From: Loktanella sp. 5RATIMAR09
GTDB lineage: Bacteria > Pseudomonadota > Alphaproteobacteria > Rhodobacterales > Rhodobacteraceae
Direction: 5' to 3'
DNA: 64,000 nt
Assembly (NCBI RefSeq): GCF_001419985.1
Contig: NZ_LJAL01000010.1
Location: 1-64,000, forward strand
Numbering within the stretch: position 1 is the stretch's first letter; the number at the start of each line of letters is the position of its first letter. A model generated the notes under the pieces. That model searched no databases. It was not told the DNA's origin and saw nothing but the letters and a program-made list of their open reading frames with translations. The position numbers and the translations under genes are program-made. Below are positions 1 through 64,000 of the stretch, piece by piece.

Positions 1-754
1 AAGCTGCGCCCGTTCTTTGTCATCGGCAAATGTATTCGGTCTTCCTGTACTTGCTTCCATTGCAAGGTCAGTACCTCAGTTTTCCTCCTACCCGTGAAGA
101 GCAAGAGCTCATAGAACACGCGATGGATCGGGTTGGGCAGATCATCAATCGTCTTCCGCCATTTCCCCAGGTCTTCGATAGTGCGACCATCCGGTCTCTC
201 TTCAAACCACTCAATCGCGATCGTCGGACACTCCCTCAGATCATAGGTTCGGCGTGCATGATTGTAGATCGCTCGAAAGCTACGGAGAACATGATTGGCC
301 CTTGACGGAGCATTCCCCAATTCTTGATGGCGGCCTACCACCATTGCCTTGCTGATTTCATCCAGCGGGAGGTGCACCCAGTCTCGCAAGTGAAGCATGA
401 GTTGTGCTTCGTGCCGGCCTTATTGGTCTCAGAACGCAGCTTTGGTCGGGACAGATACGCATCCATGGCCAATTCCAATGTTGGTGCACCGATCTGAACG
501 ACCTTCCCTGCCCCTCTGCTCAACTCCAATGCAAACCCAAGGGCTGTTTGCCTTGCTGCTTGCGCGGAGATGGTTGGGAACCGGCCGATTAGGATCCTCT
601 TGGTCTGACCGCCAACATCTTTTTGGAAGTACCAAGTCTTGGAACGCTTCCTTACAACGAGCACGAGCCCTTTGATTTCGGAGTCCCAATACTTATCGGT
701 GCCTGCTTTCGCGTTGGGCAACTTGGTTGCGAAGGTCTCTGAAAGCTTTGGCAT
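1..754 (-). pseudogene. Tyrosine-recombinase (phage/island integrase), frameshifted and cut by the window edge
   Basis: From an ATG at 754 the protein has an N-terminal arm-type DNA-binding region of island integrases (KLSETFATKLPNAKAGTDKY, then WYFQKDVGG and LIGRFPTISAQAAR). Near position 400 the reading frame shifts by one base. In the new frame the text continues as a SAM-like core-binding region and the start of the catalytic domain (LLLFTGRRKTEVLTLQWK), which contains the first catalytic Arg, and it stays open to base 1. The family integrates mobile islands, often at tRNA genes, and a tRNA-Gly half lies 130 bp upstream. Inference: a decayed integrase, unless the frameshift is a sequencing error. 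The C-terminal Arg/His/Tyr residues lie outside the window. Confidence 0.72.
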
Positions 755-884
755 ATTTTGTCTGCTTTTTGTCGGAACTAAACTGAATGCGTATGCCACG
801 CACTCCATCAGCAGGAACAATAAAATTCAATGAATTGAATAACTAAGAATGCAAAAGAATGATCAGGAAACTGATATCACCTGT

Positions 885-921
885 TTGGAAGGCAACGGTC
901 TTACCATTACACAACGCCCGC
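885..921 (-). pseudogene. 5' half of a tRNA-Gly(UCC) gene, broken in the anticodon arm
   Basis: Read on the minus strand, the sequence begins with acceptor 5' strand GCGGGCG, then a D-arm with TAATGGTAAGAC, anticodon stem GTTGC and loop CTTCCAA (anticodon TCC). After the loop the expected complementary GCAAC, T-arm and acceptor 3' strand are missing; ACAGG and unrelated sequence follow. This is the 5' part of a typical alphaproteobacterial tRNA-Gly(UCC). The break lies in the anticodon loop/stem, a known crossover zone for island integrases, and the integrase pseudogene follows on the same strand. It cannot give a functional tRNA here; an intact copy must be elsewhere. Confidence 0.7.
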
Positions 922-1178
922 GTCCAAATCGGCGTCTATTGTACCGCGTAATTGAAATCAAGAAGCGCAGCTCTCACGCGCTTGGAATTTCCGAAACCGA
1001 CAAAGCTTTGGGTAACGGGCGGCGGCTTGCCCCCGCAACCGCGTCAACAATTTGACTCGGCGTTCGGGCAACTCTGGTGTTAGCGTTCGGAAAGTTGCAG
1101 CCGCTTTGCGTATCGCAGCGCGTAACAAGGAAATGAAAGAGGCAAAAAGAGACATTCAATCAAACTGGGAGGAACGAT
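922..1178. other. Gap between the tRNA remnant and the SELENBP1-like gene
   Basis: No supportable gene was found on either strand. Short open frames exist but match nothing I recognise and lack clear ribosome-binding sites. The 3' end carries the Shine-Dalgarno GGGAGGAA in front of the ATG at 1179, so this stretch should also hold that gene's promoter; I could not identify convincing -35/-10 boxes. Confidence 0.4.
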
Positions 1179-2579
1179 ATGAACCTGAGACCTGACCCGA
1201 CATTCCACGCGTCACCCAAACTGGCGATGGAAGCCCCGATCGAGAATTACGCTTTTACTGTGATGCTGAGCCCTGACGGATCGCAGTCCGACGGTATCGC
1301 CGTCATCGACCTCAAACCTGGGTCGGACACCTATGGCCAGATTGTCCATCAAGTGATTGTTCCCAACAAAGGCGACGAATTTCACCATTTTGGATGGAAC
1401 GCCTGTTCGTCATCGCTCTCGCCACTATCAGGGCACGCCTTTCTTGAGCGGAGGTACCTGATCGTCCCGGGGATCCGCTCGTCCCGTATTTACGTGATCG
1501 ACGTCAAAGAGCCTCTGAAAGCCCATATCCACAAAACGATTGAACCGGAGGAACTCTTTGCCAAGACTGGCTATTCGCGCCCCCATACGATCCATTGCGG
1601 GCCAGAGGGCATCTATGTGTCCTGCCTTGGCGGCGCCGGTAAAGACGGCACCGACGGACCGCCGGGGATCTTTATCATGGACTGCGAAACCTTTGAGATC
1701 ATTGGCCAATATGAGATGGATCGCGGCAAGCAGGACAAGCACTATGATTTTTGGTGGAACCTGCCGCAGGACTATATGGTCAGTTCGGAATGGGGTCTGC
1801 CGCCACAGTTCGAGAACGGTATCGTACCAGAGGATCTTTTATCCAATAAATACGGCCACTCGATCCATTTTTGGAACCTGCGTGCGCGCAAGAATATCCA
1901 GACAATCGACTTTGGCGAAAACTACCAGATGGCTCTGGAAATCCGGCCGGCGCACGACCCGACCAAGTCTTACGGCTTTTGCGGCGTTGTCGTTGATACC
2001 ACCAACCTTCAGGGGGCCATCTTTACATGGTGGCGCGACGATGATGGCGTCTGGCAGGCCAAGAAAACAATCACCATCGACCCACGCCCGGAAGACCCGG
2101 CAAACCTGCCACCCCTTTTGCAGGGCTTTGGTGCTGTACCGCCGCTGGTAACAGACATCGATCTGAGCCTTGATGACAAGTATCTCTATGTTGCGTGTTG
2201 GGGCATGGGCGAGATGCACCAGTATGATGTCTCGGACCCCATGAACCCCGTCTTGGCGGGCAAGGTCGAACTTGGCGGGATCGCCAAAGGTCACAAGCAC
2301 CCCAACGGCAAAGGTTTTGCTTTTGGTCCGCAGATGGTCGAAATCAGCCGTGACGGCAAACGCGTCTATTGGACAAACTCGCTTTATTCGACATGGGACG
2401 ATCAATTCTATCCGGATGATGAAGGCGGGCAGATGGTGATGGCCGACGTGGGCGAGAACGGAGGCCTGACGTTGAACAAGGATTTCTACATCGATTTCCC
2501 CAAAGGCCTGCGCGCCCACCAGATACGGCTTGAGGGCGGAGACTGCTCGACAGATAGTTTCTGCTACCCTTCCGTCTAA
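1179..2579 (+). CDS. Selenium-binding protein 1 (SBP56) family protein, probable methanethiol oxidase
   Basis: The 466-residue protein is full length for the SELENBP1/SBP56 family, a seven-bladed beta-propeller. Recognisable conserved blocks are HHFGWNACSSS (69-79), RPHTIHCGPEGIYVSCLGG (about 135-152), GHSIHFWNL (226-234), VTDIDLSLDDKYLYVACWG and a C-terminal SFCYPS. Bacterial relatives (MtoX) oxidise methanethiol to formaldehyde, H2S and H2O2 and use copper; the His-rich motifs fit metal binding. No signal peptide is evident, whereas some characterised MtoX proteins are periplasmic. The start follows a strong GGGAGGAA. The next gene begins directly at the stop, so the two are probably co-transcribed. 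Family assignment is firm; the methanethiol activity is inferred from relatives. Confidence 0.9.
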   Translation: MNLRPDPTFHASPKLAMEAPIENYAFTVMLSPDGSQSDGIAVIDLKPGSDTYGQIVHQVIVPNKGDEFHHFGWNACSSSLSPLSGHAFLERRYLIVPGIRSSRIYVIDVKEPLKAHIHKTIEPEELFAKTGYSRPHTIHCGPEGIYVSCLGGAGKDGTDGPPGIFIMDCETFEIIGQYEMDRGKQDKHYDFWWNLPQDYMVSSEWGLPPQFENGIVPEDLLSNKYGHSIHFWNLRARKNIQTIDFGENYQMALEIRPAHDPTKSYGFCGVVVDTTNLQGAIFTWWRDDDGVWQAKKTITIDPRPEDPANLPPLLQGFGAVPPLVTDIDLSLDDKYLYVACWGMGEMHQYDVSDPMNPVLAGKVELGGIAKGHKHPNGKGFAFGPQMVEISRDGKRVYWTNSLYSTWDDQFYPDDEGGQMVMADVGENGGLTLNKDFYIDFPKGLRAHQIRLEGGDCSTDSFCYPSV

Positions 2580-3251
2580 GTGCTGGGTGAAATGACATCG
2601 GTGGCGGCCCTTTGGGGGGCCGTTATCGTTTCTGGTCTATACCACGGGATCAATCCCGGAATGGGCTGGCCGCTGGCCGTTTCTGCCGCTCTGATGGAGC
2701 GACGACACAAGGCCATGCCAAAGGCGCTGGCCATGCTTGCCTTGGGTCATTTTCTGGCGATGATCGGGATTTTGCTGCCTTTTTCCATCATGATCGCCTT
2801 GATCCAGTGGGAGGTCGAAATCCGCATTGCTGCGGGCCTGCTGGTCATCGCAACAGGGTGTTACCTGCTGATCAATCGCAGACATCCGAAAATACTGGCG
2901 CGGGTGCATCCGGCGCGGCTTGCGCTTTGGTCGTTCCTTGCTGCGATGGCGCATGGTGCGGGGCTGATGCTTGTCCCGATCTATCTGGGTATTTGCGCGG
3001 TCGGTCAGGAAGAAACAGGGCACCTTGCCGCACAAAGCCTGATGGGAAACAACATCATGACCGCCCTTGCCGTCGCTGCCGTGCATACGTTTTCGATGAC
3101 AATCGCGGGCGGTCTGATCGCTGTGGTGATCTATTTCTGGCTTGGCCTGAGATTTCTTTCGCGGACATGGTTCAATCTGGATGTGGTCTGGGCGCTCAGT
3201 CTGGTTCTGGTCGGCGCGTTCGGTATTTACACCGCCAAGATGGGGCACTGA
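2580..3251 (+). CDS. Multi-pass membrane protein linked to the SELENBP1-like gene
   Basis: The 223-residue protein has about six hydrophobic segments. It contains HGINPGMGWPLAVSAALMER near the N-terminus, a second motif around MAHGAGLMLVPIYLG, and GNNIMTALAVAAVHTFSM, so His/Gly-rich motifs lie in or next to the membrane spans. A GTG at 2580 follows the upstream TAA directly; the alternative ATG is at 2592 (MTSVAALWG), and neither has an ideal ribosome site. Abutting the SELENBP1-like gene suggests translational coupling and a shared role, perhaps metal or sulfur-compound handling at the inner membrane. I know no defined function for this family. Confidence 0.75.
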   Translation: MLGEMTSVAALWGAVIVSGLYHGINPGMGWPLAVSAALMERRHKAMPKALAMLALGHFLAMIGILLPFSIMIALIQWEVEIRIAAGLLVIATGCYLLINRRHPKILARVHPARLALWSFLAAMAHGAGLMLVPIYLGICAVGQEETGHLAAQSLMGNNIMTALAVAAVHTFSMTIAGGLIAVVIYFWLGLRFLSRTWFNLDVVWALSLVLVGAFGIYTAKMGH

Positions 3252-3302
3252 GGCCGCCGCACACGGGCCCTGCGGCACAGGGCTTTGTGCATTTGACGCG
3301 TA

Positions 3303-4370
3303 TCAGACAGCCGCCGCGATGGCCTTGCCGCATGCCACTGTGTCTGCCTTGCCGCCAAGGTCACCAGTGCGCAAAGCGGAATCTGTCAGAACGGTTTCGA
3401 TGGCTGCCATAATCCCCTGTGCGGCCTCCGGATGCCCCAGATGTTCCAGCATCATCGCACCTGACCAGATCTGACCGATCGGGTTCGCGATGCCCTTGCC
3501 CGCGATATCGGGGGCAGAGCCGTGAACAGGCTCAAACAAGGACGGGAACTTGTGTTCGGGGTTGATGTTGCCCGATGGCGCGATCCCGATTGTACCGGTG
3601 CAGGCAGGCCCCAGGTCGGACAGGATATCACCGAACAGGTTCGAGCCCACAACCACATCAAAGCGGTCAGGATGCAGCACGAACATCGCCGCCAGAATGT
3701 CGATATGGTATTTATCAACCGTAACATCAGGGTAGGATTTCTGCATCTCCAGAACACGTTCGTCCCAATAGGGCATCGTGATCGAAATTCCGTTGGATTT
3801 GGTCGCAGAGGTCAGTCTGCCGCCACGCTTGCGCGCAAGATCGAAGGCATAGCGCAGAATCCGGTCCACACCCACGCGTGACATGACGGTTTCCTGCATC
3901 ACGATCTCGCGGTCGGTGCCGGGGTACATCCGTCCACCGATGGACGAATACTCGCCCTCGGTATTTTCCCGCACGATCATCATGTCGATATCGCCCGGCC
4001 CCCGCCCCGCCAAAGGAGAGGTGACGCCCGGCATCAGCTTGGCAGGTCGCAGGCTCACGTATTGATCGAACTCACGGCGGAACTGCAAAAGCGACCCCCA
4101 CAGCGAGACGTGATCTGGCACCGTATCAGGCCAGCCAACCGCACCAAAGAAGATCGCGTCATGGCCGCCAATCCGGTCCTTCCAGTCGTCCGGCATCATC
4201 TGGCCGTGCTGCTGGTAGTAGTCACAGGAGGCGAAATCGAATGTATCAAAGTTGAAATCGAGACCGTATTTCGCGGCCGCTGCGTTCAGGACACGGATGC
4301 CTTCGGGGACCACTTCCTTGCCGATCCCGTCACCCGGAATAACCGCAATGTTCACCTTGTTGGTGGCCAT
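3303..4370 (-). CDS. ttuC: Tartrate/D-malate dehydrogenase (isocitrate/isopropylmalate dehydrogenase family)
   Basis: A 355-residue NAD-dependent beta-decarboxylating dehydrogenase. It has the N-terminal IAVIPGDGIGKEVVPEG, substrate-binding Arg-rich segments (LRPAKLMPG, IVRENTEGEYSSIGG), the catalytic Lys region DKYHIDILAAMFV, the metal-binding NLFGDILSDLG, and the NAD-binding HGSAPDIAGKGIANPIGQIW. The spacing and the FDFASCDYYQQHGQMMP motif fit tartrate dehydrogenase/decarboxylase (TtuC) or D-malate dehydrogenase (DmlA) better than LeuB. The ATG at 4370 is preferred over 4376 because AAAGGA then sits at proper distance. It appears monocistronic, convergent with the membrane-protein gene. The exact substrate cannot be read from sequence. 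Confidence 0.88.
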   Translation of the reverse strand: MATNKVNIAVIPGDGIGKEVVPEGIRVLNAAAAKYGLDFNFDTFDFASCDYYQQHGQMMPDDWKDRIGGHDAIFFGAVGWPDTVPDHVSLWGSLLQFRREFDQYVSLRPAKLMPGVTSPLAGRGPGDIDMMIVRENTEGEYSSIGGRMYPGTDREIVMQETVMSRVGVDRILRYAFDLARKRGGRLTSATKSNGISITMPYWDERVLEMQKSYPDVTVDKYHIDILAAMFVLHPDRFDVVVGSNLFGDILSDLGPACTGTIGIAPSGNINPEHKFPSLFEPVHGSAPDIAGKGIANPIGQIWSGAMMLEHLGHPEAAQGIMAAIETVLTDSALRTGDLGGKADTVACGKAIAAAV

Positions 4371-4550
4371 GATCATATCCTTTGTCAGTGCGATGGGTTG
4401 AAGTAATGGCGCGGTTTTGAACGCGTGCCGAAACCTCTACGCGATAGGTGAGAAAAGTTAGCGAGGTGGCGCCTGTATTTCACCAAGCCGTCAGAAAATG
4501 CAATCCGCAGCCAACAGGGAAACACCACGCTGTTTGCGCAGGCGTCCTGC

Positions 4551-4985
4551 TCAAAGATGCGGCCGCACGAAATCTGCGATGTCCTTTGCAGGCCGCGCAC
4601 CGGACAAACGCGCAACTTCGCGGCCTTTGGCATAAAGGATCAACAAGGGGATGCCTCTGATCTGCAAGCGTTGCGAGACGGCGGGAAACTGCTCGGTATC
4701 AATCTTTGCAAAACGCGCATTTGTGCGCAGTCCGTCAGCCGCCTTGGCAAATTCGGGGGCCATCATCTTGCAGGGCCCACACCAAGGTGCCCAGTAGTCG
4801 ACAACCAGCGGCACCTCATCCGTGCGCACGGCCTTGTCGTGAAGCGACAGGCCCAGTTCGGCGACTGTACCATCCATCAAAGCCGCGCTGCATTTCGCGC
4901 ATTTGGGCCCTGCCCCGCGCTTTGCCGTTGGTACCCTGTTCGTCTGCCCGCAGGACATACAGATTAGTTTGACGGCGTCTTGCAC
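4551..4985 (-). CDS. trxC: Thioredoxin 2 (TrxC)
   Basis: The 144-residue protein carries an N-terminal zinc-binding pair of CxxC motifs (C9-C12 and C29-C32) followed by a thioredoxin fold with active site WCGPC (68-72) and the cis-Pro region IRGIPLLILY. This combination defines TrxC, a cytoplasmic disulfide reductase often induced by oxidative stress. Length matches the family (about 140). The gene stands alone between a dehydrogenase gene and a 350-bp gap, so it probably has its own promoter. Confidence 0.95.
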   Translation of the reverse strand: MQDAVKLICMSCGQTNRVPTAKRGAGPKCAKCSAALMDGTVAELGLSLHDKAVRTDEVPLVVDYWAPWCGPCKMMAPEFAKAADGLRTNARFAKIDTEQFPAVSQRLQIRGIPLLILYAKGREVARLSGARPAKDIADFVRPHL

Positions 4986-5336
4986 TGTTTCGTGTCCCTT
5001 TGTTCATTCATCTTTGCGACCGAAGATCCGCATCAAGACCGTGGTCGTATTTTTTCGAGCCTGATTATGAGCGCATATCAATGACGTCAAATCTATCGCA
5101 GGCCGAACACCCGGATTTGACAATGATCAATCTCTATGTGGCTAACGGCCCTAGTCTTGTCACCGGGTATCACTACGCAAACACTGCGACCCTTTGAAAA
5201 GGCCCGATATGACCTATATATTGCAAGAGTGATAACAATTTTGTTTTCGCGTCACTGGCGCATTTATGGAAGATAAACCGCACAACGGGCATCGCCATTG
5301 CACATTTGCCGCGAAACCTCTCGTTTGGAGGCTGAG
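4986..5336. other. Intergenic region between trxC and the SGNH hydrolase gene
   Basis: About 350 bp separate the two divergently transcribed genes. It should contain both promoters. No RNA gene, strong hairpin or credible small ORF was seen. The only clear signal is the Shine-Dalgarno GGAGGCTGAG directly before the ATG at 5337. Confidence 0.4.
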
Positions 5337-6056
5337 ATGTTAGACCTTGCAGCGCGTACGCTTTTGTTTCCCGTCCTTGTTGTACAAGGCGCCCTGGTGC
5401 GTCGGTCGGCCCTGTATCTGGATGACCCTTCCGGGCGGCGGCATGGTGTCAGCGGGCAAGGTCCCGACCTGCGTCTCCTGATCATCGGTGACAGCTCTGC
5501 GGTCGGCGTCGGGACATCGCATCAGGAAGAGGCGCTTTTGGGACATATGCGCAAACGGCTGTCCCAAACCAACACGGTCTATTGGTCGGTCGACGCCAAG
5601 ACCGGTGCGACAACGGCCGAAACGATCGCGCGGCTACAGCAGCATGCGCCAGAGAAATTCGATGTGGTGTCGATATCACTGGGCGTCAACGACATTACCT
5701 CGCGCGTACCCCTTGCCAAATGGCTACACAATTATGCGACGCTGCTTGATCTGATCGAAGACAGGTTTGCGGCCGATGTTATCTGCGTGTCCGGCATCCC
5801 GCCGATCCGGTATTTTCCTTTGCTGCCACAACCGCTCCGCTGGGTTTTGGGCGCACAAGCCACACGCTTTGATCGGGCGTTGCGCGCGCTTGTCGCCGAC
5901 CGTGCCGGATGCCGGTTTGTCGAAATGGATTTTGAACCTGACGTGACAAAAATGAGCCCTGACGGCTTTCACCCCGGGCCCAAAATCTATTCTGAATGGG
6001 GCCGGAAGGTCTATCGCACGATCCGCCGCGATATCCGGCAGATGCACAAGACATAA
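5337..6056 (+). CDS. SGNH/GDSL-family hydrolase (esterase-like)
   Basis: The 239-residue protein has the four SGNH blocks: block I LLIIGDSSAVGVGT with nucleophile Ser about 53, the Gly-containing KTGATTAET segment, block III SLGVNDITS with the oxyanion Asn, and block V DGFHPGPKIY with the Asp/His pair. Family members hydrolyse lipid, acyl or carbohydrate esters. The N-terminus (MLDLAARTLLFPVLVVQGALVR) is hydrophobic and may anchor it to the membrane. I chose the ATG at 5337, preceded by GGAGG, over an upstream ATG at 5298 without a ribosome site. Substrate unknown; no informative neighbours. Confidence 0.85.
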   Translation: MLDLAARTLLFPVLVVQGALVRRSALYLDDPSGRRHGVSGQGPDLRLLIIGDSSAVGVGTSHQEEALLGHMRKRLSQTNTVYWSVDAKTGATTAETIARLQQHAPEKFDVVSISLGVNDITSRVPLAKWLHNYATLLDLIEDRFAADVICVSGIPPIRYFPLLPQPLRWVLGAQATRFDRALRALVADRAGCRFVEMDFEPDVTKMSPDGFHPGPKIYSEWGRKVYRTIRRDIRQMHKT

Positions 6057-6160
6057 CCGCTGACATCGCTTGAAGTATAGCCGCCGCTGGGACATCATGG
6101 GCACTCTGGCCGGTGCCCGGACGCTGCCGTCAACTGATCTAAGAACCAAGGCGAATTTAC

Positions 6161-7120
6161 ATGAGCGGACTACTGGCCCTACTCGACGATGTCGCAGCGA
6201 TTGCCAAGCTCGCGGCCACCCAGCTTGACGATGTCGCGGCACAAGCCAGCAAAGCCGGCATGAAAGCCGCAGGTGTTGTCATTGATGATGCCGCCGTGAC
6301 GCCAAAGTATGTCACCGGCCTGCCAGCGGCCCGCGAATTGCCGATTGTGTGGAAGATCGCCCGCGCGTCTTTCTTCAACAAACTGGTCATCCTGCTACCC
6401 GCAGCGCTGCTGTTACAGGCTTTTGCGCCGTGGCTCCTGACCCCGCTCTTGATGCTGGGCGGGGCTTATCTGTGTTTTGAAGGCGCCGAGAAAGTCTGGC
6501 ACCTTTTTGCGCCGCACAAAGAGCATGGCCCACAGCAAGCCAAGACGCTGGATGCGGCGCATCTGGAAGAGCAGCGGGTTAAAGGGGCAATCAAGACGGA
6601 CTTTATCCTGTCAGCCGAGATTATGACGATCTCACTCTCACAGATCGATATTGATACGTTCTGGATTCAGGCGGCCGCGCTGGCGGCAGTGGCCATTGGC
6701 ATCACGGCCCTTGTCTATGGCGCGGTGGCACTGCTGGTCAAAGCAGATGACTTCGGGATGTTGCTGAGTGCGCAGGGCCGGCTTTCGCTGACGCGGGCGG
6801 TTGGACGCGTGATCGTGCGATCAATGCCTGCAACCATGATTGTGATCGCAACAATCGGTACTGTTGCGATGCTCTGGGTGGGAGGCAGTATTCTTGTGCA
6901 CGGGATCCGCGATCTTGGCTGGTCTCTGCCCTATGACATGATCAAACACGCCGCACAGGTGGTGGCGGACCGTGCGGGAACCGCACAAGGCTTCCTGCGG
7001 TGGTTCGTGACGGCGGGCCTTGACGGGATCATCGGACTGGCGGCAGGTTTCCTGCTTATCCCTGTTGTTCTAAAAGCGGTGGTGCCGACAATGACGTGGC
7101 TGTTTCCCGAAAAAGCCTGA
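6161..7120 (+). CDS. DUF808 (YedI-type) inner-membrane protein
   Basis: The 319-residue protein starts MSGLLALLDDVAAIAKLAAT, contains DDAAVTPKYVTGLPAAREL and ends with several membrane spans, all typical of DUF808. Hydrophobic segments lie near 80-115, 165-195, 220-255 and 285-310. The biochemical role is unknown; some relatives are loosely described as predicted antiporter-like or ABC-linked proteins, but I see no evidence for either here. It lies about 100 bp upstream of kdtA on the same strand. Confidence 0.85.
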   Translation: MSGLLALLDDVAAIAKLAATQLDDVAAQASKAGMKAAGVVIDDAAVTPKYVTGLPAARELPIVWKIARASFFNKLVILLPAALLLQAFAPWLLTPLLMLGGAYLCFEGAEKVWHLFAPHKEHGPQQAKTLDAAHLEEQRVKGAIKTDFILSAEIMTISLSQIDIDTFWIQAAALAAVAIGITALVYGAVALLVKADDFGMLLSAQGRLSLTRAVGRVIVRSMPATMIVIATIGTVAMLWVGGSILVHGIRDLGWSLPYDMIKHAAQVVADRAGTAQGFLRWFVTAGLDGIIGLAAGFLLIPVVLKAVVPTMTWLFPEKA

Positions 7121-7124
7121 TACG

Positions 7125-7232
7125 ATGAAAGCCGCACGACGCGATTTTGGGTTGCTGGGGGCGCGGTGCGCGGCCTATGCCCAACGCGATGCGCGCAATC
7201 GGCGCGACATGGGGAAGCCTTGGACTAGATGA
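7125..7232 (+). CDS. Possible 35-residue leader peptide overlapping the kdtA start
   Basis: An ATG at 7125 opens a short frame, Arg-rich (MKAARRDFGLLGARCAAYAQ then RDARNRRDMGKPWTR), whose TGA overlaps the kdtA ATG as ATGA. No strong ribosome site precedes it (GATAC only). The overlap would allow translational coupling to kdtA. It may be an accident of a 108-bp GC-rich gap; I give it only because kdtA itself lacks a clear Shine-Dalgarno. Confidence 0.25.
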   Translation: MKAARRDFGLLGARCAAYAQRDARNRRDMGKPWTR

Positions 7233-8545
7233 AACTCACGCTTTTTATGGTTTTCTACCGTCTGCTATGGGCCCTGCTTTTGCCGTTTGTCCTACTCTAT
7301 TTGTGGCGCAGGGGGCGGCGGGATCCTGATTACACCGGGCATCTGGCCGAGCGCTTCGGGTTCTACAGTACCCCGCTGCCTCAACAGGCCATCTGGTTGC
7401 ACGCCGTCAGTATCGGTGAGACGCGCTCTGCGATTGCGCTGATCCGGCGCATCCTTGCGCGCGGGGACAAAGTTATCCTGACGCACTTTACACCCGCAGG
7501 CCGCCGCGACTCGACCAGCCAGTTCGCGGCTGAAATTGCCTCGGGGCAATTGGCTGTGGTCTGGGCCCCCTTTGATATGCCGTGGTGTTACCGGCGCTTC
7601 TTTCGGGCATGTCAGCCGCAAATCGGCTTGCCCCTTGAGGTCGAGGTCTGGCCTGCGATGATTTACGCGGCCCGTGCCGCCGGTGTGCCGCTCTATATGT
7701 GCAATGCACAATATGCCCCCGGCCCCTTTGCGCGTGACCGCAAATGGCTTCCGTTCCGGCGATGGTGCATCGCCGCGTTTGCCGGTGCCTTTGTGAAGTC
7801 CCAAGGTCAGGCAGATCGGTTTGCGCTGGTGGGCCTTGAGAATGTGAAAATCACCGGCGAATTGCGCTTTGATCAACCGGTCCCGCCCGCATTGATCGCG
7901 GCTGCACAAGATCTGCGCCCTGCCCTCGCGCCTCGGCGGGAGATCGTGGCGATTGCCAGCGGGGTTGAAGCCGAAGAGGACCTTTATGTCGCGGTTCTGT
8001 CGCAGCGCATTGCAAACTGTCGCGCCGCAGGCAAAGCAGCACCTTTCTTTATCTATGTGCCACGCGCGCCGGAAAGGTTTGATGCTGTCGCGGCGAAATT
8101 GCGGGACGCAGGACGATCGGTTTGCAGGCGGAGCGATGTGCTTGATGGAACACTGAAGCCGCTCACCTCCTTTGGTGACCACGACGTATTGCTTGGCGAT
8201 AGCCTGGGCGAGATGTTCTTTTACCTGTCGCTCGCTGACCGCGTGATCGTTGGTGGCGGCTTCACGCCACGCGGGGCGCACAACATTATCGAGCCGCTCT
8301 TGCTGAAAAAACCGGTTTTGACCGGTCCTTGGGTTTGGCCAATCGAATTCCCCTTCACCGAGGCCGCCGCAGCGGGGGTAGCGGCGAGCGTCACCGATCA
8401 GACGGCGCTTCTGGCTGCACTCAATGCACCGCTTGTAGATCAGACCGCACAGATCGACGCCTTCCTTGCGCTGCATATAGGTGCAAGCGAACGCACATTG
8501 CGTGAAATTGATGCGGTCATCGGCAAAACACCCGCGACGTCATAG
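7229..8545 (+). CDS. kdtA: 3-deoxy-D-manno-octulosonic acid (Kdo) transferase
   Basis: The 438-residue GT30 glycosyltransferase transfers Kdo to lipid IV-A at the cytoplasmic face of the inner membrane, an essential early step in LPS core synthesis. Visible features are an N-terminal membrane anchor (LWALLLPFVLLYLWRRGRRD), the WLHAVSIGETRSAIALIRRI motif, the VEVWPAMIYAA acceptor-binding region, TGELRFD, and the C-terminal GT-B nucleotide-binding block GDSLGEMFFYLSLADRVIVGGGF followed by GAHNIIEP. Length fits. lpxK, its common neighbour, is not adjacent. Confidence 0.95.
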   Translation: MKLTLFMVFYRLLWALLLPFVLLYLWRRGRRDPDYTGHLAERFGFYSTPLPQQAIWLHAVSIGETRSAIALIRRILARGDKVILTHFTPAGRRDSTSQFAAEIASGQLAVVWAPFDMPWCYRRFFRACQPQIGLPLEVEVWPAMIYAARAAGVPLYMCNAQYAPGPFARDRKWLPFRRWCIAAFAGAFVKSQGQADRFALVGLENVKITGELRFDQPVPPALIAAAQDLRPALAPRREIVAIASGVEAEEDLYVAVLSQRIANCRAAGKAAPFFIYVPRAPERFDAVAAKLRDAGRSVCRRSDVLDGTLKPLTSFGDHDVLLGDSLGEMFFYLSLADRVIVGGGFTPRGAHNIIEPLLLKKPVLTGPWVWPIEFPFTEAAAAGVAASVTDQTALLAALNAPLVDQTAQIDAFLALHIGASERTLREIDAVIGKTPATS

Positions 8546-9230
8546 CGCTTTGGGTGACCGCAGCGTATGCCGAAGCTGACAATCTGACAGCAGTTTCAGC
8601 TTTTGTTGCTGGCAATTGTGACGCGCCCTACACCACATTGCCCGAAAATTGTGATTTTGAGACGCCGAGGGCCTCATCCCGCCCCCAATTTCGTGCAAAA
8701 ACGGACAAAGCTGGTCCTCCCGATGTGCAAAAGGAACGCCAATCAGGATGCTGATGCAGTCAAACAACAAGCGTTTCAGGGTGCGATGACGCCACGTTAG
8801 CGGTAACATGATGCATCTGCGCAGATGCTTCTGTCGCGTCCCTTACGCCGCGACGGGCGAGCGAACCACCCCTGCACAGCAGCATGTATAAACCGTTGTT
8901 AAAGCGGTCCCTTTTTTTGCATCCAGCCAGGCTGCACCCCGCAATTCGAGCCTTTCGAGACGAAAGAGCCAACGCCTTTTGCGGCGTCAAATGGGCAGCC
9001 ACACCTGCGCCGGCAACGCGCGTCAACCACAGCAAACACAGTGAAGTGCAGGTGATTCAGGCTCAAAAAAACTAACAAAGAAACAAGATTTGGACACAAA
9101 TTGATCCAAATCAGCTGTTTGTTTCTACTTCAGATGAAGGACACGCGAAGGGTGCGCCCATCCATCATAGTGGCTTTGGCTTTTTGTTTGGTCTGAGCCG
9201 GGGCAAGAGATTTAAAAAGGAGAATCAGCA
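8546..9230. other. 685-bp region with no supportable gene
   Basis: Open frames on both strands are short and have no recognisable motifs. A perfect 16-bp palindrome GCATCTGCGCAGATGC lies at 8814-8829. The last 150 bp is AT-richer and ends in the Shine-Dalgarno AAAGGAGAATCAGCA before the TTG start at 9231, so the promoter of the phosphate-binding-like gene should lie there. An unrecognised small RNA cannot be excluded. Confidence 0.35.
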
Positions 9231-10829
9231 TTGGCTTACGATCTCAAGAACCAACTTAAGACCTCGGCGGCAGCTGTCGCCTTGGTTTCGGGACTTATGT
9301 TCCCCGTCGCAGGTGCGGCAGACCAGATCAGCCTGAAGTCAACCGACGGCACGATCGATCTGGTTGGTGAATTCGTAGAATTTGCCAACGATACATACAT
9401 CATCCGGACATCGCTTGGTGACTTGCGCATTTCTGCACGCAGCGTCGTTTGTGAAGGCGCGGCATGTCCGACATTTGAAGATGTCACCGCTGATGTCGCG
9501 ATTGTCGGCGCGGACTCAGTCGGTCTTGGTATGATGCCACTGTTGATGACCGGTTTTGCTGCATCCCTTGATGCGGAAGCTGAAATCACCAACCCATCGG
9601 CCGGTGAATCGTTCGCATCTTTGATTGATGACGGTGGTTTCGGTGAAGAAATCGGGACTTTCCTTGTGTCGTCCACGAATGACAACGACGCCTTTGAATC
9701 GTTGCTTGATCGCAGCGCGATGATCGGCATGACGTCCCGCCGGATCACACAAGACGAAGCGCGCGCACTGCGCGCTGACGGTGCTGGCAGCATGGTGAGC
9801 CCCGAGCAAGAGCGTATTATCGCCGTCGACAGTATGGTTATTGCAACACACGCGTCCAACCCGGTTGAGACGCTGACACAGGCGCAGCTTCAGGGCATTT
9901 TCTCGGGTCAGATCACAAACTGGTCCCAGGTTGGTGGCCCGAACAAGCGCATCACAGTGATCGCACAGGACGAAGACTCTGCCGGACATGACTACTTCAT
10001 GTCATATCTGTTCGGTGAAGAGCGTCCTGACTTCCGGCCGCACGCGATCTCACCTGACGACCAGACAGTATCCAACGTTCTGTTCCACGATACGAATGCC
10101 ATCGGCTATCTTGGCTATGCGTTCCAACGTGGCGCCAAGCCGGTGACACTGGTCAACGAATGCGGCATTGCAAACACGCCGGATGCGTTCTCGGCGAAAA
10201 CCGAAGAATACGAGCTTGGCCGTCGTATGTACCTGTACAACCGTGCGGACAATCTTGACGAGAAGGCCCAGCAGTTCCTGGACTTCGCAATCTCCAGCGA
10301 GGCCGACAGCGTTATCGGTAAATCAGGCTTTATCGACCTAGGGATCCTGCGCCGCAGCCAAGCGGAAGGCGATGCTCGCCGTGCCGCACTGAACACCGAA
10401 ATTGCCCGCTATGATGTTGGCTTTGAGGGTGAAGTCATGGGCGACATGCTTGCGCAGATGGACAACTATGACCGTCTCTCGACAACATTCCGCTTCCGCA
10501 CGGGGTCATCCCGCATCGATGAACGCGGCCGTTTGGACATGGAGCGTTTGATCGATTATCTTGAGGATGCTCCTGCAGGCACAGCACTGACATTTGTTGG
10601 CTTTACCGATGATGTTGGTGCCTTCGAAGGCAACCGCCAACTTGCGATGCAGCGCGCAGAAGCCGTGCTGGAAGAAGTGCGCGCCGTTGCCGATGACCGC
10701 CTGAACAACGTGACAATGAGCACCACAGGCTTTGGCGAGATTGCACCATCCGCGTGTAACGTGTCCGAGCGTGGCCGTGCGATCAACCGCCGTGTTGAAG
10801 TGTGGATCTCAAAGACACAAGAGAGCTAA
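9231..10829 (+). CDS. PstS-like periplasmic substrate-binding protein fused to a C-terminal OmpA domain
   Basis: The 532-residue protein has a signal peptide (cleavage near AGAADQ, about residue 30), a short domain of about 50 residues (LVGEFVEFANDTYIIRTSLG), a phosphate-type periplasmic binding domain at about 85-375 (PVETLTQAQLQGIFSGQITN, DEDSAGHDYFMSYLFG, NAIGYLGYAFQRG), and an OmpA/peptidoglycan-binding domain at about 415-530 (FRTGSSRIDERGRLDMERL, FTDDVGAFEGNRQLAMQRAE). Its start is TTG, supported by AAAGGAG seven bases upstream. Known relatives are annotated as phosphate ABC transporter substrate-binding/OmpA proteins. No Pst permease genes adjoin. Inference: a cell-wall-tethered ligand binder with its own promoter and terminator. 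Confidence 0.87.
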   Translation: MAYDLKNQLKTSAAAVALVSGLMFPVAGAADQISLKSTDGTIDLVGEFVEFANDTYIIRTSLGDLRISARSVVCEGAACPTFEDVTADVAIVGADSVGLGMMPLLMTGFAASLDAEAEITNPSAGESFASLIDDGGFGEEIGTFLVSSTNDNDAFESLLDRSAMIGMTSRRITQDEARALRADGAGSMVSPEQERIIAVDSMVIATHASNPVETLTQAQLQGIFSGQITNWSQVGGPNKRITVIAQDEDSAGHDYFMSYLFGEERPDFRPHAISPDDQTVSNVLFHDTNAIGYLGYAFQRGAKPVTLVNECGIANTPDAFSAKTEEYELGRRMYLYNRADNLDEKAQQFLDFAISSEADSVIGKSGFIDLGILRRSQAEGDARRAALNTEIARYDVGFEGEVMGDMLAQMDNYDRLSTTFRFRTGSSRIDERGRLDMERLIDYLEDAPAGTALTFVGFTDDVGAFEGNRQLAMQRAEAVLEEVRAVADDRLNNVTMSTTGFGEIAPSACNVSERGRAINRRVEVWISKTQES

Positions 10830-10880
10830 ATCCGCGCAACGATGCGGGCACCAGTTGGCCCTATCCTTGCACCGGAATAT

Positions 10881-10910
10881 AAAACGGGCCCTTAGGGGCC
10901 CGTTTTTTTT
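10881..10910 (+). terminator. Rho-independent terminator after the PstS-OmpA gene
   Basis: AAAACGGGCCC-TTA-GGGGCCCG forms a stable GC-rich stem and is followed by eight T. The AAAA on the opposite side suggests it can also work for the convergent proB gene, whose stop is at 10980. Confidence 0.85.
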
Positions 10911-10979
10911 CTGCCAGATTTTCCAATGCGACGAAGAAAATCACAGCATTGGTACCGGCCACGTGTCGTTGCGATCTGT

Positions 10980-12140
10980 CTAAGCAGGAATGACCAATTT
11001 GAGTTCATCTTCCGGGGCATCAAGTGGCAGATGGTTATCCTCAAGAACCAGTAGGTTCTCGATACCGATCACGTCACTCTTGGTCTTATAGCCGATCAGG
11101 TCTTCTACATTCATGTCAACGTGCCGCGCCATGAGCATCGTTTCTTCCGAAGAAAAGTTTGTCAGCCCGCGCGCCACTTCTGCGCCGTCCTCGTCGTAGA
11201 CATGCAGTACATCACCTTTTGTGAAATCGCCCTGAATCGAGAGCACATCCTGTCGCCCGATCCCGCAGTCCCCCGCGACAACAGCGGCGGCAACGGCATT
11301 TGGTACCACCAAAGTTCCCGAAACCTGCAATCTGTTGCTGAGCCAAACCATAAGCGGCGACGCTGTCTTGCCCGTGACAAGGCAACGGGTGAACCGGCGT
11401 TCGTTTTCAAGAACCGACGAGATGGGGCGCTCGATAACACCCTCGGCGATAATCGTTTCGACACCTGCGTTCTGGGCCATGTTTGCCGCTTGCATTTTCG
11501 TCAACATACCGCCGCTGCCCAGCGCGCTGATAGCAGTCGTGGACTCCAGATGTTCGCTGACGTCGTTGATTTCTGCGATAAACCGGGCGTCCGGTTCGGA
11601 CGGATCACGATCATAAAGGCCCTCAACGCTGGTCAGAATTACCAAGAGATCTGCATCCACCATTTGCGCCACTTTGGCCGAAAGGCGGTCATTGTCGCCG
11701 ACGCGCAGGTCGCGGGTTGCGACAGAATCGTTCTCGTTGATGATGGGCAGAATGTCGTTTTCGAACAACCGCAGCATCGTATTTTTGATGTTCAGAAAGC
11801 GGCGTCGATCTTCCATGTCATCGACGGTCACAAGCATCTGTGCAACGTCCATATTATGCTCTGAGGCGATCTGTCGGTAGGCATTCATCAACAGGGGCTG
11901 ACCACAGGCAGCAGCCGCCTGCTTGTCAAGAATGCCCGCATCCTCGGGGCGTTTTCCGACCATATTCAGACCCAACGCAACCGATCCCGAAGAGGTCAGG
12001 ATCACATCATGTCCCTCTTTTTTCAGCGCCGCCAAATCACTGAGCAGGCCATTGATGAAAGCATAGCGCAGGGTGAGGTTTTCGTCATTTGCGAGCAGGC
12101 TTGAACCTATTTTGACGACGATCTTTTTCTTCTTTGGCAT
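10980..12140 (-). CDS. proB: Glutamate 5-kinase
   Basis: The 386-residue protein phosphorylates glutamate, the first step of proline synthesis in the cytoplasm. It has the amino-acid-kinase N-terminal KKKIVVKIGSSLLA, ILTSSGSVALG, INENDSVATRDLRVGDNDRLSA, LVILTSVEGLYDRDP, and GGMLTKMQAANMAQNAGV, followed by a PUA domain from about residue 285. The ATG at 12140 with GGAGGCTTCC upstream is chosen over longer in-frame starts. It is transcribed divergently from proC-proA across a 270-bp gap; in many relatives proB and proA are adjacent on the same strand. Confidence 0.95.
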   Translation of the reverse strand: MPKKKKIVVKIGSSLLANDENLTLRYAFINGLLSDLAALKKEGHDVILTSSGSVALGLNMVGKRPEDAGILDKQAAAACGQPLLMNAYRQIASEHNMDVAQMLVTVDDMEDRRRFLNIKNTMLRLFENDILPIINENDSVATRDLRVGDNDRLSAKVAQMVDADLLVILTSVEGLYDRDPSEPDARFIAEINDVSEHLESTTAISALGSGGMLTKMQAANMAQNAGVETIIAEGVIERPISSVLENERRFTRCLVTGKTASPLMVWLSNRLQVSGTLVVPNAVAAAVVAGDCGIGRQDVLSIQGDFTKGDVLHVYDEDGAEVARGLTNFSSEETMLMARHVDMNVEDLIGYKTKSDVIGIENLLVLEDNHLPLDAPEDELKLVIPA

Positions 12141-12412
12141 GGAAGCCTCCGGTAGGATATTGTTTTTAATGAATGAATTGCTATCGGTTTGCGTCACACG
12201 ACGCAGCCCTGTAGCACTGCCCATTCAATGATTCGCCGACGTATAACATGTACCGCGCCCCTGAACGCAAACAGGTCGCCACAGAAAGCCGCCGATTGGC
12301 ATGGCTTACCTGTCCGGTCATTGACAACAAATAGACCGGCTGATGCGCGACGCGATGCTGCATTGCAGCAATCATATGGCGCGTCCCGTCAGTGCGGAAA
12401 AAGGAGACGAGA

Positions 12413-13192
12413 ATGAACATACTTTTGATTGGCTGCGGAAAGATGGGCGGCGCGATGCTGCGGCAGTGGGCAAGCCATGGCGGGAACACTTTTACGGTCG
12501 CCGATCCTGCGGCAAATGACCTTCCCGATGGTGTGGCCCATGTGTCAAAAGCGACAGATTTGCGCGCACAGGAGTTCGACGTCGTTTTGATCGCAATCAA
12601 GCCCCAGATGATTGCTGATGTGCTGCCTGACTATGCACATGCGCTCAAAGACGGCGGCGTATTTGTCTCGATCGCGGCAGGCGCAAGTGTTGCGTCTCTG
12701 GAAAAGGTCGTTGGCAACGCAGCCATTGCGCGGGTCATGCCCAATATGGCCGCTTTGGTCGGCATGGGGGTGTCGGGGCTTTATGCCAACGATCGCTGCA
12801 CGCCACAGCAGACACGCGATATTGTGGCCCTCATTGACCAGACCGGCACGTGCATTGCCGTTGAAAGCGAAGACCAGATCGACCGCCTGACGGCTGTCAG
12901 CGGCAGCGGGCCGGGCTATGTCTTCGAGATATTGCGCAACTATGTCGCCGCCGCCGAAGCGCTCGGCTTTGACCATGAGACAGCACGCAAGCTGGTGTTC
13001 GATACTGTCACCGGCACGGTCGAAGCCGCACGCCAGTCTGAGTTGAGTTTGGAGGAACTCCGCAATTCCGTGACCAGCAAGAACGGCACAACGCAGGCCG
13101 GACTAGGCGCATTGATGCAGGACGGGACGCTGGACGCCCTGCTCCACGGCACGTTGCAAGCGGCCTACGCCCGCGCAGTGGAATTAAGATAG
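12413..13192 (+). CDS. proC: Pyrroline-5-carboxylate reductase
   Basis: The 259-residue enzyme makes the final NAD(P)H-dependent reduction to proline. It has an N-terminal Rossmann motif [49 protein letters not shown] and the C-terminal proline-binding signature [18 protein letters not shown]. The ATG at 12413 has AAGGAGACGAGA directly upstream. proA follows after 17 bp, so the two form an operon. Confidence 0.96.
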
Positions 13193-13209
13193 GACGGAAA
13201 GGGAATACG

Positions 13210-14490
13210 ATGAACGATATGAGCACCGAACCAACGGGGTCCGACATTGGCACCATCGTGGCCGATCTTGGCCGGCGCGCCAAAACAGCCGCCCGCGATC
13301 TGTCCATGGCCACCTCTGCGCAACGCGACATGGCATTGACCGAAGCGGCCAAGGCACTGCGCGCGAAAACCGCCGATATTCTGGCCGCGAACGGCAAGGA
13401 CCTTGAGAGCATCCGCGACAGTGGCAAGGATGCCGCTTTCATCGACCGGCTGAAACTGACCGATGACCGCGTGGCCGCGATGGCCGATGCGCTCGACGCG
13501 ATTGCGGCACAGGATGATCCCTTGGGCCGCACACTTGCCACCTTCGACCGTCCCAACGGTCTCAGGATTGAGCGTATGAGTGTGCCAATCGGCGTGATCG
13601 CCATGATCTATGAATCGCGTCCGAATGTGGGGTCCGACGCTGGTGCGCTATGCATCAAATCCGGCAATGCGGTTATTCTGCGTGGCGGATCGGAAAGCCT
13701 GCACTCCTCGCGCGTGATCGTCGCGTGCTTGGCACAGGGTCTTGCAGCCGCAGACCTGCCTGAAGATGCCGTTCAACTTGTCGATACGCGCGATCGCGAA
13801 GCGGTGAAGGCGCTGTTGCACAGCACAGACACGGTTGATCTTGTAATTCCACGCGGCGGGCGCGGCCTTGTGTCCTTGGTCCAGCGCGAAGCACGCGTGC
13901 CGACGCTGCTGCACCTTGATGGCAACAACCACACCTATGTGCATGAAAGTGCCGATATCGACAAAGCAATCGGCATTATCCAAAACGCGAAAATGCGCAG
14001 AACCGGTATCTGTGGTGCCACCGAGTGTGTTGTGATCGACGCCAAAATCGCAGCGCGGGTTTTGCCTCTGATGGCGACAGCTTTGAACGATTGCGAACTG
14101 CGCGGCGATGACGCGGCACGGGCGATATTGCCAGACATGACGCCCGCAACGGATGACGACTGGAACACGGAATATCTGAGCAATATCTTGTCCGTGAAAA
14201 TCGTGGATGACGCCGATGCGGCCATTGCATTCGTTCAGACCCACTCCTCGGGCCACACCGATGCGATCATCGCCAAAGACGCGCAAGCCGCCAGACGCTT
14301 TATGGCCGCGATCGACTCGGCGGTTGTCATGCACAACGCCTCGACCCAGTTTTCGGACGGTGGTGAATTCGGGATGGGTGCAGAGATCGGGATCGCCACC
14401 GGCAAAATGCATGCGCGCGGCCCGGTCGGTGCAGAGCAGCTGACCAGTTTCAAATACTTTGTTCATGGTGACGGGCAGCAAAGGCCCTGA
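13210..14490 (+). CDS. proA: Gamma-glutamyl phosphate reductase
   Basis: The 426-residue aldehyde-dehydrogenase-fold enzyme reduces glutamyl-5-phosphate to the semialdehyde, the step between ProB and ProC. Markers are [63 protein letters not shown] with the catalytic Cys, and [20 protein letters not shown]. It starts after AAAGGGAATACG, 17 bp behind proC, and ends before a GC-rich hairpin. With proB and proC the complete glutamate-to-proline route is in this window. Confidence 0.96.
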
Positions 14491-14511
14491 GCCCAGCAAA
14501 ACGCGCCGAAT

Positions 14512-14542
14512 GATAGCGGGGCCCCTCTCACGGGGCCCTTAT
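14512..14542 (+). terminator. GC-rich hairpin after proA
   Basis: GGGCCCC-TCTCAC-GGGGCCC forms a 7-bp GC stem extended by partly complementary GATA/TTATC flanks. A proper T-run is missing, so it is a weak or Rho-assisted terminator of the proCA operon. Confidence 0.55.
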
Positions 14543-14604
14543 CTGCTTTCACAAAGCCGACAGAGGCATTAGGCAGGACTATCTTCGCTATTTCGGGGCA
14601 CACC

Positions 14605-15153
14605 ATGGCGCAAAAATCCACGATCTATAAAGTCGAACTGTCTGTCTCCGATATGGATCGTCACTACTACGAGACCCACAAACTCACCGTTGCCAAACAC
14701 CCCTCAGAGACTGACGAGCGGATGATGGTCCGTCTTGTCGCCTTTGCGCTGAATGCCCACGAGCATCTGGAAATGACCAAGGGTATTTCCACCGATGATG
14801 AGCCCGACATCTGGCAGAAAAGCCTGAGTGGCGAATTGGAGCTTTGGGTCGCGCTTGGCCTACCGTCGGAAAAGATCATCCGGCAATCCTGCGGCAAAGC
14901 CAAAGCCGTGCGCATCTATGCCTACGGTGGCAAACCGGCCGAGATGTGGTGGGACAAGGTCAAGAACAGCACCTCGCGCTTTGATAACCTCCAAGTGGTA
15001 AATTTCGCGGAAGACGAGACCAAGGCGCTTGGTGCACTGGCCAGTCGCGCGATGAGAATTCAGGTCAACATTCAGGACGAGGACGTGATGGCCAGCGTGG
15101 ATGATACTATCGTCTATATGACCCCACAGGAATGGAAGCGCGCCCAGGACTGA
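14605..15153 (+). CDS. yaeQ: YaeQ family protein
   Basis: The 182-residue protein matches YaeQ (PD-(D/E)XK-like fold) over its full length: STIYKVELSVSDMDRHYYE, HPSETDERMMVRLVAFALNA, LSGELELWVALGLPS, IYAYGGKPAEMWW and the terminal VDDTIVYMTPQEWK. The E-x-D-E-R-M and GEIELW-like residues are those conserved in the fold. The family's role is undefined; an early link to RfaH suppression is disputed. Its TGA directly abuts the TGA of the convergent transaminase gene (TGATCA), so no intergenic base remains. Confidence 0.93.
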   Translation: MAQKSTIYKVELSVSDMDRHYYETHKLTVAKHPSETDERMMVRLVAFALNAHEHLEMTKGISTDDEPDIWQKSLSGELELWVALGLPSEKIIRQSCGKAKAVRIYAYGGKPAEMWWDKVKNSTSRFDNLQVVNFAEDETKALGALASRAMRIQVNIQDEDVMASVDDTIVYMTPQEWKRAQD

Positions 15154-16551
15154 TCATCGGCGCGCCGCCATTGAGTGTGACCCCAAAACCGTGGTCACTG
15201 CCTGCACAGTTGCCGCGACCACCTGATCGGCTTCGTCGTGGGTCAGACAGAACGGTGGTGCAAAGCCCAGAATATCGCCCTGCGGCATGGCACGCGCAAT
15301 TACGCTGTTCTGCTCCAGCAGCTTGGCTGCAATTTGTGGCCCGATCTTGCCGGCTGCATCATAGAACGTCCGGCTGTCTTTGTCGGCCACGAACTCGACC
15401 GCGCAAATCATCCCCGTACCGCGCACGTCGCCCACATGGGGATGATCGGCAAGTGCGGCGCGCATCTGGTCATTCAGGTAAGTGCCGACAGTCCCCGCGT
15501 TCTCGACCAGTCCCAGCTTGTCGATCAACGCCAGATTGGCCACACCCGCGGCCGCACCAATGGGGTGCGCCGAATATGTCCAGCCGTGGCCGATTGGCCC
15601 GTTCTCGTCCGTGCCTTTTTCAAGCACGGACCACATCCTGTCAGAGACGATAGAGCCCGACAGCGGTGCATAAGCGGATGTCAGTCCCTTTGCAATTGTG
15701 ATCAAATCGGGGCGCATCCCGTAGTGGTCCGACCCGAACATCGTGCCAAGTCGTCCGAAACCGGTGACCACTTCATCGGCGACCAGTAAAATGTCGTGGC
15801 GGTCCAGAACAGCCTGGATAGCCGGCCAATAGCCTTCGGGTGGTGGCACAATCCCGCCTGTGCCAAGCATCGGTTCACCGATAAAGGCCGCGATTGTATC
15901 AGCCCCTTCGCGGTCAATCATCGCCTCCAGCTCTGACACGCAATGCGCCACAAACGCGGCCTCGCTTTGTGCCTGATCCGTGCGGCGGAAATAGTATGGT
16001 GCCTGCGTGTGAATGACCTGCGCCAGCGGCAGATCGAACTTTTTGTGGAACAGCTCCAACCCCGTCAGCGATCCGGTCATCAGGCCCGAGCCATGATACC
16101 CCCGCCAGCGCGAGATGATCTTTTTCTTTTCGGGGCGGCCCAGAATATTGTTGTAGTACCAGATCAGCTTGATGTTGGTTTCATTCGCATCCGACCCCGA
16201 CAGGCCGAAATAGACCTTGGACATATGATCCGGCGCACGGTCCAGCACCATTTTCGCCAGCGTAATCGACGCCTCTGTGCCGTGACCGACATAGGCGTGG
16301 TAGTAAGCCAGTTCCTTGGCCTGTTCGGCAATTGCCTCGGCAATCTCTGGCCGCCCGTAGCCCACGTTCACGCAATAAAGCCCCGCAAATGCATCCAGCA
16401 TGCGATTGCCGTCACGGTCCTCGATGTAGCAGCCCGAACCACCCGTAATCACGCGGTGCGGCAGGTTCCCGCGTGCAAACTCGGCAAGGTGGGTCGAGGG
16501 ATGAAAGAAGTTCTCACGGTCCCATTGTTGCAGCTGATCATTATGTAGCAT
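15154..16551 (-). CDS. Class III PLP-dependent aminotransferase (omega-amine/taurine:pyruvate type)
   Basis: The 465-residue enzyme carries the class III signature [19 protein letters not shown] and the PLP-Lys in [70 protein letters not shown] and [20 protein letters not shown] match omega-amino-acid:pyruvate transaminases, including taurine:pyruvate, putrescine:pyruvate and amine transaminases. The product is pyruvate-derived alanine plus an aldehyde. No taurine or polyamine transporter adjoins, so the amine donor stays open. It is monocistronic, with 240 bp of upstream sequence. Confidence 0.92.
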
Positions 16552-16794
16552 GGCTTATCCCTTCGCGTGGCGGCGCGCCGCCTGATGATTAATGAAAGGA
16601 GCCTGCTGCACGCTGCGGGTCAGAGGTGACGCCGCCAATGAGCAGATAAGGCTCCGCTCACCCAAGCAGCAGCGCGCAATGCCTTTATTGCCAAGGTCGT
16701 ACGCAAGTTGAACCACGGCCCAACATGCAAGATCAACCACAATCTGCGCCGCAGCGGCCGAAACCGACACCCAGCGCGGCCAGCGATCACGTCA

Positions 16795-17511
16795 TCAAAC
16801 CAACCAGCGCACAAGCACTGGCACGATCAGGCTTGTCAGCAGAGCATTCAATGCCATTGCGATACCAGCGTAGGCGCCTGCAACCGGATTTACCTGAAAC
16901 GCACGCGCCGTCCCGATACCATGGGCGGCCACGCCCACTGCAAACCCGCGCGCGCGCCAATCCGTTATCCGCAGCAGGTTCATAAGCGGGGTAACTGTCA
17001 CGGCCCCGATGATCCCCGTCAGGATTACCAGAACAGCCGTGAGCGCCGGCAACCCGCCAACCGCTTCCGAGATCCCAAGTGCCACAGGTGCTGTCGTGGA
17101 TTTTGGTGCCAGCGACAGCAACACCTCGACCGGAAGCGAGAAAGCATGGGCGAGCAAAATAGCCGAGCCCGCCGCAACAAATGACCCTGCAAGCAACGCC
17201 AGAACAATGGGCGCAACCGAGGTGCGAATGGTTTCGCGGTTCTCCCATAACGGCACAGCCAGCGCGACCGTCGCCGGACCAAGCAAAAAATGGATGAACT
17301 GCGCACCCTCGAAATAGGTCGGGTAGTCCGTGTTTGACAGCCAAAGAACCGGCGCGATCAGCAGGACAGACAAAAGCACCGGATTGGCCCAGGGCGGCTG
17401 GCCAAGCCTGCGCGCCACCCCGTCAGCGACCAGATAAGCCAGCGTTGTTGTCGTCAGCCAGATCAGCGGCGTTGTGGAAAGATAGCTCCAAAGCTCTGCG
17501 ACGTCCGTCAT
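16795..17511 (-). CDS. lrgB: LrgB/CidB family membrane protein
   Basis: The 238-residue hydrophobic protein has the LrgB pattern: LGPATVALAVPLW, SLAPKSTTAPVALGISEAVGG, GIIGAVTVTPLMN, and AAHGIGTARAFQVNPVAGAYAGIAMALNALL. It forms a two-gene unit with lrgA, whose stop overlaps its start by 4 bp (ATGA). In Staphylococcus CidB/LrgB modulate murein hydrolase activity; plant and bacterial relatives transport glycolate, pyruvate or related small acids. Which role applies here is unknown. Confidence 0.93.
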   Translation of the reverse strand: MTDVAELWSYLSTTPLIWLTTTTLAYLVADGVARRLGQPPWANPVLLSVLLIAPVLWLSNTDYPTYFEGAQFIHFLLGPATVALAVPLWENRETIRTSVAPIVLALLAGSFVAAGSAILLAHAFSLPVEVLLSLAPKSTTAPVALGISEAVGGLPALTAVLVILTGIIGAVTVTPLMNLLRITDWRARGFAVGVAAHGIGTARAFQVNPVAGAYAGIAMALNALLTSLIVPVLVRWLV

Positions 17512-17861
17512 GTGGTCCGCCCCGCAATGACATACCGAACCCCGATAAACGTACCGACCGCCGCCAGCATTGAAAGCACGGTCGAGACGGTCAGGATGAA
17601 CAGCAATACCAGCCCGTCATCTGAAAACACCTGCAGGTTACCGATCACGCCGACACCTGCGGGGACAAACAGAAAGGACAAATTCGCCAAGATGACCGTT
17701 GTTGTGGGCCTCAGCTGTTCCGTCAGTGTGGGCATCAGGCTCAGCAGCAGGACCAACACTGCGAGCCCGAGGACCGGCCCCGGGATCGGCAAGCCCGCGC
17801 CACGGACAGTCACTTCGCCCAAAAGCTGGCAGCCTAACAGAAGGCCAAAGGTCTGTAGCAT
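17508..17861 (-). CDS. lrgA: LrgA/CidA (holin-like) membrane protein
   Basis: The 117-residue protein has four predicted spans and the CidA/LrgA motifs LLGCQLLGEVTV, LPIPGPVLGLAVLVLLL and LSFLFVPAGVGVIGNLQVF. It is the upstream partner of lrgB and overlaps it by 4 bp, so the pair is translationally coupled. It probably complexes with LrgB in the inner membrane. No LytS/LytR-type regulator is nearby. Confidence 0.93.
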   Translation of the reverse strand: MLQTFGLLLGCQLLGEVTVRGAGLPIPGPVLGLAVLVLLLSLMPTLTEQLRPTTTVILANLSFLFVPAGVGVIGNLQVFSDDGLVLLFILTVSTVLSMLAAVGTFIGVRYVIAGRTT

Positions 17862-17932
17862 GAGAATTCTCCGCTGAACGTGCTTGTTGTTTCAGTCTGA
17901 TCGCAAACACGCTGCAGGACCAATGGAAATCT

Positions 17933-18778
17933 TCAGATCTCTAAATGCGCGCGGCGTTTGCAGGCGTTCGTGAATGCCGAAAGGTCTGTGGTAAAACGGT
18001 CAGGTGCCTCAAGGAACGGCGCATGGCCGATGCCCTCATAGGGCACGTATTGCCCGTTTCGCATGGCGTGCACCGCCGCCTCTGCAGTCGCTGGCGTGAC
18101 AACCTCATCCTGCGTGCCGTGGATCACCAGAGCGCGGCAGTTCATTTTGCCAATGGCGGGCCGTAAATCTACATCGGCGCGGAACAAAGCCCTGCGCACG
18201 TGGGCGGGGCAAAGCATGTTTGCGCCCACCAGTTCCGCATAGGTCCTGCGGTCTAATGGTGCGGCGGTACATGCATCGACGAAACGCGCCGTGGCCGCAA
18301 GTCGGCGCGGCACGTCATCGGTGTAAAGATCACGGTCAAGGCCCGGGCTTGCGGGCCCCGCCATCCAGCTTTCGCGATGCGCGCCAATCGCAAGTATCCC
18401 GCCGGCAAGGACGACACCGGCGATATCTGCATCACCCTTGACGTCAAGATGGGCCGCGATCACACGCGCACCGTAAGACCACCCCACCAGCACCGGCATA
18501 TCCAGTTTTGCCGCGTCCATCACAGCCTGAACATCCTCTGCCCACAGTGCGGTGTCGGTATAGGCCGCTTCGTGCTCCGGTTTGCCCGAACTGCCATGCC
18601 CGCGCAGGTCCATGACGACGACAAAAAACTGATCTTGCAGTCTTTCCCAAAGCGGTTGCCAACACATCCACTGCTGGGCCCAGCCATGAATGAGCAAGAG
18701 AGAGGGGCCTGTCGGATCACCAAAAGAAGTGAATGCAATACGCGTTCCGTCGGATGATGTGGCATAAGAAATCGGCAT
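17933..18778 (-). CDS. Alpha/beta-fold hydrolase
   Basis: The 281-residue protein shows the canonical fold: LLLIHGWAQQWMCWQPLW with the oxyanion HGW, VMDLRGHGSSGKPE, the nucleophile elbow LVGWSYGARVIAAH (GWSYG), the acid in LVIHGTQDEVVTP and the His in YEGIGHAPFLEAP. The catalytic triad is complete. The substrate cannot be predicted; relatives include carboxylesterases and haloperoxidase-like enzymes. No adjacent pathway gene hints at its job. Confidence 0.87.
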   Translation of the reverse strand: MPISYATSSDGTRIAFTSFGDPTGPSLLLIHGWAQQWMCWQPLWERLQDQFFVVVMDLRGHGSSGKPEHEAAYTDTALWAEDVQAVMDAAKLDMPVLVGWSYGARVIAAHLDVKGDADIAGVVLAGGILAIGAHRESWMAGPASPGLDRDLYTDDVPRRLAATARFVDACTAAPLDRRTYAELVGANMLCPAHVRRALFRADVDLRPAIGKMNCRALVIHGTQDEVVTPATAEAAVHAMRNGQYVPYEGIGHAPFLEAPDRFTTDLSAFTNACKRRAHLEI

Positions 18779-19019
18779 GCTGATCGGTAACAGCGTTCAC
18801 TGGAAAGAGGAAGGCACAGGCCTTCGGGCGGACTGTATAATGCGCTCCGAGAACTGATATCCTCTTGACGCCGCATACCCCTCAGTTGTTTGACGGCGCA
18901 TCTGGAAACGCAAAAACCGCAGTCTTGCGGCCGATAAGACACCCGCGCACCATTCACCCTTGCATGGATACTGTATCCGGTGTGCACGTCCTATGGCGCT
19001 ATAATTCTCTTGGTGTAAC

Positions 19020-19724
19020 TCAGTCAGTCTGAGGTCCACAAAGATACGTTTCCAGCAGGGCGATCAGTTCGGGCACCGTCCGGCTTGCACTTGATCCCGG
19101 CGAGAAAGCTTCAATTGCAGCAAGTGACTTCGGGCCCAGAACACCATCGACCTGTCCCGGGTTTTCACCTGCTATGACCAGTAAGCGCTGAAGCGCCGCG
19201 ACGTCATCGGTTTCTGCGACAGAGGCCGCACGGCACAGGACTTTCGCTGTTGTTTCACTTGTGCCGATCGGTTCCAGCGCAATTGCGGTGTTGACCGGTT
19301 CTGTGGCTGGCACGGCAGTAGCAGCGACCGGGACAGGCGCAACGGTCTCCACTTCTGCGCCCAGCAGGCATTGGCCAATTGATCTTGCTACGATCTCTGC
19401 ACCTTCAGGCGGGACCCCCACGCGGGACATTTCACAAGCTTGCGCAGACACGTCGCAGGTGATTGTCAACTCCCAGTCCTGAAAGGCGTCGGTCGGACGC
19501 AGTGTCCCTTCGGCTGATGCGAATATTGTGTAAGCATATCCGTTGACGACCCCGTCTTGCCAGAACGCCGGAAACTGGGCTGATGGGACATCGGACACAT
19601 GCGATTCGACATTTGTGGCACCGGGCAGTGGCCGCTCGAAAGTCCCCGAGACACATGGCGCGGCGGCCAACGACGATGCGGTCAAACCGAGCCAAAGCGC
19701 ATGTGGCAGAAGGCGGGCTATCAT
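19020..19724 (-). CDS. Secreted protein with C-terminal peptidoglycan-binding-like domain, last gene of the glycan operon
   Basis: The 234-residue protein has a signal peptide (MIARLLPHALWLGLTASSLAAA), an N-terminal domain of about 30-120 with paired Cys that I do not recognise, a Pro/Val/Ala-rich linker of about 120-160, and a C-terminal stretch (DVAALQRLLVIAGENPGQVD, GVLGPKSLAAIEAF) like a peptidoglycan_binding_1 domain. Its ATG overlaps the stop of the DUF3131 gene (ATGA), so it is translated with the operon. Inference: a periplasmic accessory protein that contacts the cell wall or the glycan. Confidence 0.7.
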   Translation of the reverse strand: MIARLLPHALWLGLTASSLAAAPCVSGTFERPLPGATNVESHVSDVPSAQFPAFWQDGVVNGYAYTIFASAEGTLRPTDAFQDWELTITCDVSAQACEMSRVGVPPEGAEIVARSIGQCLLGAEVETVAPVPVAATAVPATEPVNTAIALEPIGTSETTAKVLCRAASVAETDDVAALQRLLVIAGENPGQVDGVLGPKSLAAIEAFSPGSSASRTVPELIALLETYLCGPQTD

Positions 19725-21046
19725 TGCCCTGCCCTGATCAAGGGACCGTGTGCGCGAAACGCCAACGATGCCAAGACCACCGCGTTTGTGTTCACCGTGA
19801 CCGAACTGTTTGTCGTGCCATCAATCTCGTAAATGCCTTCGGGCCAGCCGCGCTCTGTGTCACCCAAAGGTGCAATTGCGGCCACCAGTTCACGTGTATA
19901 ATCCGTGCCGAAAAGTGCATCCCACGCGAAAGCGACCTTTGTTGTGATCGTGCGCTTGCTGTCTAATCTCTCACCTCTGAACGTCATCACGGCCCAAGGC
20001 GCCCCACCGCCCCAGACAGACGAGTAGATAAAGTACGGGGCCACATCGATGTGAGACTCGCTCACAGCCGTTAGGATGCCGGAATTGCGATAGCGGGCTT
20101 CTTGCGCACTGTAGATCGCAGTTGCAAATCGCGCAGACCGCGCGTCAAAGCCGAATTCCAACCCGTCAAAGAGATATGGCTCGCTCACGGTAAAAGCAGG
20201 AGTGACGTTCCGATGCAGCCGCGTGTCTACCGGAATCGGATGGCCTTCGACATCGCGCACCATCAAATGGCTTTCCGCATCATAGGCATTATAGACGTCG
20301 TAACCAAAGAGCATCATCGCCTTGGCTGCATACTGCTCGTAACCAACCCGACCCTCTTGGTCACGTCGCAAGTTCCCTTCGATCATATTGCCGCCAATGA
20401 GTTGACCGTTCTCAACCATTTCGGAAAGGTTCCACCGGTTGATAAGGCGCGCGGTTTGTTGGGCGAGTTCGGGATAGTTGGCTTCGACATGGCCAAGTGC
20501 CGCCACCATGCGGGCAATGTCCAAGGCTGACCAGCCAAGGCCGCGCTCGACCGGTTCATTGGCGTAATTCACCAGTTCTCCGGTGCGCACATTATAGGCC
20601 TTGTTCGGCAGCACCCCGTCAAACAGCCGGATGTCATTGAGAGTATCCAAAGCCAAGCCAATGCGCTCGACTGCTTCGCTTCGCGCAATGACACCCAGCC
20701 TTTCGGCCGAAATCGTTGCGACGAAATAGGATCCGGTTTCCCACATCGTGGTGGACGGGTAATTGTCTGTCGAGTTCACAAGGCCTGTTGTGGGGTCAGT
20801 ATTGTTCTGGAAATAGCGCCACGCGATCTGCGCGTATGCGATGTCGTCTGGCGAAGAGGTCCTCGTGATCGCAAGAGGCAGTGGTGCGACGTCGTCAAAC
20901 TGTGCCATTTGCCCACCTGCGTTCTGTGTGTTGTCAGCGCCGTCAGAACGGCGATCTATTGCGGTTACCAGTGCCAGACCGCACGCCAGAGCCAGCAGAA
21001 AGATGATATGGCTACGTGCTTTGATGATGTTGTCTTTAACGCTCAT
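19721..21046 (-). CDS. DUF3131 protein B, putative glycan-active enzyme
   Basis: From the ATG at 21046 (AAGGAATTGAATAAC upstream) the protein has 441 residues: an N-terminal membrane anchor or signal (HIIFLLALACGLALVTAI) and a DUF3131 domain from about 80 to 430. Blocks shared with the paralogue in this operon are YPSTTMWETGSYF, NKAYNVRTGELVNYANEP, QEGRVGYEQYAAKAM, LFDGLEFGFDARS and ERGWPEGIYEIDGTTN. The regular helical pattern with Trp, Asp/Glu and Tyr in conserved positions resembles alpha/alpha-barrel carbohydrate enzymes, but no activity is established that I can name. It lies directly behind the GT2 gene and overlaps the next gene. Confidence 0.85.
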   Translation of the reverse strand: MSVKDNIIKARSHIIFLLALACGLALVTAIDRRSDGADNTQNAGGQMAQFDDVAPLPLAITRTSSPDDIAYAQIAWRYFQNNTDPTTGLVNSTDNYPSTTMWETGSYFVATISAERLGVIARSEAVERIGLALDTLNDIRLFDGVLPNKAYNVRTGELVNYANEPVERGLGWSALDIARMVAALGHVEANYPELAQQTARLINRWNLSEMVENGQLIGGNMIEGNLRRDQEGRVGYEQYAAKAMMLFGYDVYNAYDAESHLMVRDVEGHPIPVDTRLHRNVTPAFTVSEPYLFDGLEFGFDARSARFATAIYSAQEARYRNSGILTAVSESHIDVAPYFIYSSVWGGGAPWAVMTFRGERLDSKRTITTKVAFAWDALFGTDYTRELVAAIAPLGDTERGWPEGIYEIDGTTNSSVTVNTNAVVLASLAFRAHGPLIRAGQ

Positions 21047-21047
21047 G

Positions 21048-22868
21048 TTATTCAATTCCTTCTTCCGCGCCGGGCAACCAAAGTGCCGCGCCGATAATGC
21101 CCAGCATCGCCAAGCAGTTGTTAAAACCCCATAGAATGTTTGATACGACGCCGGTGGCTGAATGCGGTGTCGCGTCAGCGGCAAGCGCCCCTAGCGCCCA
21201 GAGACCAGCAAGGACCGTCAAAACAACGACGGCGATTTGCGGCCTCACCAATACAAGGAAATTCCCCGACTGCCGCACTTTGGGTGTGACCTTGAAAGAG
21301 ATCTGGCTGCCTTTCAGCACCGAAGTGATCGCCCGCAAACCCAAGGGGAAGAATGACAGATAGCTGGCCTTTGCCGCATATCCCGGCACGCCCCACGTTC
21401 CCGCCATCATGGCCAGTTCCAGTGTCACAAGAAACGGGATCAGGTGCCAAAAGAACGCGTCCGAGTAAGCCGTCACCGGCGAAATACCCGTGAACAAATA
21501 CACAATCGGGGCGATCAGAAAGATCACGTTCCAGATCGGCGCCAGATAGGAATAGAACGTTGTGGCGTACATCATCCGCTGGGGAAACGTCAGGCCGCGC
21601 CGAAAGAGTGGATTGTCATGGATCAGGATATCAAGACTGCCACCCGCATATTTGTAACGCTGCGTGGTCCACGTCAGCAGGTCTTGCGGGGAAAGCATTT
21701 TGCTTTCCACAATTGGGTGCATCTTCGACTTCCAACCGCGCTCGCGGTCTGCATGCATCACGATCGAGGTGTAGATGTCTTCCGAGACATGAAAACGGTA
21801 AGGTGTCAGGATTTCGGTGGTCGCCGCCTCTGTGCGGATCGCGTCCATCAGGTCCGGGGCGATCTCGCGTTCTTTGCTTGAGACCGTAATAACTTCTTCT
21901 GTGGCATGGGCGCGGGTTTCAACCTTTGCGCCAAAGCTGCGCAACGCGGCTTCCATGACGGCTTCGCGACGGTGGATGGACCCTGCACCACAGCAGAAAG
22001 AGGCATTCGCCCAGTTCCGGCGGCGCTGAATGATATCGTAAAACATCTTGGGGTCGGACACAAAAGGATCAGCGCCGATCCGGATTGGCCCGACGACTTT
22101 CTGTATCGCGCGACCGGCGATGGCTGCTTTTTGACCAAAGCGCCGGTTCAGGGCAGCATCGAGGGTTTCACCCTCGGGCAGGTCATAGAACCACTGCGGT
22201 GTTTGAACCCATGCCATCTTGGGGTCATTGAAGTACCCCAAAGTATTTTCAAGAATTGTGGGAAAGGGCCGTGTGTCGGCGTCGCAGATGATCAGCAGGT
22301 CGCCCGAGGTCTGCTCCATCGCATGCCGCAGGTTACCAGCCTTGAAGCCCTCGTTTGTAGTGCGCGTAATATAGTTGACCCCTTCTGCTTCGGCGATGCG
22401 GCGCATCTCGGCACGGCGTCCGTCATCAAGCACATGAATACGAATGTCGATTGCGTGGGGATATGTGATTTTCTTGGCATCGCGCAGACCAAGGCGCACC
22501 AGCGCGGGATCCTCGTTATAGGTTGCGAACATGATATCCACAGCGAGGGGGCGGTCGCCCTCGGGGTGATCGGGTGCAATATCATTAAGGCACGACGGAG
22601 GGGCCAGGATCTCGATTGGTTCGTCTTTCCAGAGATTGAAGACGAAAAGGATCATCCCGATATATGCACAGGTTTCGGCGATGGCGAGCGGGACCGCGAA
22701 CCACATCGCCTCGGTGTTGAGTGAGGCCGTCCAGCGCCACTCAATGTACCATGCGCCCACGACCAGAGCGACAGTCGCGAGTGACTGCCACAGCAGTTCA
22801 CGCGGTGCCGAATATGGCAGTGGCGGCTCCGGTGTCCGGTCTTCGAACTTAAGGAAGTAGTCGTCCAT
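21048..22868 (-). CDS. Cellulose-synthase-like processive GT2 glycosyltransferase
   Basis: The 606-residue protein has two N-terminal membrane spans, a cytoplasmic GT-A domain and about four or five C-terminal spans. Catalytic signatures are VLDDGRR (D148/D149), ICDADTRP (D196-A-D198), WVQTPQWFYD as in BcsA, FCCGAGSIHRREA, SEDIYTS (362-368, the place of TED) and TTQRYKYAGG (401-410). The last motif stands where processive synthases have Q(Q/R)xRW, here with Lys-Tyr in place of Arg-Trp. No PilZ domain is fused. UDP-glucose is the likely donor because galU lies in the same region. The start abuts the acyltransferase stop (TAA-ATG). The polymer and linkage are unknown. Confidence 0.9.
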   Translation of the reverse strand: MDDYFLKFEDRTPEPPLPYSAPRELLWQSLATVALVVGAWYIEWRWTASLNTEAMWFAVPLAIAETCAYIGMILFVFNLWKDEPIEILAPPSCLNDIAPDHPEGDRPLAVDIMFATYNEDPALVRLGLRDAKKITYPHAIDIRIHVLDDGRRAEMRRIAEAEGVNYITRTTNEGFKAGNLRHAMEQTSGDLLIICDADTRPFPTILENTLGYFNDPKMAWVQTPQWFYDLPEGETLDAALNRRFGQKAAIAGRAIQKVVGPIRIGADPFVSDPKMFYDIIQRRRNWANASFCCGAGSIHRREAVMEAALRSFGAKVETRAHATEEVITVSSKEREIAPDLMDAIRTEAATTEILTPYRFHVSEDIYTSIVMHADRERGWKSKMHPIVESKMLSPQDLLTWTTQRYKYAGGSLDILIHDNPLFRRGLTFPQRMMYATTFYSYLAPIWNVIFLIAPIVYLFTGISPVTAYSDAFFWHLIPFLVTLELAMMAGTWGVPGYAAKASYLSFFPLGLRAITSVLKGSQISFKVTPKVRQSGNFLVLVRPQIAVVVLTVLAGLWALGALAADATPHSATGVVSNILWGFNNCLAMLGIIGAALWLPGAEEGIE

Positions 22869-24023
22869 TTAAATGGCCATCGCTGACTTGCGGGATTTGA
22901 GAAGTTCCCAAGGGGTTGGACCCAGACCAATCGTCCAAGCCAGAGGAAGAAATTTCGACAGAGCAATCGTGACAGCAAATGACAACGGCAGCGCGACGGC
23001 AAACCGCCCGGTGACGATCATCCACGGGTCCATGAGTGGTGAAATCCCGGTTGTGAAAATCGCAATGTCGTACAGGTCGATCACAAACGGATGCACAAGA
23101 TAGACACCAAAGGTATAGCGCGCCAGTTCGCTCCACTTGGCAGACCACTGCAAATACTGACCGCCAATGAAGATGAAGAAAACAAAGATCGGCATCAGGA
23201 AGTGGCCGTAAAAATCCCAGCCACTGCGCACACCCCATGATCCGGTATCAAACGCGGTATAGAAGAAGGGCAAGGTTGCGACATACGCCAGTGCTGCAAA
23301 GTAAAAACTGACCCTGCGGATCAGGCGCGCTTCGCCGCGCGGGATGCCGTCATTCCAAAGCCCGTAGATGGCAAAGGCCGCCATACCGTACCCGACGTAG
23401 CCGAAAACCTTGATCGCCCGCAGAATGTAATCGCGCAGCATGGGATCAATCTCCAAACCCCATATGAACGCTTGCGCATTGTTCATCACACCGATGGTGA
23501 TCACCACTGTCAGACCAAGAACAGGATAGCGTGTCGCGGCCCGCATGACGGGGTAGAATAGGAAAAGCGCAAAGAGCGTTGGCAGAAAGTGCATGTGATA
23601 TTGGGACTTGCCCAGGATCAGATACCCCAGCCAGGACTTGGCCTGCCCCAGCTGCTCCCAGATGTAGGGCGCGTAATTGAAGGCATCTGCCTTTAGCAGC
23701 CGGAAGAACGCGTAAAATACAGCCCAGAACAAGAACGGGACAAGCAGTCTTTGGGCCTGCGTAGAAATGACATTGCCATAGTGCGGCATCTTTTTGTCCA
23801 CACGCATCGCCATAAGAAACAACGAAAACATGAAGAACATCTCAGAGCCCGAAAACTCGCCGAGGGATCGCATGAAGACAGGTATGACCCTTTCTCCTTC
23901 GGTCGCGTCCGGAAAGGCCTGCCCGCCAAAATCAGTTGAACTGTGAATAAGGACGACGCCGAAAGCTGCAAAAACGCGGTTTGCATCGAACCAGACCAAA
24001 CGTGGTTTAGAGGCGGTACTCAT
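22869..24023 (-). CDS. Acyltransferase family 3 (OpgC-like) membrane protein
   Basis: The 384-residue protein has about ten spans and the AT3 signature R-x10-H in WFDANRVFAAFGVVLIH, plus SGSEMFFMFSLFL and FGVYLVHPFVIDLYDIA near the C-terminus. AT3 proteins move acyl groups (acetyl, succinyl and others) across the inner membrane onto extracytoplasmic glycans, as in OpgC, OafA or cellulose/EPS acetylation. Its ATG overlaps the upstream DUF3131 stop (ATGA) and its own stop abuts the GT2 start, so it should decorate the product of this operon. Acyl donor and position are unknown. Confidence 0.88.
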   Translation of the reverse strand: MSTASKPRLVWFDANRVFAAFGVVLIHSSTDFGGQAFPDATEGERVIPVFMRSLGEFSGSEMFFMFSLFLMAMRVDKKMPHYGNVISTQAQRLLVPFLFWAVFYAFFRLLKADAFNYAPYIWEQLGQAKSWLGYLILGKSQYHMHFLPTLFALFLFYPVMRAATRYPVLGLTVVITIGVMNNAQAFIWGLEIDPMLRDYILRAIKVFGYVGYGMAAFAIYGLWNDGIPRGEARLIRRVSFYFAALAYVATLPFFYTAFDTGSWGVRSGWDFYGHFLMPIFVFFIFIGGQYLQWSAKWSELARYTFGVYLVHPFVIDLYDIAIFTTGISPLMDPWMIVTGRFAVALPLSFAVTIALSKFLPLAWTIGLGPTPWELLKSRKSAMAI

Positions 24024-25747
24024 TGGCTTACCCCCGGTGCAGGACAGCTTTGCGGCAAGACCTGCCGGACCTGAAGTGGTTCCAGCTTGTGTTCTTGGGT
24101 ACTGCACCCAGTGGCAGCGACTTCGCCTCCTGCCACTACGGGACGGCAATACAGGAATTCCTCAACCGGAATGACAGGTCTGACCGTATTGCGGCTTGCG
24201 CAGGCACAGCAGGGAATTTCTTCAACAGCAGGGTTGGGATGGCACTTGTTGGCGCGAATATCGGTTCCGACAAACGCTGTGTCCCAGACTTGTGTGTTCT
24301 GGTTCACATGCTGCAAGATTGGCCCCTGCACCTTGTAGAGCAGCGCCGCCAGAATAACCCCGTTGTTATTTGCCGTTTGTAGCGGAATGAACCCATTCCC
24401 GTTCTCATAGAGGCCCTCGTAGAACCCGCGATCCGGCACTGACAGGTCTGCAACAGTTTCAAATAACAGGTCGGTATACGGCGTGTCCCAAAGTGCCCAC
24501 AAACCAACAGCCGCTTTCGCGGACACGGCGGCCCGGTCGGGTTGATAGGCGCCTGTTGGGTCTAGCGTGTTCCACGCATAACCATCGGCAAAGATACTGT
24601 CATAGACAAAGTAAGGGCTGCCTTCGACCTGATGCTCTGATCGTGCGGTGATGATGCCCGTCCGTTCAAACCGACGCTGCTGGACAAGATAGATCCGGTT
24701 GGCAAATTCCGCCCGCCAGCCGTGGCTTGCGACCATATTGTCGTTTGTGTCGTCGGTCGGCAGATCCCAGCCAAGCTCCAGCCCGTCCAGAATATAACCT
24801 TCGGTCAGAACATAGTTCTGGCTTTTGAAAACACGCGGATCGCGTCCGTCATATGGCACACGAACGTCGTAGATATAGGCGTATTCCAATGGTTCTGGCG
24901 ACATCGCACGCGCAACGTCAAACCCCCAAAGAGCAAACCCTTTCGCGGCATATTCCTCATAGCCAAGACGGCCTTCTTGCACGTAGCGTGTTTCACCGTT
25001 GCCTTGTGTGAACGAGCCGAACATACGGCCATCTTCATTGATCAGATTGCAGAAATTCCAGCGCATCGGAACGTTGTCAACGCTATTGGCAAGATGCGGA
25101 TGACGTTCCTTGAGAATGCGTAGCCAGACCAGAAGGCGGCCGATGTCATTTGCGGACATGCCAATCTCACCCGGCTGGTTTGCATAGTTCACCATTTCGC
25201 CGGTTGCGGCGTTATACACTTTGTTAGGCGCTTCTCCGCGATACAGAGGCAGGTTGCGCAGCGTATTGAGGATACGGGTCGCGCGGTCATCAAGCTCTCT
25301 TTTGTCGATCACACACAACTCGTAGGCCGCAACCATGGCGCTGATGTAGGATGCAGTGTCCCAAAGGGTGGTCGAAGGGAAGTTGCCGACCGCATTCACC
25401 AATCCGGTTTCTGGCTGATAAAACGTCTCGAAATAGGACCAGGCGGTCTTGGCCATTTCGAACTCGCGCGCTGTCAACGGCCCATTGCGGCCGAAATGCG
25501 CGGCATTCTGGTTGCGCGATCCAGCCAAACATTCCTGCGCGACCGGCTCAGATGCGACAATGGTCAACGCCGTGCCCGATGTGATCGTGACACTGTCGTA
25601 GTCTTGCCCATCGACGGCGGACCCGGTGATAGTGATCGCCAGAGTTGAATCTGCGCTATCCTGCGCCATGGCCGGAGCAATCAAACCAAGGCCAAAGCCT
25701 GAAAAGGCAACTACGCGCAAAAAGCTGGTAAATTTATGTTTTTTCAC
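24020..25747 (-). CDS. DUF3131 protein A, putative secreted glycan-active enzyme
   Basis: The 575-residue protein has a signal peptide (cleavage near PAMAQDS), a short beta-rich N-terminal segment (TLAITITGSAVDGQDYDSVT), a DUF3131 domain of about 90-480 and a Cys-rich tail from about 500 (CHPNPAVEEIPCCACASRN). Domain blocks FPSTTLWDTASYI, NKVYNAATGEMVNYANQP, QEGRLGYEEYAAKGF, ILDGLELGWD and DRGFYEGLYENGNG match the paralogue B. It starts with GTG inside the stop of the RsbW-like gene (GTGA), preceded by AGGAG, so regulatory and glycan genes form one transcript. Inference: it trims, cuts or releases the glycan made by the GT2, a role like that of BcsZ in cellulose synthesis. Confidence 0.85.
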   Translation of the reverse strand: MKKHKFTSFLRVVAFSGFGLGLIAPAMAQDSADSTLAITITGSAVDGQDYDSVTITSGTALTIVASEPVAQECLAGSRNQNAAHFGRNGPLTAREFEMAKTAWSYFETFYQPETGLVNAVGNFPSTTLWDTASYISAMVAAYELCVIDKRELDDRATRILNTLRNLPLYRGEAPNKVYNAATGEMVNYANQPGEIGMSANDIGRLLVWLRILKERHPHLANSVDNVPMRWNFCNLINEDGRMFGSFTQGNGETRYVQEGRLGYEEYAAKGFALWGFDVARAMSPEPLEYAYIYDVRVPYDGRDPRVFKSQNYVLTEGYILDGLELGWDLPTDDTNDNMVASHGWRAEFANRIYLVQQRRFERTGIITARSEHQVEGSPYFVYDSIFADGYAWNTLDPTGAYQPDRAAVSAKAAVGLWALWDTPYTDLLFETVADLSVPDRGFYEGLYENGNGFIPLQTANNNGVILAALLYKVQGPILQHVNQNTQVWDTAFVGTDIRANKCHPNPAVEEIPCCACASRNTVRPVIPVEEFLYCRPVVAGGEVAATGCSTQEHKLEPLQVRQVLPQSCPAPGVSQ

Positions 25748-26211
25748 GAATTTTCTCCTGACTGCGTTGCAATCGGTTTCTTTGGGCGCGATTGGTTCCT
25801 GCCCGCCTTGAGGAAGGCCAAAGAGAGACGGTTGCGACCGTCGACGGGGCCGTATCTGACAACATCAGCGCATTTCAGAATTAGGCCCAGTCCACGTCCG
25901 CTTTCGGCCATCGGGTCGACTGCCGGCAAGAGTTTGACATGATCGCGAGGATCGAATGCTTCTGCGCCAGCCGGGTCGAATATCTCGACAACCACAGCTT
26001 GGGGGATTTCGGTAACGATCAGATCTACAAAGGCATCAGCGGTTTTCGGGTTGGCATGAACGACGATGTTGGTCAGCGCTTCTGTGACAGATATTTCACA
26101 ACGCACTGCATCGTCGCCCGTGAGGACCATGCTGACAGCCGCCTTCAGAGACATGACCATAAGGTCCACGTCTTCCAAGGTTTTTTGCATCTGATGGCGG
26201 CTCTTGATCAC
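25744..26211 (-). CDS. RsbW/SpoIIAB-like serine-protein kinase (partner-switch kinase)
   Basis: The 155-residue protein has an HATPase_c_2 fold with the N box SVTEALTNIVVHANP (E44, N48), a G1-type Asp in EIFDPAGAEAF and the glycine lid SGRGLGLILKCADVV. Proteins of this class bind and phosphorylate an STAS antagonist and alternately bind a sigma factor or another target. The GTG start lies in the STAS gene's TGA (GTGA), and the stop overlaps the DUF3131-A start. An alternative ATG is at 26190. No sigma factor gene adjoins, so its downstream target is unknown; it could be elsewhere or could be an enzyme of this operon. Confidence 0.87.
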   Translation of the reverse strand: MIKSRHQMQKTLEDVDLMVMSLKAAVSMVLTGDDAVRCEISVTEALTNIVVHANPKTADAFVDLIVTEIPQAVVVEIFDPAGAEAFDPRDHVKLLPAVDPMAESGRGLGLILKCADVVRYGPVDGRNRLSLAFLKAGRNQSRPKKPIATQSGENS

Positions 26212-26552
26212 TGGTATTCAGCCATTGACTGAACGGCTGCGTCGACATCCTTGTAGACCACAAAAACCCGATCCATCCGGCAGATCCGGAACATCTGCTG
26301 CACGTCACTGTTGAGGCCGGAAACAACAAGATCGCCCCGATGTCCGATTTTCTTCAGAACACCAACCAGCGCCCCGAGACCCGAGGAATCGAGAAACGTT
26401 ACATTCTTGAAATCAATGACGACACGATTTGCACCGCCATTGATGATGTCCGTCACCTCGTCTTTGAACATCTTTGCATTCGCGGCCGTCAGCCGTTCGG
26501 CACCGGGTCGGACGAGTGTGATGTTCTCATCAAGCGTTGTTGTATGTATCAC
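26208..26552 (-). CDS. RsbV/SpoIIAA-like STAS-domain anti-sigma-factor antagonist
   Basis: The 114-residue single STAS domain contains VIDFKNVTFLDSSGLGALVG. Ser56, directly after Asp55, is where SpoIIAA-type proteins are phosphorylated by the kinase and dephosphorylated by the phosphatase. The order phosphatase-STAS-kinase, with overlaps, matches classical partner-switch loci. It starts with GTG behind GAGGAAG and overlaps the 3' end of the RsbU-like gene by 23 bp. Confidence 0.9.
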   Translation of the reverse strand: MIHTTTLDENITLVRPGAERLTAANAKMFKDEVTDIINGGANRVVIDFKNVTFLDSSGLGALVGVLKKIGHRGDLVVSGLNSDVQQMFRICRMDRVFVVYKDVDAAVQSMAEYQ

Positions 26553-27759
26553 TGGGATTCTTCCTCTCGAGGGCGAGGACCGTTAGATCGTCTTCTAACG
26601 GCACGCCGTTGCGCCACAGGTTCAATGCCTGCACAATGGATAGCGGGATTTCGTCAACTCCCAAACGGGGGAACAAGCGCGCGATGTCGCCGATCCGTGG
26701 GGTGCCGAAAGGTTGATTTGATGTGTTTTCGGCCTCTGCCGCAGCGTCCGAACAAATGACCAGAGCCGCGCCGATTTCAAATTGATGCGTATTATTTCCA
26801 TAGGTTGCCGAGGACAACATGCCGACAGGAAAGCCGCCATCGCCAACCAAGCTCACACTTCCGGCCGGATCGACATAGAACGCAGACGGGTACCCTGCCT
26901 GGCAGAAATCCAGACGTCCCGACACACGATCGACAATGCCGCAGAACATGGTGAAATAGTCGTCGCCGTCGAATGCGCTGAAGCGGGCGTTCAATGTGGC
27001 GACCATCCCGGCGGGGTCGGGCCGACCATCCGCATCGAAAGCATGGGTGCGGAAATAATCCGGCGTAATCAGATGGCCGATTGCAACGGACAACAGCGAT
27101 GCGTGCACACCGTGCCCTGACACATCAACCGCGTAGAAACCCAGCTTTTTATCGTTTAATTCAAAATATCCAAACATGTCGCCCGAGACGATTGCCGAAG
27201 GCACGAAAGCGGACGCGACACGAAAGCCCATCACTTCGTCTTGCAGATTTGGCAAGAGCTGACACTGTGCCACGGCCGCTGCGCGCAGATCATCCTGAAT
27301 ACGCTGGTTGGTTTCCTTGATGATGCGCGTCCGGTCAGCAAGCTCTGTTGCGTGATTGATCAAACGCACCGCCGTCTGCAAACGCGCCTTGAGCAATGCG
27401 GGGCTGCTCTCTTTGGTGATGAAATCGTCAACGCCAGCCAGCAAAGCCGCGTCACGTATGTCAACCGCATCTGCCCCTGTGACCATAATGACATGGACAT
27501 ATTGATCCAGATTGCGCGCGCGTATCGCGCGGGTCAGGTCGATGCCATCAAGATGCGGCATCTCAAGATCACTGATCACGATCTCTGCTCTTGTCCGCGC
27601 CACGAGATCAAGTGCAATATCGCCGTCCGCAGCTTCAATTGCCTCAAATCCAAGACCATTGATCAGGCTGCACAAAAAGAGTCGCTGCAGATCAGAGTCT
27701 TCTGCAACGATTACCTTCATGCGCGGTGCTTGGGTTTGTCGTAAGGTGCGGTCGAACAT
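26530..27759 (-). CDS. RsbU-like PP2C/SpoIIE phosphatase with N-terminal receiver domain
   Basis: The 409-residue protein has a CheY-like receiver at about 14-135 (VIVAEDSD, phosphoacceptor D64 in IVISDLEMP, Lys in DDFITKESS), a short coiled linker of about 140-175 (TRIIKETNQRIQDDLRAAAV) and a SpoIIE/PP2C domain of about 175-400 with SGDMFGYF, FYAVDVSGHGVHAS and MFCGIVDRV. It should dephosphorylate the STAS protein when its receiver is activated. The ATG at 27759 follows AAGGAG, which is folded into a hairpin (27762-27787). The cognate signal may come from the hybrid kinase on the other side of galU. Confidence 0.9.
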   Translation of the reverse strand: MFDRTLRQTQAPRMKVIVAEDSDLQRLFLCSLINGLGFEAIEAADGDIALDLVARTRAEIVISDLEMPHLDGIDLTRAIRARNLDQYVHVIMVTGADAVDIRDAALLAGVDDFITKESSPALLKARLQTAVRLINHATELADRTRIIKETNQRIQDDLRAAAVAQCQLLPNLQDEVMGFRVASAFVPSAIVSGDMFGYFELNDKKLGFYAVDVSGHGVHASLLSVAIGHLITPDYFRTHAFDADGRPDPAGMVATLNARFSAFDGDDYFTMFCGIVDRVSGRLDFCQAGYPSAFYVDPAGSVSLVGDGGFPVGMLSSATYGNNTHQFEIGAALVICSDAAAEAENTSNQPFGTPRIGDIARLFPRLGVDEIPLSIVQALNLWRNGVPLEDDLTVLALERKNPSDTYNNA

Positions 27760-27761
27760 TT

Positions 27762-27787
27762 GATATCTCCTTGGCGAAGGAGGTATC
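27762..27787 (-). promoter_or_regulatory. RNA hairpin that masks the ribosome-binding site of the RsbU-like gene
   Basis: On the minus-strand RNA GATACCTCCTT pairs with AAGGAGATATC around a CGCC loop: ten of eleven positions pair, with one A-C mismatch. The AAGGAG at 27772-27767 is the Shine-Dalgarno of the ATG at 27759, so folding would block ribosome access. No T-run follows, so it is not a simple terminator. This suggests translational control, by an RNA-binding protein, a small RNA or temperature, which is inference. Confidence 0.6.
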
Positions 27788-27869
27788 TTGATTAACAAAG
27801 TGTTTCATCAACGCGGGCGGCTAAGTACGAAACGCTTTTGGGACGCAAACCCATCCGAACGGGTAGGTT

Positions 27870-28484
27870 CTAGAAAAGACCCGCCTCACGCGCAATCAAT
27901 GCAGCCTGTGTGCGATTGGCGGCATCCAGTTTCCGGTACAGCGTCTTCATATGCAGTTTGACGGTGGGCTCTTGGATGTCGAGATCGCGGGCGATCTCTT
28001 TGTTTGACTTGCCTTGGGTCAGCCCTTCAAGGACCTGCAACTCGCGTGCCGTCAACTTGGCTGCCAAAGGGTTGGTTTCAACCTCATCCGCCGCCGTCAT
28101 AAAGTCGAGCGGGGCATATTGTTCACCCATCGCCATGAACTTTACCGCATTAACCAGTGATCTGGCCGGTAGCGACTTGGGCACAAACCCCGAGGCCCCG
28201 GCTTCTAAAGCTGCTTCTGCGACCTGCTTGGTCGCTTCTCCTGAAATCAGTGCAACTTTTTGTCCCCGCCCCATTGCGATAGCCATCTTGAGACCTTCAA
28301 GCCCGTTCATTCCGGGCATATTGTAGTCCAGCAAGATGAGATCATAGGGCGGATCGTTCTGAATGCGTTCGGCAGCTTGGGCAAAAGTGCCGACAGCCTC
28401 TGTCTCCATGCTGCCTTCGTTTTCCAGAAACAAGACCAGCGTGTCTCTGAGCAGATCATGATCATCGGCGATTAGGACTCTCAT
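27870..28484 (-). CDS. LuxR/NarL-type response regulator
   Basis: The 204-residue protein has a receiver (LIADDHDLLRDTL, phosphoacceptor D53 in LILLDYNMPGMNG, VPKSLPARSLV with the conserved Lys) and a C-terminal LuxR helix-turn-helix (LTARELQVLEGLTQGKSNKE, then IARDLDIQEPTVKLHMKTLY). The ATG at 28484 is preferred because the receiver begins directly after it. It lies 110 bp upstream of the RsbU-like gene on the same strand and 244 bp from divergent galU. It is a plausible output of the hybrid kinase at 30301-32802 and a candidate activator of the glycan operon or galU. Confidence 0.9.
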   Translation of the reverse strand: MRVLIADDHDLLRDTLVLFLENEGSMETEAVGTFAQAAERIQNDPPYDLILLDYNMPGMNGLEGLKMAIAMGRGQKVALISGEATKQVAEAALEAGASGFVPKSLPARSLVNAVKFMAMGEQYAPLDFMTAADEVETNPLAAKLTARELQVLEGLTQGKSNKEIARDLDIQEPTVKLHMKTLYRKLDAANRTQAALIAREAGLF

Positions 28485-28728
28485 TGCGCTTCCCCGTGAA
28501 TTTTGCATCCAGTAGCTGTCGACTATGACCAATCAATGGCACAACTACTGGAAGATTAAGACTTCTTAACCCTTTTGGATAGTATAGCTACCGCATCGAG
28601 TGTGCCATCCATCTCGTTTGAGATGTGCATGCATCATTTGCGCTAAACCGCTGTCCCTCTGCTCGGTTGCGATGGAGCGGTTGTTGTCCGATCAGGCAGT
28701 GATCCGAAACCGCATGAAAGCACGCGTA

Positions 28729-29616
28729 ATGACACATATCCGTAAAGCCGTTTTTCCTGTTGCCGGAATGGGAACACGTTTCCTGCCCGCGACCAAATCC
28801 ATCCCCAAAGAAATGCTGACATTGGTCGACCGTCCTTTGATCCAATATGCGGTGGATGAAGCACGCGAAGCTGGCATCGAGGAATTCATCTTTGTGTCTG
28901 CGGCAGGCAAAGGCGCTTTGGAAGACTACTTTGATACGGCGGCCGCACTGGAAACACGATTGCAGGCAGCAGGCAAGGTAGATGCCCTTGCAGCGCTTGA
29001 ACCGACGCGGATGCCGGAGGGCGCATTGACGATTCTACGTCAGGCCCAGCCCCTCGGGCTTGGCCATGCCGTCCGTCAGGCCAAGCGACTGATCGGAAAC
29101 GAGCCTTTTGCAGTGATCTTGCCGGACGATGTGATCAAGGGCGAGCGTGGTGCTTTGGCGCAAATGGTTGATGCCCATCGCGACATCGGCGGCCATATGG
29201 TTGCAACCATGAATGTCCCTGTTGCTGAAACGAACATGTATGGCGTGCTCGACGTCAAGGAACAGGTCGGCGCGCTGGCCTATGCACGTGGCTTGGTTGA
29301 AAAACCCCGCCCCGATCTGGCGCCGTCAACAAAGGCAGTCATTGGTCGCTATATTCTGGACAGTGCGATCATGGACCGCCTTGACGCTTTGTGCCCGGGC
29401 GCGGGTGGTGAGTTGCAACTGACAGATGCAATCAATGCCGACGTCAAATCTGTGGGTGTCACGGGATATATGTTTGAAGGTCAGCGGTTCGATTGCGGAT
29501 CGGTCCAAGGCTATGTTCAGGCCACCGCAGCATTTGCCTTGAGCCGGGCAGACCTGCGCGACGCATATGCAGCCTTTGTCGACCAGCGGCCCCGGCCACT
29601 GCGATTGGTTGCCTGA
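28729..29616 (+). CDS. galU: UTP-glucose-1-phosphate uridylyltransferase
   Basis: The 295-residue enzyme makes UDP-glucose, the activated donor for glucans and many surface sugars. It shows AVFPVAGMGTRFLPATKSIP, KEMLTLVDRPLIQYAVDEA, QPLGLGHAVRQAKRL, FAVILPDDVI, GLVEKP and GGELQLTDAI, covering the nucleotide and sugar sites of bacterial GalU. The ATG at 28729 fits the usual N-terminus (MTHIRKAVFPVAG); an ATG at 28714 is also possible, and neither has a strong ribosome site. The position beside the GT2 operon suggests dedicated precursor supply. Confidence 0.95.
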   Translation: MTHIRKAVFPVAGMGTRFLPATKSIPKEMLTLVDRPLIQYAVDEAREAGIEEFIFVSAAGKGALEDYFDTAAALETRLQAAGKVDALAALEPTRMPEGALTILRQAQPLGLGHAVRQAKRLIGNEPFAVILPDDVIKGERGALAQMVDAHRDIGGHMVATMNVPVAETNMYGVLDVKEQVGALAYARGLVEKPRPDLAPSTKAVIGRYILDSAIMDRLDALCPGAGGELQLTDAINADVKSVGVTGYMFEGQRFDCGSVQGYVQATAAFALSRADLRDAYAAFVDQRPRPLRLVA

Positions 29617-29740
29617 TTTGGCTCAAACATGCACGCCCACCCGGTCGCCCTATCCGAATGGATGGGCCGATATCCCCATGCCCGCATGCTTTCGGACTTT
29701 TTCGGTGTCAAAAGAGTACGGTAAATCCAAAGGATACCCC

Positions 29741-30256
29741 ATGTTAAGTTACGTCAAAAAAGTTCTGCTTGTTATGTCATTGGCCGTTGCCTCGGTTTCA
29801 CCCGCAATGGCACAGCAGATCGAAGCGCCGTCCGGTGATGTTGTGCTGACTGTGTCCGGCGCGATCTCGATGACCAATGACGGTGATCAACTGCTTCTTG
29901 ATGTTGAGATGTTGAAGGGGTTGCCCGCCACGACCTTTGAGACCTCAACCATCTGGACCGATGGCGTGCATCAATTCAAAGGCGTCTCACTCGCAGACTT
30001 TGCCGCCAGCGTCGGTGCAGAGGCCGGGCTGTTTCTGGCAACGGCGATCAACGATTATACGGTTGAAATCCCTTTCAGCGATGCCGTCGCAGGCGGACCT
30101 ATCATTGCCTACCTGATGGATGGAGAAGCAATGTCTGTACGCGACAAGGGGCCGCTCTGGGTGATCTACCCTTATGACAGCAACAGCCTCTATCGCTCGG
30201 AAGTGGTCTATTCGCGCAGCATTTGGCAACTCGACAGGGTGGAAATCGTTCAGTAA
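29741..30256 (+). CDS. Periplasmic PruR-like protein (oxidoreductase molybdopterin-binding fold without cysteine)
   Basis: The 171-residue protein has a signal peptide (MLSYVKKVLLVMSLAVASVS, cleavage near AMAQQ) and a single domain of the sulfite-oxidase/molybdopterin-binding type: DVEMLKGLPATTFETSTIWT, FKGVSLADF, AINDYTVEIPFSD, MDGEAMSVRDKGPLWVIYPY. The mature chain has no Cys, so it lacks the molybdenum-coordinating residue of sulfite oxidases. From the literature I recall that PruR of Agrobacterium, of this fold, binds pterins and controls the membrane regulator DcpA and thereby polysaccharide adhesins. The hybrid kinase follows after 44 bp, so a sensor-partner role is inferred. The start has AAAGGA at good distance. 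Confidence 0.8.
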   Translation: MLSYVKKVLLVMSLAVASVSPAMAQQIEAPSGDVVLTVSGAISMTNDGDQLLLDVEMLKGLPATTFETSTIWTDGVHQFKGVSLADFAASVGAEAGLFLATAINDYTVEIPFSDAVAGGPIIAYLMDGEAMSVRDKGPLWVIYPYDSNSLYRSEVVYSRSIWQLDRVEIVQ

Positions 30257-30300
30257 CCCTGTAGGTCAATTGAAAGGCTTCAATCGAAGGGACCTCTGAG

Positions 30301-32802
30301 GTGTTCGCCACCATATTGCCGCGTAATCGGAAGGGTCGCAGAATTGCCGTTCTCGCAGGCCTTGTGGCGATGTCTGCGATCGCCTTGCTCACATATAATG
30401 TGTCAAAAGAAATCCGCCTGCTTGGCTCTGCCCGATCAGACAATGTGCAGTGGTCGCTGGTTCAAACACAGGTTGAATTTCTTGAGTTCGTACAAGAGGT
30501 CGAAAATGATCCTGTCGACTTGGGGCAGATGCGGCAAGAGTTCGATATCTTCTTCAGCCGCATAGCCACGGTCAAAGAGGCAACCGTTTTTGAAGGCCTG
30601 CGCGCTGATCCAGAAGTCCGGCAGCATCTGGCCGCGTTGAGCCGGTTTATCGACCAAGCAGTCGAAATAATCGACGCGCCCGACAGTGAACTTTTGCAGC
30701 AAACTCCGCGTTTGGCGGTGATGGCGCAAGAGATTGCACCAAGAATACGGGCGTTGGGAAACTCGGGGCTGGATCTATACGCGCGTCAGGCTGACGCACA
30801 AAGGGAAGCTGTCGCGCGGACCATGACACAGTTGGCTGTCGCAATTGCTGCGTTGATTGGAGTGCTTTTACTAGCAATTCTCTACCTCAACCGCTTGAAC
30901 GGCCGCATCTATCGTCGCGAACGCGAAAACAAACAAACATCAACACGTATGAGCACCGTCATGAGCACGTCACTTGACGGGCTCATCGTATGCGATGCCG
31001 ACGGGCTGATCTTGCAGTTCAGCCCGGCGGCCGAAGGAATTTTCGGCTTCAAAGAAGAAGATGTCCTCGGCCAGGAGATAGGATCGGTCATTGTGCCTGA
31101 CCACATGCGCGATGCGCATGACGCCGGCATGGAGCGTATGCGCCAGAACGGCGAAAAACGCGTGGTCGGGAAAGGGCGCGTCAAGCTGGAAGCCAAGCAC
31201 CGTGAGGGCCACATCTTTCCTGTCGAGCTTGCGATCCAGTCGGCAACGACCGACGAAGGCGAAATTTTTGTCGCGTTCTTGCGCGACATCTCAAATCGCG
31301 TTGCCGCAGAAGCCGAGCTTGTCGCAGCGCGTGACAAGGCTTTGGCCGGAGAGAAACTCAAGACCGACTTTCTGTCCACAATGAGCCATGAAATCCGAAC
31401 ACCTCTCAATGGTCTCTTGGGAAATATGAGCCTGTTGCGCGACACGAAAATGAACCCCTTACAGGAGCGTTACGTCGGCTACATGGAAACCTCAGGCCGC
31501 CTGTTGATGAGTCACATTTCCGATGTCTTGGACATTACCCGCTACGATGCAGGAAAGCTCAGCACCCGGTCACAACCGGTGGATATTTCCGCTTTGCTGC
31601 AGGATATCGTTGATAACCAAAAGGGCACCGCCACAAAGAATGAAACTTCGTTGACTTGGCGTTGGCGCGGCGAACGGATGAACACGGTTTTGTCCGACCA
31701 TGACAGGCTTCAGCATGTCTTGATGAACCTGATCGGCAATGCTGTAAAATTCACCCGGCGTGGAGAGGTGTCGGTCACCGTCGAAAACGTTGGCGAAACG
31801 GATAATGCTGAACTGCTGATCCAGATTGCAGACACGGGGCCTGGTATACCTGCGGATCTTGCCGAGCGCATTTTTGATGATTTTGTCACCGGCAACGTGG
31901 CGTACGACCGTGAAGCTGGCGGGACCGGATTGGGCCTGAGCATCGCAAAACGTTTCGTCGATGCACTCGGTGGTGAAATTGGCGTGCAAAGCGTGGTTGG
32001 TCAAGGCAGTACGTTCTGGGTTAAGCTACCAGTCACGCCTGCCGGGCCAGCGGATGGCAAACCTGAGCAACCTGCGATCTTGCTGCCGACAAGGCCCCTG
32101 AATGTGTTGTTGGTCGAAGATAACGAAATCAACCGGATCGTCGCGCGTGAAATGCTTCAGGCCGAGGGACATTCGGTTGTTGAGGCCAATGATGGACCAC
32201 AGGGTGTCGCGGCTGCCACCGAAACCCATTTTGACCTTATTCTGATGGATATCAGCATGCCCATCATGGATGGTCGCGCAGCGACTCGGGCCATCCGTAG
32301 CAGCAATGGTGCTAGCAAAGAAACGGTTATTATCGCCCTCACTGCCAACGCCATGCCCGAGGAGCAAAAGGAGTTTCTCTCAGATGGCATGAACGGCATC
32401 CTGACCAAACCGCTCTCACGCCCCGCGTTGCGCGATCTGCTTGGCCACATCGGCCGCCCATCAAGTCGCGAGACACAAGGCATGATCGATATCGGCCATA
32501 GCGATCAAACACGTGATGCACTGGGGGAAGAGGCTTTTGTGAAACTCAGGGCCCGCTTTGTGAGCGAAGTCGATGCATTTCAAAACTGGCTAGAGTCTGG
32601 CGAGGCCCATGATTTTCTTGAAATATCCGCGCGTGCGCACAAAGTTGCAGGTAGCGCGGCGGTGTTTGGAGCAGGTCCCTTGGGAAAGACGCTTAAACAA
32701 ATCGAGGCCGCGGCCAAAGTAGGAAACGTCGACGATATACGCGATAGCTCAGCACGTTTCGCCACCAGTTGGATACGCACTAAGACCGAACTCTCGCAGT
32801 AA
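30301..32802 (+). CDS. Hybrid sensor histidine kinase (periplasmic sensor, PAS, HisKA, HATPase, receiver, Hpt)
   Basis: The 833-residue protein has one span at about 13-34, a mostly helical periplasmic region of about 35-175, a second span at about 178-199, a PAS domain at about 215-335, HisKA with the phosphohistidine H363 in STMSHEIRTPLNG, HATPase (NLIGNAVKFTRRG, DTGPGIP, GGTGLGLSIAKRF), a receiver with D650 in LILMDISMPIMDG, and a C-terminal Hpt with H780 in ARAHKVAGSAAVFG. It is thus a full phosphorelay in one chain. GTG is the likely start, just behind the PruR-like gene. Candidate receivers of the phosphoryl group are the LuxR-type regulator and the RsbU-like protein across galU. Confidence 0.92.
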   Translation: MFATILPRNRKGRRIAVLAGLVAMSAIALLTYNVSKEIRLLGSARSDNVQWSLVQTQVEFLEFVQEVENDPVDLGQMRQEFDIFFSRIATVKEATVFEGLRADPEVRQHLAALSRFIDQAVEIIDAPDSELLQQTPRLAVMAQEIAPRIRALGNSGLDLYARQADAQREAVARTMTQLAVAIAALIGVLLLAILYLNRLNGRIYRRERENKQTSTRMSTVMSTSLDGLIVCDADGLILQFSPAAEGIFGFKEEDVLGQEIGSVIVPDHMRDAHDAGMERMRQNGEKRVVGKGRVKLEAKHREGHIFPVELAIQSATTDEGEIFVAFLRDISNRVAAEAELVAARDKALAGEKLKTDFLSTMSHEIRTPLNGLLGNMSLLRDTKMNPLQERYVGYMETSGRLLMSHISDVLDITRYDAGKLSTRSQPVDISALLQDIVDNQKGTATKNETSLTWRWRGERMNTVLSDHDRLQHVLMNLIGNAVKFTRRGEVSVTVENVGETDNAELLIQIADTGPGIPADLAERIFDDFVTGNVAYDREAGGTGLGLSIAKRFVDALGGEIGVQSVVGQGSTFWVKLPVTPAGPADGKPEQPAILLPTRPLNVLLVEDNEINRIVAREMLQAEGHSVVEANDGPQGVAAATETHFDLILMDISMPIMDGRAATRAIRSSNGASKETVIIALTANAMPEEQKEFLSDGMNGILTKPLSRPALRDLLGHIGRPSSRETQGMIDIGHSDQTRDALGEEAFVKLRARFVSEVDAFQNWLESGEAHDFLEISARAHKVAGSAAVFGAGPLGKTLKQIEAAAKVGNVDDIRDSSARFATSWIRTKTELSQ

Positions 32803-33090
32803 GTTTTTCCGATATTGAAACGCCAGAATGACCGGTACTGAAATCGATAAGCGTGAAGACGACACAGTGCATTATAAGAGATGATCTCTCGTCCAGGACG
32901 TCATGGACTGAATAAAAACAATCGTTGCGGACACTCCGAAACGACGCAAGCGAATGGACACACCGCTTCGTGCCAAGCGTGCCGTTGAAGGCGATACCAA
33001 CATAGCAGAATTGAATCCGTATTCGGCAACCCCACTCTGGCTCGCCAGCATAAAGCGACGCATAAAAATCACCCAAGTTATTGATTTTAA
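32803..33090. other. Gap between the hybrid kinase gene and tRNA-Thr
   Basis: No ORF with recognisable content and no strong terminator was found in this 288-bp stretch. Small imperfect inverted repeats such as GAGATGATCTC near 32880 are too weak to call. Confidence 0.35.
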
Positions 33091-33166
33091 TGGTGCCCCC
33101 ACACGGACTCGAACCGCGGACCTACTGATTACAAATCAGTTGCTCTACCAGCTGAGCTATAGGGGC
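33091..33166 (-). tRNA. tRNA-Thr(UGU)
   Basis: On the minus strand the 76-nt sequence folds into a complete cloverleaf: acceptor GCCCCTA/TGGGGGC, D-arm with AGCTCAGCTGGTAGAGC, anticodon stem ACTGA/TCAGT with loop TTTGTAA (anticodon TGT), variable loop AGGTC, T-arm CGCGGTTCGAGTCCGTG, and an encoded ACCA 3' end at 33094-33091. Confidence 0.97.
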
Positions 33167-33373
33167 ACTGGTGCACCGTGTGTGGTGCATCGGATCGTCC
33201 GAATGCGCGGCGTATAGCAGGGACAAACCGCGGTGTGCAATGGTGTTTTCGCATCGTCCACAGAAAAAATTGCTCCCAGCCTTCGTCTGCGCGACTGATG
33301 CCGTGATACCTGCTTTCGCGCAGGCCAAATCGCCCTATGATAGCGCCACCCGGAACACGCAAAAGGACTTTTC

Positions 33374-34255
33374 ATGCAAATCGCATTTCATATCGGCGCG
33401 AATTGCACAGATGAAGACCGGCTGCTGAAATCGGTTCTCAGGAATGCCGACGTCTTGCTCCAGCAAGGTATCGCCGTTCCCGGCCCGGGCCGGTATCGCA
33501 AATTGCTGCGCGAGGCGATCGACGCGCTGGATGGCGCGCCCCCGACGCCTGACGCCCGCGATGTGCTGCTGGATGCGATTGTCGAGGACGACAAGATCAC
33601 CCGCCTTGTCCTGAGCAACGACAACTTCCTGACCGTGCCAAGGCGCATCTTCGATCACGGCGTTTTTTATCATCAGGCCGAAAAGAAAGTGCGCGGTCTA
33701 CACAGTCTTTTTCCGGATGATGACATCATGCTCTTCATGGGAATGCGGCACCCTGCTAGCTTTCTACAGGAAACCGCGACACGCGCCGGTGTGACGGGTC
33801 TGAGCGAATATCTTGGCCTGCTTGCGCCGCTTGAATTGCGCTGGTCAGACGTGATCCGCCGGATCAAAAGAGCCGCACCGCAGACCCCGCTTTATGTCTG
33901 GTGCAACGAAGACACCCCGCTGATCTGGGAAGAGTTGATCCGGCTGTTTTCCGCCATTCCCGCGGATATGCCGGTTGCGGGCCAGTTCGATGTGCTGTCC
34001 GGCATCGTCAGTGCCGCAGGGCTGGAGTTGCTTACATCAGGGATCACAGCGCTGGATCACGACGATATCGACGCACGGCAGGACCTGATTGCCGATATAT
34101 TGGAAACTCACGCCCTGCCCGAGCAACTGGAAGACCGCATCGACCTGCCGGAACTGACCGATGCGGTGGTGCAGGCCATGACCGCATCCTATGAGGCCGA
34201 TCTTGATGTGATCAGGCAGATGGAAGGGGTGGAGCTGATCCTCCCCTTCGATTGA
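33374..34255 (+). CDS. Hypothetical protein, 293 residues
   Basis: An acidic soluble protein starting MQIAFHIGANCTDEDRLLKS. It has FHIGANCTDEDRLLKSVLRN and FMGMRHPASFLQETA segments that faintly recall sulfotransferase-like P-loop and 3'-PAPS regions, but the classical GxxxTGTT loop is absent. No signal peptide or membrane span is seen. Coding is supported by length, codon pattern and a start after AAAAGGACTTTTC. It stands alone between tRNA-Thr and gapR (convergent). I do not recognise a function. Confidence 0.75.
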   Translation: MQIAFHIGANCTDEDRLLKSVLRNADVLLQQGIAVPGPGRYRKLLREAIDALDGAPPTPDARDVLLDAIVEDDKITRLVLSNDNFLTVPRRIFDHGVFYHQAEKKVRGLHSLFPDDDIMLFMGMRHPASFLQETATRAGVTGLSEYLGLLAPLELRWSDVIRRIKRAAPQTPLYVWCNEDTPLIWEELIRLFSAIPADMPVAGQFDVLSGIVSAAGLELLTSGITALDHDDIDARQDLIADILETHALPEQLEDRIDLPELTDAVVQAMTASYEADLDVIRQMEGVELILPFD

Positions 34256-34258
34256 TTA

Positions 34259-34516
34259 TTACATGCCCAAGGCGGCCAGATACATTTCCATGACCGCTTC
34301 TTCTTCGGCCAGATCATTGGCGTCGCGCTTGCGAATGGCGACAATCTTGCGCAGCACCTTGGTGTCATAGCCGCGCCCTTTGGCTTCGGCCATTACTTCT
34401 TTCTGGGCGTCTGCAATGTCTTTCTTTTCCGCCTCAAGCCGCTCGTAGCGCTCCACAAACTGACGGATTTCCTCGCCTGCGACGGTGCTTGCGGTATCTG
34501 TCACGGAATCGTTCAT
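34259..34516 (-). CDS. gapR: GapR/DUF2312 nucleoid-associated DNA-binding protein
   Basis: The 85-residue protein matches GapR over its length: IRQFVERYERLEAEKKDIAD, AQKEVMAEAKGRGYDTKVLR, KIVAIRKRD and the acidic helix LAEEEAVMEMYLAAL. GapR forms a coiled-coil clamp around overtwisted AT-rich DNA and supports replication and chromosome organisation in Alphaproteobacteria. The ATG at 34516, preceded by GGAGAG, gives the usual length; the longer in-frame extension is not needed. Confidence 0.95.
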   Translation of the reverse strand: MNDSVTDTASTVAGEEIRQFVERYERLEAEKKDIADAQKEVMAEAKGRGYDTKVLRKIVAIRKRDANDLAEEEAVMEMYLAALGM

Positions 34517-34622
34517 CAAAGCTCTCCTGAAAAGTTGCCTTTCACTAGCCGCTGCCCTTGATCCCCGCAACCCTTGCGCCCGCACCTGCGGCGCGCTAGG
34601 TCCGGCAAAAAGGGATAAGATC

Positions 34623-34838
34623 ATGGAAATCGTCGTCTGGATTGGTGCGGCCCTGTCGGTGTTGGGTCTGTGTGGGATCATCTATAGCATTGTGGCCGTC
34701 ACACGCGCCAAGCGTGCAAACCTGTCCGACGACGAATTGCGTGCGCGTATTTCGAAGGTTCTGCCAATCAATCTCTTGGCGTTGCTGATCTCGGTCATTG
34801 GTCTGATGGCCGTGGTGATCGGGGTGATGCTGGGCTAA
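34623..34838 (+). CDS. Small two-span membrane protein
   Basis: The 71-residue protein has two hydrophobic helices (VVWIGAALSVLGLCGIIYSI and LPINLLALLISVIGLMAVVI) joined by a charged cytoplasmic loop (TRAKRANLSDDELRARISKV). The start is well supported by AAGGGATAAGATC. Its stop overlaps the 3' end of the convergent phosphotransferase gene by 4 bp. The architecture is common in roseobacters, but I know no function. Confidence 0.75.
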   Translation: MEIVVWIGAALSVLGLCGIIYSIVAVTRAKRANLSDDELRARISKVLPINLLALLISVIGLMAVVIGVMLG

Positions 34839-35884
34839 ATATCTGCGCCTTCGTGCATGACGATCGTAGCCATCGCCGCGAGCGCCGGAACCGCCGCCCC
34901 GTATCTGCGCGCCATCGCAGGATTTGAGGCATTGCCCGCCGCCGCACGCGCAGCAACCCCCGCCAGGATCGCCGCCAGCCGGAAGAAGGCGAACACCAGA
35001 TAGAACGGCCAGTTATCGATCTGGTCCAAACCGCGCCGTTTGGCATAGGCGGCCACATATCGCGCCTCATCCGGTAGGCCGTATGCCGCACGATCAATCC
35101 CCGCCAGCCCGCGCATATCGCCCGCGTTGGGCAGCCGCCATTGCATGCATTGATAGGCCAGATCGGCCATCGGGTGGCCCAGCGTCGAAAGCTCCCAATC
35201 CAGCACGCCGGCGATCTGCGGGGCGTCGGGAGCAAAGATCATGTTGTCGAGCCGGTAGTCGCCATGCACCAACGCGACCTGACCGTCATCAGGGGGCAGA
35301 TGGGCGCCAAGCCAAGCCATGATCTCGGTCATTGCTTCCGAAGGTGTGTCGGTCGAGGCCAGATATTGCTTGCTCCAGCGATCCAGCTGGCGGGCGAAAT
35401 AATTGCCCGGCTTGCCAAAATCACCCAAACCCACCGCTTCAGGGTCGATGTCGTGCAAAGCGGCCAAAGCCGCATTCATCGCGTCATAGATCGCCCAGCG
35501 CTCCCCCGCGTCACTGTCAGGCAGGGCCGGATCCCAGAAGATACGCCCCGGCAGATAGCGCATCACGAAAAACGCACGCCTGCTGGGGGAAACCTCGGCT
35601 TCTGCCAGATGCAGCACAGCGGGCACCGGCACATCCGTATCCGCCAAGGCCTGCATCACGCGAAATTCGCGCTCAACGGCGTGGGCGGACGGCAGCAACC
35701 GGCCTGGTGGTTTGCTGCGCAAAACGTAGGTGCCGCTGTCGGCGGTCAACTGATAGGTCGGGTTCGATTGGCCGGTGCCGAATTTCGTCACCTGCGTCAG
35801 GCCGGTAAATTCAGGGATCACACTGCTGAGGTATGCATCCAGATCAGGCAGGCTGATCCCAAGGTTTTGCGCGGCTTCTTTCAT
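34835..35884 (-). CDS. Aminoglycoside-phosphotransferase-fold kinase (ACAD10/11-type)
   Basis: The 349-residue protein has kinase-like motifs: TKFGTGQSNPTYQLTADSG with glycine-rich loop character, LRSKPPGRLLPSAHAVEREF with the Lys/Glu pair, LVHGDYRLDNMIF (catalytic HGDxxxxN) and GVLDWELSTLGHPMADLAYQ (metal-binding Asp). It matches the phosphotransferase found next to or fused with acyl-CoA dehydrogenases (ACAD10/ACAD11), which are thought to phosphorylate hydroxyacyl-CoA compounds. An acyl-CoA dehydrogenase gene is divergent 100 bp away, supporting a joint pathway. The substrate is not known. Confidence 0.88.
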   Translation of the reverse strand: MKEAAQNLGISLPDLDAYLSSVIPEFTGLTQVTKFGTGQSNPTYQLTADSGTYVLRSKPPGRLLPSAHAVEREFRVMQALADTDVPVPAVLHLAEAEVSPSRRAFFVMRYLPGRIFWDPALPDSDAGERWAIYDAMNAALAALHDIDPEAVGLGDFGKPGNYFARQLDRWSKQYLASTDTPSEAMTEIMAWLGAHLPPDDGQVALVHGDYRLDNMIFAPDAPQIAGVLDWELSTLGHPMADLAYQCMQWRLPNAGDMRGLAGIDRAAYGLPDEARYVAAYAKRRGLDQIDNWPFYLVFAFFRLAAILAGVAARAAAGNASNPAMARRYGAAVPALAAMATIVMHEGADI

Positions 35885-35983
35885 ACCCCGTATTAGTGCT
35901 GGTGGCCCCGCAAACTGCAACCCTTTGATTGACACCCCGCCCCCACGATGCACGATAGCGCAACACAAAAGCGGGGCGCGAAA

Positions 35984-37213
35984 ATGGATCTGGGACAAAC
36001 CGAACGGCTGGCGCCGGTACTGGCGGCAGTGAAGGCGATGATCACGGATGAGATCGCCCCCTTGGACGCAGAATTTCTGTCCGAAGTCAGCATCGGCGAC
36101 CGTTGGACATTCACACCGCGCCAGACCGAAATTCTGGAGGGGCTCAAGGCCAAGGCAAAAGAACGTGCGCTTTGGAATTTCTGGGACACCTTCCGCGACG
36201 GCCCACAGCTTAATACCGTTGAATACGCCTATCTGGCCGAGGAAATGGGCAAAAGCCATCTGGCTGCCGAGGTCTTTAACTGCAACGCACCCGATACCGG
36301 CAACATGGAGGTCTTTGCCCGCTACGGCACCGACGCCATGAAGGACCAATGGCTGAAACCGCTGATGGCGGGCACGATCCGCTCGGCCTACTTGATGACC
36401 GAACCGGATATCGCGAGTTCGGATGCCACAAACATCGCCATGCGCTGCGAACGGGATGGGGACAGTTATGTCCTGAACGGGCAAAAATGGTGGGCGACCG
36501 GTGCAGGTGATCCGCGCTGTGCCGTGCATATCGTGATGGTGCGCACCGCCCACGACGGACCCAAGCACCAGCAACATTCCATGATTGTCGTGCCTGCCGA
36601 CACCCCCGGCATCACAAAACTGCGCGCGATGGAGGTTTACGGCCATGACGATGCCCCCCACGGCCATATGCATTTTCGCTATGACGACGTGCGCGTGCCT
36701 GTGGAAAATATGCTTCTGGGCGAAGGGCGCGGTTTCGAGATCGCGCAAGGCCGGCTTGGGCCGGGGCGTATTCATCACTGCATGCGCGCGATCGGACAGG
36801 CCGAGAAGGCACTGCAACTGATGTGTGAACGGTCCTTGGCGCGCGAGGCATTTGGCAAACCATTGGCACAGCTTGGCGAAAACTTTGATATCATCGCCAA
36901 GGCGCGCATGGATATCGAACAAGCGCGGCTGTTATGCCTGAAAGCTGCCTGGATGATGGACCAGGGTGACAAACGCGCAGCGGCCCCGTGGATCAGCCAG
37001 ATCAAGGTGGTGGCCCCGCAAATCGCCCTCGATATCACCGATAAAGCGGTACAGATGTACGGGGCAGCGGGTGTTTCACAAGACACGCCACTGGCAAGGC
37101 AATGGACCCATCTGCGCACATTGCGGCTTGCTGATGGGCCCGACGCCGTACATCGCAGGCAGGTGGCGCGCGCCGAATTGGCCCGTTATTCCGCAGGGCA
37201 GAACAGCTCGTAA
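35984..37213 (+). CDS. Acyl-CoA dehydrogenase (ACAD10/11-like)
   Basis: The 409-residue FAD-dependent enzyme has AEVFNCNAPDTGNMEVFARY, YLMTEPDIASSDATNIAMRC for FAD/substrate contact, VLNGQKWWATGAGDPRC, LGPGRIHHCMRAIGQAEKAL, REAFGKPLAQLGENFDIIAK and QMYGAAGVSQDTPLARQWTH. This pattern fits the ACAD11-like branch. It lies divergent from the matching phosphotransferase gene. The ATG at 35984 is preceded by GGGGCGCGA; a start at 35948 is possible. Its 3' end overlaps the convergent ArsR-type gene by 28 bp. Likely role: oxidation of an unusual, perhaps hydroxylated, acyl-CoA. Confidence 0.92.
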   Translation: MDLGQTERLAPVLAAVKAMITDEIAPLDAEFLSEVSIGDRWTFTPRQTEILEGLKAKAKERALWNFWDTFRDGPQLNTVEYAYLAEEMGKSHLAAEVFNCNAPDTGNMEVFARYGTDAMKDQWLKPLMAGTIRSAYLMTEPDIASSDATNIAMRCERDGDSYVLNGQKWWATGAGDPRCAVHIVMVRTAHDGPKHQQHSMIVVPADTPGITKLRAMEVYGHDDAPHGHMHFRYDDVRVPVENMLLGEGRGFEIAQGRLGPGRIHHCMRAIGQAEKALQLMCERSLAREAFGKPLAQLGENFDIIAKARMDIEQARLLCLKAAWMMDQGDKRAAAPWISQIKVVAPQIALDITDKAVQMYGAAGVSQDTPLARQWTHLRTLRLADGPDAVHRRQVARAELARYSAGQNSS

Positions 37214-37503
37214 ATCCGTTCGAGCAAGGGGCGGATACGCGGGTCGGCAAGGCTGTAGCGCATGCTGCGGCCATTGCGCTCGCATGAAACAAGCCCCTCG
37301 TTGCGCAAGCGCAAAAGCTGACCCGAGACGTAGGACTGGCTTGCGCCGAGCGCTGCTTCCAGTTCGCTCACGCTCATATCATGCGGAACCAACGCGCAGA
37401 GAATGCGCAACCGGCCTGGGTTGGACAATGACTTCAGAAGCTCAGCCGCTTCTGTTGCTGCCTTGTCCATTGGATCTGCGAGTTCTTGAACCGGATTTGT
37501 CAT
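37186..37503 (-). CDS. ArsR-family sulfide/persulfide-responsive repressor (SqrR/BigR type)
   Basis: The 105-residue winged-helix protein has LLKSLSNPGRLRILCALV, MSVSELEAALGASQSYVSGQ and LVSCERNGRSMRYSL. Cys36 and Cys102 have the same spacing (66 residues) as the redox pair of SqrR (Cys41/Cys107), which forms a tetrasulfide bridge on exposure to persulfides and releases DNA. Metal-binding CVC motifs of ArsR proper are absent. It is divergent from the metallohydrolase-YeeE operon and shares a perfect palindrome with it, so it should repress both. Confidence 0.9.
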   Translation of the reverse strand: MTNPVQELADPMDKAATEAAELLKSLSNPGRLRILCALVPHDMSVSELEAALGASQSYVSGQLLRLRNEGLVSCERNGRSMRYSLADPRIRPLLERIYELFCPAE

Positions 37504-37530
37504 GCGAAATAAAATACCTCATTATTAAAT

Positions 37531-37550
37531 ACATTTCAATATTGAAATGT
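37531..37550. promoter_or_regulatory. Perfect 20-bp palindrome, probable SqrR/BigR operator
   Basis: ACATTTCAAT-ATTGAAATGT is fully symmetric and lies between the divergent repressor gene (start 37503) and the metallohydrolase gene (start 37591). The AT-rich inverted repeat and position match operators of the BigR/SqrR group. It would cover or flank both promoters. Confidence 0.82.
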
Positions 37551-37590
37551 GTTTCGAACTCCCTATTTTGGAAATCAAAGGAGATTCGAT

Positions 37591-38454
37591 ATGACCCCAC
37601 ATGTAAAAGCATTCTTCGATGACGCAACCAACACTGTGTCATATGTTGTCCGCGAACCGAAAGGTCGCACCTGTGCGATCATAGACAGTGTGTTGGACTA
37701 TGATGCCGCCTCTGGGCGCACCAACATGAAATCCGCCGATGCAATCATCGCATGGGTCAAGGCCGAGGATCTGCAGGTTGCGTGGATCCTGGAAAGCCAC
37801 GTCCACGCAGATCACCTCTCAGCGGCGCCCTATCTGCAAGAGCATCTGGGTGGCAAGATCGGTATTGGCGCAAATATCACCGTTGTGCAGGACACATTCG
37901 GCAAGGTTTTCAACGAAGGCACGGAATTCCAGCGGGATGGATCGCAGTTTGACGCGCTTTTTGAGGATGGCGACAGTTTCCACATCGGACAAATGCGCGC
38001 CGACGTGTTGCACACGCCGGGCCACACCCCCGCTTGCCTGACCTATGTCATCGGCGACGCGGCCTTTGTGGGCGATACACTCTTTATGCCGGACTTCGGG
38101 ACAGCCCGTTGCGACTTCCCCGGTGGCTCGGCCGAGGATCTTTACACCTCGATCCAGAAAATCCTGTCCTTACCCGACGAGACCCGCATTTTCGTGGGCC
38201 ACGACTATAAGGCGCCGGGGCGTGATGAGTTCGCGTGGGAAACCACCGTCGGCGAACAAAAGGCGCTGAATGTCCATATCGGCGCAGGGCGGCCAATGGC
38301 AGACTTCGTGTCGATGCGGCAAGAGCGGGATGCAAAACTCGGCATGCCACGGCTGATCTTGCCGTCATTGCAAACCAACATGCGCGCGGGCAACCTTCCC
38401 GAGCCGGAAGACAACGGGCAGCGCTACTTCAAAGTGCCCATCAACACACTGTAA
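37591..38454 (+). CDS. MBL-fold metallohydrolase, probable persulfide dioxygenase (BLH/ETHE1-like)
   Basis: The 287-residue protein has the metallo-beta-lactamase motif ESHVHADHLSAAPYLQEHLG, LHTPGHTPACLTYV, FVGDTLFMPDFGTARCDFPG and RIFVGHDYKAPGRDEFAWET. The ETHE1-like GTARCDFPGG segment points to glutathione-persulfide dioxygenation to sulfite, as in the BLH proteins of bigR loci. The start follows AAAGGAGATTCGAT. It is the first gene of a four-gene operon with two YeeE/YedE halves and a DUF442 protein, all downstream of the palindromic operator. Confidence 0.92.
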   Translation: MTPHVKAFFDDATNTVSYVVREPKGRTCAIIDSVLDYDAASGRTNMKSADAIIAWVKAEDLQVAWILESHVHADHLSAAPYLQEHLGGKIGIGANITVVQDTFGKVFNEGTEFQRDGSQFDALFEDGDSFHIGQMRADVLHTPGHTPACLTYVIGDAAFVGDTLFMPDFGTARCDFPGGSAEDLYTSIQKILSLPDETRIFVGHDYKAPGRDEFAWETTVGEQKALNVHIGAGRPMADFVSMRQERDAKLGMPRLILPSLQTNMRAGNLPEPEDNGQRYFKVPINTL

Positions 38455-38481
38455 AACCCACGGAATGGAATAGGACTGAAC

Positions 38482-38907
38482 ATGCCAATAGATTGGATCA
38501 TGGGGCTCGTCGGTGGCGTGCTCATCGGGACGGCCGCTGCGATTTTCCTGCTGGTGAACGGGCGGATCATGGGCGCGTCGGGTATCATCGGCGGTCTCGT
38601 CGATGGCAGCGGGCGCAGTGACTGGCAAGAGCGCGCGGCACTGATAGCAGGGCTGTTCATCATTCCCGGCCTCGTGGCGCTGGCCATGGGTGGATCAGAA
38701 ACAAACCTGACGGGCAACTGGGCCATCATCACCGTGGCCGGCCTTCTGGTGGGCGTTGGCACGCGTTTTGCCAATGGCTGCACCTCGGGCCATGGGGTCT
38801 GCGGTATCTCGCGCCTGTCCCTGCGCGGCATCGTCGCCACTGCTTTCTACATCGGCGCCGGCGGTCTGACCGTCGTGCTGTTCAAACATGTTCTGGGAGT
38901 GATCTGA
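38482..38907 (+). CDS. YeeE/YedE family sulfur-compound membrane protein, first half
   Basis: The 141-residue protein has four spans and the family motif VGTRFANGCTSGHGVCGISR with conserved Cys that bind or relay sulfur in thiosulfate transporters of the YeeE family. Its stop overlaps the ATG of the second half (TGATG). Together the two genes likely form one transporter or channel for thiosulfate/sulfide-derived sulfur, here under sulfide control. Confidence 0.92.
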   Translation: MPIDWIMGLVGGVLIGTAAAIFLLVNGRIMGASGIIGGLVDGSGRSDWQERAALIAGLFIIPGLVALAMGGSETNLTGNWAIITVAGLLVGVGTRFANGCTSGHGVCGISRLSLRGIVATAFYIGAGGLTVVLFKHVLGVI

Positions 38908-39338
38908 TGCGCATCTTCGTTTCTTTTCTCGTCGGGTCACTCTTCGGCCTTGGCCTGTTGATTTCCGGCATGACAAACACGGCCAAAGTCCAAGGCTGGC
39001 TTGATATCTTTGGCGATTGGGATCCGACGCTTGCCTTCGTGATGGGGGGTGCGATCATTCCGATGGCCATTGCATGGCGGTTCACAATCGGGCGCAAACC
39101 GGTCCTCGCCGAGGCCTTCCCGCCCGCGCCCGAACAAAAGTTGGGCCGCAACCTTGTGCTTGGGTCTACTTTGTTCGGCATGGGCTGGGGGCTGGCCGGA
39201 CTATGCCCCGGACCGGCCATCGCCTCGCTTGGTTTTGCAGGTCCAGGCGGCTGGCTCTTTGTCGGCGCAATGATCGCAGGCATGGTGGCAGCACCTTCCT
39301 TGCGCGCGCGTCTGGACCAAAGAACTGTAGCGGTTTAA
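38907..39338 (+). CDS. YeeE/YedE-like (DUF6691) membrane protein, second half
   Basis: The 143-residue protein has four spans and the motif GMGWGLAGLCPGPAIASLGF with a single conserved Cys, the counterpart of the CTSGHGVCG half. FGLGLLISGMTNTAKVQGWL at the N-terminus is typical of this half. Single-gene relatives join both halves. It overlaps the preceding gene and is followed after 9 bp by the DUF442 gene. Confidence 0.92.
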   Translation: MRIFVSFLVGSLFGLGLLISGMTNTAKVQGWLDIFGDWDPTLAFVMGGAIIPMAIAWRFTIGRKPVLAEAFPPAPEQKLGRNLVLGSTLFGMGWGLAGLCPGPAIASLGFAGPGGWLFVGAMIAGMVAAPSLRARLDQRTVAV

Positions 39339-39347
39339 GGAACACTT

Positions 39348-39773
39348 ATGGATATTCGCCAAGTAAGCCCGACCTACGCTGTCACGCCGCAAATCGCAGT
39401 GGAGGATATCCCTGCGATTGCCGAAGCCGGCTTTAAAACAATCATCTGCAACCGACCGGATGCAGAAATCCCACCGTCTCACCACGCGAGTGTGATTGAG
39501 GCCGCGGCGAAGGCCGCCGGGCTGACCTTTGTGATCAACGAAGTGACGCATCAAACACTGAACATGGATATGGTCGCAACGCAGAAGGCAGCAATTGACG
39601 CATCAAGCGGACCTACCCTTGCCTACTGCGCGTCCGGCACGCGGTCCACGATAGTCTGGGCGCTGGGACAGGCGAGCGAGATGTCGGCGGACGACATTCT
39701 CTCTGCTACATCGGCGGCAGGCTATGATCTTGGCGGGATGCGTCCGCAGTTGAATGCGCTTGCAGGGAATTAA
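39348..39773 (+). CDS. TIGR01244/DUF442 phosphatase-like sulfur-transfer protein
   Basis: The 141-residue protein begins with ISPTYAVTPQIA-like text (DIRQVSPTYAVTPQIAVEDI), has TIICNRPDAEIPPSH and the loop LAYCASGTRSTIVWAL with a Cys at the rhodanese/phosphatase position. In other bacteria this domain is fused to the N-terminus of the BLH metallohydrolase; here it is a separate last gene of the same operon. A role in persulfide transfer is likely but inferred. Its 3' end overlaps the convergent gene by 4 bp. Confidence 0.88.
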   Translation: MDIRQVSPTYAVTPQIAVEDIPAIAEAGFKTIICNRPDAEIPPSHHASVIEAAAKAAGLTFVINEVTHQTLNMDMVATQKAAIDASSGPTLAYCASGTRSTIVWALGQASEMSADDILSATSAAGYDLGGMRPQLNALAGN

Positions 39774-40852
39774 AGTGGGTCAGGATCGAAAGACACATCC
39801 GGGAAATCCGGCATATCCCCACCCGTAACATCCGGCGCCTGTGCTGCGTCCGGCAGATCAGGCCATTCTGATGACGCGTCTGGTAAATCTGCCGGAGGCG
39901 TCATTGCGTCAACGTCCATAACATCGGGCATACCCAATTGAGTTGTGATTGTTTGATGCGGCAGTTCGGCAAGCTGCGGCGCAGGGGCGGGTTCGAGCCG
40001 CACAGCACGATAGCCGCCGATCTGACCCAGCTTCGCCTGCGCCACTTCGTGCCCGTCAGGGGACAAGAGCCGGACCGAGTTTACCGTACATCCTGGCAGC
40101 GGCAGCACGGTACCCACCTGCAGCGCCTGCGCTGTCGCCAATGAAATCGGCGCGCGGTACAAAAGCGCCTCAAGACAGGCGGGCGCATCATGGACATTTT
40201 CGCGGAAAATCTGATGCCAATCAACGGGCACAGGCGGTGCCGCCTCTGGCACAGCAGCAACTTCAACCAGCGGCAGCGCGATCACCAATTGCGCGCGACG
40301 GTCCGCGACCCCAAGATCAACGCTCATCCGGACTATCCGGTAGGTCCGATCCATCAAAACAAGCCCGGCGGCACGCGCACTTTCCACCTTTGCGCCAATC
40401 GCGACGCCATCCATCCAGCCTTCCAGCGGGGTTCCGAGAACGGCCTGTGGAAACGCGCCAAGAAAACTGTGCAGCACAGGATCGCATAGCGCCTTGTCCG
40501 TCTGCGTCGGGGCCCGCGTATCCGCCGGCCGCGCCAGTACGGTACCCATGGTTTCCATTTCCAACACGGCCGCACGCATTTCCATATCAAGCGCGATCAA
40601 ACCGGACAGCGCCCCGTCGCGTTCCAGCCCCACCAGCATCAGGTCCGCGCCCAAGGTAGCCAGCATATCATCCAGCGCGATCACCTCTTCGCCCACGCTT
40701 TCGACCGTGAGCACGAGACCCACACTGTCATTCGCGGCCTTTGTCAGCGCCAGTCGCACAGCACGCGAAGAGGTCAGCGGGTTTTCAGCCTCCCCCTGCC
40801 CTTGCGGACGGGTCATCCGCCGCAGCAATGTCACTTGTGTGCCTGTCGTCAT
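39770..40852 (-). CDS. FliM/FliN (SpoA) family C-terminal domain protein
   Basis: The 360-residue protein has an N-terminal FliM-like region (VLTVESVGEEVIALDDMLAT), a middle domain, and a C-terminal SpoA-like region (LPLPGCTVNSVRLLSPDGHE, VAQAKLGQIGGYRAVRLE) followed by a Pro/Asp-rich tail from about 305. Roseobacters carry such FliM/FliN-like orphans outside flagellar clusters. No other flagellar gene is in this window. It sits 43 bp downstream of the transporter-kinase gene on the same strand. Function unknown; a motor or chemosensory link is only a guess from the fold. Confidence 0.7.
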   Translation of the reverse strand: MTTGTQVTLLRRMTRPQGQGEAENPLTSSRAVRLALTKAANDSVGLVLTVESVGEEVIALDDMLATLGADLMLVGLERDGALSGLIALDMEMRAAVLEMETMGTVLARPADTRAPTQTDKALCDPVLHSFLGAFPQAVLGTPLEGWMDGVAIGAKVESARAAGLVLMDRTYRIVRMSVDLGVADRRAQLVIALPLVEVAAVPEAAPPVPVDWHQIFRENVHDAPACLEALLYRAPISLATAQALQVGTVLPLPGCTVNSVRLLSPDGHEVAQAKLGQIGGYRAVRLEPAPAPQLAELPHQTITTQLGMPDVMDVDAMTPPADLPDASSEWPDLPDAAQAPDVTGGDMPDFPDVSFDPDPL

Positions 40853-40895
40853 TTGCCTGCCACAGATATTGAACCTCTGTGATAGGCAAAATTGG

Positions 40896-43592
40896 TTACG
40901 TCTTTTCTAACGCCGTCGTTGTTTTCACTTGCGGCAACCGAACCCGAAACGCGGCACCGCGGCTTTGGGCAAGATAGAGCACCTCACCACCCAAGCGTTG
41001 CATGATTTCGCGACAAATCGCGAGCCCAAGCCCCGCGCCGCCCGCCTTGGACCCATCCGCTACACGCGAGAATTTCTCGAAGATCAGTTCCTGCTTATCA
41101 GGCGCAATGCCACTGCCGTTGTCGATGAAATCAATCAGGTAACCGGTACTGTCCTCACTGACCTTGATCATCAGATGCGGGGCCTTTGCATCACAGTATT
41201 TTTGCGCATTCGCGATCAAATTGATAAACACCTGCCCCAGCCGGTCGATATCTGTTGTCAGGGTCACATCCTCGGACGCACGGTCACGAATAATTTTTAA
41301 AGGGCCTTCATGCAGCCCTGCCGCCCGCACCGCACGATCAAGCAGGTCTGACAGATGCCCTGTCTGCGCACGCAGTTCGACCTGCCCGTTCTCAAGCACC
41401 GACAGATCCAGCAAATCATCCAGCAACCGTGTCAGGCGCACCGCCTCATCATAGATGATGCCTGCATATTTCTCATGCTCTGCATCACTTGTGACCCCAT
41501 CGCGCAGGATGTCCGAAAATGACCGGATCGATGTCATGGGCGTGCGCAGTTCATGGCTGATCTGACTCAGAAACGAATCCTTCTGGATCGACAGCGCGGT
41601 GAGCTTGTCGTTCGCGGCGCGAAGGGCGCGGGCAGTCCGTTCCTGCTCTTTAGATTTTGCCTCAAGGCGGTTTGAGTATTCCAGAATTTGCGCAGCCTCA
41701 TCCGCCACCGCGATCAGGTCTTCCACGGACACGCTGCTGCCACCGATCAACTGACCGATCATCGCGTGGGCTGTGGCCGCGCCAACCGATCCTGCCAGAT
41801 CACGTTCGAGCCTTTCGATGAAATCCGAGGTCACATCCGGCAGATAGCCGACCTTGCCTTGGCGCAGCGCCTCTGCCTCAAAAATCGCCTGCGCTTCGGC
41901 GCCACCAAGGATGCGCTGGGACATGATCAACAGATCCTCGGCACCTGTCGCCGCACCTGTCCAGGCTGGTGCGGCGGAAGAATGATCAAACACATTGACG
42001 AATTGTGCGCCCTGCAGGCGTTCGAGCGGCGCCGGAAACGTGACCAGTGAAAACAGGATGAAGGCAGCAGTATTCAAAATCATGGACCAGACAATCCCGT
42101 GGACCAACGGATCCAGACCGTTCGCGCCGAAAAGCGCTTGTGGTCTCAGCCACGACAAACCGTAGGGTCCCTGCTCCATCACTGTCTGACTGATGACCGC
42201 ATCAACACCAAAGCTTGGCAGGAACAGGGTCCACACCCAGATCACCAAGCCGGTGATCAGCCCCGCCGCCGCCCCCACGCCCGTGGCACCGCGCCAGAAA
42301 ATGCCCCCGATCATCGCGGGCAGGATCTGCACCGACCCGGTAAAAGAGATCAAACCGATCGCCGCAAGCGCCGTACCGCCACCGGAGACACGGTAATAGA
42401 CAAAACCCAATAGCAGAATACCCGCAACCGAAAGACGCCGGGACAGCAAGATCACATGACGCACGTCACCGGAAATTACTGCTTGCTGGTTGCCTTGCAA
42501 ATAAAGCCAAAAGGGCACGACCATGTGGTTCGAAACCATTGTCGCCAAGGCAATCGTTGCCACGATGACCATGGATGTGGCCGAAGAGAACCCCCCGAGA
42601 AACGACAGCACCGCCAAACCGCTGCGTCCTTCGCTAAGCGGCACAGTCAGAACAAACAGGTCGGGGTTGCTTCCGGCAGGCATCAGGTCAAGACCGATGA
42701 CAGCGATGGGCACCACAAAGAGGCTCATCATGAAAAGGTAAAGCGGAAAGGCCCAGCTTGCGATATGCAGGTGGCGTTCATCCGCATTCTCGATCACCAA
42801 GACCTGAAACATGCGCGGCAGGCACAGAAACGCAGCCCCTGAGAGAAAAATAAGGCTGATCCAGCGTCCGCTTTCCTGATTCCAGAGCACAATGTCGGAT
42901 TGATCAATCCGCGTCAGCATCTCGCTTGGTCCACCTGCGATCCCCCAGACGACAAAAATGCCGACAGCAACCAGAGCGCAGAGCTTGACCACCGCCTCAA
43001 CCGCGATCGCGATGACAACGCCGTGGTGGCGTTCGTTTGCATCAAGGTTCCGCGTGCCGAATATGACCGTAAAGACGGCAAGACCGATCGCAACCCAAAA
43101 CGCGGTGAAATTAAAGTCGTTCTGCTCCCAGCCGACGCCTTCGGTCTGCGCAAAGACGGCAAACGACAAGGTGACAGACTGCAATTGCAGCGCAATATAG
43201 GGCATGGCCGCAATCACCGAGATCACGGTGACGATGACACCCAACGGGGTCGATTTGCCAAACCGCGACGACACCATATCCGCGATTGACGTAATCCGCT
43301 GCGCCCGCCCGATGCGCACCAGACGACGCAAGACCCACCACCAGCCAACCATCACCAGAGTGGGGCCAAGGTAGATGGTGACAAACTCGAGCCCGGAACG
43401 CGCAGCGTAGCCAACAGCGCCATAAAACGTCCAGCCGGTACAATAGATGCTGAGCGAGAGTGTGTAGATCCAGGGCGAGGTCAGCCAGTTGGAATGCCCT
43501 CGGGCCGCGCGGCGTTCCGCCATAAAGGCGATCGTAAAGAGCAACAGCACATAGCCCAAAGCAATCACAATCAGGGCGTTGAAGGACATCAT
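40896..43592 (-). CDS. Sodium/solute-symporter-type sensor histidine kinase (CbrA/CrbS-like)
   Basis: The 898-residue protein joins an SSS-family transporter domain of about 13 spans (1-530; YCTGWTFYGAVGYAARSG, FGTRNLDANERHHGVV, LGFVYYRVSGGGTALAAIGL) to a linker with a coiled segment, HisKA with H680 in SQISHELRTPMTS, and HATPase (NLIANAQKYCD, DNGSGIAPDK, GGAGLGLAICREIM). Relatives CbrA and CrbS sense or transport small carbon compounds such as histidine or acetate. The next two genes overlap it and encode a small membrane protein and a CheY-like regulator. Confidence 0.93.
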   Translation of the reverse strand: MMSFNALIVIALGYVLLLFTIAFMAERRAARGHSNWLTSPWIYTLSLSIYCTGWTFYGAVGYAARSGLEFVTIYLGPTLVMVGWWWVLRRLVRIGRAQRITSIADMVSSRFGKSTPLGVIVTVISVIAAMPYIALQLQSVTLSFAVFAQTEGVGWEQNDFNFTAFWVAIGLAVFTVIFGTRNLDANERHHGVVIAIAVEAVVKLCALVAVGIFVVWGIAGGPSEMLTRIDQSDIVLWNQESGRWISLIFLSGAAFLCLPRMFQVLVIENADERHLHIASWAFPLYLFMMSLFVVPIAVIGLDLMPAGSNPDLFVLTVPLSEGRSGLAVLSFLGGFSSATSMVIVATIALATMVSNHMVVPFWLYLQGNQQAVISGDVRHVILLSRRLSVAGILLLGFVYYRVSGGGTALAAIGLISFTGSVQILPAMIGGIFWRGATGVGAAAGLITGLVIWVWTLFLPSFGVDAVISQTVMEQGPYGLSWLRPQALFGANGLDPLVHGIVWSMILNTAAFILFSLVTFPAPLERLQGAQFVNVFDHSSAAPAWTGAATGAEDLLIMSQRILGGAEAQAIFEAEALRQGKVGYLPDVTSDFIERLERDLAGSVGAATAHAMIGQLIGGSSVSVEDLIAVADEAAQILEYSNRLEAKSKEQERTARALRAANDKLTALSIQKDSFLSQISHELRTPMTSIRSFSDILRDGVTSDAEHEKYAGIIYDEAVRLTRLLDDLLDLSVLENGQVELRAQTGHLSDLLDRAVRAAGLHEGPLKIIRDRASEDVTLTTDIDRLGQVFINLIANAQKYCDAKAPHLMIKVSEDSTGYLIDFIDNGSGIAPDKQELIFEKFSRVADGSKAGGAGLGLAICREIMQRLGGEVLYLAQSRGAAFRVRLPQVKTTTALEKT

Positions 43593-43864
43593 TCCTCAGA
43601 TGTTTCCTTGTGGACCTGCTCCGGGCTTGACCGGATCAGACCGGATAGCACCGCCGTCAACCCGATCAAAACGATCCAGACCCCGAAGATATAGACCAAG
43701 GCAGAGGCGTTTGTCGTGGTATCTTGCGCATCGTCCTGCCATGTCAGCGGCATCATCAGCAAGACCGCCCCAAGCACAGGGACAAGCTTGGCCGCGTCAC
43801 GCACCCGCCGCTGGCGATAGGTGGCTTTCTGCAAGAAAACGGGCGTTTTGGGGCGTTGGCTCAT
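43589..43864 (-). CDS. Small two-span membrane protein between kinase and regulator
   Basis: The 91-residue protein has a basic N-terminus (MSQRPKTPVFLQKATYRQRR), two hydrophobic helices (LVPVLGAVLLMMPLTW and ASALVYIFGVWIVLIGLTAV) and a charged tail. It overlaps both neighbours by 4 bp, so translation is coupled. Similar small proteins accompany SSS-type kinases in roseobacters, where they may assist the transporter module; this is inferred from context only. Confidence 0.78.
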   Translation of the reverse strand: MSQRPKTPVFLQKATYRQRRVRDAAKLVPVLGAVLLMMPLTWQDDAQDTTTNASALVYIFGVWIVLIGLTAVLSGLIRSSPEQVHKETSEE

Positions 43865-44229
43865 GCCTCCATAAGGTTGCGCACGTGGTTGCGCACCTCT
43901 TCATTCGAAAACGGCTTTGTCATAAACAGCGATGCACCAAGGCGCATGGCAAGTTCGCGATCCTTATCCTGCCCCCGCGCTGTCAGCATCATCACCGGCG
44001 TGGCCTTGGTCACTTCGTTGTCTCGCAGGTCGCGCAGAATATCAAAGCCGCTGCGCCCGGGCAGCATGACATCAAGGATGATCACATCGGGTGGCAATGC
44101 CAGCACCTTGGCCATCGCGGATGTCCCATCTTCATGTGTATGCACCGTCCACCCGTCGCGTGACAGTATGAAGCTGATTGCCTCGATGATATTCGGTTCA
44201 TCCTCAATCAGCAGGACACGTTTGCCCAT
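43861..44229 (-). CDS. Single-domain CheY-like response regulator
   Basis: The 122-residue protein is one receiver: VLLIEDEPNIIEAISFIL, phosphoacceptor Asp in VIILDVMLPGRSGFDIL, Thr in MMLTARG and Lys in SLFMTKPFSNEEV. No output domain is present, so it acts through protein contact or as a phosphate carrier. It is upstream of and coupled to the transporter-kinase genes. The ATG at 44229 follows GGGGAGGCGATGG. Confidence 0.92.
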   Translation of the reverse strand: MGKRVLLIEDEPNIIEAISFILSRDGWTVHTHEDGTSAMAKVLALPPDVIILDVMLPGRSGFDILRDLRDNEVTKATPVMMLTARGQDKDRELAMRLGASLFMTKPFSNEEVRNHVRNLMEA

Positions 44230-44253
44230 CCCATCGCCTCCCCTTGCGATATT

Positions 44254-44269
44254 CTCTTTTTGCAAAGAG
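44254..44269. promoter_or_regulatory. Inverted repeat containing TTTTGCAAA, possible operator
   Basis: CTCTTT-TTGC-AAAGAG is a perfect 6-bp inverted repeat 25 bp upstream of the CheY-like gene. It contains TTTGCAAA, which I recall as the core of sites bound by mycobacterial/corynebacterial PrpR and RamB, relatives of the XRE/DUF2083 regulator encoded just upstream. It lacks a T-run, so an operator is more likely than a terminator. Confidence 0.4.
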
Positions 44270-44308
44270 TCCCCCTGATTGAAACTATCACGGCAAACAC
44301 GGCGACTG

Positions 44309-45625
44309 TCAAAGTTCTGATTTCGGACCGACGCCCCCGATAGCGGGTTCACGGCGGCTGCGACATGCCGGACGTGGGCAAATCCGGCACGATAAACCGA
44401 CGCCCTGCGGCTCTGAGCCTGATTCAGGCGGATCCGGCAAAACGAGCATCATGCTTTGCAAAGCGGATGGCACATCGAAAACAACAGGCCCCACAGGTTC
44501 CGCCAAGGCAAAACACAAAAACCGTGTCGCGTTGGGAGCGGGCATTTGCACATCCACCCGGATCGGCTGATGCGGGCGGCTGAGCGCCCCGTAAAGCGGC
44601 CAGAGCGGACAGGCCCCGCCCGTGCGTGGCATGCTGAATCCCGGCACGGATTTAATGAGTATCAGCGCCCCGGATGCATCGCACACCACAAACCCCATCG
44701 GCGGATGCCCCCGTTGGGGCGGAAGCTGTGCCAAACGCCGCATTACCTGCGGCAAGCGCGCGTCAAGGCTTTGCGCGAGGGCGGCGGGATCATAGTTCAG
44801 GGTGCGCGCCGTCTTTTCAAAGGCTGCCAGCGGCAGTGCAGCAGCATCGTCGGCGTAGACCTCAAGGACGCGGAGCAGCACCTTTTCCGCAGGGCCCTGC
44901 AAGCCCGCCTCTTTTGCGATGATCGCCGGATCGGCACCATTCTCGAGTGCCGCCACATGAAAGCCCGACTTTGCCAGATAAGCCTCGACCGCCTCAAAGG
45001 GTGAACCGGAATGTTCCAGCACCGCCTCGGGCGCCTCAAGGTAGGTTATCAGGGCTTCACTGCTGTTGGCCAGTCGCAAGCTGTCACTATGGATGTTTTC
45101 GTGAAACCTGCGTTGCCAGTCGCTGTCGATATCTTCGGGGCCGACCAGAATGGATGCTGTTGACCGGATCGCGGACACGGCCGAGATCACCTCGTGCAGC
45201 GAGCCTGCAAGCTGCGGATCATAAGAGATACGATCCGTCAGGATCCGGCTTTTTTCCTCTAGTGCTGCGATCCTGCGGGCCTGCAGGGCGATCAGTGCCC
45301 CCCACCCCGGGTAGCGCGCGGCAAGCTCTTCGGTGCGCTCAACCTCGACGCGATCACCCATGCTGGCCGCCGCGCTGCGCATCTCGTCCAGCATCTCACG
45401 CTCGGCACCGTCAGCCAGAAGTGCCGTGTCCACTTCGAGCACGCGAGCAAGGTCCGCAAGGAGTTTTCCACCGATTCTGCGCCTATTGTGTTCGATCAAG
45501 TTTAAATAGGATGGGGAAATACCGACTGTTTCTGCAACTGCAGCCTGTCGCAAGCCGCGATCCAACCGCTTTTCACGGATACGGGACCCGACAAGGCTAC
45601 CACTGGACACTCGGAATTCTCCCAT
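44309..45625 (-). CDS. XRE-family regulator with DUF2083 domain (short-chain fatty acyl regulator, PrpR/ScfR-like)
   Basis: The 438-residue protein has an N-terminal HTH (GSRIREKRLDRGLRQAAVAE, ISPSYLNLIEHNRRRIGGKL), a central region related to the IrrE/DUF955 area, and a C-terminal DUF2083 domain ending in a Cys cluster (LSCRICPRPACRSR). Relatives PrpR and RamB bind acyl-CoA and an Fe-S cluster and control propionate, acetate or glyoxylate metabolism. It is divergent from the ABC importer and upstream of the transporter-kinase block, so either may be a target. The ATG at 45625 has no strong ribosome site. Confidence 0.85.
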   Translation of the reverse strand: MGEFRVSSGSLVGSRIREKRLDRGLRQAAVAETVGISPSYLNLIEHNRRRIGGKLLADLARVLEVDTALLADGAEREMLDEMRSAAASMGDRVEVERTEELAARYPGWGALIALQARRIAALEEKSRILTDRISYDPQLAGSLHEVISAVSAIRSTASILVGPEDIDSDWQRRFHENIHSDSLRLANSSEALITYLEAPEAVLEHSGSPFEAVEAYLAKSGFHVAALENGADPAIIAKEAGLQGPAEKVLLRVLEVYADDAAALPLAAFEKTARTLNYDPAALAQSLDARLPQVMRRLAQLPPQRGHPPMGFVVCDASGALILIKSVPGFSMPRTGGACPLWPLYGALSRPHQPIRVDVQMPAPNATRFLCFALAEPVGPVVFDVPSALQSMMLVLPDPPESGSEPQGVGLSCRICPRPACRSRREPAIGGVGPKSEL

Positions 45626-45831
45626 AGGTTTCAGATGCTTTCTGCGCACGCAAGAAAAGTCGTTGACAGAAATTCACAATTAATTGTTCATGAATTTACA
45701 AATAAGTCCAGCCCCAAGAATGCCTTATTGTCGAAACGGGGCATCGTCTCTGACACTACCGCAAGTACTGTAAAGTGCTCGATGGCTGGGAGAAGAGGAT
45801 CAACCAGCTTCAACCTTAAGGGAGGATAATA
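45626..45831. promoter_or_regulatory. Divergent promoter region with AT-rich inverted repeats
   Basis: A TTGACA lies at 45663-45668. Next to it are the perfect palindrome ACAATTAATTGT (45676-45687) and the arms AAATTCA (45670-45676) and TGAATTT (45691-45697). These suggest a bound regulator between the XRE gene and the ABC importer operon. The importer's start is preceded by AAGGGAGGATAATA. Confidence 0.45.
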
Positions 45832-47175
45832 ATGTCCAACAATAATTTCTCGCGTCGTGGCGTGCTGAAAACTGGTATGGTTGCCAGTGCCGGTCTCGCT
45901 CTGCCGCAGTATCTGCGCGCGCAAGAGTCAGGTTTCACCAATGCGCCGGGCGCAAGCGAGGTCATTCTCGGCTTCAACGTGCCACAGACAGGTCCATACG
46001 CAGACGAAGGTGCAGACGAACTGCGCGCCTATGAGCTTGCGGTCGAGCACCTGAACGGTGAAGGCGACGGCGGCATGTTGGGCACGTTCTCGTCCCAAGC
46101 ACTCGAAGGTGCAGGTATTCTGGGCCGTCGCGTCAATTACGTGACAGGTGACACGCAGACCAAGTCTGACGCCGCCCGCGCATCCGCCCGTTCGATGATC
46201 GAAAAAGACGGCGCGATCATGATCACCGGTGGTTCGTCCTCTGGTGTGGCTGTGGCTGTGCAAGCGCTTTGCCAGGAGGCCGGCATCATCTTCATGGCAG
46301 GTCTGACGCACTCCAACGACACGACAGGCAAAGACAAGCGGGCCAACGGTTTCCGCCACTTCTTTAACTCCTACATGTCCGGTGCGGCACTCGCGCCTGT
46401 GTTGCAGGCAGCCTACGGCAGCGACCGGAAAGCCTATCACCTGACAGCGGACTACAACTGGGGTTACACCACAGAAGAAGCCGTGCGCACATCGACAGAA
46501 GCGATGGGTTGGGAAACTGTGAACACGGTCCTGACACCGCTGACACAGACCGACTTCTCGTCCTACATCGCACCTGTTCTGAACTCCGGTGCCGACGTTC
46601 TGGTTCTGAACCACTACGGCGGGAACATGGTGAACTCGCTGACGAACGCTGTTCAGTTCGGTCTGCGTGAAGCACAAGCAAACGGCAAGAACTTTGAAAT
46701 CGTTGTTCCGCTCTACTCACGTCTGATGGCACGTGGTGCGGGTTCTGCGGTTGCAGGTATCTTCGGTTCGACAAACTGGCACTGGTCGCTGCAGGATGCA
46801 GGTTCGCAAGCCTTCGTGCGTTCGTTCGGCACAAAGTACGGCTTCCCGCCATCCCAGGCTGCGCACACATGCTACGTGCAGACCCTGCTCTACGCAGACG
46901 CCGTAACACGCGCCGGTTCGTTCAACCCATGTGCAGTCGACGAGGCCCTTGAGGACTTCGAGTTCGACGGCTTGGGCAACGGCCCGACACTGTACCGTGG
47001 CGAAGACCACCAGTGCTTCAAGGACGTGCTGGTTGTGAAGGGTAAAGAAAACCCAGAAAACGAATTCGACCTTCTCGAGATCGTTGAAATTACACCAGTC
47101 GCTCAGGTCACATACCCTGCCGATCACCCGCAGTTCGCTGGTGGCGCATTGGGTACATGTAACCCAGGCGCATAA
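45832..47175 (+). CDS. ABC importer substrate-binding protein, branched-chain amino acid/amide type, Tat-exported
   Basis: The 447-residue protein has a twin-arginine signal (NNNFSRRGVLKTGMVASAGL, cleavage near LRAQES) and a type I periplasmic fold: NVPQTGPYADEGADELRAYE, DTQTKSDAARASARSMIEKD, ITGGSSSGVAVAVQALCQEA, YHLTADYNWGYTTEEAVRTS. It is LivK/UrtA-like, and the four transporter genes follow. Codon use is strongly biased, as in highly expressed binding proteins. The ligand (amino acid, urea, amide or other) cannot be fixed from sequence. Confidence 0.92.
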   Translation: MSNNNFSRRGVLKTGMVASAGLALPQYLRAQESGFTNAPGASEVILGFNVPQTGPYADEGADELRAYELAVEHLNGEGDGGMLGTFSSQALEGAGILGRRVNYVTGDTQTKSDAARASARSMIEKDGAIMITGGSSSGVAVAVQALCQEAGIIFMAGLTHSNDTTGKDKRANGFRHFFNSYMSGAALAPVLQAAYGSDRKAYHLTADYNWGYTTEEAVRTSTEAMGWETVNTVLTPLTQTDFSSYIAPVLNSGADVLVLNHYGGNMVNSLTNAVQFGLREAQANGKNFEIVVPLYSRLMARGAGSAVAGIFGSTNWHWSLQDAGSQAFVRSFGTKYGFPPSQAAHTCYVQTLLYADAVTRAGSFNPCAVDEALEDFEFDGLGNGPTLYRGEDHQCFKDVLVVKGKENPENEFDLLEIVEITPVAQVTYPADHPQFAGGALGTCNPGA

Positions 47176-47189
47176 GCCATACACATTAT

Positions 47190-47212
47190 CAGGTCACCCT
47201 TTCGGGTGACCT
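47190..47212 (+). terminator. Stem-loop between binding protein and permease genes
   Basis: CAGGTCACCC-TTT-CGGGTGACCTG forms a strong stem of about ten pairs just after the binding-protein stop. No T-run follows. Such intercistronic hairpins usually stabilise or partly terminate the upstream message, raising binding protein over permease levels. Confidence 0.65.
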
Positions 47213-47305
47213 GAACCCATCCGGGTCAATTCACGCCGCATGCGGGCAGTGGAATGGCAAAGAGCACCCGTAGCTCATCCCCACTAACTGATCAGAGGTC
47301 ACACG

Positions 47306-48337
47306 ATGGACCAGTTCATTCTTCAAATTCTCAACGGGTTGGACAAAGGCTCGGCTTATGCGCTGATTGCGCTTGGTTTGACGCTTATCTTCGGCACGCT
47401 TGGTGTCGTCAACTTTGCCCACGGCGCACTCTTTATGCTTGGTGCATTTGTGGCCGTCACCGTGAGCAACCTGCTGACGCTGAGCCATAAGGTGGTGGAC
47501 GAGACGCGGACAGACTTTCTGGGCAACCCCCTGCAAGTGGATGTGCCCTATCTATACGATTTCTTCGGCCAGGCCGCCGGTGACACGATCATTGACTGGG
47601 CTGTGCCCATCTCGATCCTGGTGGCCATTCCGATCATGGTCGCCATCGGTTTCGCCATGGAGCGGGGTCTGATCAAGTACTTCTACAAGCGTCCGCACGC
47701 GGACCAGATCCTTGTGACCTTTGGCCTTGCCATCGTGATCCAAGAGATCGTCAAGTATTTCTACGGTGCCAACCCGATCCCGACCCCTGCACCCGATGCA
47801 TTTGTCGGCAGTTTTGATTTCGGTGTGGTGCTTGGATTTGATCCGAACGCGATCATCTATCCCTACTGGCGTCTCGTCTATTTCTTCTTCTCGGTTGTCG
47901 TGATCGGTGCGGTCTTTGCCTTCTTGCAGTTCACCACATTCGGCATGGTCGTGCGGGCGGGCATGGCCGACCGCGAAACCGTGGGTATCCTCGGGATCGA
48001 CATCGACAAGCGCTTTACGATCATGTTCGGCATTGCGGCGGCTGTCGCGGGGCTTGCGGGTGTGATGTATGCGCCAATCAATTCGCCCAACTACCACATG
48101 GGCATGGACTTTCTTGTGCTGAGCTTTGTGGTGGTCGTTGTCGGCGGCATGGGCTCTTTGCCCGGTGCGGTCGCAGCCGGGTTCATGCTGGGTATTCTGG
48201 AAAGCTTTGCCTCTATGTCGGCGGTCATCGATCTGCTGCCTGGCATCAACCAGATCATTATCTACCTGGTCGCAATTATCATTTTGTTGACACGTCCGCG
48301 CGGCCTGATGGGTCGCAAAGGCGTGATGGAGGAATAA
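47306..48337 (+). CDS. Branched-chain amino acid-type ABC permease 1 (LivH-like)
   Basis: The 343-residue membrane protein begins ILQILNGLDKGSAYALIALG, LTLIFGTLGVVNFAHGALFM, the hallmark LivH start, and has GILGIDIDKRFTIMFGIAAAVAGLAG and FVVVVVGGMGSLPGAVAAGF in the EAA-like and terminal regions. It has an insertion of about 50 residues after the second span (TRTDFLGNPLQVDVPYLYDF) compared with short LivH. It is the second gene of the importer operon, 3 bp from the next. Confidence 0.93.
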   Translation: MDQFILQILNGLDKGSAYALIALGLTLIFGTLGVVNFAHGALFMLGAFVAVTVSNLLTLSHKVVDETRTDFLGNPLQVDVPYLYDFFGQAAGDTIIDWAVPISILVAIPIMVAIGFAMERGLIKYFYKRPHADQILVTFGLAIVIQEIVKYFYGANPIPTPAPDAFVGSFDFGVVLGFDPNAIIYPYWRLVYFFFSVVVIGAVFAFLQFTTFGMVVRAGMADRETVGILGIDIDKRFTIMFGIAAAVAGLAGVMYAPINSPNYHMGMDFLVLSFVVVVVGGMGSLPGAVAAGFMLGILESFASMSAVIDLLPGINQIIIYLVAIIILLTRPRGLMGRKGVMEE

Positions 48338-48340
48338 GCA

Positions 48341-49540
48341 ATGCTTGGTCTCGAAAAGAAAGACTTCCGGCTGCTCCTGATCGTCATCGGTCTGACGGCA
48401 TTCGCCCCATTCCTGCTCAATCCCTTCCCTGAAGGGTCGGACTTGGCACAATTCAACGCAGGCTATCCTGACCTGATGCAACGTTTTGTGATCTTTGGCA
48501 TCTTCGCCATCGGTTTCAATATCCTGTTCGGTCTGACCGGCTACCTCTCCTTCGGTCATGCCGCCTTTTTGGGGGCGGGATCATACGGGGCGGTCTGGAT
48601 GTTCAAACTGCTCAGCATGAACGTGCTGCCGGCGATTGCGATCAGTGTTGTGATTGCGGGTCTGTTCTCGCTGCTGATTGGCTATATCTCGCTCCGGCGC
48701 TCAGGCATCTACTTTTCGATCCTGACGCTGGCCTTTGCGCAAATGTCCTTTGCACTGGCCTATTCGGTGCTGACACCGATCACCGGCGGCGAGACGGGGC
48801 TGCAACTGGCTTTGAGCGATCCGCGGATCTTTGGTGCCGCACAGACAGCAACAGGCAATATTCCTGTCCCTGCGCTCTTCGGGCTCGAGATGCGTTCAAG
48901 CTTTGAATGGAACGTCGGCGCATGGCTGTTCACGTTCAATGCCGGTTACTATCTGGCTGCAGTCTTTATGATCATCGCCTTCTACATCTCGATCCGGATT
49001 TTCCGGTCACCATTCGGCATGATGCTGCGCGCGATCAAATCGAACCAGACCCGGATGAGCTATACTGGTCTGAACGCACGGCCCTATACGCTGGCGGCCT
49101 TTGTGATCTCTGGCATGTATGCGGGTCTGGCCGGTGGTCTGATGGCATCAATGGACCCTCTTGCAGGGGCCGAGCGGATGCAGTGGACCGCATCGGGCGA
49201 GGTCGTTCTGATGACGATCCTTGGTGGTGCTGGTACATTGATCGGTCCGGTCCTTGGCGCGGGTATGATCAAGTACTTTGAAAACATCTTCTCCAAGATT
49301 AACGAAACGATCCTGCATGGGTGGTTTGCTTTCCTGCCGGATGGTCTTGAGGATGTGGTTGTCGCGATGATCTATCCTTTCATCGGCAAAGGCTGGCACC
49401 TGACCCTTGGTATCATGTTCATGCTGGTCGTGATCTTCCTGCCCGGTGGCCTTGTCCAAGGTGGTCAGAAAATCGCAGCACTCTTCAGCCGCAAAAAAGC
49501 CGAAGAGACCAAGCCAAACGCCACTGAACCGGCCGAATAA
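48341..49540 (+). CDS. Branched-chain amino acid-type ABC permease 2 (LivM-like)
   Basis: The 399-residue membrane protein shows the LivM pattern: [75 protein letters not shown], and [20 protein letters not shown]. It pairs with the LivH-like permease to form the channel. The charged C-terminal tail ([15 protein letters not shown]) is not conserved. The ATPase gene follows after 11 bp behind AAGGAGACAGACG. Confidence 0.93.
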
Positions 49541-49551
49541 GGAGACAGACG

Positions 49552-50310
49552 ATGGGTTTGTTAGAAGTAAAAGGCATCAACAAGCGGTTTGGTGGTTTGC
49601 AGGCGCTGGGTGACGTGAACCTGAGCATCAAGGAAAACACCACCCACGCGATCATTGGACCAAACGGTGCAGGCAAATCAACCTTGCTGAACGTGCTGGT
49701 GGGCAAACTGATCCCGGATAGCGGATCGGTGATGTTTGACGGTCAATCCGTGCTGGGGCGCGCTCCGCACGAGATTAACCAGATGGGTATCAGCCGTGTA
49801 TTCCAGACGCCGGAAATCTTCAGTGATCTGAGCGTGTTTGAAAACGTCATGATCCCCTGCTTTGCCAAACGTGATGGCGCGTTCCGGATGCATGCGATCG
49901 AAAGCATCTTCGCCGAGAAAGGGATCCAGCAGCAGGCCGAGTCGATCCTTGACGACGTCAACATGTTGGAGAAACGCGATATGCTGGCCTCGAGCCTGTC
50001 ACGCGGTGACAAGCGGCGGCTGGAGATGGCGATGTGTCTGGTGCAAGATCCCAAACTCTTGCTCTTGGACGAACCGACGGCGGGCATGGCACGGGCGGAT
50101 ACGCAGAACACGATCGCTTTGCTGAAAGAAATCCGTGAAAAGCGCGGGATCACAATGGCCATCATCGAGCATGATATGAATGTCGTGTTCTCGCTGGCCG
50201 AGCGGATCACCGTGCTCGCGCAGGGCACACCGCTTGTGGAAGACACCCCTGACAACATCAAAGGGCACCCCAAGGTGCGCGAAGCATATCTGGGCGAGAC
50301 GCAAGTCTAA
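49552..50310 (+). CDS. ABC transporter ATPase 1 (LivG-like)
   Basis: The 252-residue ATPase has Walker A GPNGAGKSTLLNVL, Q-loop VFQTPEIFSDLSVFEN, Walker B LLLLDEPTAGMARAD and H-loop MAIIEHDMNVVFSLAERITV. The signature motif reads LSRGDKRRLEM where LSxGQ is usual, so Arg and Asp replace Gly and Gln; this may be a lineage trait. It energises the importer with the second ATPase. Confidence 0.93.
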   Translation: MGLLEVKGINKRFGGLQALGDVNLSIKENTTHAIIGPNGAGKSTLLNVLVGKLIPDSGSVMFDGQSVLGRAPHEINQMGISRVFQTPEIFSDLSVFENVMIPCFAKRDGAFRMHAIESIFAEKGIQQQAESILDDVNMLEKRDMLASSLSRGDKRRLEMAMCLVQDPKLLLLDEPTAGMARADTQNTIALLKEIREKRGITMAIIEHDMNVVFSLAERITVLAQGTPLVEDTPDNIKGHPKVREAYLGETQV

Positions 50311-50364
50311 TACCAGCGGGTCCTTTCAACAGGACCCGACTAGCCCAACACCGGAGTTACAAAC

Positions 50365-51114
50365 ATGAACGCACCTTTCAACAAACACGCCAATAACGCC
50401 GCCACCCACCCTGCTTTTCTGAGTTTGTGGGAGGTCGAGGCCTACTACGGCGAAAGCTACATTGTACAAAACGTCAGCTTCAACATCCACGAGGGCGAGA
50501 TCCTCGCGCTTTTGGGACGCAACGGCGCTGGCAAGACATCGACGCTGCGGACTATCGCCCGTCTGGATGATCCGGCATTGACCCACGGCGAAATCTGGCT
50601 GGATCACAAACCCCTGCACGAGATGAAATCCCATGAAGCGGCGCAGCACGGCATTTCACTTGTGCCCGAGGACCGGCGCATCATCCCCGGGCTGACGGTG
50701 GAAGAAAATCTGCAACTGGCCCAGATCGCCCCGCCAAAGGGTTGGTCTCTGGAACGGATTTACGAACTGTTCCCGCGTCTGGGTGAGCGCCGCAAGCAAG
50801 AGGGTGTCACCCTGTCCGGCGGCGAGCAACAAATGCTGTCGATCGCCCGTGCGCTGGCCCGTGACATCAAAGTATTGCTTCTGGATGAACCCTACGAGGG
50901 CCTTGCCCCGGTCATCGTGCAGGAAATCGCCAAGACGCTGGGCGTGATCCGTGATCAAGGCATCACCACCGTGATCGTGGAACAGAACGCAGTTGCCGCG
51001 CTGAAACTGGCAGACCGCGCAGTGATCCTCGACATCGGCAAGGTCGTCTTTGACGGCTCGGCCAAAGAGGTTCTTGAAAACACCGCGTTGCGCGAGCAAT
51101 ACCTCGCCATCTGA
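50365..51114 (+). CDS. ABC transporter ATPase 2 (LivF-like)
   Basis: The 249-residue ATPase has Walker A GRNGAGKTSTLRTIA, VPEDRRIIPGLTVEENLQLA, the canonical signature TLSGGEQQMLSIARAL and Walker B VLLLDEPYEGLAPVIVQEIA. The N-terminal 18 residues are a Asn/His-rich extension. It completes the five-gene importer; a hairpin follows the stop. Confidence 0.94.
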   Translation: MNAPFNKHANNAATHPAFLSLWEVEAYYGESYIVQNVSFNIHEGEILALLGRNGAGKTSTLRTIARLDDPALTHGEIWLDHKPLHEMKSHEAAQHGISLVPEDRRIIPGLTVEENLQLAQIAPPKGWSLERIYELFPRLGERRKQEGVTLSGGEQQMLSIARALARDIKVLLLDEPYEGLAPVIVQEIAKTLGVIRDQGITTVIVEQNAVAALKLADRAVILDIGKVVFDGSAKEVLENTALREQYLAI

Positions 51115-51133
51115 TCCCCTGTTAATCTTAAAT

Positions 51134-51155
51134 CGCAGAGATTTTGGTCTCTGCG
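51134..51155 (+). terminator. Stem-loop at the end of the ABC importer operon
   Basis: CGCAGAGA-TTTTGG-TCTCTGCG is a perfect 8-bp stem 20 bp after the LivF-like stop. Only a weak GGTTAAGGTTT follows instead of a T-run, so termination strength is uncertain. Confidence 0.6.
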
Positions 51156-51224
51156 GTTAAGGTTTCATTAATCCGAAAAAGCGATTCTTGAAGTGTCAAC
51201 TTCACGCTTTTCGGAGCCTTGATT

Positions 51225-51557
51225 ATGGAAATACCGCTTTCTTTTTCGGCACCCGCGGCCGCCGCTGCCGTTGGTCCTGTCCTTCCCCGCGCAATCACGA
51301 CCAAGGTGCAGGCCATTGAACCAACAGACCCCAGCGCCACACTGCCTGACAACAAACACTATGTGGCACAGGTGGTAACGGCGCGGTTATCCGGTGCGGA
51401 ATACCCCGATAATCCATCGGAAATAGCCCCACCAGAGCGGACATTGCGGCCCTATGACGTGCCCATGCTCCCGTATGAGACCAAAAGCGGGACCACCGAA
51501 CCAAGCGCAGCAGATGCACCTGCCGCAGCGGATGATCGTGACCAAACGACAGCATAA
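51225..51557 (+). CDS. Hypothetical Pro/Ala-rich small protein
   Basis: A 110-residue protein without signal peptide or spans, starting MEIPLSFSAPAAAAAVGPVL, with a middle block (DNKHYVAQVVTARLSGAEYP) and an acidic Ala-rich tail. The ATG at 51225 follows CGGAGCC. It lies between the importer terminator and accB. The frame has coding-like codon use, but I recognise no domain. Confidence 0.5.
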   Translation: MEIPLSFSAPAAAAAVGPVLPRAITTKVQAIEPTDPSATLPDNKHYVAQVVTARLSGAEYPDNPSEIAPPERTLRPYDVPMLPYETKSGTTEPSAADAPAAADDRDQTTA

Positions 51558-51675
51558 GCGTTTTTCCAGATCGCTGCGCTTTCCACCTTGGTTGGCTTGC
51601 CCTATAAGAACGCTGATGCTTTGTGACGTAACGTCGCGACAGCAAGAATAATATAGGCAACCGGCCGAGGAAAAC

Positions 51676-52170
51676 ATGGGCAACAAAACTTCTCACGATA
51701 GCGACGTCAGCTTTATTGCGGCATTGGCCGAGCTGTTGCGCGAAAATGATCTGACCGAACTGCAAGTCAAACGGGACTACGGCGAAAACGACAGCCTGAA
51801 CGTGCGCGTCAGTCGCCAGACCCAAACGATCGTGCAGGCAAGCGCGCCTGCCGCAGCCGCACCAGCAGCCTTTGCCCCAGCGGCCCCGACTGCGCCAGCT
51901 GCGCCCACAGCTGATATGTCGGACCCTTCCAATCACCCCGGGGCGGTGACATCCCCCATGGTCGGCACAGTCTATATGGCCCCCGAGCCAGGAGCGGCCC
52001 CTTTTGCGACAGTTGGTGCGACAGTCAAAGAAGGCGACACAATCCTGATTATCGAAGCCATGAAAACGATGAACCACATTCCTGCGCCCCGCGCCGGCAC
52101 GATCAAGCGTATTCTGGTCGAAGATGGTGGTCCGGTCGAATTCGGCGCACCTCTTGTAATCATCGAATAA
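51676..52170 (+). CDS. accB: Biotin carboxyl carrier protein of acetyl-CoA carboxylase
   Basis: The 164-residue protein has an N-terminal dimerisation region ([20 protein letters not shown]), an Ala/Pro linker of about 60-80, and a biotinyl domain with [14 protein letters not shown] and the biotin Lys in [14 protein letters not shown]. It carries carboxybiotin between AccC and the carboxyltransferase in fatty-acid synthesis. accC follows after 10 bp. Confidence 0.96.
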
Positions 52171-52180
52171 GGGCAGACCC

Positions 52181-53527
52181 ATGTTCGATAAAATTCTTAT
52201 CGCGAACCGGGGCGAAATCGCGTTGCGCGTTGTGCGCGCCTGCCGCGAAATGGGCGTCAAATCTGTCGCAGTGCATTCAACCGCCGATGCAGACGCGATG
52301 CATGTGCGCATGGCGGACGAAGCAATCTGCATCGGTCCCCCATCTTCAGCACAAAGCTATCTGTCGTTTCCCGCGATCATCTCGGCGTGTGAAATCACAG
52401 GCGCACAGGCCATCCACCCCGGTTACGGCTTTCTGTCCGAAAACGCGGCGTTTGTGCAGGCGGTCGAAGACCACGACCTGACGTTTATCGGCCCCACAGC
52501 CGAACACATCCGCGTCATGGGCGATAAAATCACCGCCAAAGACACCATGAAAGCGTTGGGCGTACCCTGCGTGCCCGGTTCAGACGGCGGCGTGCCGACT
52601 TTGGCTGATGCCAAGCGCATTGGCGAGGAAGTCGGCTATCCGGTCATCATCAAAGCCACGGCTGGTGGCGGTGGTCGCGGCATGAAAGTGGCGCAAACCG
52701 CCGCTGATATGGAGCAGGCGTTCCATTCGGCCCGCGCCGAAGGCAAAGCCGCCTTTGGCAATGACGAAGTCTATATCGAGAAATATCTGACCACACCGCG
52801 CCACATCGAAATTCAGGTCTTCGGTGACGGGAAAGGCAACGCAGTCCACCTTGGCGAGCGGGATTGCTCGCTCCAGCGGCGCCACCAAAAGGTCTTTGAA
52901 GAGGCGCCGGGGCCGTGCATCACACCCGAGCTGCGCGCACGGATCGGCAAAGTCTGTGCCGATGCTGTCGCCAAGATCAACTATATCGGCGCGGGCACGA
53001 TCGAGTTCCTGTTTGAGAACGACGAGTTCTATTTCATCGAGATGAACACCCGTTTGCAGGTGGAACATCCTGTGACAGAAGCCATCTTTGGCGTCGATCT
53101 GGTGCGTGAACAACTGCGCGTGGCCTCCGGTCTGCCCATGTCGTTCACGCAGGACGATTTACAGATCAACGGGCATGCCATTGAAGTCCGGATCAACGCG
53201 GAAAAACTGCCGAACTTTTCGCCCTGCCCCGGCAGGATTACGCAATATCACGCGCCAGGCGGGCTTGGCGTACGGATGGATTCCGCGCTCTATGATGGCT
53301 ATCGTATCCCGCCCTATTACGACAGCTTGATCGGTAAGCTGATCGTCCACGGGCGCGACCGCCCAGAGGCACTGGCGCGACTGGAACGCGCATTGGGCGA
53401 ACTGATCGTGGACGGTGTTGACACCACCATCCCGCTATTCCACGCGCTTTTGGCCGAAAAAGCCGTTCAAACCGGTGACTACAACATCCACTGGCTTGAA
53501 CACTGGCTTGAAGACAACCTCCACTAG
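52181..53527 (+). CDS. accC: Biotin carboxylase subunit of acetyl-CoA carboxylase
   Basis: The 448-residue ATP-grasp enzyme shows [33 protein letters not shown], the glycine-rich [31 protein letters not shown], and [14 protein letters not shown]. It carboxylates the biotin of AccB with ATP and bicarbonate. Full length and in the usual accBC order; aat follows after 6 bp. Confidence 0.97.
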
Positions 53528-53533
53528 CGCGCC

Positions 53534-54184
53534 ATGAAAGATAACGCGCCCACCCTGACCGCCGATCTGCTTTTGCAGGCCTATCAGGTGGGCGTGTTCC
53601 CGATGTCAGAAGGGCGCGACGACCCCGAGGTGTTCTGGGTTGATCCACGCATGCGCGGAGTGTTCCCTTTGGACGGTTTCCGCATTTCCCGCAGTCTGGC
53701 ACGGCGGATGCGGCAAAGCGCGTATACTGTCACTTATGATGCGGCTTTTGCCGATGTTGTGCGCGGATGTGCGGACCGCGACGAGACGTGGATCAACGCC
53801 ACGATCTTTGAGCTATACTGCCAACTGCATGACCACGGATTTGCCCATTCCATCGAGGTTTGGGACAAAGAACGGCTTGTCGGCGGAGTTTACGGTGTGA
53901 CAATCGGCGCGGCGTTCTTTGGCGAAAGCATGTTCAGCCGCGCCACCGATGCATCAAAAATCGCGCTCGCCTATTTGGTAGACCGGCTGCGTCTCTCGGG
54001 GTTTCAGCTTTTCGATACGCAGTTCATTACACCGCATCTGGCCAGTCTCGGGGCCGTTGAAATCCCACGCGCGCACTATCATGCGCTCTTGGCGCAAGCG
54101 CTGTCACACGACGTTTCTTTCGATGTAGAAAGCCCCGTTCCGACAGCTCAGGACGTGATACACCGCAATGCCCAAACGTCATAG
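53534..54184 (+). CDS. aat: Leucyl/phenylalanyl-tRNA-protein transferase
   Basis: The 216-residue protein attaches Leu or Phe to N-terminal Arg/Lys of proteins, marking them for ClpS/ClpAP. Motifs include LLQAYQVGVFPMSEGRDDPE, FWVDPRMRGVFPLDGF, ETWINATIFELYCQLHDHGF, AHSIEVWD and GAAFFGESMFSRATDASKIA. Its last 37 bp overlap the convergent DUF2155 gene. Confidence 0.95.
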   Translation: MKDNAPTLTADLLLQAYQVGVFPMSEGRDDPEVFWVDPRMRGVFPLDGFRISRSLARRMRQSAYTVTYDAAFADVVRGCADRDETWINATIFELYCQLHDHGFAHSIEVWDKERLVGGVYGVTIGAAFFGESMFSRATDASKIALAYLVDRLRLSGFQLFDTQFITPHLASLGAVEIPRAHYHALLAQALSHDVSFDVESPVPTAQDVIHRNAQTS

Positions 54185-54633
54185 CGGGGGTGGTCCATCG
54201 CGTTCAGCGCGGGGGAAGAGGCCAGCATCCAGCCGCTGAAAAGCGGCGTGGTTTCGCGCGTATCCCGCACCAGAAGCGCGGTAAAAGCATCGCCTGACGG
54301 GTTGTCGACAGGATAACGGCAGTCAGTCATCGTGACCGCGAGAAAACCCAGACTGGCTGTTTCGCCAGTAGCGAGGGTCAGGTCGGTTACATAGCCCGTC
54401 AGCTTGTCCAACACGCGCAATTCACCTGATGTGGCACTGGCCACCTGCAACGTGACGGCCTCTCTTACGGTCGTCAGCAGCTCTTCGTCTTCCTCATTGG
54501 GAACTGTCGTCAGCTGGCCGATCAATTCATCCAGCGGGATTTCGTCAATCGGGGTTGTCACGATTTCCTGCGCGCCTAGCGGTGCTGCGATCAAGGAAAG
54601 GCCAACAAGGGAAGATGCAAAAAATGACCGCAT
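54148..54633 (-). CDS. DUF2155 periplasmic protein
   Basis: The 161-residue protein has a signal peptide (MRSFFASSLVGLSLIAAPLG, cleavage near GAQE) and a DUF2155 domain at about 70-160: VLDKLTGYVTDLTLATGE, VTMTDCRYPVDNPSGDAFTA, LFSGWMLASSPALNAMDHPR, YDVWALRC. Two Cys in the domain may pair. The function is unknown. It follows the NDUFA12 gene on the same strand, an order common in Rhodobacterales. Confidence 0.9.
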   Translation of the reverse strand: MRSFFASSLVGLSLIAAPLGAQEIVTTPIDEIPLDELIGQLTTVPNEEDEELLTTVREAVTLQVASATSGELRVLDKLTGYVTDLTLATGETASLGFLAVTMTDCRYPVDNPSGDAFTALLVRDTRETTPLFSGWMLASSPALNAMDHPRYDVWALRCITS

Positions 54634-54643
54634 GACAGCGCGC

Positions 54644-55027
54644 CTATTCCGGCGTCCACGCCTCATAGTCCGAGCGTGCGACGGGTGCTTTGCGACGAAT
54701 GGATCCCGCAGGCGCGTAGGCCGCCATCGTACCGGTCAGGTTTTCCTGATGCGGCTTTTCCCATGATTTATGCGCAACGGGCACTTCTGTCGGTGGCTGA
54801 TCCCATGTGTGGTGCAACCAGCCATGCCATTCTGGGGTGACGCGTGTGGCCTCGTTGTCGCCGTTGTAAATGACCCAGCGGCGGCTATCGTCCTTATTGC
54901 GGTAATAGATATTGCCCTCGGCATCTTCACCGACCTTCGTGCCATTGCGGCTTGTCCAAAGCTGGGTGCCAAAAGACTGGCCGTCCCACCATGTGAAAAT
55001 ACGTTTGATGTTGTGACCAAGGCTCAT
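54644..55027 (-). CDS. NADH:ubiquinone oxidoreductase accessory subunit NDUFA12 family
   Basis: The 127-residue protein matches the complex I supernumerary subunit shared by Alphaproteobacteria and mitochondria: FTWWDGQSFGTQLWTSRNGT, VGEDAEGNIYYRNK, RRWVIYNGDNEATRVTPEWH, GWLHHTWDQPPTE. The ATG at 55027 follows GGAGACGTGAT; longer in-frame starts overlap the next gene and are not needed. It lies 10 bp upstream of DUF2155. Confidence 0.95.
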   Translation of the reverse strand: MSLGHNIKRIFTWWDGQSFGTQLWTSRNGTKVGEDAEGNIYYRNKDDSRRWVIYNGDNEATRVTPEWHGWLHHTWDQPPTEVPVAHKSWEKPHQENLTGTMAAYAPAGSIRRKAPVARSDYEAWTPE

Positions 55028-55086
55028 ATCACGTCTCCGATTGATGGCCCTTACATGCACGAACGGCGCCGAAAGGTCCAGTGGGT

Positions 55087-55470
55087 TCAGGCGGGGACCC
55101 GCGCAGTCACTTCGATTTCGATCTTCATTTCCGGCGCTTGCAGGTCCGCCGAAAACATCGTCGCGGCAGGTCTTGCCTGCGCGAATGCCTGCGATGTGAT
55201 GGGCCAGCATTTGGGCCATTCGGATTTGTCCGGCACGATGTAGTTAACCCGCACCACATGATCGAGTCCGCTGCCCGCCTCTTCCAGCGCTTTGGCGATC
55301 GTTGCGAGCGCATTTGTGCATTGCTCTTCAATGGTTTCGGGCATGACCATACGGGCATAATCATATCCCGTTGTACCCGCGACAAAAACCCAACCATCAG
55401 CCACCACAGCACGGCTATAGCCGATTTGTTCCTCGAAAGGGGAGCCGGTGCTGATGTGACGGACGCTCAC
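55087..55470 (-). CDS. RidA-family (YjgF/Rid) protein
   Basis: A 127-residue Rid protein with SPFEEQIGYSRAVVADGWVF, VAGTTGYDY, TIEEQCTNALATIAKALEEA, VRVNYIVPDKSEWPKCWPI and RPAATMFSADLQAPEMKIEI, where Arg binds the substrate carboxylate as in enamine/imine deaminases. I chose the GTG at 55470, four bases after the clpX stop, because an ATG at 55515 would overlap clpX by 41 bp. It is likely co-transcribed with clpX. Confidence 0.87.
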   Translation of the reverse strand: MSVRHISTGSPFEEQIGYSRAVVADGWVFVAGTTGYDYARMVMPETIEEQCTNALATIAKALEEAGSGLDHVVRVNYIVPDKSEWPKCWPITSQAFAQARPAATMFSADLQAPEMKIEIEVTARVPA

Positions 55471-55474
55471 GGTC

Positions 55475-56740
55475 TTAGCTTGCGGTCGCAGATTCTTTCT
55501 TTCTGCCGTCGTCATGTATCATCAAGGGGGCGACCTCGGATGTCACCGCCTCTTCGTTGACGACCACTTCGGTCACCGTATCCATGCCGGGCAGATCAAA
55601 CATCGTATCCAGCAGGATATCTTCCATAATTGACCGCAATCCGCGCGCGCCCGTCTTGCGCTCGATCGCCCGTTTGGCAATCGCGCTCAGGGCATCCTCG
55701 GTAAAGCTCAGCTTTGTGTCCTCAAGCTCGAAAAGGCGCTGGTACTGTTTCACCAGAGCGTTCTTTGGCTGGGTCAGGATCGTGATCAGCGCGTCCTCGT
55801 CCAGATCCGTCAGCGTTGCAATCACAGGCAAACGACCGACAAATTCCGGGATCAGACCGAACTTCAAAAGGTCTTCAGGCTCCAGATCCTTGAAAATCTC
55901 GCCAATGCCGCGATCGTCCTGTTCGCGGACATCTGCGCCAAAGCCCATACCGGATCCTTTGCCGCGTTGTGCGATGATTTTATCAAGGCCAGCAAATGCA
56001 CCACCACAGATGAACAGGATGTTTGTTGTATCAACCTGCAGGAATTCCTGCTGCGGATGCTTGCGCCCGCCCTGCGGCGGCACAGAGGCAACCGTGCCTT
56101 CCATGATCTTCAGCAGCGCCTGCTGCACGCCCTCGCCCGACACGTCGCGCGTGATCGAGGGGTTATCAGACTTGCGCGTAATCTTGTCGACCTCATCAAT
56201 ATAGACAATGCCGCGCTGCGCGCGTTCCACATTGTATTCGGAGGCCTGCAAGAGTTTCAGGATAATGTTTTCCACATCCTCACCAACGTACCCCGCTTCT
56301 GTCAGGGTCGTGGCATCGGCCATCGTGAAGGGCACATCCAGAATGCGCGCAAGCGTTTGCGCCAAGAGTGTCTTACCACAGCCTGTCGGCCCGATCAGCA
56401 TGATGTTCGATTTTGCCAGTTCGATATCGGTCTTATCGGCGTGGTTCAGCCGCTTATAGTGATTGTGCACGGCCACCGACAGCACGCGTTTGGCATGCAT
56501 CTGGCCGATGACATAGTCATCCAATACGCCACAAATCTCGGAAGGTGTCGGCACACCGTCGCCTGCTTTCAGGCCGGCGGTCTTTGTCTCTTCACGGATG
56601 ATATCCATGCAAAGCTCGACACATTCGTCACAAATAAAGACGGTCGGACCGGCAATCAGCTTACGCACCTCATGCTGGCTTTTGCCGCAAAAGCTGCAGT
56701 ACAGCGTGTTCTTGCTTTCGGTGCCGCTCGTATTCGCCAT
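55475..56740 (-). CDS. clpX: ATP-dependent Clp protease ATP-binding subunit
   Basis: The 421-residue AAA+ unfoldase has the N-terminal C4 zinc finger ([23 protein letters not shown]), Walker [15 protein letters not shown], Walker [11 protein letters not shown], sensor and pore-loop text ([23 protein letters not shown]) and the IGF-type ClpP loop around FGADVREQ. It feeds substrates to ClpP, encoded 224 bp upstream on the same strand with a terminator between, so the two are only partly co-expressed. Confidence 0.97.
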
Positions 56741-56906
56741 TTCAAACCTCTCGACCCGTCAGGTCATTCAAACATCATTCGGACTGCTTCGGCCACAACA
56801 CTAGGACAGCCCGCCAAGGTCCACAATGTCAAAATGACCATGCGCACATCGTCGTTAACAACACGCTAATGCCTTGGTAAATCAGGCATGGGACAACAAT
56901 TCGGCA

Positions 56907-56940
56907 GAAAAAAGACAAACGCGGCCGAAACCGCGTTTGT
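56907..56940 (-). terminator. Rho-independent terminator after clpP
   Basis: On the minus strand ACAAACGCGG-TTTCGG-CCGCGTTTGT forms a 10-bp stem followed by CTTTTTTCTG. It lies 25 bp behind the clpP stop and would separate clpP from clpX transcription. Confidence 0.85.
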
Positions 56941-56964
56941 TTGTCGCAGCGTTGTAAAAAGGCT

Positions 56965-57585
56965 TTAATCCTCGGCTTTGGTGCGGTTTTCGACGATCTC
57001 GTCGATCAAACCCCACTCTTTTGCCTCTTCAGGCGACATGAAGTTGTCACGCTCCAGAGCAGCCTCAACCTTTTTCAGTGTATTGCCAGTGTGCTTGACG
57101 TAAATTTCGTTCAGGCGGGTTTTCAGCTTCTGTGTTTCTGCGGCGTGGATCATGATGTCCGTGGCCTGTCCCTGATAGCCACCAGAAGGCTGGTGCACCA
57201 TGACACGGCTGTTGGGAAGTGAGAAACGCATGCCTTCATGCCCTGCTGTCAGCAGAAGCGACCCCATGGAGGCGGCCTGCCCGATCACCAGTGTACTGAC
57301 CTTCGGGCGGATGTATTGCATCGTATCGTAGATCGACAAACCGGACGTCACCACGCCACCGGGGCTATTGATGTACATGCTGATTTCTTTTTTCGGGTTT
57401 TCTGACTCAAGGTGCAGAAGCTGCGCGACGATCAGCTGGCTCATGCCGTCATGGACAGGGCCGTTCACAAAGATGATGCGCTCTTTCAACAAGCGCGAAA
57501 AGATGTCGTAGGCGCGCTCGCCCCGTGCGGTCTGTTCGACCACCATTGGGACAAGGTTCATATAGGTCTCGACGGGGTCTTGCAT
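56965..57585 (-). CDS. clpP: ATP-dependent Clp protease proteolytic subunit
   Basis: The 206-residue serine peptidase has [40 protein letters not shown], the Ser in [14 protein letters not shown], and the His region [20 protein letters not shown]; the Asp lies in the [18 protein letters not shown] part. It forms the 14-mer with ClpX/ClpA. Full length. It precedes clpX. Confidence 0.97.
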
Positions 57586-57704
57586 AACTACTGCCTCATT
57601 TTCGGACGACTGGTCCGCGTTCCATTATCAGGGCTGACTCTAGTGTTGGGCGTCAGGGGCTTCAAGGGCTGAGGCGACGTAAGTATGGTTAAGGGCGCCG
57701 GGGC

Positions 57705-57730
57705 GTAAGGTGGGTCTGGACCCACCCTAC
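57705..57730. repeat. Palindromic REP-like element
   Basis: GTAAGGTGGGTC-TG-GACCCACCCTAC forms a 12-bp stem with one mismatch, between clpP and folE2. Its GTAGGGTGGGT core resembles dispersed palindromes found in many bacterial genomes. No second copy was seen here. It may also serve as a terminator hairpin for folE2, whose stop lies 3 bp away. Confidence 0.45.
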
Positions 57731-57732
57731 AT

Positions 57733-58836
57733 TCAGCCAACGTGGAACAGTGACGCAAAGAGCCTTGGATCAAGGCTCTCTGCCGCGAATGTATCGCCCT
57801 CTGTCAACACGGACACCGCATCATGGCTGTGCAGACTTTCTTGATGGCTTGCAATCACACGGAAATCAGAAATCCGCGTATCCAGTTGTAATTGCTCTGT
57901 AAAGAGCCGCGCTGCGTCTTCAACAAAGATCGGATTTGCAGCATTAAGCTCTGCAAATGCCTGCTCGTCTTCGCGCTTGACCATCACTTGTGTTTCGGTC
58001 GGCACCGCCGCGCGCGCGCGATCAATCAGATCCTCGAACCAGAGCACATCTTCCCCGTCTTCCAACAGGACCGAAATGCGTGCAACCGAACGCTGCGAAT
58101 GAGGCGTTGCCAATTGCCCGCGGAATTGGCGGGCGTGTTCAGACAATTCCAGCGAACACGGGCATGTCGACGAATAGACGTAATCAAGGTGCACAATCTT
58201 TTTGCGCACCCCCGCGCTTTCAACCAGCTCGAGTGCGATATCGTAATACTGATAGCCAGACAGACCCGACCGCAGGCTTTCCACCTTCATTGGAAAGCTG
58301 AACCGCATCTGAATGCGGGCGTCAAAACTCTCCAAATCGGTCTTGTAGGCGTCCAGCGCCTTCTCGATGACCTCAAAGCTAAACGTCTCTTCTGCGTGCT
58401 TGTAAAAGGTTCGCATGATCCGGGACATGTTGATGCCCTTCTTTTCCGCCTCAAGTGACACCGTGCCAGTGACAGAGGTTTCCAGCGTCAAATCACCATT
58501 GTCGCGGGTGTGGAACCGGATCGGCAGGCGAAAATTGGAAATGCCCACATGCTGGATTTGCTGCTGCGCGCCACGGATCAAGCTGGATGGCCCGTTCTGC
58601 AAATCGGGCATCGACGCCTTATAGGCTTCGTCTACCTCGAAATCTTCCGGGTAGGCGCGCGCCAAGGCCGGATAGTTCGACACCTCTTGGCCGGGGATCA
58701 AACGTGAGACCAGCGGATCAAGTGTCGCTACTTCCTCGGCCGTCACATCGACCGCCCAGCGCCGCAAGAGCGCCAGTGCCGCCTCGGCCTCGGCGCGCGT
58801 CGGTTCACGGTTCATATCGGGTGAGTGGATATTCAT
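57733..58836 (-). CDS. folE2: GTP cyclohydrolase I type 1B (FolE2)
   Basis: The enzyme converts GTP to dihydroneopterin triphosphate, the first step to folate, pterins and queuosine. FolE2 markers are RGAQQQIQHVGISNFRLPI, SLEAEKKGINMSRIMRTF, FPMKVESLRSGLSGYQYYD, HLDYVYSSTCPCSLELSEHA with the metal-binding Cys, and SHDAVSVL. This gives 367 residues from the ATG at 58836, behind GGGGGTC. The frame is open to an ATG at 58944, which would add 36 residues and cannot be excluded. Confidence 0.93.
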   Translation of the reverse strand: MNIHSPDMNREPTRAEAEAALALLRRWAVDVTAEEVATLDPLVSRLIPGQEVSNYPALARAYPEDFEVDEAYKASMPDLQNGPSSLIRGAQQQIQHVGISNFRLPIRFHTRDNGDLTLETSVTGTVSLEAEKKGINMSRIMRTFYKHAEETFSFEVIEKALDAYKTDLESFDARIQMRFSFPMKVESLRSGLSGYQYYDIALELVESAGVRKKIVHLDYVYSSTCPCSLELSEHARQFRGQLATPHSQRSVARISVLLEDGEDVLWFEDLIDRARAAVPTETQVMVKREDEQAFAELNAANPIFVEDAARLFTEQLQLDTRISDFRVIASHQESLHSHDAVSVLTEGDTFAAESLDPRLFASLFHVG

Positions 58837-59001
58837 GTCATTGACCCCCATCGGTGCTTTAGACACCCCAACATGGGGCTGCTCATCGGAGTTTCCAATG
58901 ATTTCTTTGTAGATACGCCAAAGGTCCGCACGCGGATCAGTCATGGGGTGCCTTATGTTCCGGCCAGGTCGCGAAAATGACGACAGGGCCCTCGTGGTGC
59001 A

Positions 59002-59973
59002 TCATGACGCAAATTGCATTTCGTTCAACCGGCGGTTCAGCGCGGCCGCATAGATTTTGCGCCATTCTGTTTGCGGTGTTGTCAGAAACCAGCTTCGCCG
59101 CAAATCCCAATCCTTGTTCAAGACGGCCTCCCGGTAATGCCCCTGCAAATGTGCGCGTCCAGCCAGATTATAGACCGTCACCTCGCCCAGCATAAGGTCA
59201 CTGCCGTCACTCAGCCAATCAAATCGCATATGATCGAAAGGTTTGCCGAGTTCGCTGCTCAATGCGATGGCCGCTTCGCCAGCCTTGCCAAGTGGCGCAG
59301 GATTGATGATCGGCGCAACGGCTGAAACCTGATCCGTCAAGACGAATTGGCCGTCCTCGTTCAGTTGCCAGATGGCGGCGCTTTCTGGTGCGGCGCGATA
59401 TATCGCAGCAACCTGCACCACCTTCGGGCCAAAAGCATAGCATTTGTACTCGATCAGATCCGTCCCCGGAAACACCCATTCTTCCGCGATCAGGCGGCGC
59501 GGGACACCGCCATAGGCCCACTCGCGCCGACGCGATCCATGATCCCGCAACAAGAACGCATTCGCCTGCGCGATGAGGGGGGCCTTGTCGGCGGGTTCCT
59601 GCCTGACAGGTATACTCATCTGGCACCCGTGGGTGGCCTTGATGATCATCGGCACCGCCCACACGTCTGCGGGAATATAATTGGCATCGGTGCCCACCCA
59701 CAGCGTCTTGGGTTGGCGTATGTCCAGGCCGAGCGACGCCACCCACCCCTTGCATGCCTGCTTGTCCGTCAGCGTCACGAAAAGCGGGTTGTGGTCAAAC
59801 AGCTTGCGCCAGAGGTATTTTTCATTTGCCAGGACGGGCACCGCAATGCGCACGCGAAAGACTTCGTGCCGGGCTTGTAGTCTTGCAAGGCGCCGCAATT
59901 CCCTTGGTGCGCTCAAACCGACCCATAGGCCGACCAGAAAAAAAACAATGCTATCCAAAACCCTTTGGTGCAT
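59002..59973 (-). CDS. ATP-grasp/TupA-like protein (polysaccharide or polyglutamate-type ligase family)
   Basis: The 323-residue protein has an N-terminal membrane anchor (SIVFFLVGLWVGLSAP) and a TupA-like ATP-grasp domain: NEKYLWRKLFDHNPLFVTLT, DKQACKGWVASLGL, MIIKATHGCQMS, LIAEEWVFPGTDLIEYKCYA, FGPKVVQVAAIYR, DHMRFDWLSDGSDLMLGEVT. The family is named after TupA of teichuronopeptide synthesis and often sits in surface glycan loci. The ATG at 59973 has GGAG upstream. No glycan genes adjoin here, so the substrate is open. Confidence 0.85.
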   Translation of the reverse strand: MHQRVLDSIVFFLVGLWVGLSAPRELRRLARLQARHEVFRVRIAVPVLANEKYLWRKLFDHNPLFVTLTDKQACKGWVASLGLDIRQPKTLWVGTDANYIPADVWAVPMIIKATHGCQMSIPVRQEPADKAPLIAQANAFLLRDHGSRRREWAYGGVPRRLIAEEWVFPGTDLIEYKCYAFGPKVVQVAAIYRAAPESAAIWQLNEDGQFVLTDQVSAVAPIINPAPLGKAGEAAIALSSELGKPFDHMRFDWLSDGSDLMLGEVTVYNLAGRAHLQGHYREAVLNKDWDLRRSWFLTTPQTEWRKIYAAALNRRLNEMQFAS

Positions 59974-60039
59974 CAGACAACTCCATCTCAAATCAAACGG
60001 TTTTCCGTCTGTTGCACGACAGGCAGCACCGCCTGCAAT

Positions 60040-61218
60040 TCAGGCGCGCGCCGCAATAGCTGATCGTAGATCATTCAACAGGTCATCAGGATCTTCCAGC
60101 CCCACGCTCAGGCGCAGCAGCCCCGGCGTAATCCCCAGCATCGCCTTGGTCTCGTCCGACAACCGTTGGTGTGTCGTTGTCGCGGGATGTGTCGCGATAG
60201 ATTTGGCATCACCAAGGTTGTTCGAGATCGTCCAGATCTCCAGTGCGTTCAACAGCGCAAAGGCCGCCTTTTGCGAACTTGCATCAATCGCAAGCACTGT
60301 GCCGCCCGCCTGCATCTGCGCCATGGTCAGCGCGTATTGCGAATGGCTGGCAAGACCGGGGTAGATGACATTGGCAAGTTGGCCGTCCGCCTCGAGCTGT
60401 TCGGCCAGATAATGCGCGGTTGCCGCCTGCGCGCGCACCCGCAAATCGATTGTCTCGAGCCCTTTGAGCATCATCCATGCGGTAAACGGCGACATCGACC
60501 CACCGGTGTGCTTCATATAGGGCTCGACCGTGCCACGGATAAAATCACGCGTCCCGAGGATCACCCCGCCGAGCGCACGGCCTTGCCCGTCGATGTGTTT
60601 GGTCGCCGAATAGACAACGACATCGGCGCCCTGTTCCAACGCATTTGAAAACACCGGCGTTGCAAAGACATTGTCAACAATAACGGTCGCATCCACGGCG
60701 TGGGCAAGCTTGGAAACAGCGGCAATATCGGTCACTTCCAGTGTCGGGTTCGAGATGCTTTCAAAGAACACGACCTTGGTATCGGGCCGGATCGCGGTCT
60801 TCCAGGCCGCAAGATCAGTGCCATCGACAAAAGTCACTTCAACGCCGTAGCGCGGCAGGATCTCTTCGAGGATATAAAGGCACGATCCGAAAAGCGCGCG
60901 CGCAGACACGACATGATCACCCGCCCTCAGGATAGATGTCAGCGCCCCGTTCACTGCCGCCATGCCAGAGGCGGTGGCAAAGCCATCCTCGGCCCCTTCA
61001 AGGGCCGCAATCCGGTCTTCGAACATCGCTACGGTAGGATTGCCGTAACGCGCATAGATGAATTCGTCCGCGCCCGCCTTGATGAACCGTGCCTCTGCGT
61101 CTTCGGCTGTGTCATACACAAAACCTTGGGTCAGAAAAATTGCTTCGCTGACCTCGTTATACTGGCTGCGTCTGATCCCTGAATGCACCGCCTTGGTGCG
61201 TTTCTTCCACGTATCCAT
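60040..61218 (-). CDS. metZ: O-succinylhomoserine/O-acetylhomoserine sulfhydrylase
   Basis: The 392-residue PLP enzyme makes homocysteine directly from an activated homoserine and sulfide. It has FIYARYGNPTVAMFEDRIAA, LEGAEDGFATASGMAAVNGA, FFESISNPTLEVTDIAAVSK, the PLP-Lys in VVYSATKHIDGQGRALGGVI, and IATHPATTTHQRLS. MetZ-type proteins match this pattern better than cystathionine gamma-synthase. An apparent SAM-II riboswitch and terminator precede it, so it is repressed by high S-adenosylmethionine. Confidence 0.94.
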   Translation of the reverse strand: MDTWKKRTKAVHSGIRRSQYNEVSEAIFLTQGFVYDTAEDAEARFIKAGADEFIYARYGNPTVAMFEDRIAALEGAEDGFATASGMAAVNGALTSILRAGDHVVSARALFGSCLYILEEILPRYGVEVTFVDGTDLAAWKTAIRPDTKVVFFESISNPTLEVTDIAAVSKLAHAVDATVIVDNVFATPVFSNALEQGADVVVYSATKHIDGQGRALGGVILGTRDFIRGTVEPYMKHTGGSMSPFTAWMMLKGLETIDLRVRAQAATAHYLAEQLEADGQLANVIYPGLASHSQYALTMAQMQAGGTVLAIDASSQKAAFALLNALEIWTISNNLGDAKSIATHPATTTHQRLSDETKAMLGITPGLLRLSVGLEDPDDLLNDLRSAIAARA

Positions 61219-61246
61219 CTTTGCTTCCTCGTACATGCCGCACGCA

Positions 61247-61275
61247 ATAAAAAACCCCGATACCGGATAAGGGGC
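61247..61275 (-). terminator. Intrinsic terminator in the metZ leader
   Basis: On the minus strand CCCC and GGGG pair around TTATCCGGTATC (with a few extra internal pairs), followed by TTTTTTATT, 28 bp upstream of the metZ ATG. It lies just downstream of the riboswitch, so ligand binding probably promotes termination. Confidence 0.75.
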
Positions 61276-61298
61276 ATCGAGGTTGATCAACCTGCAAT

Positions 61299-61352
61299 CC
61301 TCTTTAGCGGCATGTTTAACGTGGCCCGCAATCCGGTAACAAATCGCCACGT
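61299..61352 (-). promoter_or_regulatory. SAM-II riboswitch (metA element) upstream of metZ
   Basis: Read on the minus strand: ACGTGGCGATTTGTTACCGG, then ATTGCGGGCCACGTTAAACA, then TGCCGCTAAAGA. The P1 stem ACGTGG/CCACGT, the GATTTG..CCGG..TTGC core, the GTTAAA segment and the terminal GCTAAAGA are the conserved parts of the SAM-II H-type pseudoknot known from alphaproteobacterial methionine genes. Position directly before metZ with a terminator between supports the call. Confidence 0.9.
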
Positions 61353-61450
61353 CGCTACCCTTACGCCGCGATCTGGCTTGCGTCAAGCGCTCCGCTCTTG
61401 CCCTTTGTCAGCTTCCTGCGATGCTGTCAGCCAAGAGCAAAGGACAGACC

Positions 61451-62158
61451 ATGACCCAACCGATTGATCTTTATTTCTGGCCAACACCCAACGGCTGGAA
61501 GGCCACGATTGCATTGGAGGAAATGGGGCTGCCCTATACGCTCCATCTGGTTGACATCGGCGCGGGCGATCAGTTCACACCCGAATTCCTTGCGATTTCA
61601 CCCAACAACCGCATGCCCGCGATTGTCGATCCGGATGGACCGGACGGCACCCCCATTTCAGTCTTCGAATCCGGTGCGATCCTGCAATACCTCGCCCGCA
61701 AGACGGGGCAGTTCTATGGCGCAACAGAACGCGACCGGATCAGCGTGGATCAATGGCTGATGTGGCAAATGGGCGGGCTGGGGCCGATGGCGGGCCAAGC
61801 GCATCACTTTTTGAAATACGCGCCCGCAATGGACCCACCCAACGACCTGCCCTATGCCAAAGACCGCTACCGCAATGAAACTGCACGACTTTATGGTGTG
61901 CTGGACAGACAGCTGGCCCGGCATGAATTTGTGGCTGGCGATTTCTATTCGATCGCGGATATGTCGATCTGGGGGTGGGCATCGCTGTGGGAAGGCCAGC
62001 AGCAAACCTTGGATGACAAACCGCATATGGCGCGTTGGCTCGATACGATGGGCGCGCGCCCCGGTGTGCAGCGTGGTCGTGCGGTTGCGGCAGAAAAGCG
62101 CGGCGATTTCCGCAAAGACACCGGCGCTCAAAACGTCCTTTTTCGCAAGAATACGTAA
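61451..62158 (+). CDS. Glutathione S-transferase family protein (YfcG-like)
   Basis: The 235-residue protein has an N-terminal thioredoxin-like domain (DLYFWPTPNGWKATIALEEM, NNRMPAIVD, ISVFESGAILQYLARKTG) and a helical C-terminal domain (RYRNETARLYGVLDRQLARH, YSIADMSIWGWASLW). The Asn in TPNGWK replaces the catalytic Cys/Ser, as in the YfcG/Ure2p-like Nu-class with disulfide-bond oxidoreductase activity. The ATG at 61451 follows AAGGACAGACC. Confidence 0.92.
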   Translation: MTQPIDLYFWPTPNGWKATIALEEMGLPYTLHLVDIGAGDQFTPEFLAISPNNRMPAIVDPDGPDGTPISVFESGAILQYLARKTGQFYGATERDRISVDQWLMWQMGGLGPMAGQAHHFLKYAPAMDPPNDLPYAKDRYRNETARLYGVLDRQLARHEFVAGDFYSIADMSIWGWASLWEGQQQTLDDKPHMARWLDTMGARPGVQRGRAVAAEKRGDFRKDTGAQNVLFRKNT

Positions 62159-62185
62159 CGATTTGTTAGTAACGCAGGTCTAAAC

Positions 62186-62211
62186 GGGCCCCAACCTACA
62201 CATTGGGGCCC
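62186..62211 (+). promoter_or_regulatory. Hairpin covering the ribosome-binding site of the PilZ gene
   Basis: GGGCCCCAA-CCTACACA-TTGGGGCCC is a perfect 9-bp stem ending five bases before the PilZ ATG. The only Shine-Dalgarno-like GGGG (62205-62208) lies in its 3' arm. It lacks a T-run, so it could be a weak terminator for the GST gene, a translational switch for PilZ, or both. Confidence 0.55.
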
Positions 62212-62215
62212 TATC

Positions 62216-62545
62216 ATGCAGTACCGCCAACATCGCTACGCAACACAGTTTCCGATCAAGCTCTCTACACCGGCAGGTGTGTTCGAGTGTTCAGTGATCG
62301 ATGTCAACAATACCGGCGCGCGCCTTGCAGGTGCAGGCCAGTTGGCACGCGGCGACAAGGTTGCGTTTCAGGTTCTCAACCATAGGGCAGAGGCAATTGT
62401 GCGCTGGGTGTCAGGAACACGTGCAGGCGTGACATTTCGCCCGCATCTGAACGATATTCAGGTCGATACGCTGCGCTACCGTCGTGACAGGGGCAATTAC
62501 CACCAACACCACGCCGGCGGCCTGCACTACCGCGAAATGCGTTAG
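62216..62545 (+). CDS. PilZ-domain protein (possible c-di-GMP receptor)
   Basis: The 109-residue protein consists of one PilZ domain: an N-terminal YRQHRYATQFPIKL with the R-x3-R-like Arg pair, CSVIDVNNTGARLAGAGQ at the place of the D/N-x-S-x-x-G motif (here N-T-G), and AIVRWVSGTRAGVTF. The degenerate second motif leaves c-di-GMP binding plausible but unproven. No diguanylate cyclase is nearby. Its stop overlaps the convergent septation-protein gene. Confidence 0.82.
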   Translation: MQYRQHRYATQFPIKLSTPAGVFECSVIDVNNTGARLAGAGQLARGDKVAFQVLNHRAEAIVRWVSGTRAGVTFRPHLNDIQVDTLRYRRDRGNYHQHHAGGLHYREMR

Positions 62546-63153
62546 TCTTTTGCAGCCTCTGCAGGCTCAATAAAATATCGCTGCAGTTTGTATATCTGCA
62601 CCCACAGGAACACCATCAGAACCGCAGGGAAAGCAAAGGTTTCGAGTTTGACCCATAAATCCGTCGATTGAGTGCGCCAGATGATTTCATTGGCGATCCC
62701 GAGTGCCGCGAACATATAGCAAAGCCTGCGGGTAAAGATCATCCAGCCCTCTTTTTCCATCGGCAGGAACTCTTCCATGACGTACTGCAAATAGCTTTGC
62801 CCGCGCAGCAGACCGATCCCTAACAGGCCGGCCATGACGCCGTAAACGATCGTGGTTTTCATTTTGAAGAAACGCTCGTCATTGAAATAGGCCGTCAGAC
62901 CGCCAAAGAAGATCACCATGAAAGCAGTGAAAACCTGCATCCGGCTCAGCTTGCCTGTCAACATCCACAGCACAGCCATGGCTGCCAAAAGGATCGGGAT
63001 AAAGATTAGGGCAGAGACGATAAAACCGGTATACGCGGTGCCACCAAAGGTAAACGTCTCATCCCTGATCCGAAGATAAATCAGGAAAAACGCAAGAGTC
63101 GGCCCAAGTTCCAAGACCTGTTTCAGAATTGGATTGATGGTTTTCTCAGCCAT
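62542..63153 (-). CDS. YciB/septation protein A family membrane protein
   Basis: The 203-residue protein has about five spans and family motifs ELGPTLAFFLIY, LIFIPILLAAMAVLWMLTGK, FFGGLTAYFNDERFFKMKTT, IVYGVMAGLLGIGLLRGQSY, RRLCYMFAALGIANEIIWRT. YciB-type proteins take part in cell-envelope synthesis and septation and are called IspA/YciB. The ATG at 63153 follows AAAGGAGACATCT. The upstream gene ends 11 bp away, so an operon with the DMT transporter is likely. Confidence 0.92.
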   Translation of the reverse strand: MAEKTINPILKQVLELGPTLAFFLIYLRIRDETFTFGGTAYTGFIVSALIFIPILLAAMAVLWMLTGKLSRMQVFTAFMVIFFGGLTAYFNDERFFKMKTTIVYGVMAGLLGIGLLRGQSYLQYVMEEFLPMEKEGWMIFTRRLCYMFAALGIANEIIWRTQSTDLWVKLETFAFPAVLMVFLWVQIYKLQRYFIEPAEAAKD

Positions 63154-63164
63154 AGATGTCTCCT

Positions 63165-64000
63165 TTAACCTCCCATTTCCACGATGACAGCGCCAAGTGC
63201 AACCAGCGTCATCAAGAACAGGCGGCGTGGCCCTACCTTTTCGCCCATAATGAACCAGCCGATCAATGCGGCAAAAACCACGGATGTTTCGCGCAACACC
63301 GCCGCTTCGCCGACTTTGTCCAACCGTGTCGCCAAAAGTACCCCGCCAAAGCTGACCCAGGCGATCAATGCACCGATGAACCCCCGCCACATCAGCGGCC
63401 CCAGCACCAGTTGCTGCGCCATCCGCCGATAGCGCCACGCCGCCAAGAGTGGAAAATCTACGGCAGTGACAAAGAAAAACCACGCCAGAAAGGTAAAGGG
63501 ATCAGGGCTTTGGCGGACACCGTAAGCATCATAGGTCGTATAGATTGCGACCAGGATTCCACCCGCCAAGGCCCACATCAAGCCCAGCTTCAGCGTTCGC
63601 GGGTCCAGTACCTCTTCGGTCATATTCCGCACGGCCAGCAGCAGAATACCCCCGCTCAGACAGGCCACACCGATCCACTGCACCGGGGTGAAATACTCGC
63701 CAAAAAACAGCGACGCCGCCAGAACCGTCACCAAAGGCCCCGTACCCCGCACGACCGGATAAACCACCGTATAGGCCGCCCGTTCATAGGCCATGGCCAT
63801 CGTCACTTTATAGGCAAAATGGATGATAATCGCACCCACGAGGATCAGTGCCGTGGTCAGGTTGGGCCAAGGGACAACGAAAAGCGCAATAGGCGCTGAC
63901 AGCACAAACAGCCAGCCATCAATCGCCCCCCGCGTTAGCCACGGATCATAGCGCCCCTTCTGCAGCGCCCCGAAAATCGCATGGGCCAGCGCCGAAACCA
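63165..64000 (-). CDS. EamA/DMT-family transporter, 5' end outside the window
   Basis: The frame is open to base 64000, and 278 residues are visible from VSALAHAIFGALQKGRYDPW to the stop. It has about nine spans and two EamA halves (VVYPVVRGTGPLVTVLAASL, FFGEYFTPVQWIGVACLSGG; then LRETSVVFAALIGWFIMGEK). The transported compound is unknown; relatives export amino acids or other small metabolites. Its stop lies 11 bp upstream of the septation-protein gene. Confidence 0.9.
   Translation of the reverse strand, partial: VSALAHAIFGALQKGRYDPWLTRGAIDGWLFVLSAPIALFVVPWPNLTTALILVGAIIIHFAYKVTMAMAYERAAYTVVYPVVRGTGPLVTVLAASLFFGEYFTPVQWIGVACLSGGILLLAVRNMTEEVLDPRTLKLGLMWALAGGILVAIYTTYDAYGVRQSPDPFTFLAWFFFVTAVDFPLLAAWRYRRMAQQLVLGPLMWRGFIGALIAWVSFGGVLLATRLDKVGEAAVLRETSVVFAALIGWFIMGEKVGPRRLFLMTLVALGAVIVEMGG

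Follow-up and report, generated by a model that had tools for sequence, protein, structure and literature searches.

A marine bacterial locus that combines a putative pterin sensor, a partner switch and glycan genes

Pterin signalling is best known, in the account given in PMC13259868, through the c-di-GMP enzyme DcpA, and pairs of PruR and a kinase have already been described there as 'PruR-DTB' (PruR with a DcpA-TorS-BaeS-type sensor kinase), a PAS-HisKA-HATPase-Rec kinase of this kind being shown for Ruegeria pomeroyi. In the HptB-HsbR-HsbA system of Pseudomonas aeruginosa, as described in PMC6482189, biofilm is controlled from hybrid kinases and an Hpt through a REC-PP2C protein, which governs the phosphorylation of a STAS protein. 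In the RsbK-RsbY-RsbV-RsbW system of Bacillus cereus, following PMC9912610, the phosphatase that acts on RsbV is a PP2C protein whose receiver is phosphorylated by a sensor kinase. Separate precedents exist for the pairing of PruR with a kinase, for phosphatases fed by an Hpt and for STAS proteins that control polysaccharide; we found no paper on their combination.

The locus described here – a ~14-kb block from a marine bacterium – brings together a putative pterin sensor, a protein-phosphorylation switch and putative machinery for a sugar polymer of the surface or periplasm, and ties pterin signalling to a possible new output. It lies in the window, that is, the whole 64,000-nucleotide stretch of DNA analysed, where domain searches found twelve genes at the positions claimed by an earlier sequence-only reading, with the named domains present and all ORFs open (Table 1). 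Gene content, checked residues, switch-glycan co-occurrence, exchangeable kinases, a sharp-ended block and the predicted DUF3131 fold – all of them read from sequence – lead us to favour, with moderate confidence, the explanation that this is a transferable cassette for making and modifying a glucan outside the cytoplasm, of probable beta-1,2 or a related linkage, with control at two levels. A bolder proposal, which we hold only tentatively, is that RsbV directly gates a beta-1,2-type glucan synthase without a sigma factor, a fixed switch-synthase core being combined with plug-in sensors, here a periplasmic pterin sensor.

Table 1. Features of the locus in window coordinates, with the evidence for each
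Feature	Coordinates	Strand	Evidence
Whole cassette, 12 genes	18921..32804	.	one blastn match without break to two relatives
Exported protein, C-terminal peptidoglycan-binding domain	19020..19724	-	PG_binding_1 E 4.8e-4, below cut-off
DUF3131 copy b, N-terminal hydrophobic stretch	19721..21046	-	PF11329 E 9.8e-124; ORF open from 21184, start 21046 inferred
GT2, glucan-synthase-like membrane protein, BcsA-like	21048..22868	-	Glycos_transf_2 and CelA/BcsA matches
Acyl_transf_3 membrane acyltransferase	22869..24023	-	PF01757 E 1.5e-20; start inferred
DUF3131 copy a, exported, putative glucan-processing (alpha/alpha)6 enzyme	24020..25747	-	PF11329 E 1.6e-120
RsbW-like serine kinase/anti-sigma-type protein	25744..26211	-	HATPase_c_2 E 7.4e-13
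RsbV-like STAS protein	26208..26552	-	STAS E 1.8e-19
RsbU-like PP2C phosphatase, N-terminal receiver	26530..27759	-	Response_reg E 5.9e-21, SpoIIE E 8.6e-31; ORF open from 27798, start 27759 inferred
LuxR/NarL-type response regulator	27870..28484	-	Response_reg and GerE; ORF open from 28532, start 28484 inferred
Divergent intergenic region, 244 bp, separating two transcription units	28485..28728	.	gene starts
GalU	28729..29616	+	TIGR01099 294 bits, under 326.8 cut-off
PruR-like periplasmic protein, putative pterin binder	29741..30256	+	7rkb/7kos/7kp2 matches; ORF open from 29567, start 29741 inferred
Hybrid sensor kinase PAS-HisKA-HATPase-REC-Hpt	30301..32802	+	Pfam domains; WX7E at residues 51-59

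By their coordinates, RsbU and RsbV overlap by 23 nt, and 4-nt overlaps join RsbV to RsbW, RsbW to DUF3131, DUF3131 to the acyltransferase and the second DUF3131 gene to the PG-binding gene. The stop/start overlap that had been proposed for this run of genes is found at most joints but not at two, where, with the starts as inferred, the acyltransferase gene directly adjoins GT2, which is separated from the second DUF3131 gene by 1 nt. Of the 37 homologous loci with both genes, 32 show an RsbV/RsbW overlap of precisely 4 nt, which argues that the arrangement is not due to chance. A promoter scan of the intergenic region gave three matches against a shuffle mean of 1.8, close to chance level; matches in a repeat scan were also at chance level, and a scan for RNA families returned a tRNA alone.

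Among 390 genomes of the order, RsbV of the window's type occurs in 14 – at 107 bits or more, a line set after the gap to the next match (84 bits) was seen, in a listing that covers E 1e-20 or better – and these are exactly the 14 genomes that carry a DUF3131 pair at the window's ~4.6-kb spacing. The expectation that switch and close glycan block are conserved together was borne out, neither occurring without the other in the genomes searched; for the opposing case, 13 relatives were inspected, and in none of them did the close glycan block lack the switch. Sequence comparison thus indicates that the switch and glycan genes belong together.

A table of 43 homologous loci (L003-L039, L043, L046, L047 and L049-L051) has RsbV in 42, and RsbU and RsbW in 37; 37 database loci were retrieved with DUF3131a as the query, and its presence in them is by construction. 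The table leaves out L001 and L002 (pieces of the window), L053-L078 (other layouts), L040-42, L044, L045 and L048 (on contigs equal in length to those of L037, L006, L004, L029, L016 and L007) and L052 (G369), which has identities like those of L017, with RsbUVW and a soluble kinase present. L036 is the locus of Yoonia vestfoldensis DSM 16212. Near-copies or close relatives among the loci are L015/L018/L038, L028/L039 and L023/L026, and L033 and L035, which have no full GT2, were omitted from the tree. In G142, which has distant versions of the glycan genes, an RbaV/RbaW-like pair separates acyltransferase from DUF3131, with a REC-PP2C gene next to GT2; the acyltransferase-STAS-DUF3131 order recurs in G008 and G271, and in G200 a membrane PP2C and a STAS gene adjoin GT2-DUF3131. 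In eight genomes with more distant DUF3131/GT2, a partner switch was absent from the stretches examined.

The cassette matches two relatives without a break (94.0% and 89.8% identity), and the shared block stops just beyond both outer genes, with flanks not common to these relatives – the behaviour of a single module, as had been suggested. Since the block is 94% identical in one relative, where samples of the backbone give 79-85% and the block sits at another genomic place, the cassette has probably moved as one unit by horizontal transfer. In G318 the cassette identity of 89.8% is not above that of the backbone; the exact empty site was not found, and the G318 site is occupied by another island.

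The residues of a partner switch (PP2C Asp, STAS Ser and GHKL N-box/G2) are present. RsbU consists of REC and SpoIIE PP2C domains only, with RsbW encoded separately; phosphatase and kinase domains being unfused, the switch is not of the HsbR/CrsR type. D77 and five PP2C Asp residues are kept in 38 of 38 RsbU sequences, Ser56 – the probable phosphoacceptor of RsbV – in all 43 RsbV sequences, and N48 and E44 in all 38 of RsbW, two of which have Glu in place of Asp79. RsbW is the sole HATPase_c_2 match above cut-off in the genome, and RsbV its only short-frame STAS protein, other STAS matches lying in frames of 552-584 aa; a second partner switch was sought in these matches and not seen.

Five loci have a lone RsbV directly before DUF3131, together with the PruR-kinase and LuxR regulator and without local RsbU or RsbW. 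Because RsbV alone stays where the locus lacks RsbU and RsbW, the output is probably RsbV and not a sigma factor released by RsbW. That these lone proteins had lost the phospho-Ser was ruled out, the Ser being conserved; their genomes have an RbaV/RbaW-like pair elsewhere, and a lone RsbV may therefore still have a kinase. RbaVW-like pairs were found elsewhere in six genomes with locus-type RsbV, and the RsbV matches listed outside the 14 cassette genomes (E 1e-20 or better) share 39-47% identity with the RsbV of the window.

On the input side, the best solved relatives of the PruR-like protein are pterin-binding (7rkb, E 1.8e-31; 7kos, 2e-30; 7kp2, 3.8e-22). A Trp replaces the Moco-ligating Cys, and the pocket Tyr and Asn are present: N162, Y164 and W220 (ORF numbering), aligned with 7rkb/7kos, are kept in 20 of 20 sequences, with the roles of Asn, Tyr and Trp as given in the PMC13259868 account. 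The protein is accordingly a probable pterin sensor. In the kinase, WX7E (W51...E59) is periplasmic, between two hydrophobic segments, with similar placement in close orthologues; the L034 and L035 kinases have no WX7E at the usual place. The Hpt domain scores 25.6 bits against a 24.6-bit Pfam cut-off; among ten other proteins scanned it is above the cut-off in five, below it in two and without a hit in three, and Pfam detects none in L032, L034 and the L043 remnant. A second PruR-kinase in the source genome also has an Hpt, beside a different output, and the presence of Hpt alone therefore does not fix the partner.

The idea that PruR and its kinase are a constant part of the set did not survive the comparison: PruR is in 19 of the 43 loci and absent from 24, 19 of which have another hybrid kinase, and glycan blocks lacking the PruR kinase are frequent. 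The PruR/kinase input is, judging by these loci, exchangeable. Of the 37 RsbU loci, 34 have a hybrid kinase or an Hpt-like protein close to RsbU; the inputs, assigned by hand, are a PruR-type kinase (11), PruR-type plus soluble kinase (1), a soluble hybrid kinase (14), a membrane hybrid kinase between RsbW and DUF3131 (5), and a single anchored Hpt-like protein at that position (3), with no input seen in two loci and a contig cut in one. In L043 and L047 PruR adjoins RsbU and the stretch has no DTB kinase; a fusion of PruR input to RsbU was ruled out there, the RsbU receiver being ordinary. The LuxR-type regulator (D69 kept in 18 of 18) is missing from 26 of the 43 loci; since the PruR kinase and this regulator occur without RsbU in five, the regulator is at least as likely as RsbU to be the phosphorelay target.

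As to the product, the model of DUF3131 copy a (pLDDT 79.9) has the (alpha/alpha)6 fold of beta-1,2-glucan enzymes (SGL clan/GH189), with 8wy1 at Z 32.2 (rmsd 2.9, 357 residues). Bacterial beta-1,2-glucan enzymes reach Z 25-32, above all others, the fungal one Z 22.6, level with methylmannose hydrolase, and other (alpha/alpha)6 enzymes Z 18-22; three of the leading hits bear the name 'putative glucoamylases', and identity to the structures listed is at most 15%. With hhalign, DUF3131 matches the cyclization domain at E 6.4e-8, over just 103 N-terminal columns unless forced; in the forced global profile alignment only, E371 stands opposite the TiCGS nucleophile E1442 and Y382 opposite Y1456, the acid/base E1356 being without a clear counterpart. 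The predicted fold agrees with the earlier proposal of a glucan and points to a likely beta-1,2-type product.

The GT2 does not classify as a BcsA cellulose synthase – its best NCBIfam match, CelA, scores 222 bits, far under the 699-bit cut-off, and Pfam finds no PilZ domain in it – and, being BcsA-like, it could instead make a beta-1,4 or beta-1,3 chain. The locus GalU is an extra copy, probably dedicated to UDP-glucose supply: two further GalU-like genes in the genome have 60% and 50% identity. Four cassette-free genomes of the genus have copies 73-74% identical to it. In the last protein, the PG-binding domain scores 20.7 bits against a 23-bit cut-off, the model (m762316a3f570) matches SltB3 at Z 8.0 over 54 residues, and a fold search with the N-terminal domain gave no convincing match. 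MdoG/OpgG had no match anywhere in the genome.

In the cassette explanation, GalU would provide UDP-glucose, the PilZ-less GT2 would polymerise and export the chain, and the two DUF3131 proteins would act on it in the periplasm by cleavage, transglycosylation or cyclisation, with the acyltransferase decorating the glucan and the last protein anchoring glucan or machinery to peptidoglycan. PruR, either free or carrying a reduced pterin, would dock on the kinase's WX7E periplasmic domain, and phosphate would pass from His to Asp to the Hpt His and on to two receivers: that of the LuxR regulator, for control of transcription, and that of RsbU, for control of its phosphatase activity. The phosphorylation level of RsbV Ser56 would reflect the balance of RsbU and RsbW, RsbV being the probable output of the switch.

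Alternatively, two circuits could run in parallel, PruR, kinase and Hpt acting only on the LuxR regulator to turn the operon on, another kinase acting on RsbU, and the switch gating the synthase after transcription. PruR and the LuxR regulator do occur together in 16 loci (PruR alone in three, LuxR alone in one), the five loci without RsbU fit the same picture, in L008 a soluble kinase upstream of RsbU is accompanied by a separate PruR-kinase-LuxR set downstream, and the genome's third PruR system also adjoins a kinase and a LuxR-type regulator. However, no soluble type-B kinase was found elsewhere in the window genome (the best match, at 36%, covers residues 47-444 of 588, short of the Hpt part), leaving no other dedicated RsbU kinase visible, and in L009 the PruR kinase and RsbU occur with the LuxR regulator absent; we regard parallel circuits as rather unlikely. 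A classical anti-sigma switch, in which RsbW sequesters the sigma factor responsible for transcription of the cassette and RsbV does no more than relieve RsbW, fits the conserved RsbV and RsbW residues, yet appears quite improbable given that no sigma domain is among the domain matches of the twelve proteins, that RsbV is retained without local RsbW in five loci, and that in R. capsulatus, as far as PMC3999984 describes it, RbaW yielded no sigma partner, with RbaV suited to the role of output.

The glycan itself might not be beta-1,2-linked, with GT2 making a cellulose- or curdlan-like chain and DUF3131 being a glucanase of other specificity. The closeness of GT2 to BcsA/CelA, the low DUF3131 identity and the putative glucoamylases near the top of the fold search would suit this reading, which we regard as possible but doubtful, since the bacterial beta-1,2-glucan enzymes score above the rest and the cyclization-domain profile matches. 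That functionally unrelated neighbours have simply clustered is scarcely credible: locus composition differs among lineages, but the switch-glycan co-occurrence, the 4-nt overlaps and the sharp-ended shared block all speak against it.

If RsbV does gate the synthase, this would be, as far as our literature search shows, the first case of a partner switch fed by a pterin signal, and the DUF3131 proteins would be free-standing glucan transglycosylases – a testable function for a name rarely met in the literature searched. Because the switch and its probable target operon travel together and share an apparent transcription unit, the locus makes the target of a sigma-less STAS output (SypA, RbaV) directly testable. 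The loci also form a natural series, with switch and glycan operon constant and the sensor varying, useful for partner-switch rewiring.

Among described systems, the locus resembles PruR-DTB (PMC13259868) in that a secreted PruR-like protein adjoins a kinase with a WX7E periplasmic domain, but, unlike the pairs as described there, the window kinase ends in an Hpt domain and has a LuxR regulator, a REC-PP2C switch and a glycan operon adjacent. With HptB-HsbR-HsbA, in the PMC6482189 account, it shares genes for a hybrid kinase and Hpt, a receiver-PP2C and a STAS protein, whereas HsbR is a kinase-phosphatase fusion and the window has a separate RsbW, an Hpt within the kinase, and switch and glycan genes in one apparent operon. 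The receiver-PP2C and RsbV architecture is that of Bacillus cereus RsbK-RsbY-RsbV-RsbW, where, however, the output described is sigma B, with its gene in the cluster (PMC9912610); the window cluster has no sigma gene. RbaV-RbaW-RbaY of Rhodobacter capsulatus, from the same order, likewise comprises RsbV, RsbW and PP2C homologues, with RbaV fitting as output and no sigma factor found, but rbaVW is reported to be a two-gene operon, whose description in PMC3999984 mentions no glycan neighbours. In Vibrio fischeri SypA/SypE (PMC8256260), too, a STAS protein that acts as output lies within a polysaccharide locus; SypE differs as a dual kinase/phosphatase, and PruR, DUF3131 and such an Hpt kinase do not feature in that description. 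Finally, the DUF3131 model shares its (alpha/alpha)6 fold with 8wy1, its best match, but unlike that type of enzyme, DUF3131 is not part of a large synthase protein: it is a separate exported protein, present in two copies beside a GT2.

All twelve genes that the sequence-only reading placed in this locus, from periplasmic sensor through partner switch to glycan synthesis, are present and intact. They fall into two divergently oriented units separated by 244 bp. The plus-strand unit is galU-pruR-kinase and the minus-strand unit luxR-rsbU-rsbV-rsbW-DUF3131a-acyltransferase-GT2-DUF3131b-PG-binding gene (domains checked with Pfam for all 12 proteins, with NCBIfam for 10). Among proteins of known structure, the PruR-like protein matches pterin binders, with the pocket residues retained, and the kinase carries the periplasmic WX7E motif of PruR-partner kinases together with PAS, HisKA, HATPase, REC and Hpt domains (the Hpt match weak, yet above threshold); a simple hydropathy window makes hydrophobic segments visible in its orthologues. 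Counted over homologous loci plus the window, RsbV retains Ser56 (43/43), RsbU its receiver Asp and five PP2C Asp (38/38), RsbW Asn48, Glu44 and Gly107 (38/38) and Asp79 in 36/38, with Glu in the other two; the LuxR regulator keeps its Asp (18/18) and PruR its Asn, Tyr and Trp (20/20).

Coordinates of the cassette, its flanks and the compared stretches
Feature	Location	Content
Cassette	window 18921-32804	the twelve genes
tRNA-Thr	window 33091-33166	
293-aa frame	window 33374-34255	between tRNA-Thr and a GapR-like gene; no Pfam match
695-aa frame	window 34838-36922	APH domain, C-terminal
Second PruR system	L134 3824-7717 (contig C7 of the window genome)	receiver-HD_5 protein, PruR-like protein, Hpt-bearing kinase with WX7E motif
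Third PruR-like gene	L135 4980-7737 (contig C2 of the window genome)	followed by a simpler HisKA-HATPase kinase and a LuxR-type response regulator
G318 counterpart site	L131 10417-20000	integrase, resolvase, two cytosine methylases, McrBC
Short Hpt-like protein	L043 8560-9012	membrane-anchored
RbaV/RbaW-like pair	L066 8260-9074	unlike the window type; between acyltransferase and DUF3131a
RsbW-DUF3131a frame	L036 9536-11725	Yoonia vestfoldensis; one open frame, 732 aa

A DUF3131a scan of genome contigs yielded 37 loci, the nearest from Yoonia vestfoldensis; record titles name one as Jiella and one only as "Alphaproteobacteria", with the remainder falling in Rhodobacteraceae or Rhodobacterales, to which we take the named genera to belong. 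A second sample comprised 390 genomes from the order to which these relatives assign the window, drawn independently of switch presence, and DUF3131 occurs in 82 of them. At least two close-type copies are present in 26, and the matches in the other 56 are weaker or cut, many lying in roughly 750- to 1160-residue frames or in short stretches of synthase-like frames about 2800 residues long. The DUF3131 pair stands at the window's spacing in 14 of the 26 genomes, with rsbU-rsbV-rsbW upstream in every one. An RsbV search of the same 390 genomes (limit E 1e-20) gave 14 matches of at least 107 bits before falling to 84, and these 14 genomes are the same 14 (raw genome counts, kinship ignored). Co-occurrence holds for the switch and the close glycan block in these 390 genomes; PruR is present in fewer than half of the loci tabulated.

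Gene presence in 43 loci (L003-L039, L043, L046, L047, L049-L051)
Gene	Loci
RsbV	42/43
RsbU	37/43
RsbW	37/43
Acyltransferase	43/43
GT2	42/43
DUF3131b	43/43
PG-binding protein	41/43
PruR	19/43
LuxR regulator	17/43
PruR and LuxR regulator jointly	16/43
GalU	11/43, of which 8 at at least 75% identity

The sensory input is the exchangeable part. A PruR-type kinase alone lies near 11 of the 37 RsbU genes, and near one more, in L008, it is joined by a soluble kinase; soluble hybrid kinases (544-619 residues) lie near 14 (downstream of the operon in L011 and L032), and in five loci a membrane hybrid kinase sits in the slot separating RsbW from DUF3131a. Three loci from a single genus (L043, L046, L047) have as sole input a short membrane-anchored Hpt-like protein in that slot, which shares 38-47% identity with the Hpt portion at the end of the L022 membrane kinase and is apparently a hybrid-kinase remnant; in L043 and L047 PruR immediately precedes RsbU. 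None of these inputs was found near RsbU in L010 and L027, and L020 is cut by a contig end. Pfam Hpt scored above cut-off in the window kinase and in L029, L022, L007, L023 and L008, below it in L031 and L021, and without a match in L032, L034 and the L043 remnant; WX7E is absent from its usual place in the kinases of L034 and L035. A quick GT2 tree that leaves ten forks open sets the window-clade PruR-type kinase among soluble-kinase loci and the Paracoccus PruR loci in the other half, and requires input type to change at least seven times.

RsbV is probably the output of the switch, mainly because it is retained where the locus lacks RsbU and RsbW: in three Paracoccus loci and L034/L035, both are missing and RsbV directly precedes DUF3131a, alongside PruR, kinase and LuxR regulator. 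All five genomes hold a second RsbV-RsbW-like pair elsewhere, so the lone RsbV could borrow its kinase from there; the layout of that pair resembles the R. capsulatus rbaVW operon of PMC3999984. Celeribacter has both the cassette pair and another, and in the window genome only the cassette pair was seen. In L036 the single frame looks as though the RsbW stop were lost; it could represent the fusion of an exported enzyme to a cytoplasmic kinase, or else the two frames may match by coincidence.

The remaining 12 of the 26 genomes have a more distant GT2 and different layouts; in eight, no partner switch was found in the fetched stretches, and in four, other partner-switch genes are present. By inspection, G142 carries an STAS-RsbW pair of another, rbaVW-like type flanked by acyltransferase and DUF3131a, and its GT2 adjoins a receiver-PP2C gene; its congeners G008 and G271 share the acyltransferase-STAS-DUF3131a order, with an RsbU match adjoining GT2. 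In G200, GT2-DUF3131b is adjoined by an STAS gene and a PP2C with a hydrophobic N-terminal part. Partner switches of different kinds seem to have joined the glycan system more than once. In genus g8, L069 and L072 have the gene order of L066, where alone translations were read. Inspected translations also place RbaV/RbaW-like pairs (L088-L090, L092-L094) beside genes that we take to be GAF-domain-like and/or HspQ-like.

Within the window's genus, the cassette RsbV occurs in 6 of 22 genomes drawn, which argues that the cassette is gained or lost as one unit. It aligns unbroken to G358 (94.0%) and G318 (89.8%), both alignments ending just beyond the two outer genes. Over two 20-kb stretches, backbone identity is 79-85% for G358 (apart from one 280-bp piece, 67%) and 88-92% for G318, so the cassette stands far above the backbone in the former but no higher in the latter. 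The G318 cassette lies elsewhere, and about 9.9 kb of other DNA occupies the G318 counterpart of the window's cassette site, by tRNA-Thr. This site resembles a hot spot for integration: the window has a glycan cassette there, and G318 has integrase, resolvase, two cytosine methylases and McrBC; none of the 12 cassette proteins is an integrase. Nearby, the 695-aa APH frame may be a fusion, since many relatives match it as two adjacent frames.

The DUF3131a model (pLDDT 79.9, pTM 0.82) has 8wy1 as its best structural match (Z 32.2, rmsd 2.9 over 357 residues) and as its next ones, at Z 25-29, three putative glucoamylases, whole synthases and bacterial beta-1,2-glucanases; a fungal beta-1,2-glucanase (Z 22.6) scores about as a methylmannose hydrolase does (Z 22.4), and other (alpha/alpha)6 enzymes reach about 18-21. 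The DUF3131 profile meets six synthase-like frames at E 6.4e-8 over 103 N-terminal columns. With the GH189 catalytic positions E1356 and E1442, taken from PMC10834661, located by counting through the synthase alignment, DUF3131a E371 stands opposite E1442 and Y382 opposite Y1456 in a forced global alignment, which is weak evidence; E371 is invariant (36/36). MdoG/OpgG had no match in the window genome. The genome has three GalU genes, the cassette's included; within the 22 genus genomes, copies of at least 86% identity occur only in four cassette carriers, four non-carriers have copies at 73-74%, and two carriers (G127, G369) lack a close-kind GalU.

Modules, residues, linkage, shared block and predicted fold can be read from sequence; we infer the ligand, signalling direction, phosphotransfer partners, RsbV target and polymer. 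With three PruR-like genes in the genome, the window system has two counterparts, and cross-talk may occur. Phosphorylation of the RsbU receiver might either raise or lower phosphatase activity; receiver phosphorylation activates B. cereus RsbY (PMC9912610) and P. aeruginosa HsbR (PMC6482189). In the literature listings searched, which include few subscription journals or preprints, no paper combined these parts or treated DUF3131 function. The component relations are known from earlier reports: PruR-kinase pairs (PMC13259868), biofilm control through an Hpt-fed receiver-PP2C-STAS route (PMC6482189), an STAS output inside a polysaccharide locus, SypA (PMC8256260), and RbaVW(Y) in the same bacterial order (PMC3999984).
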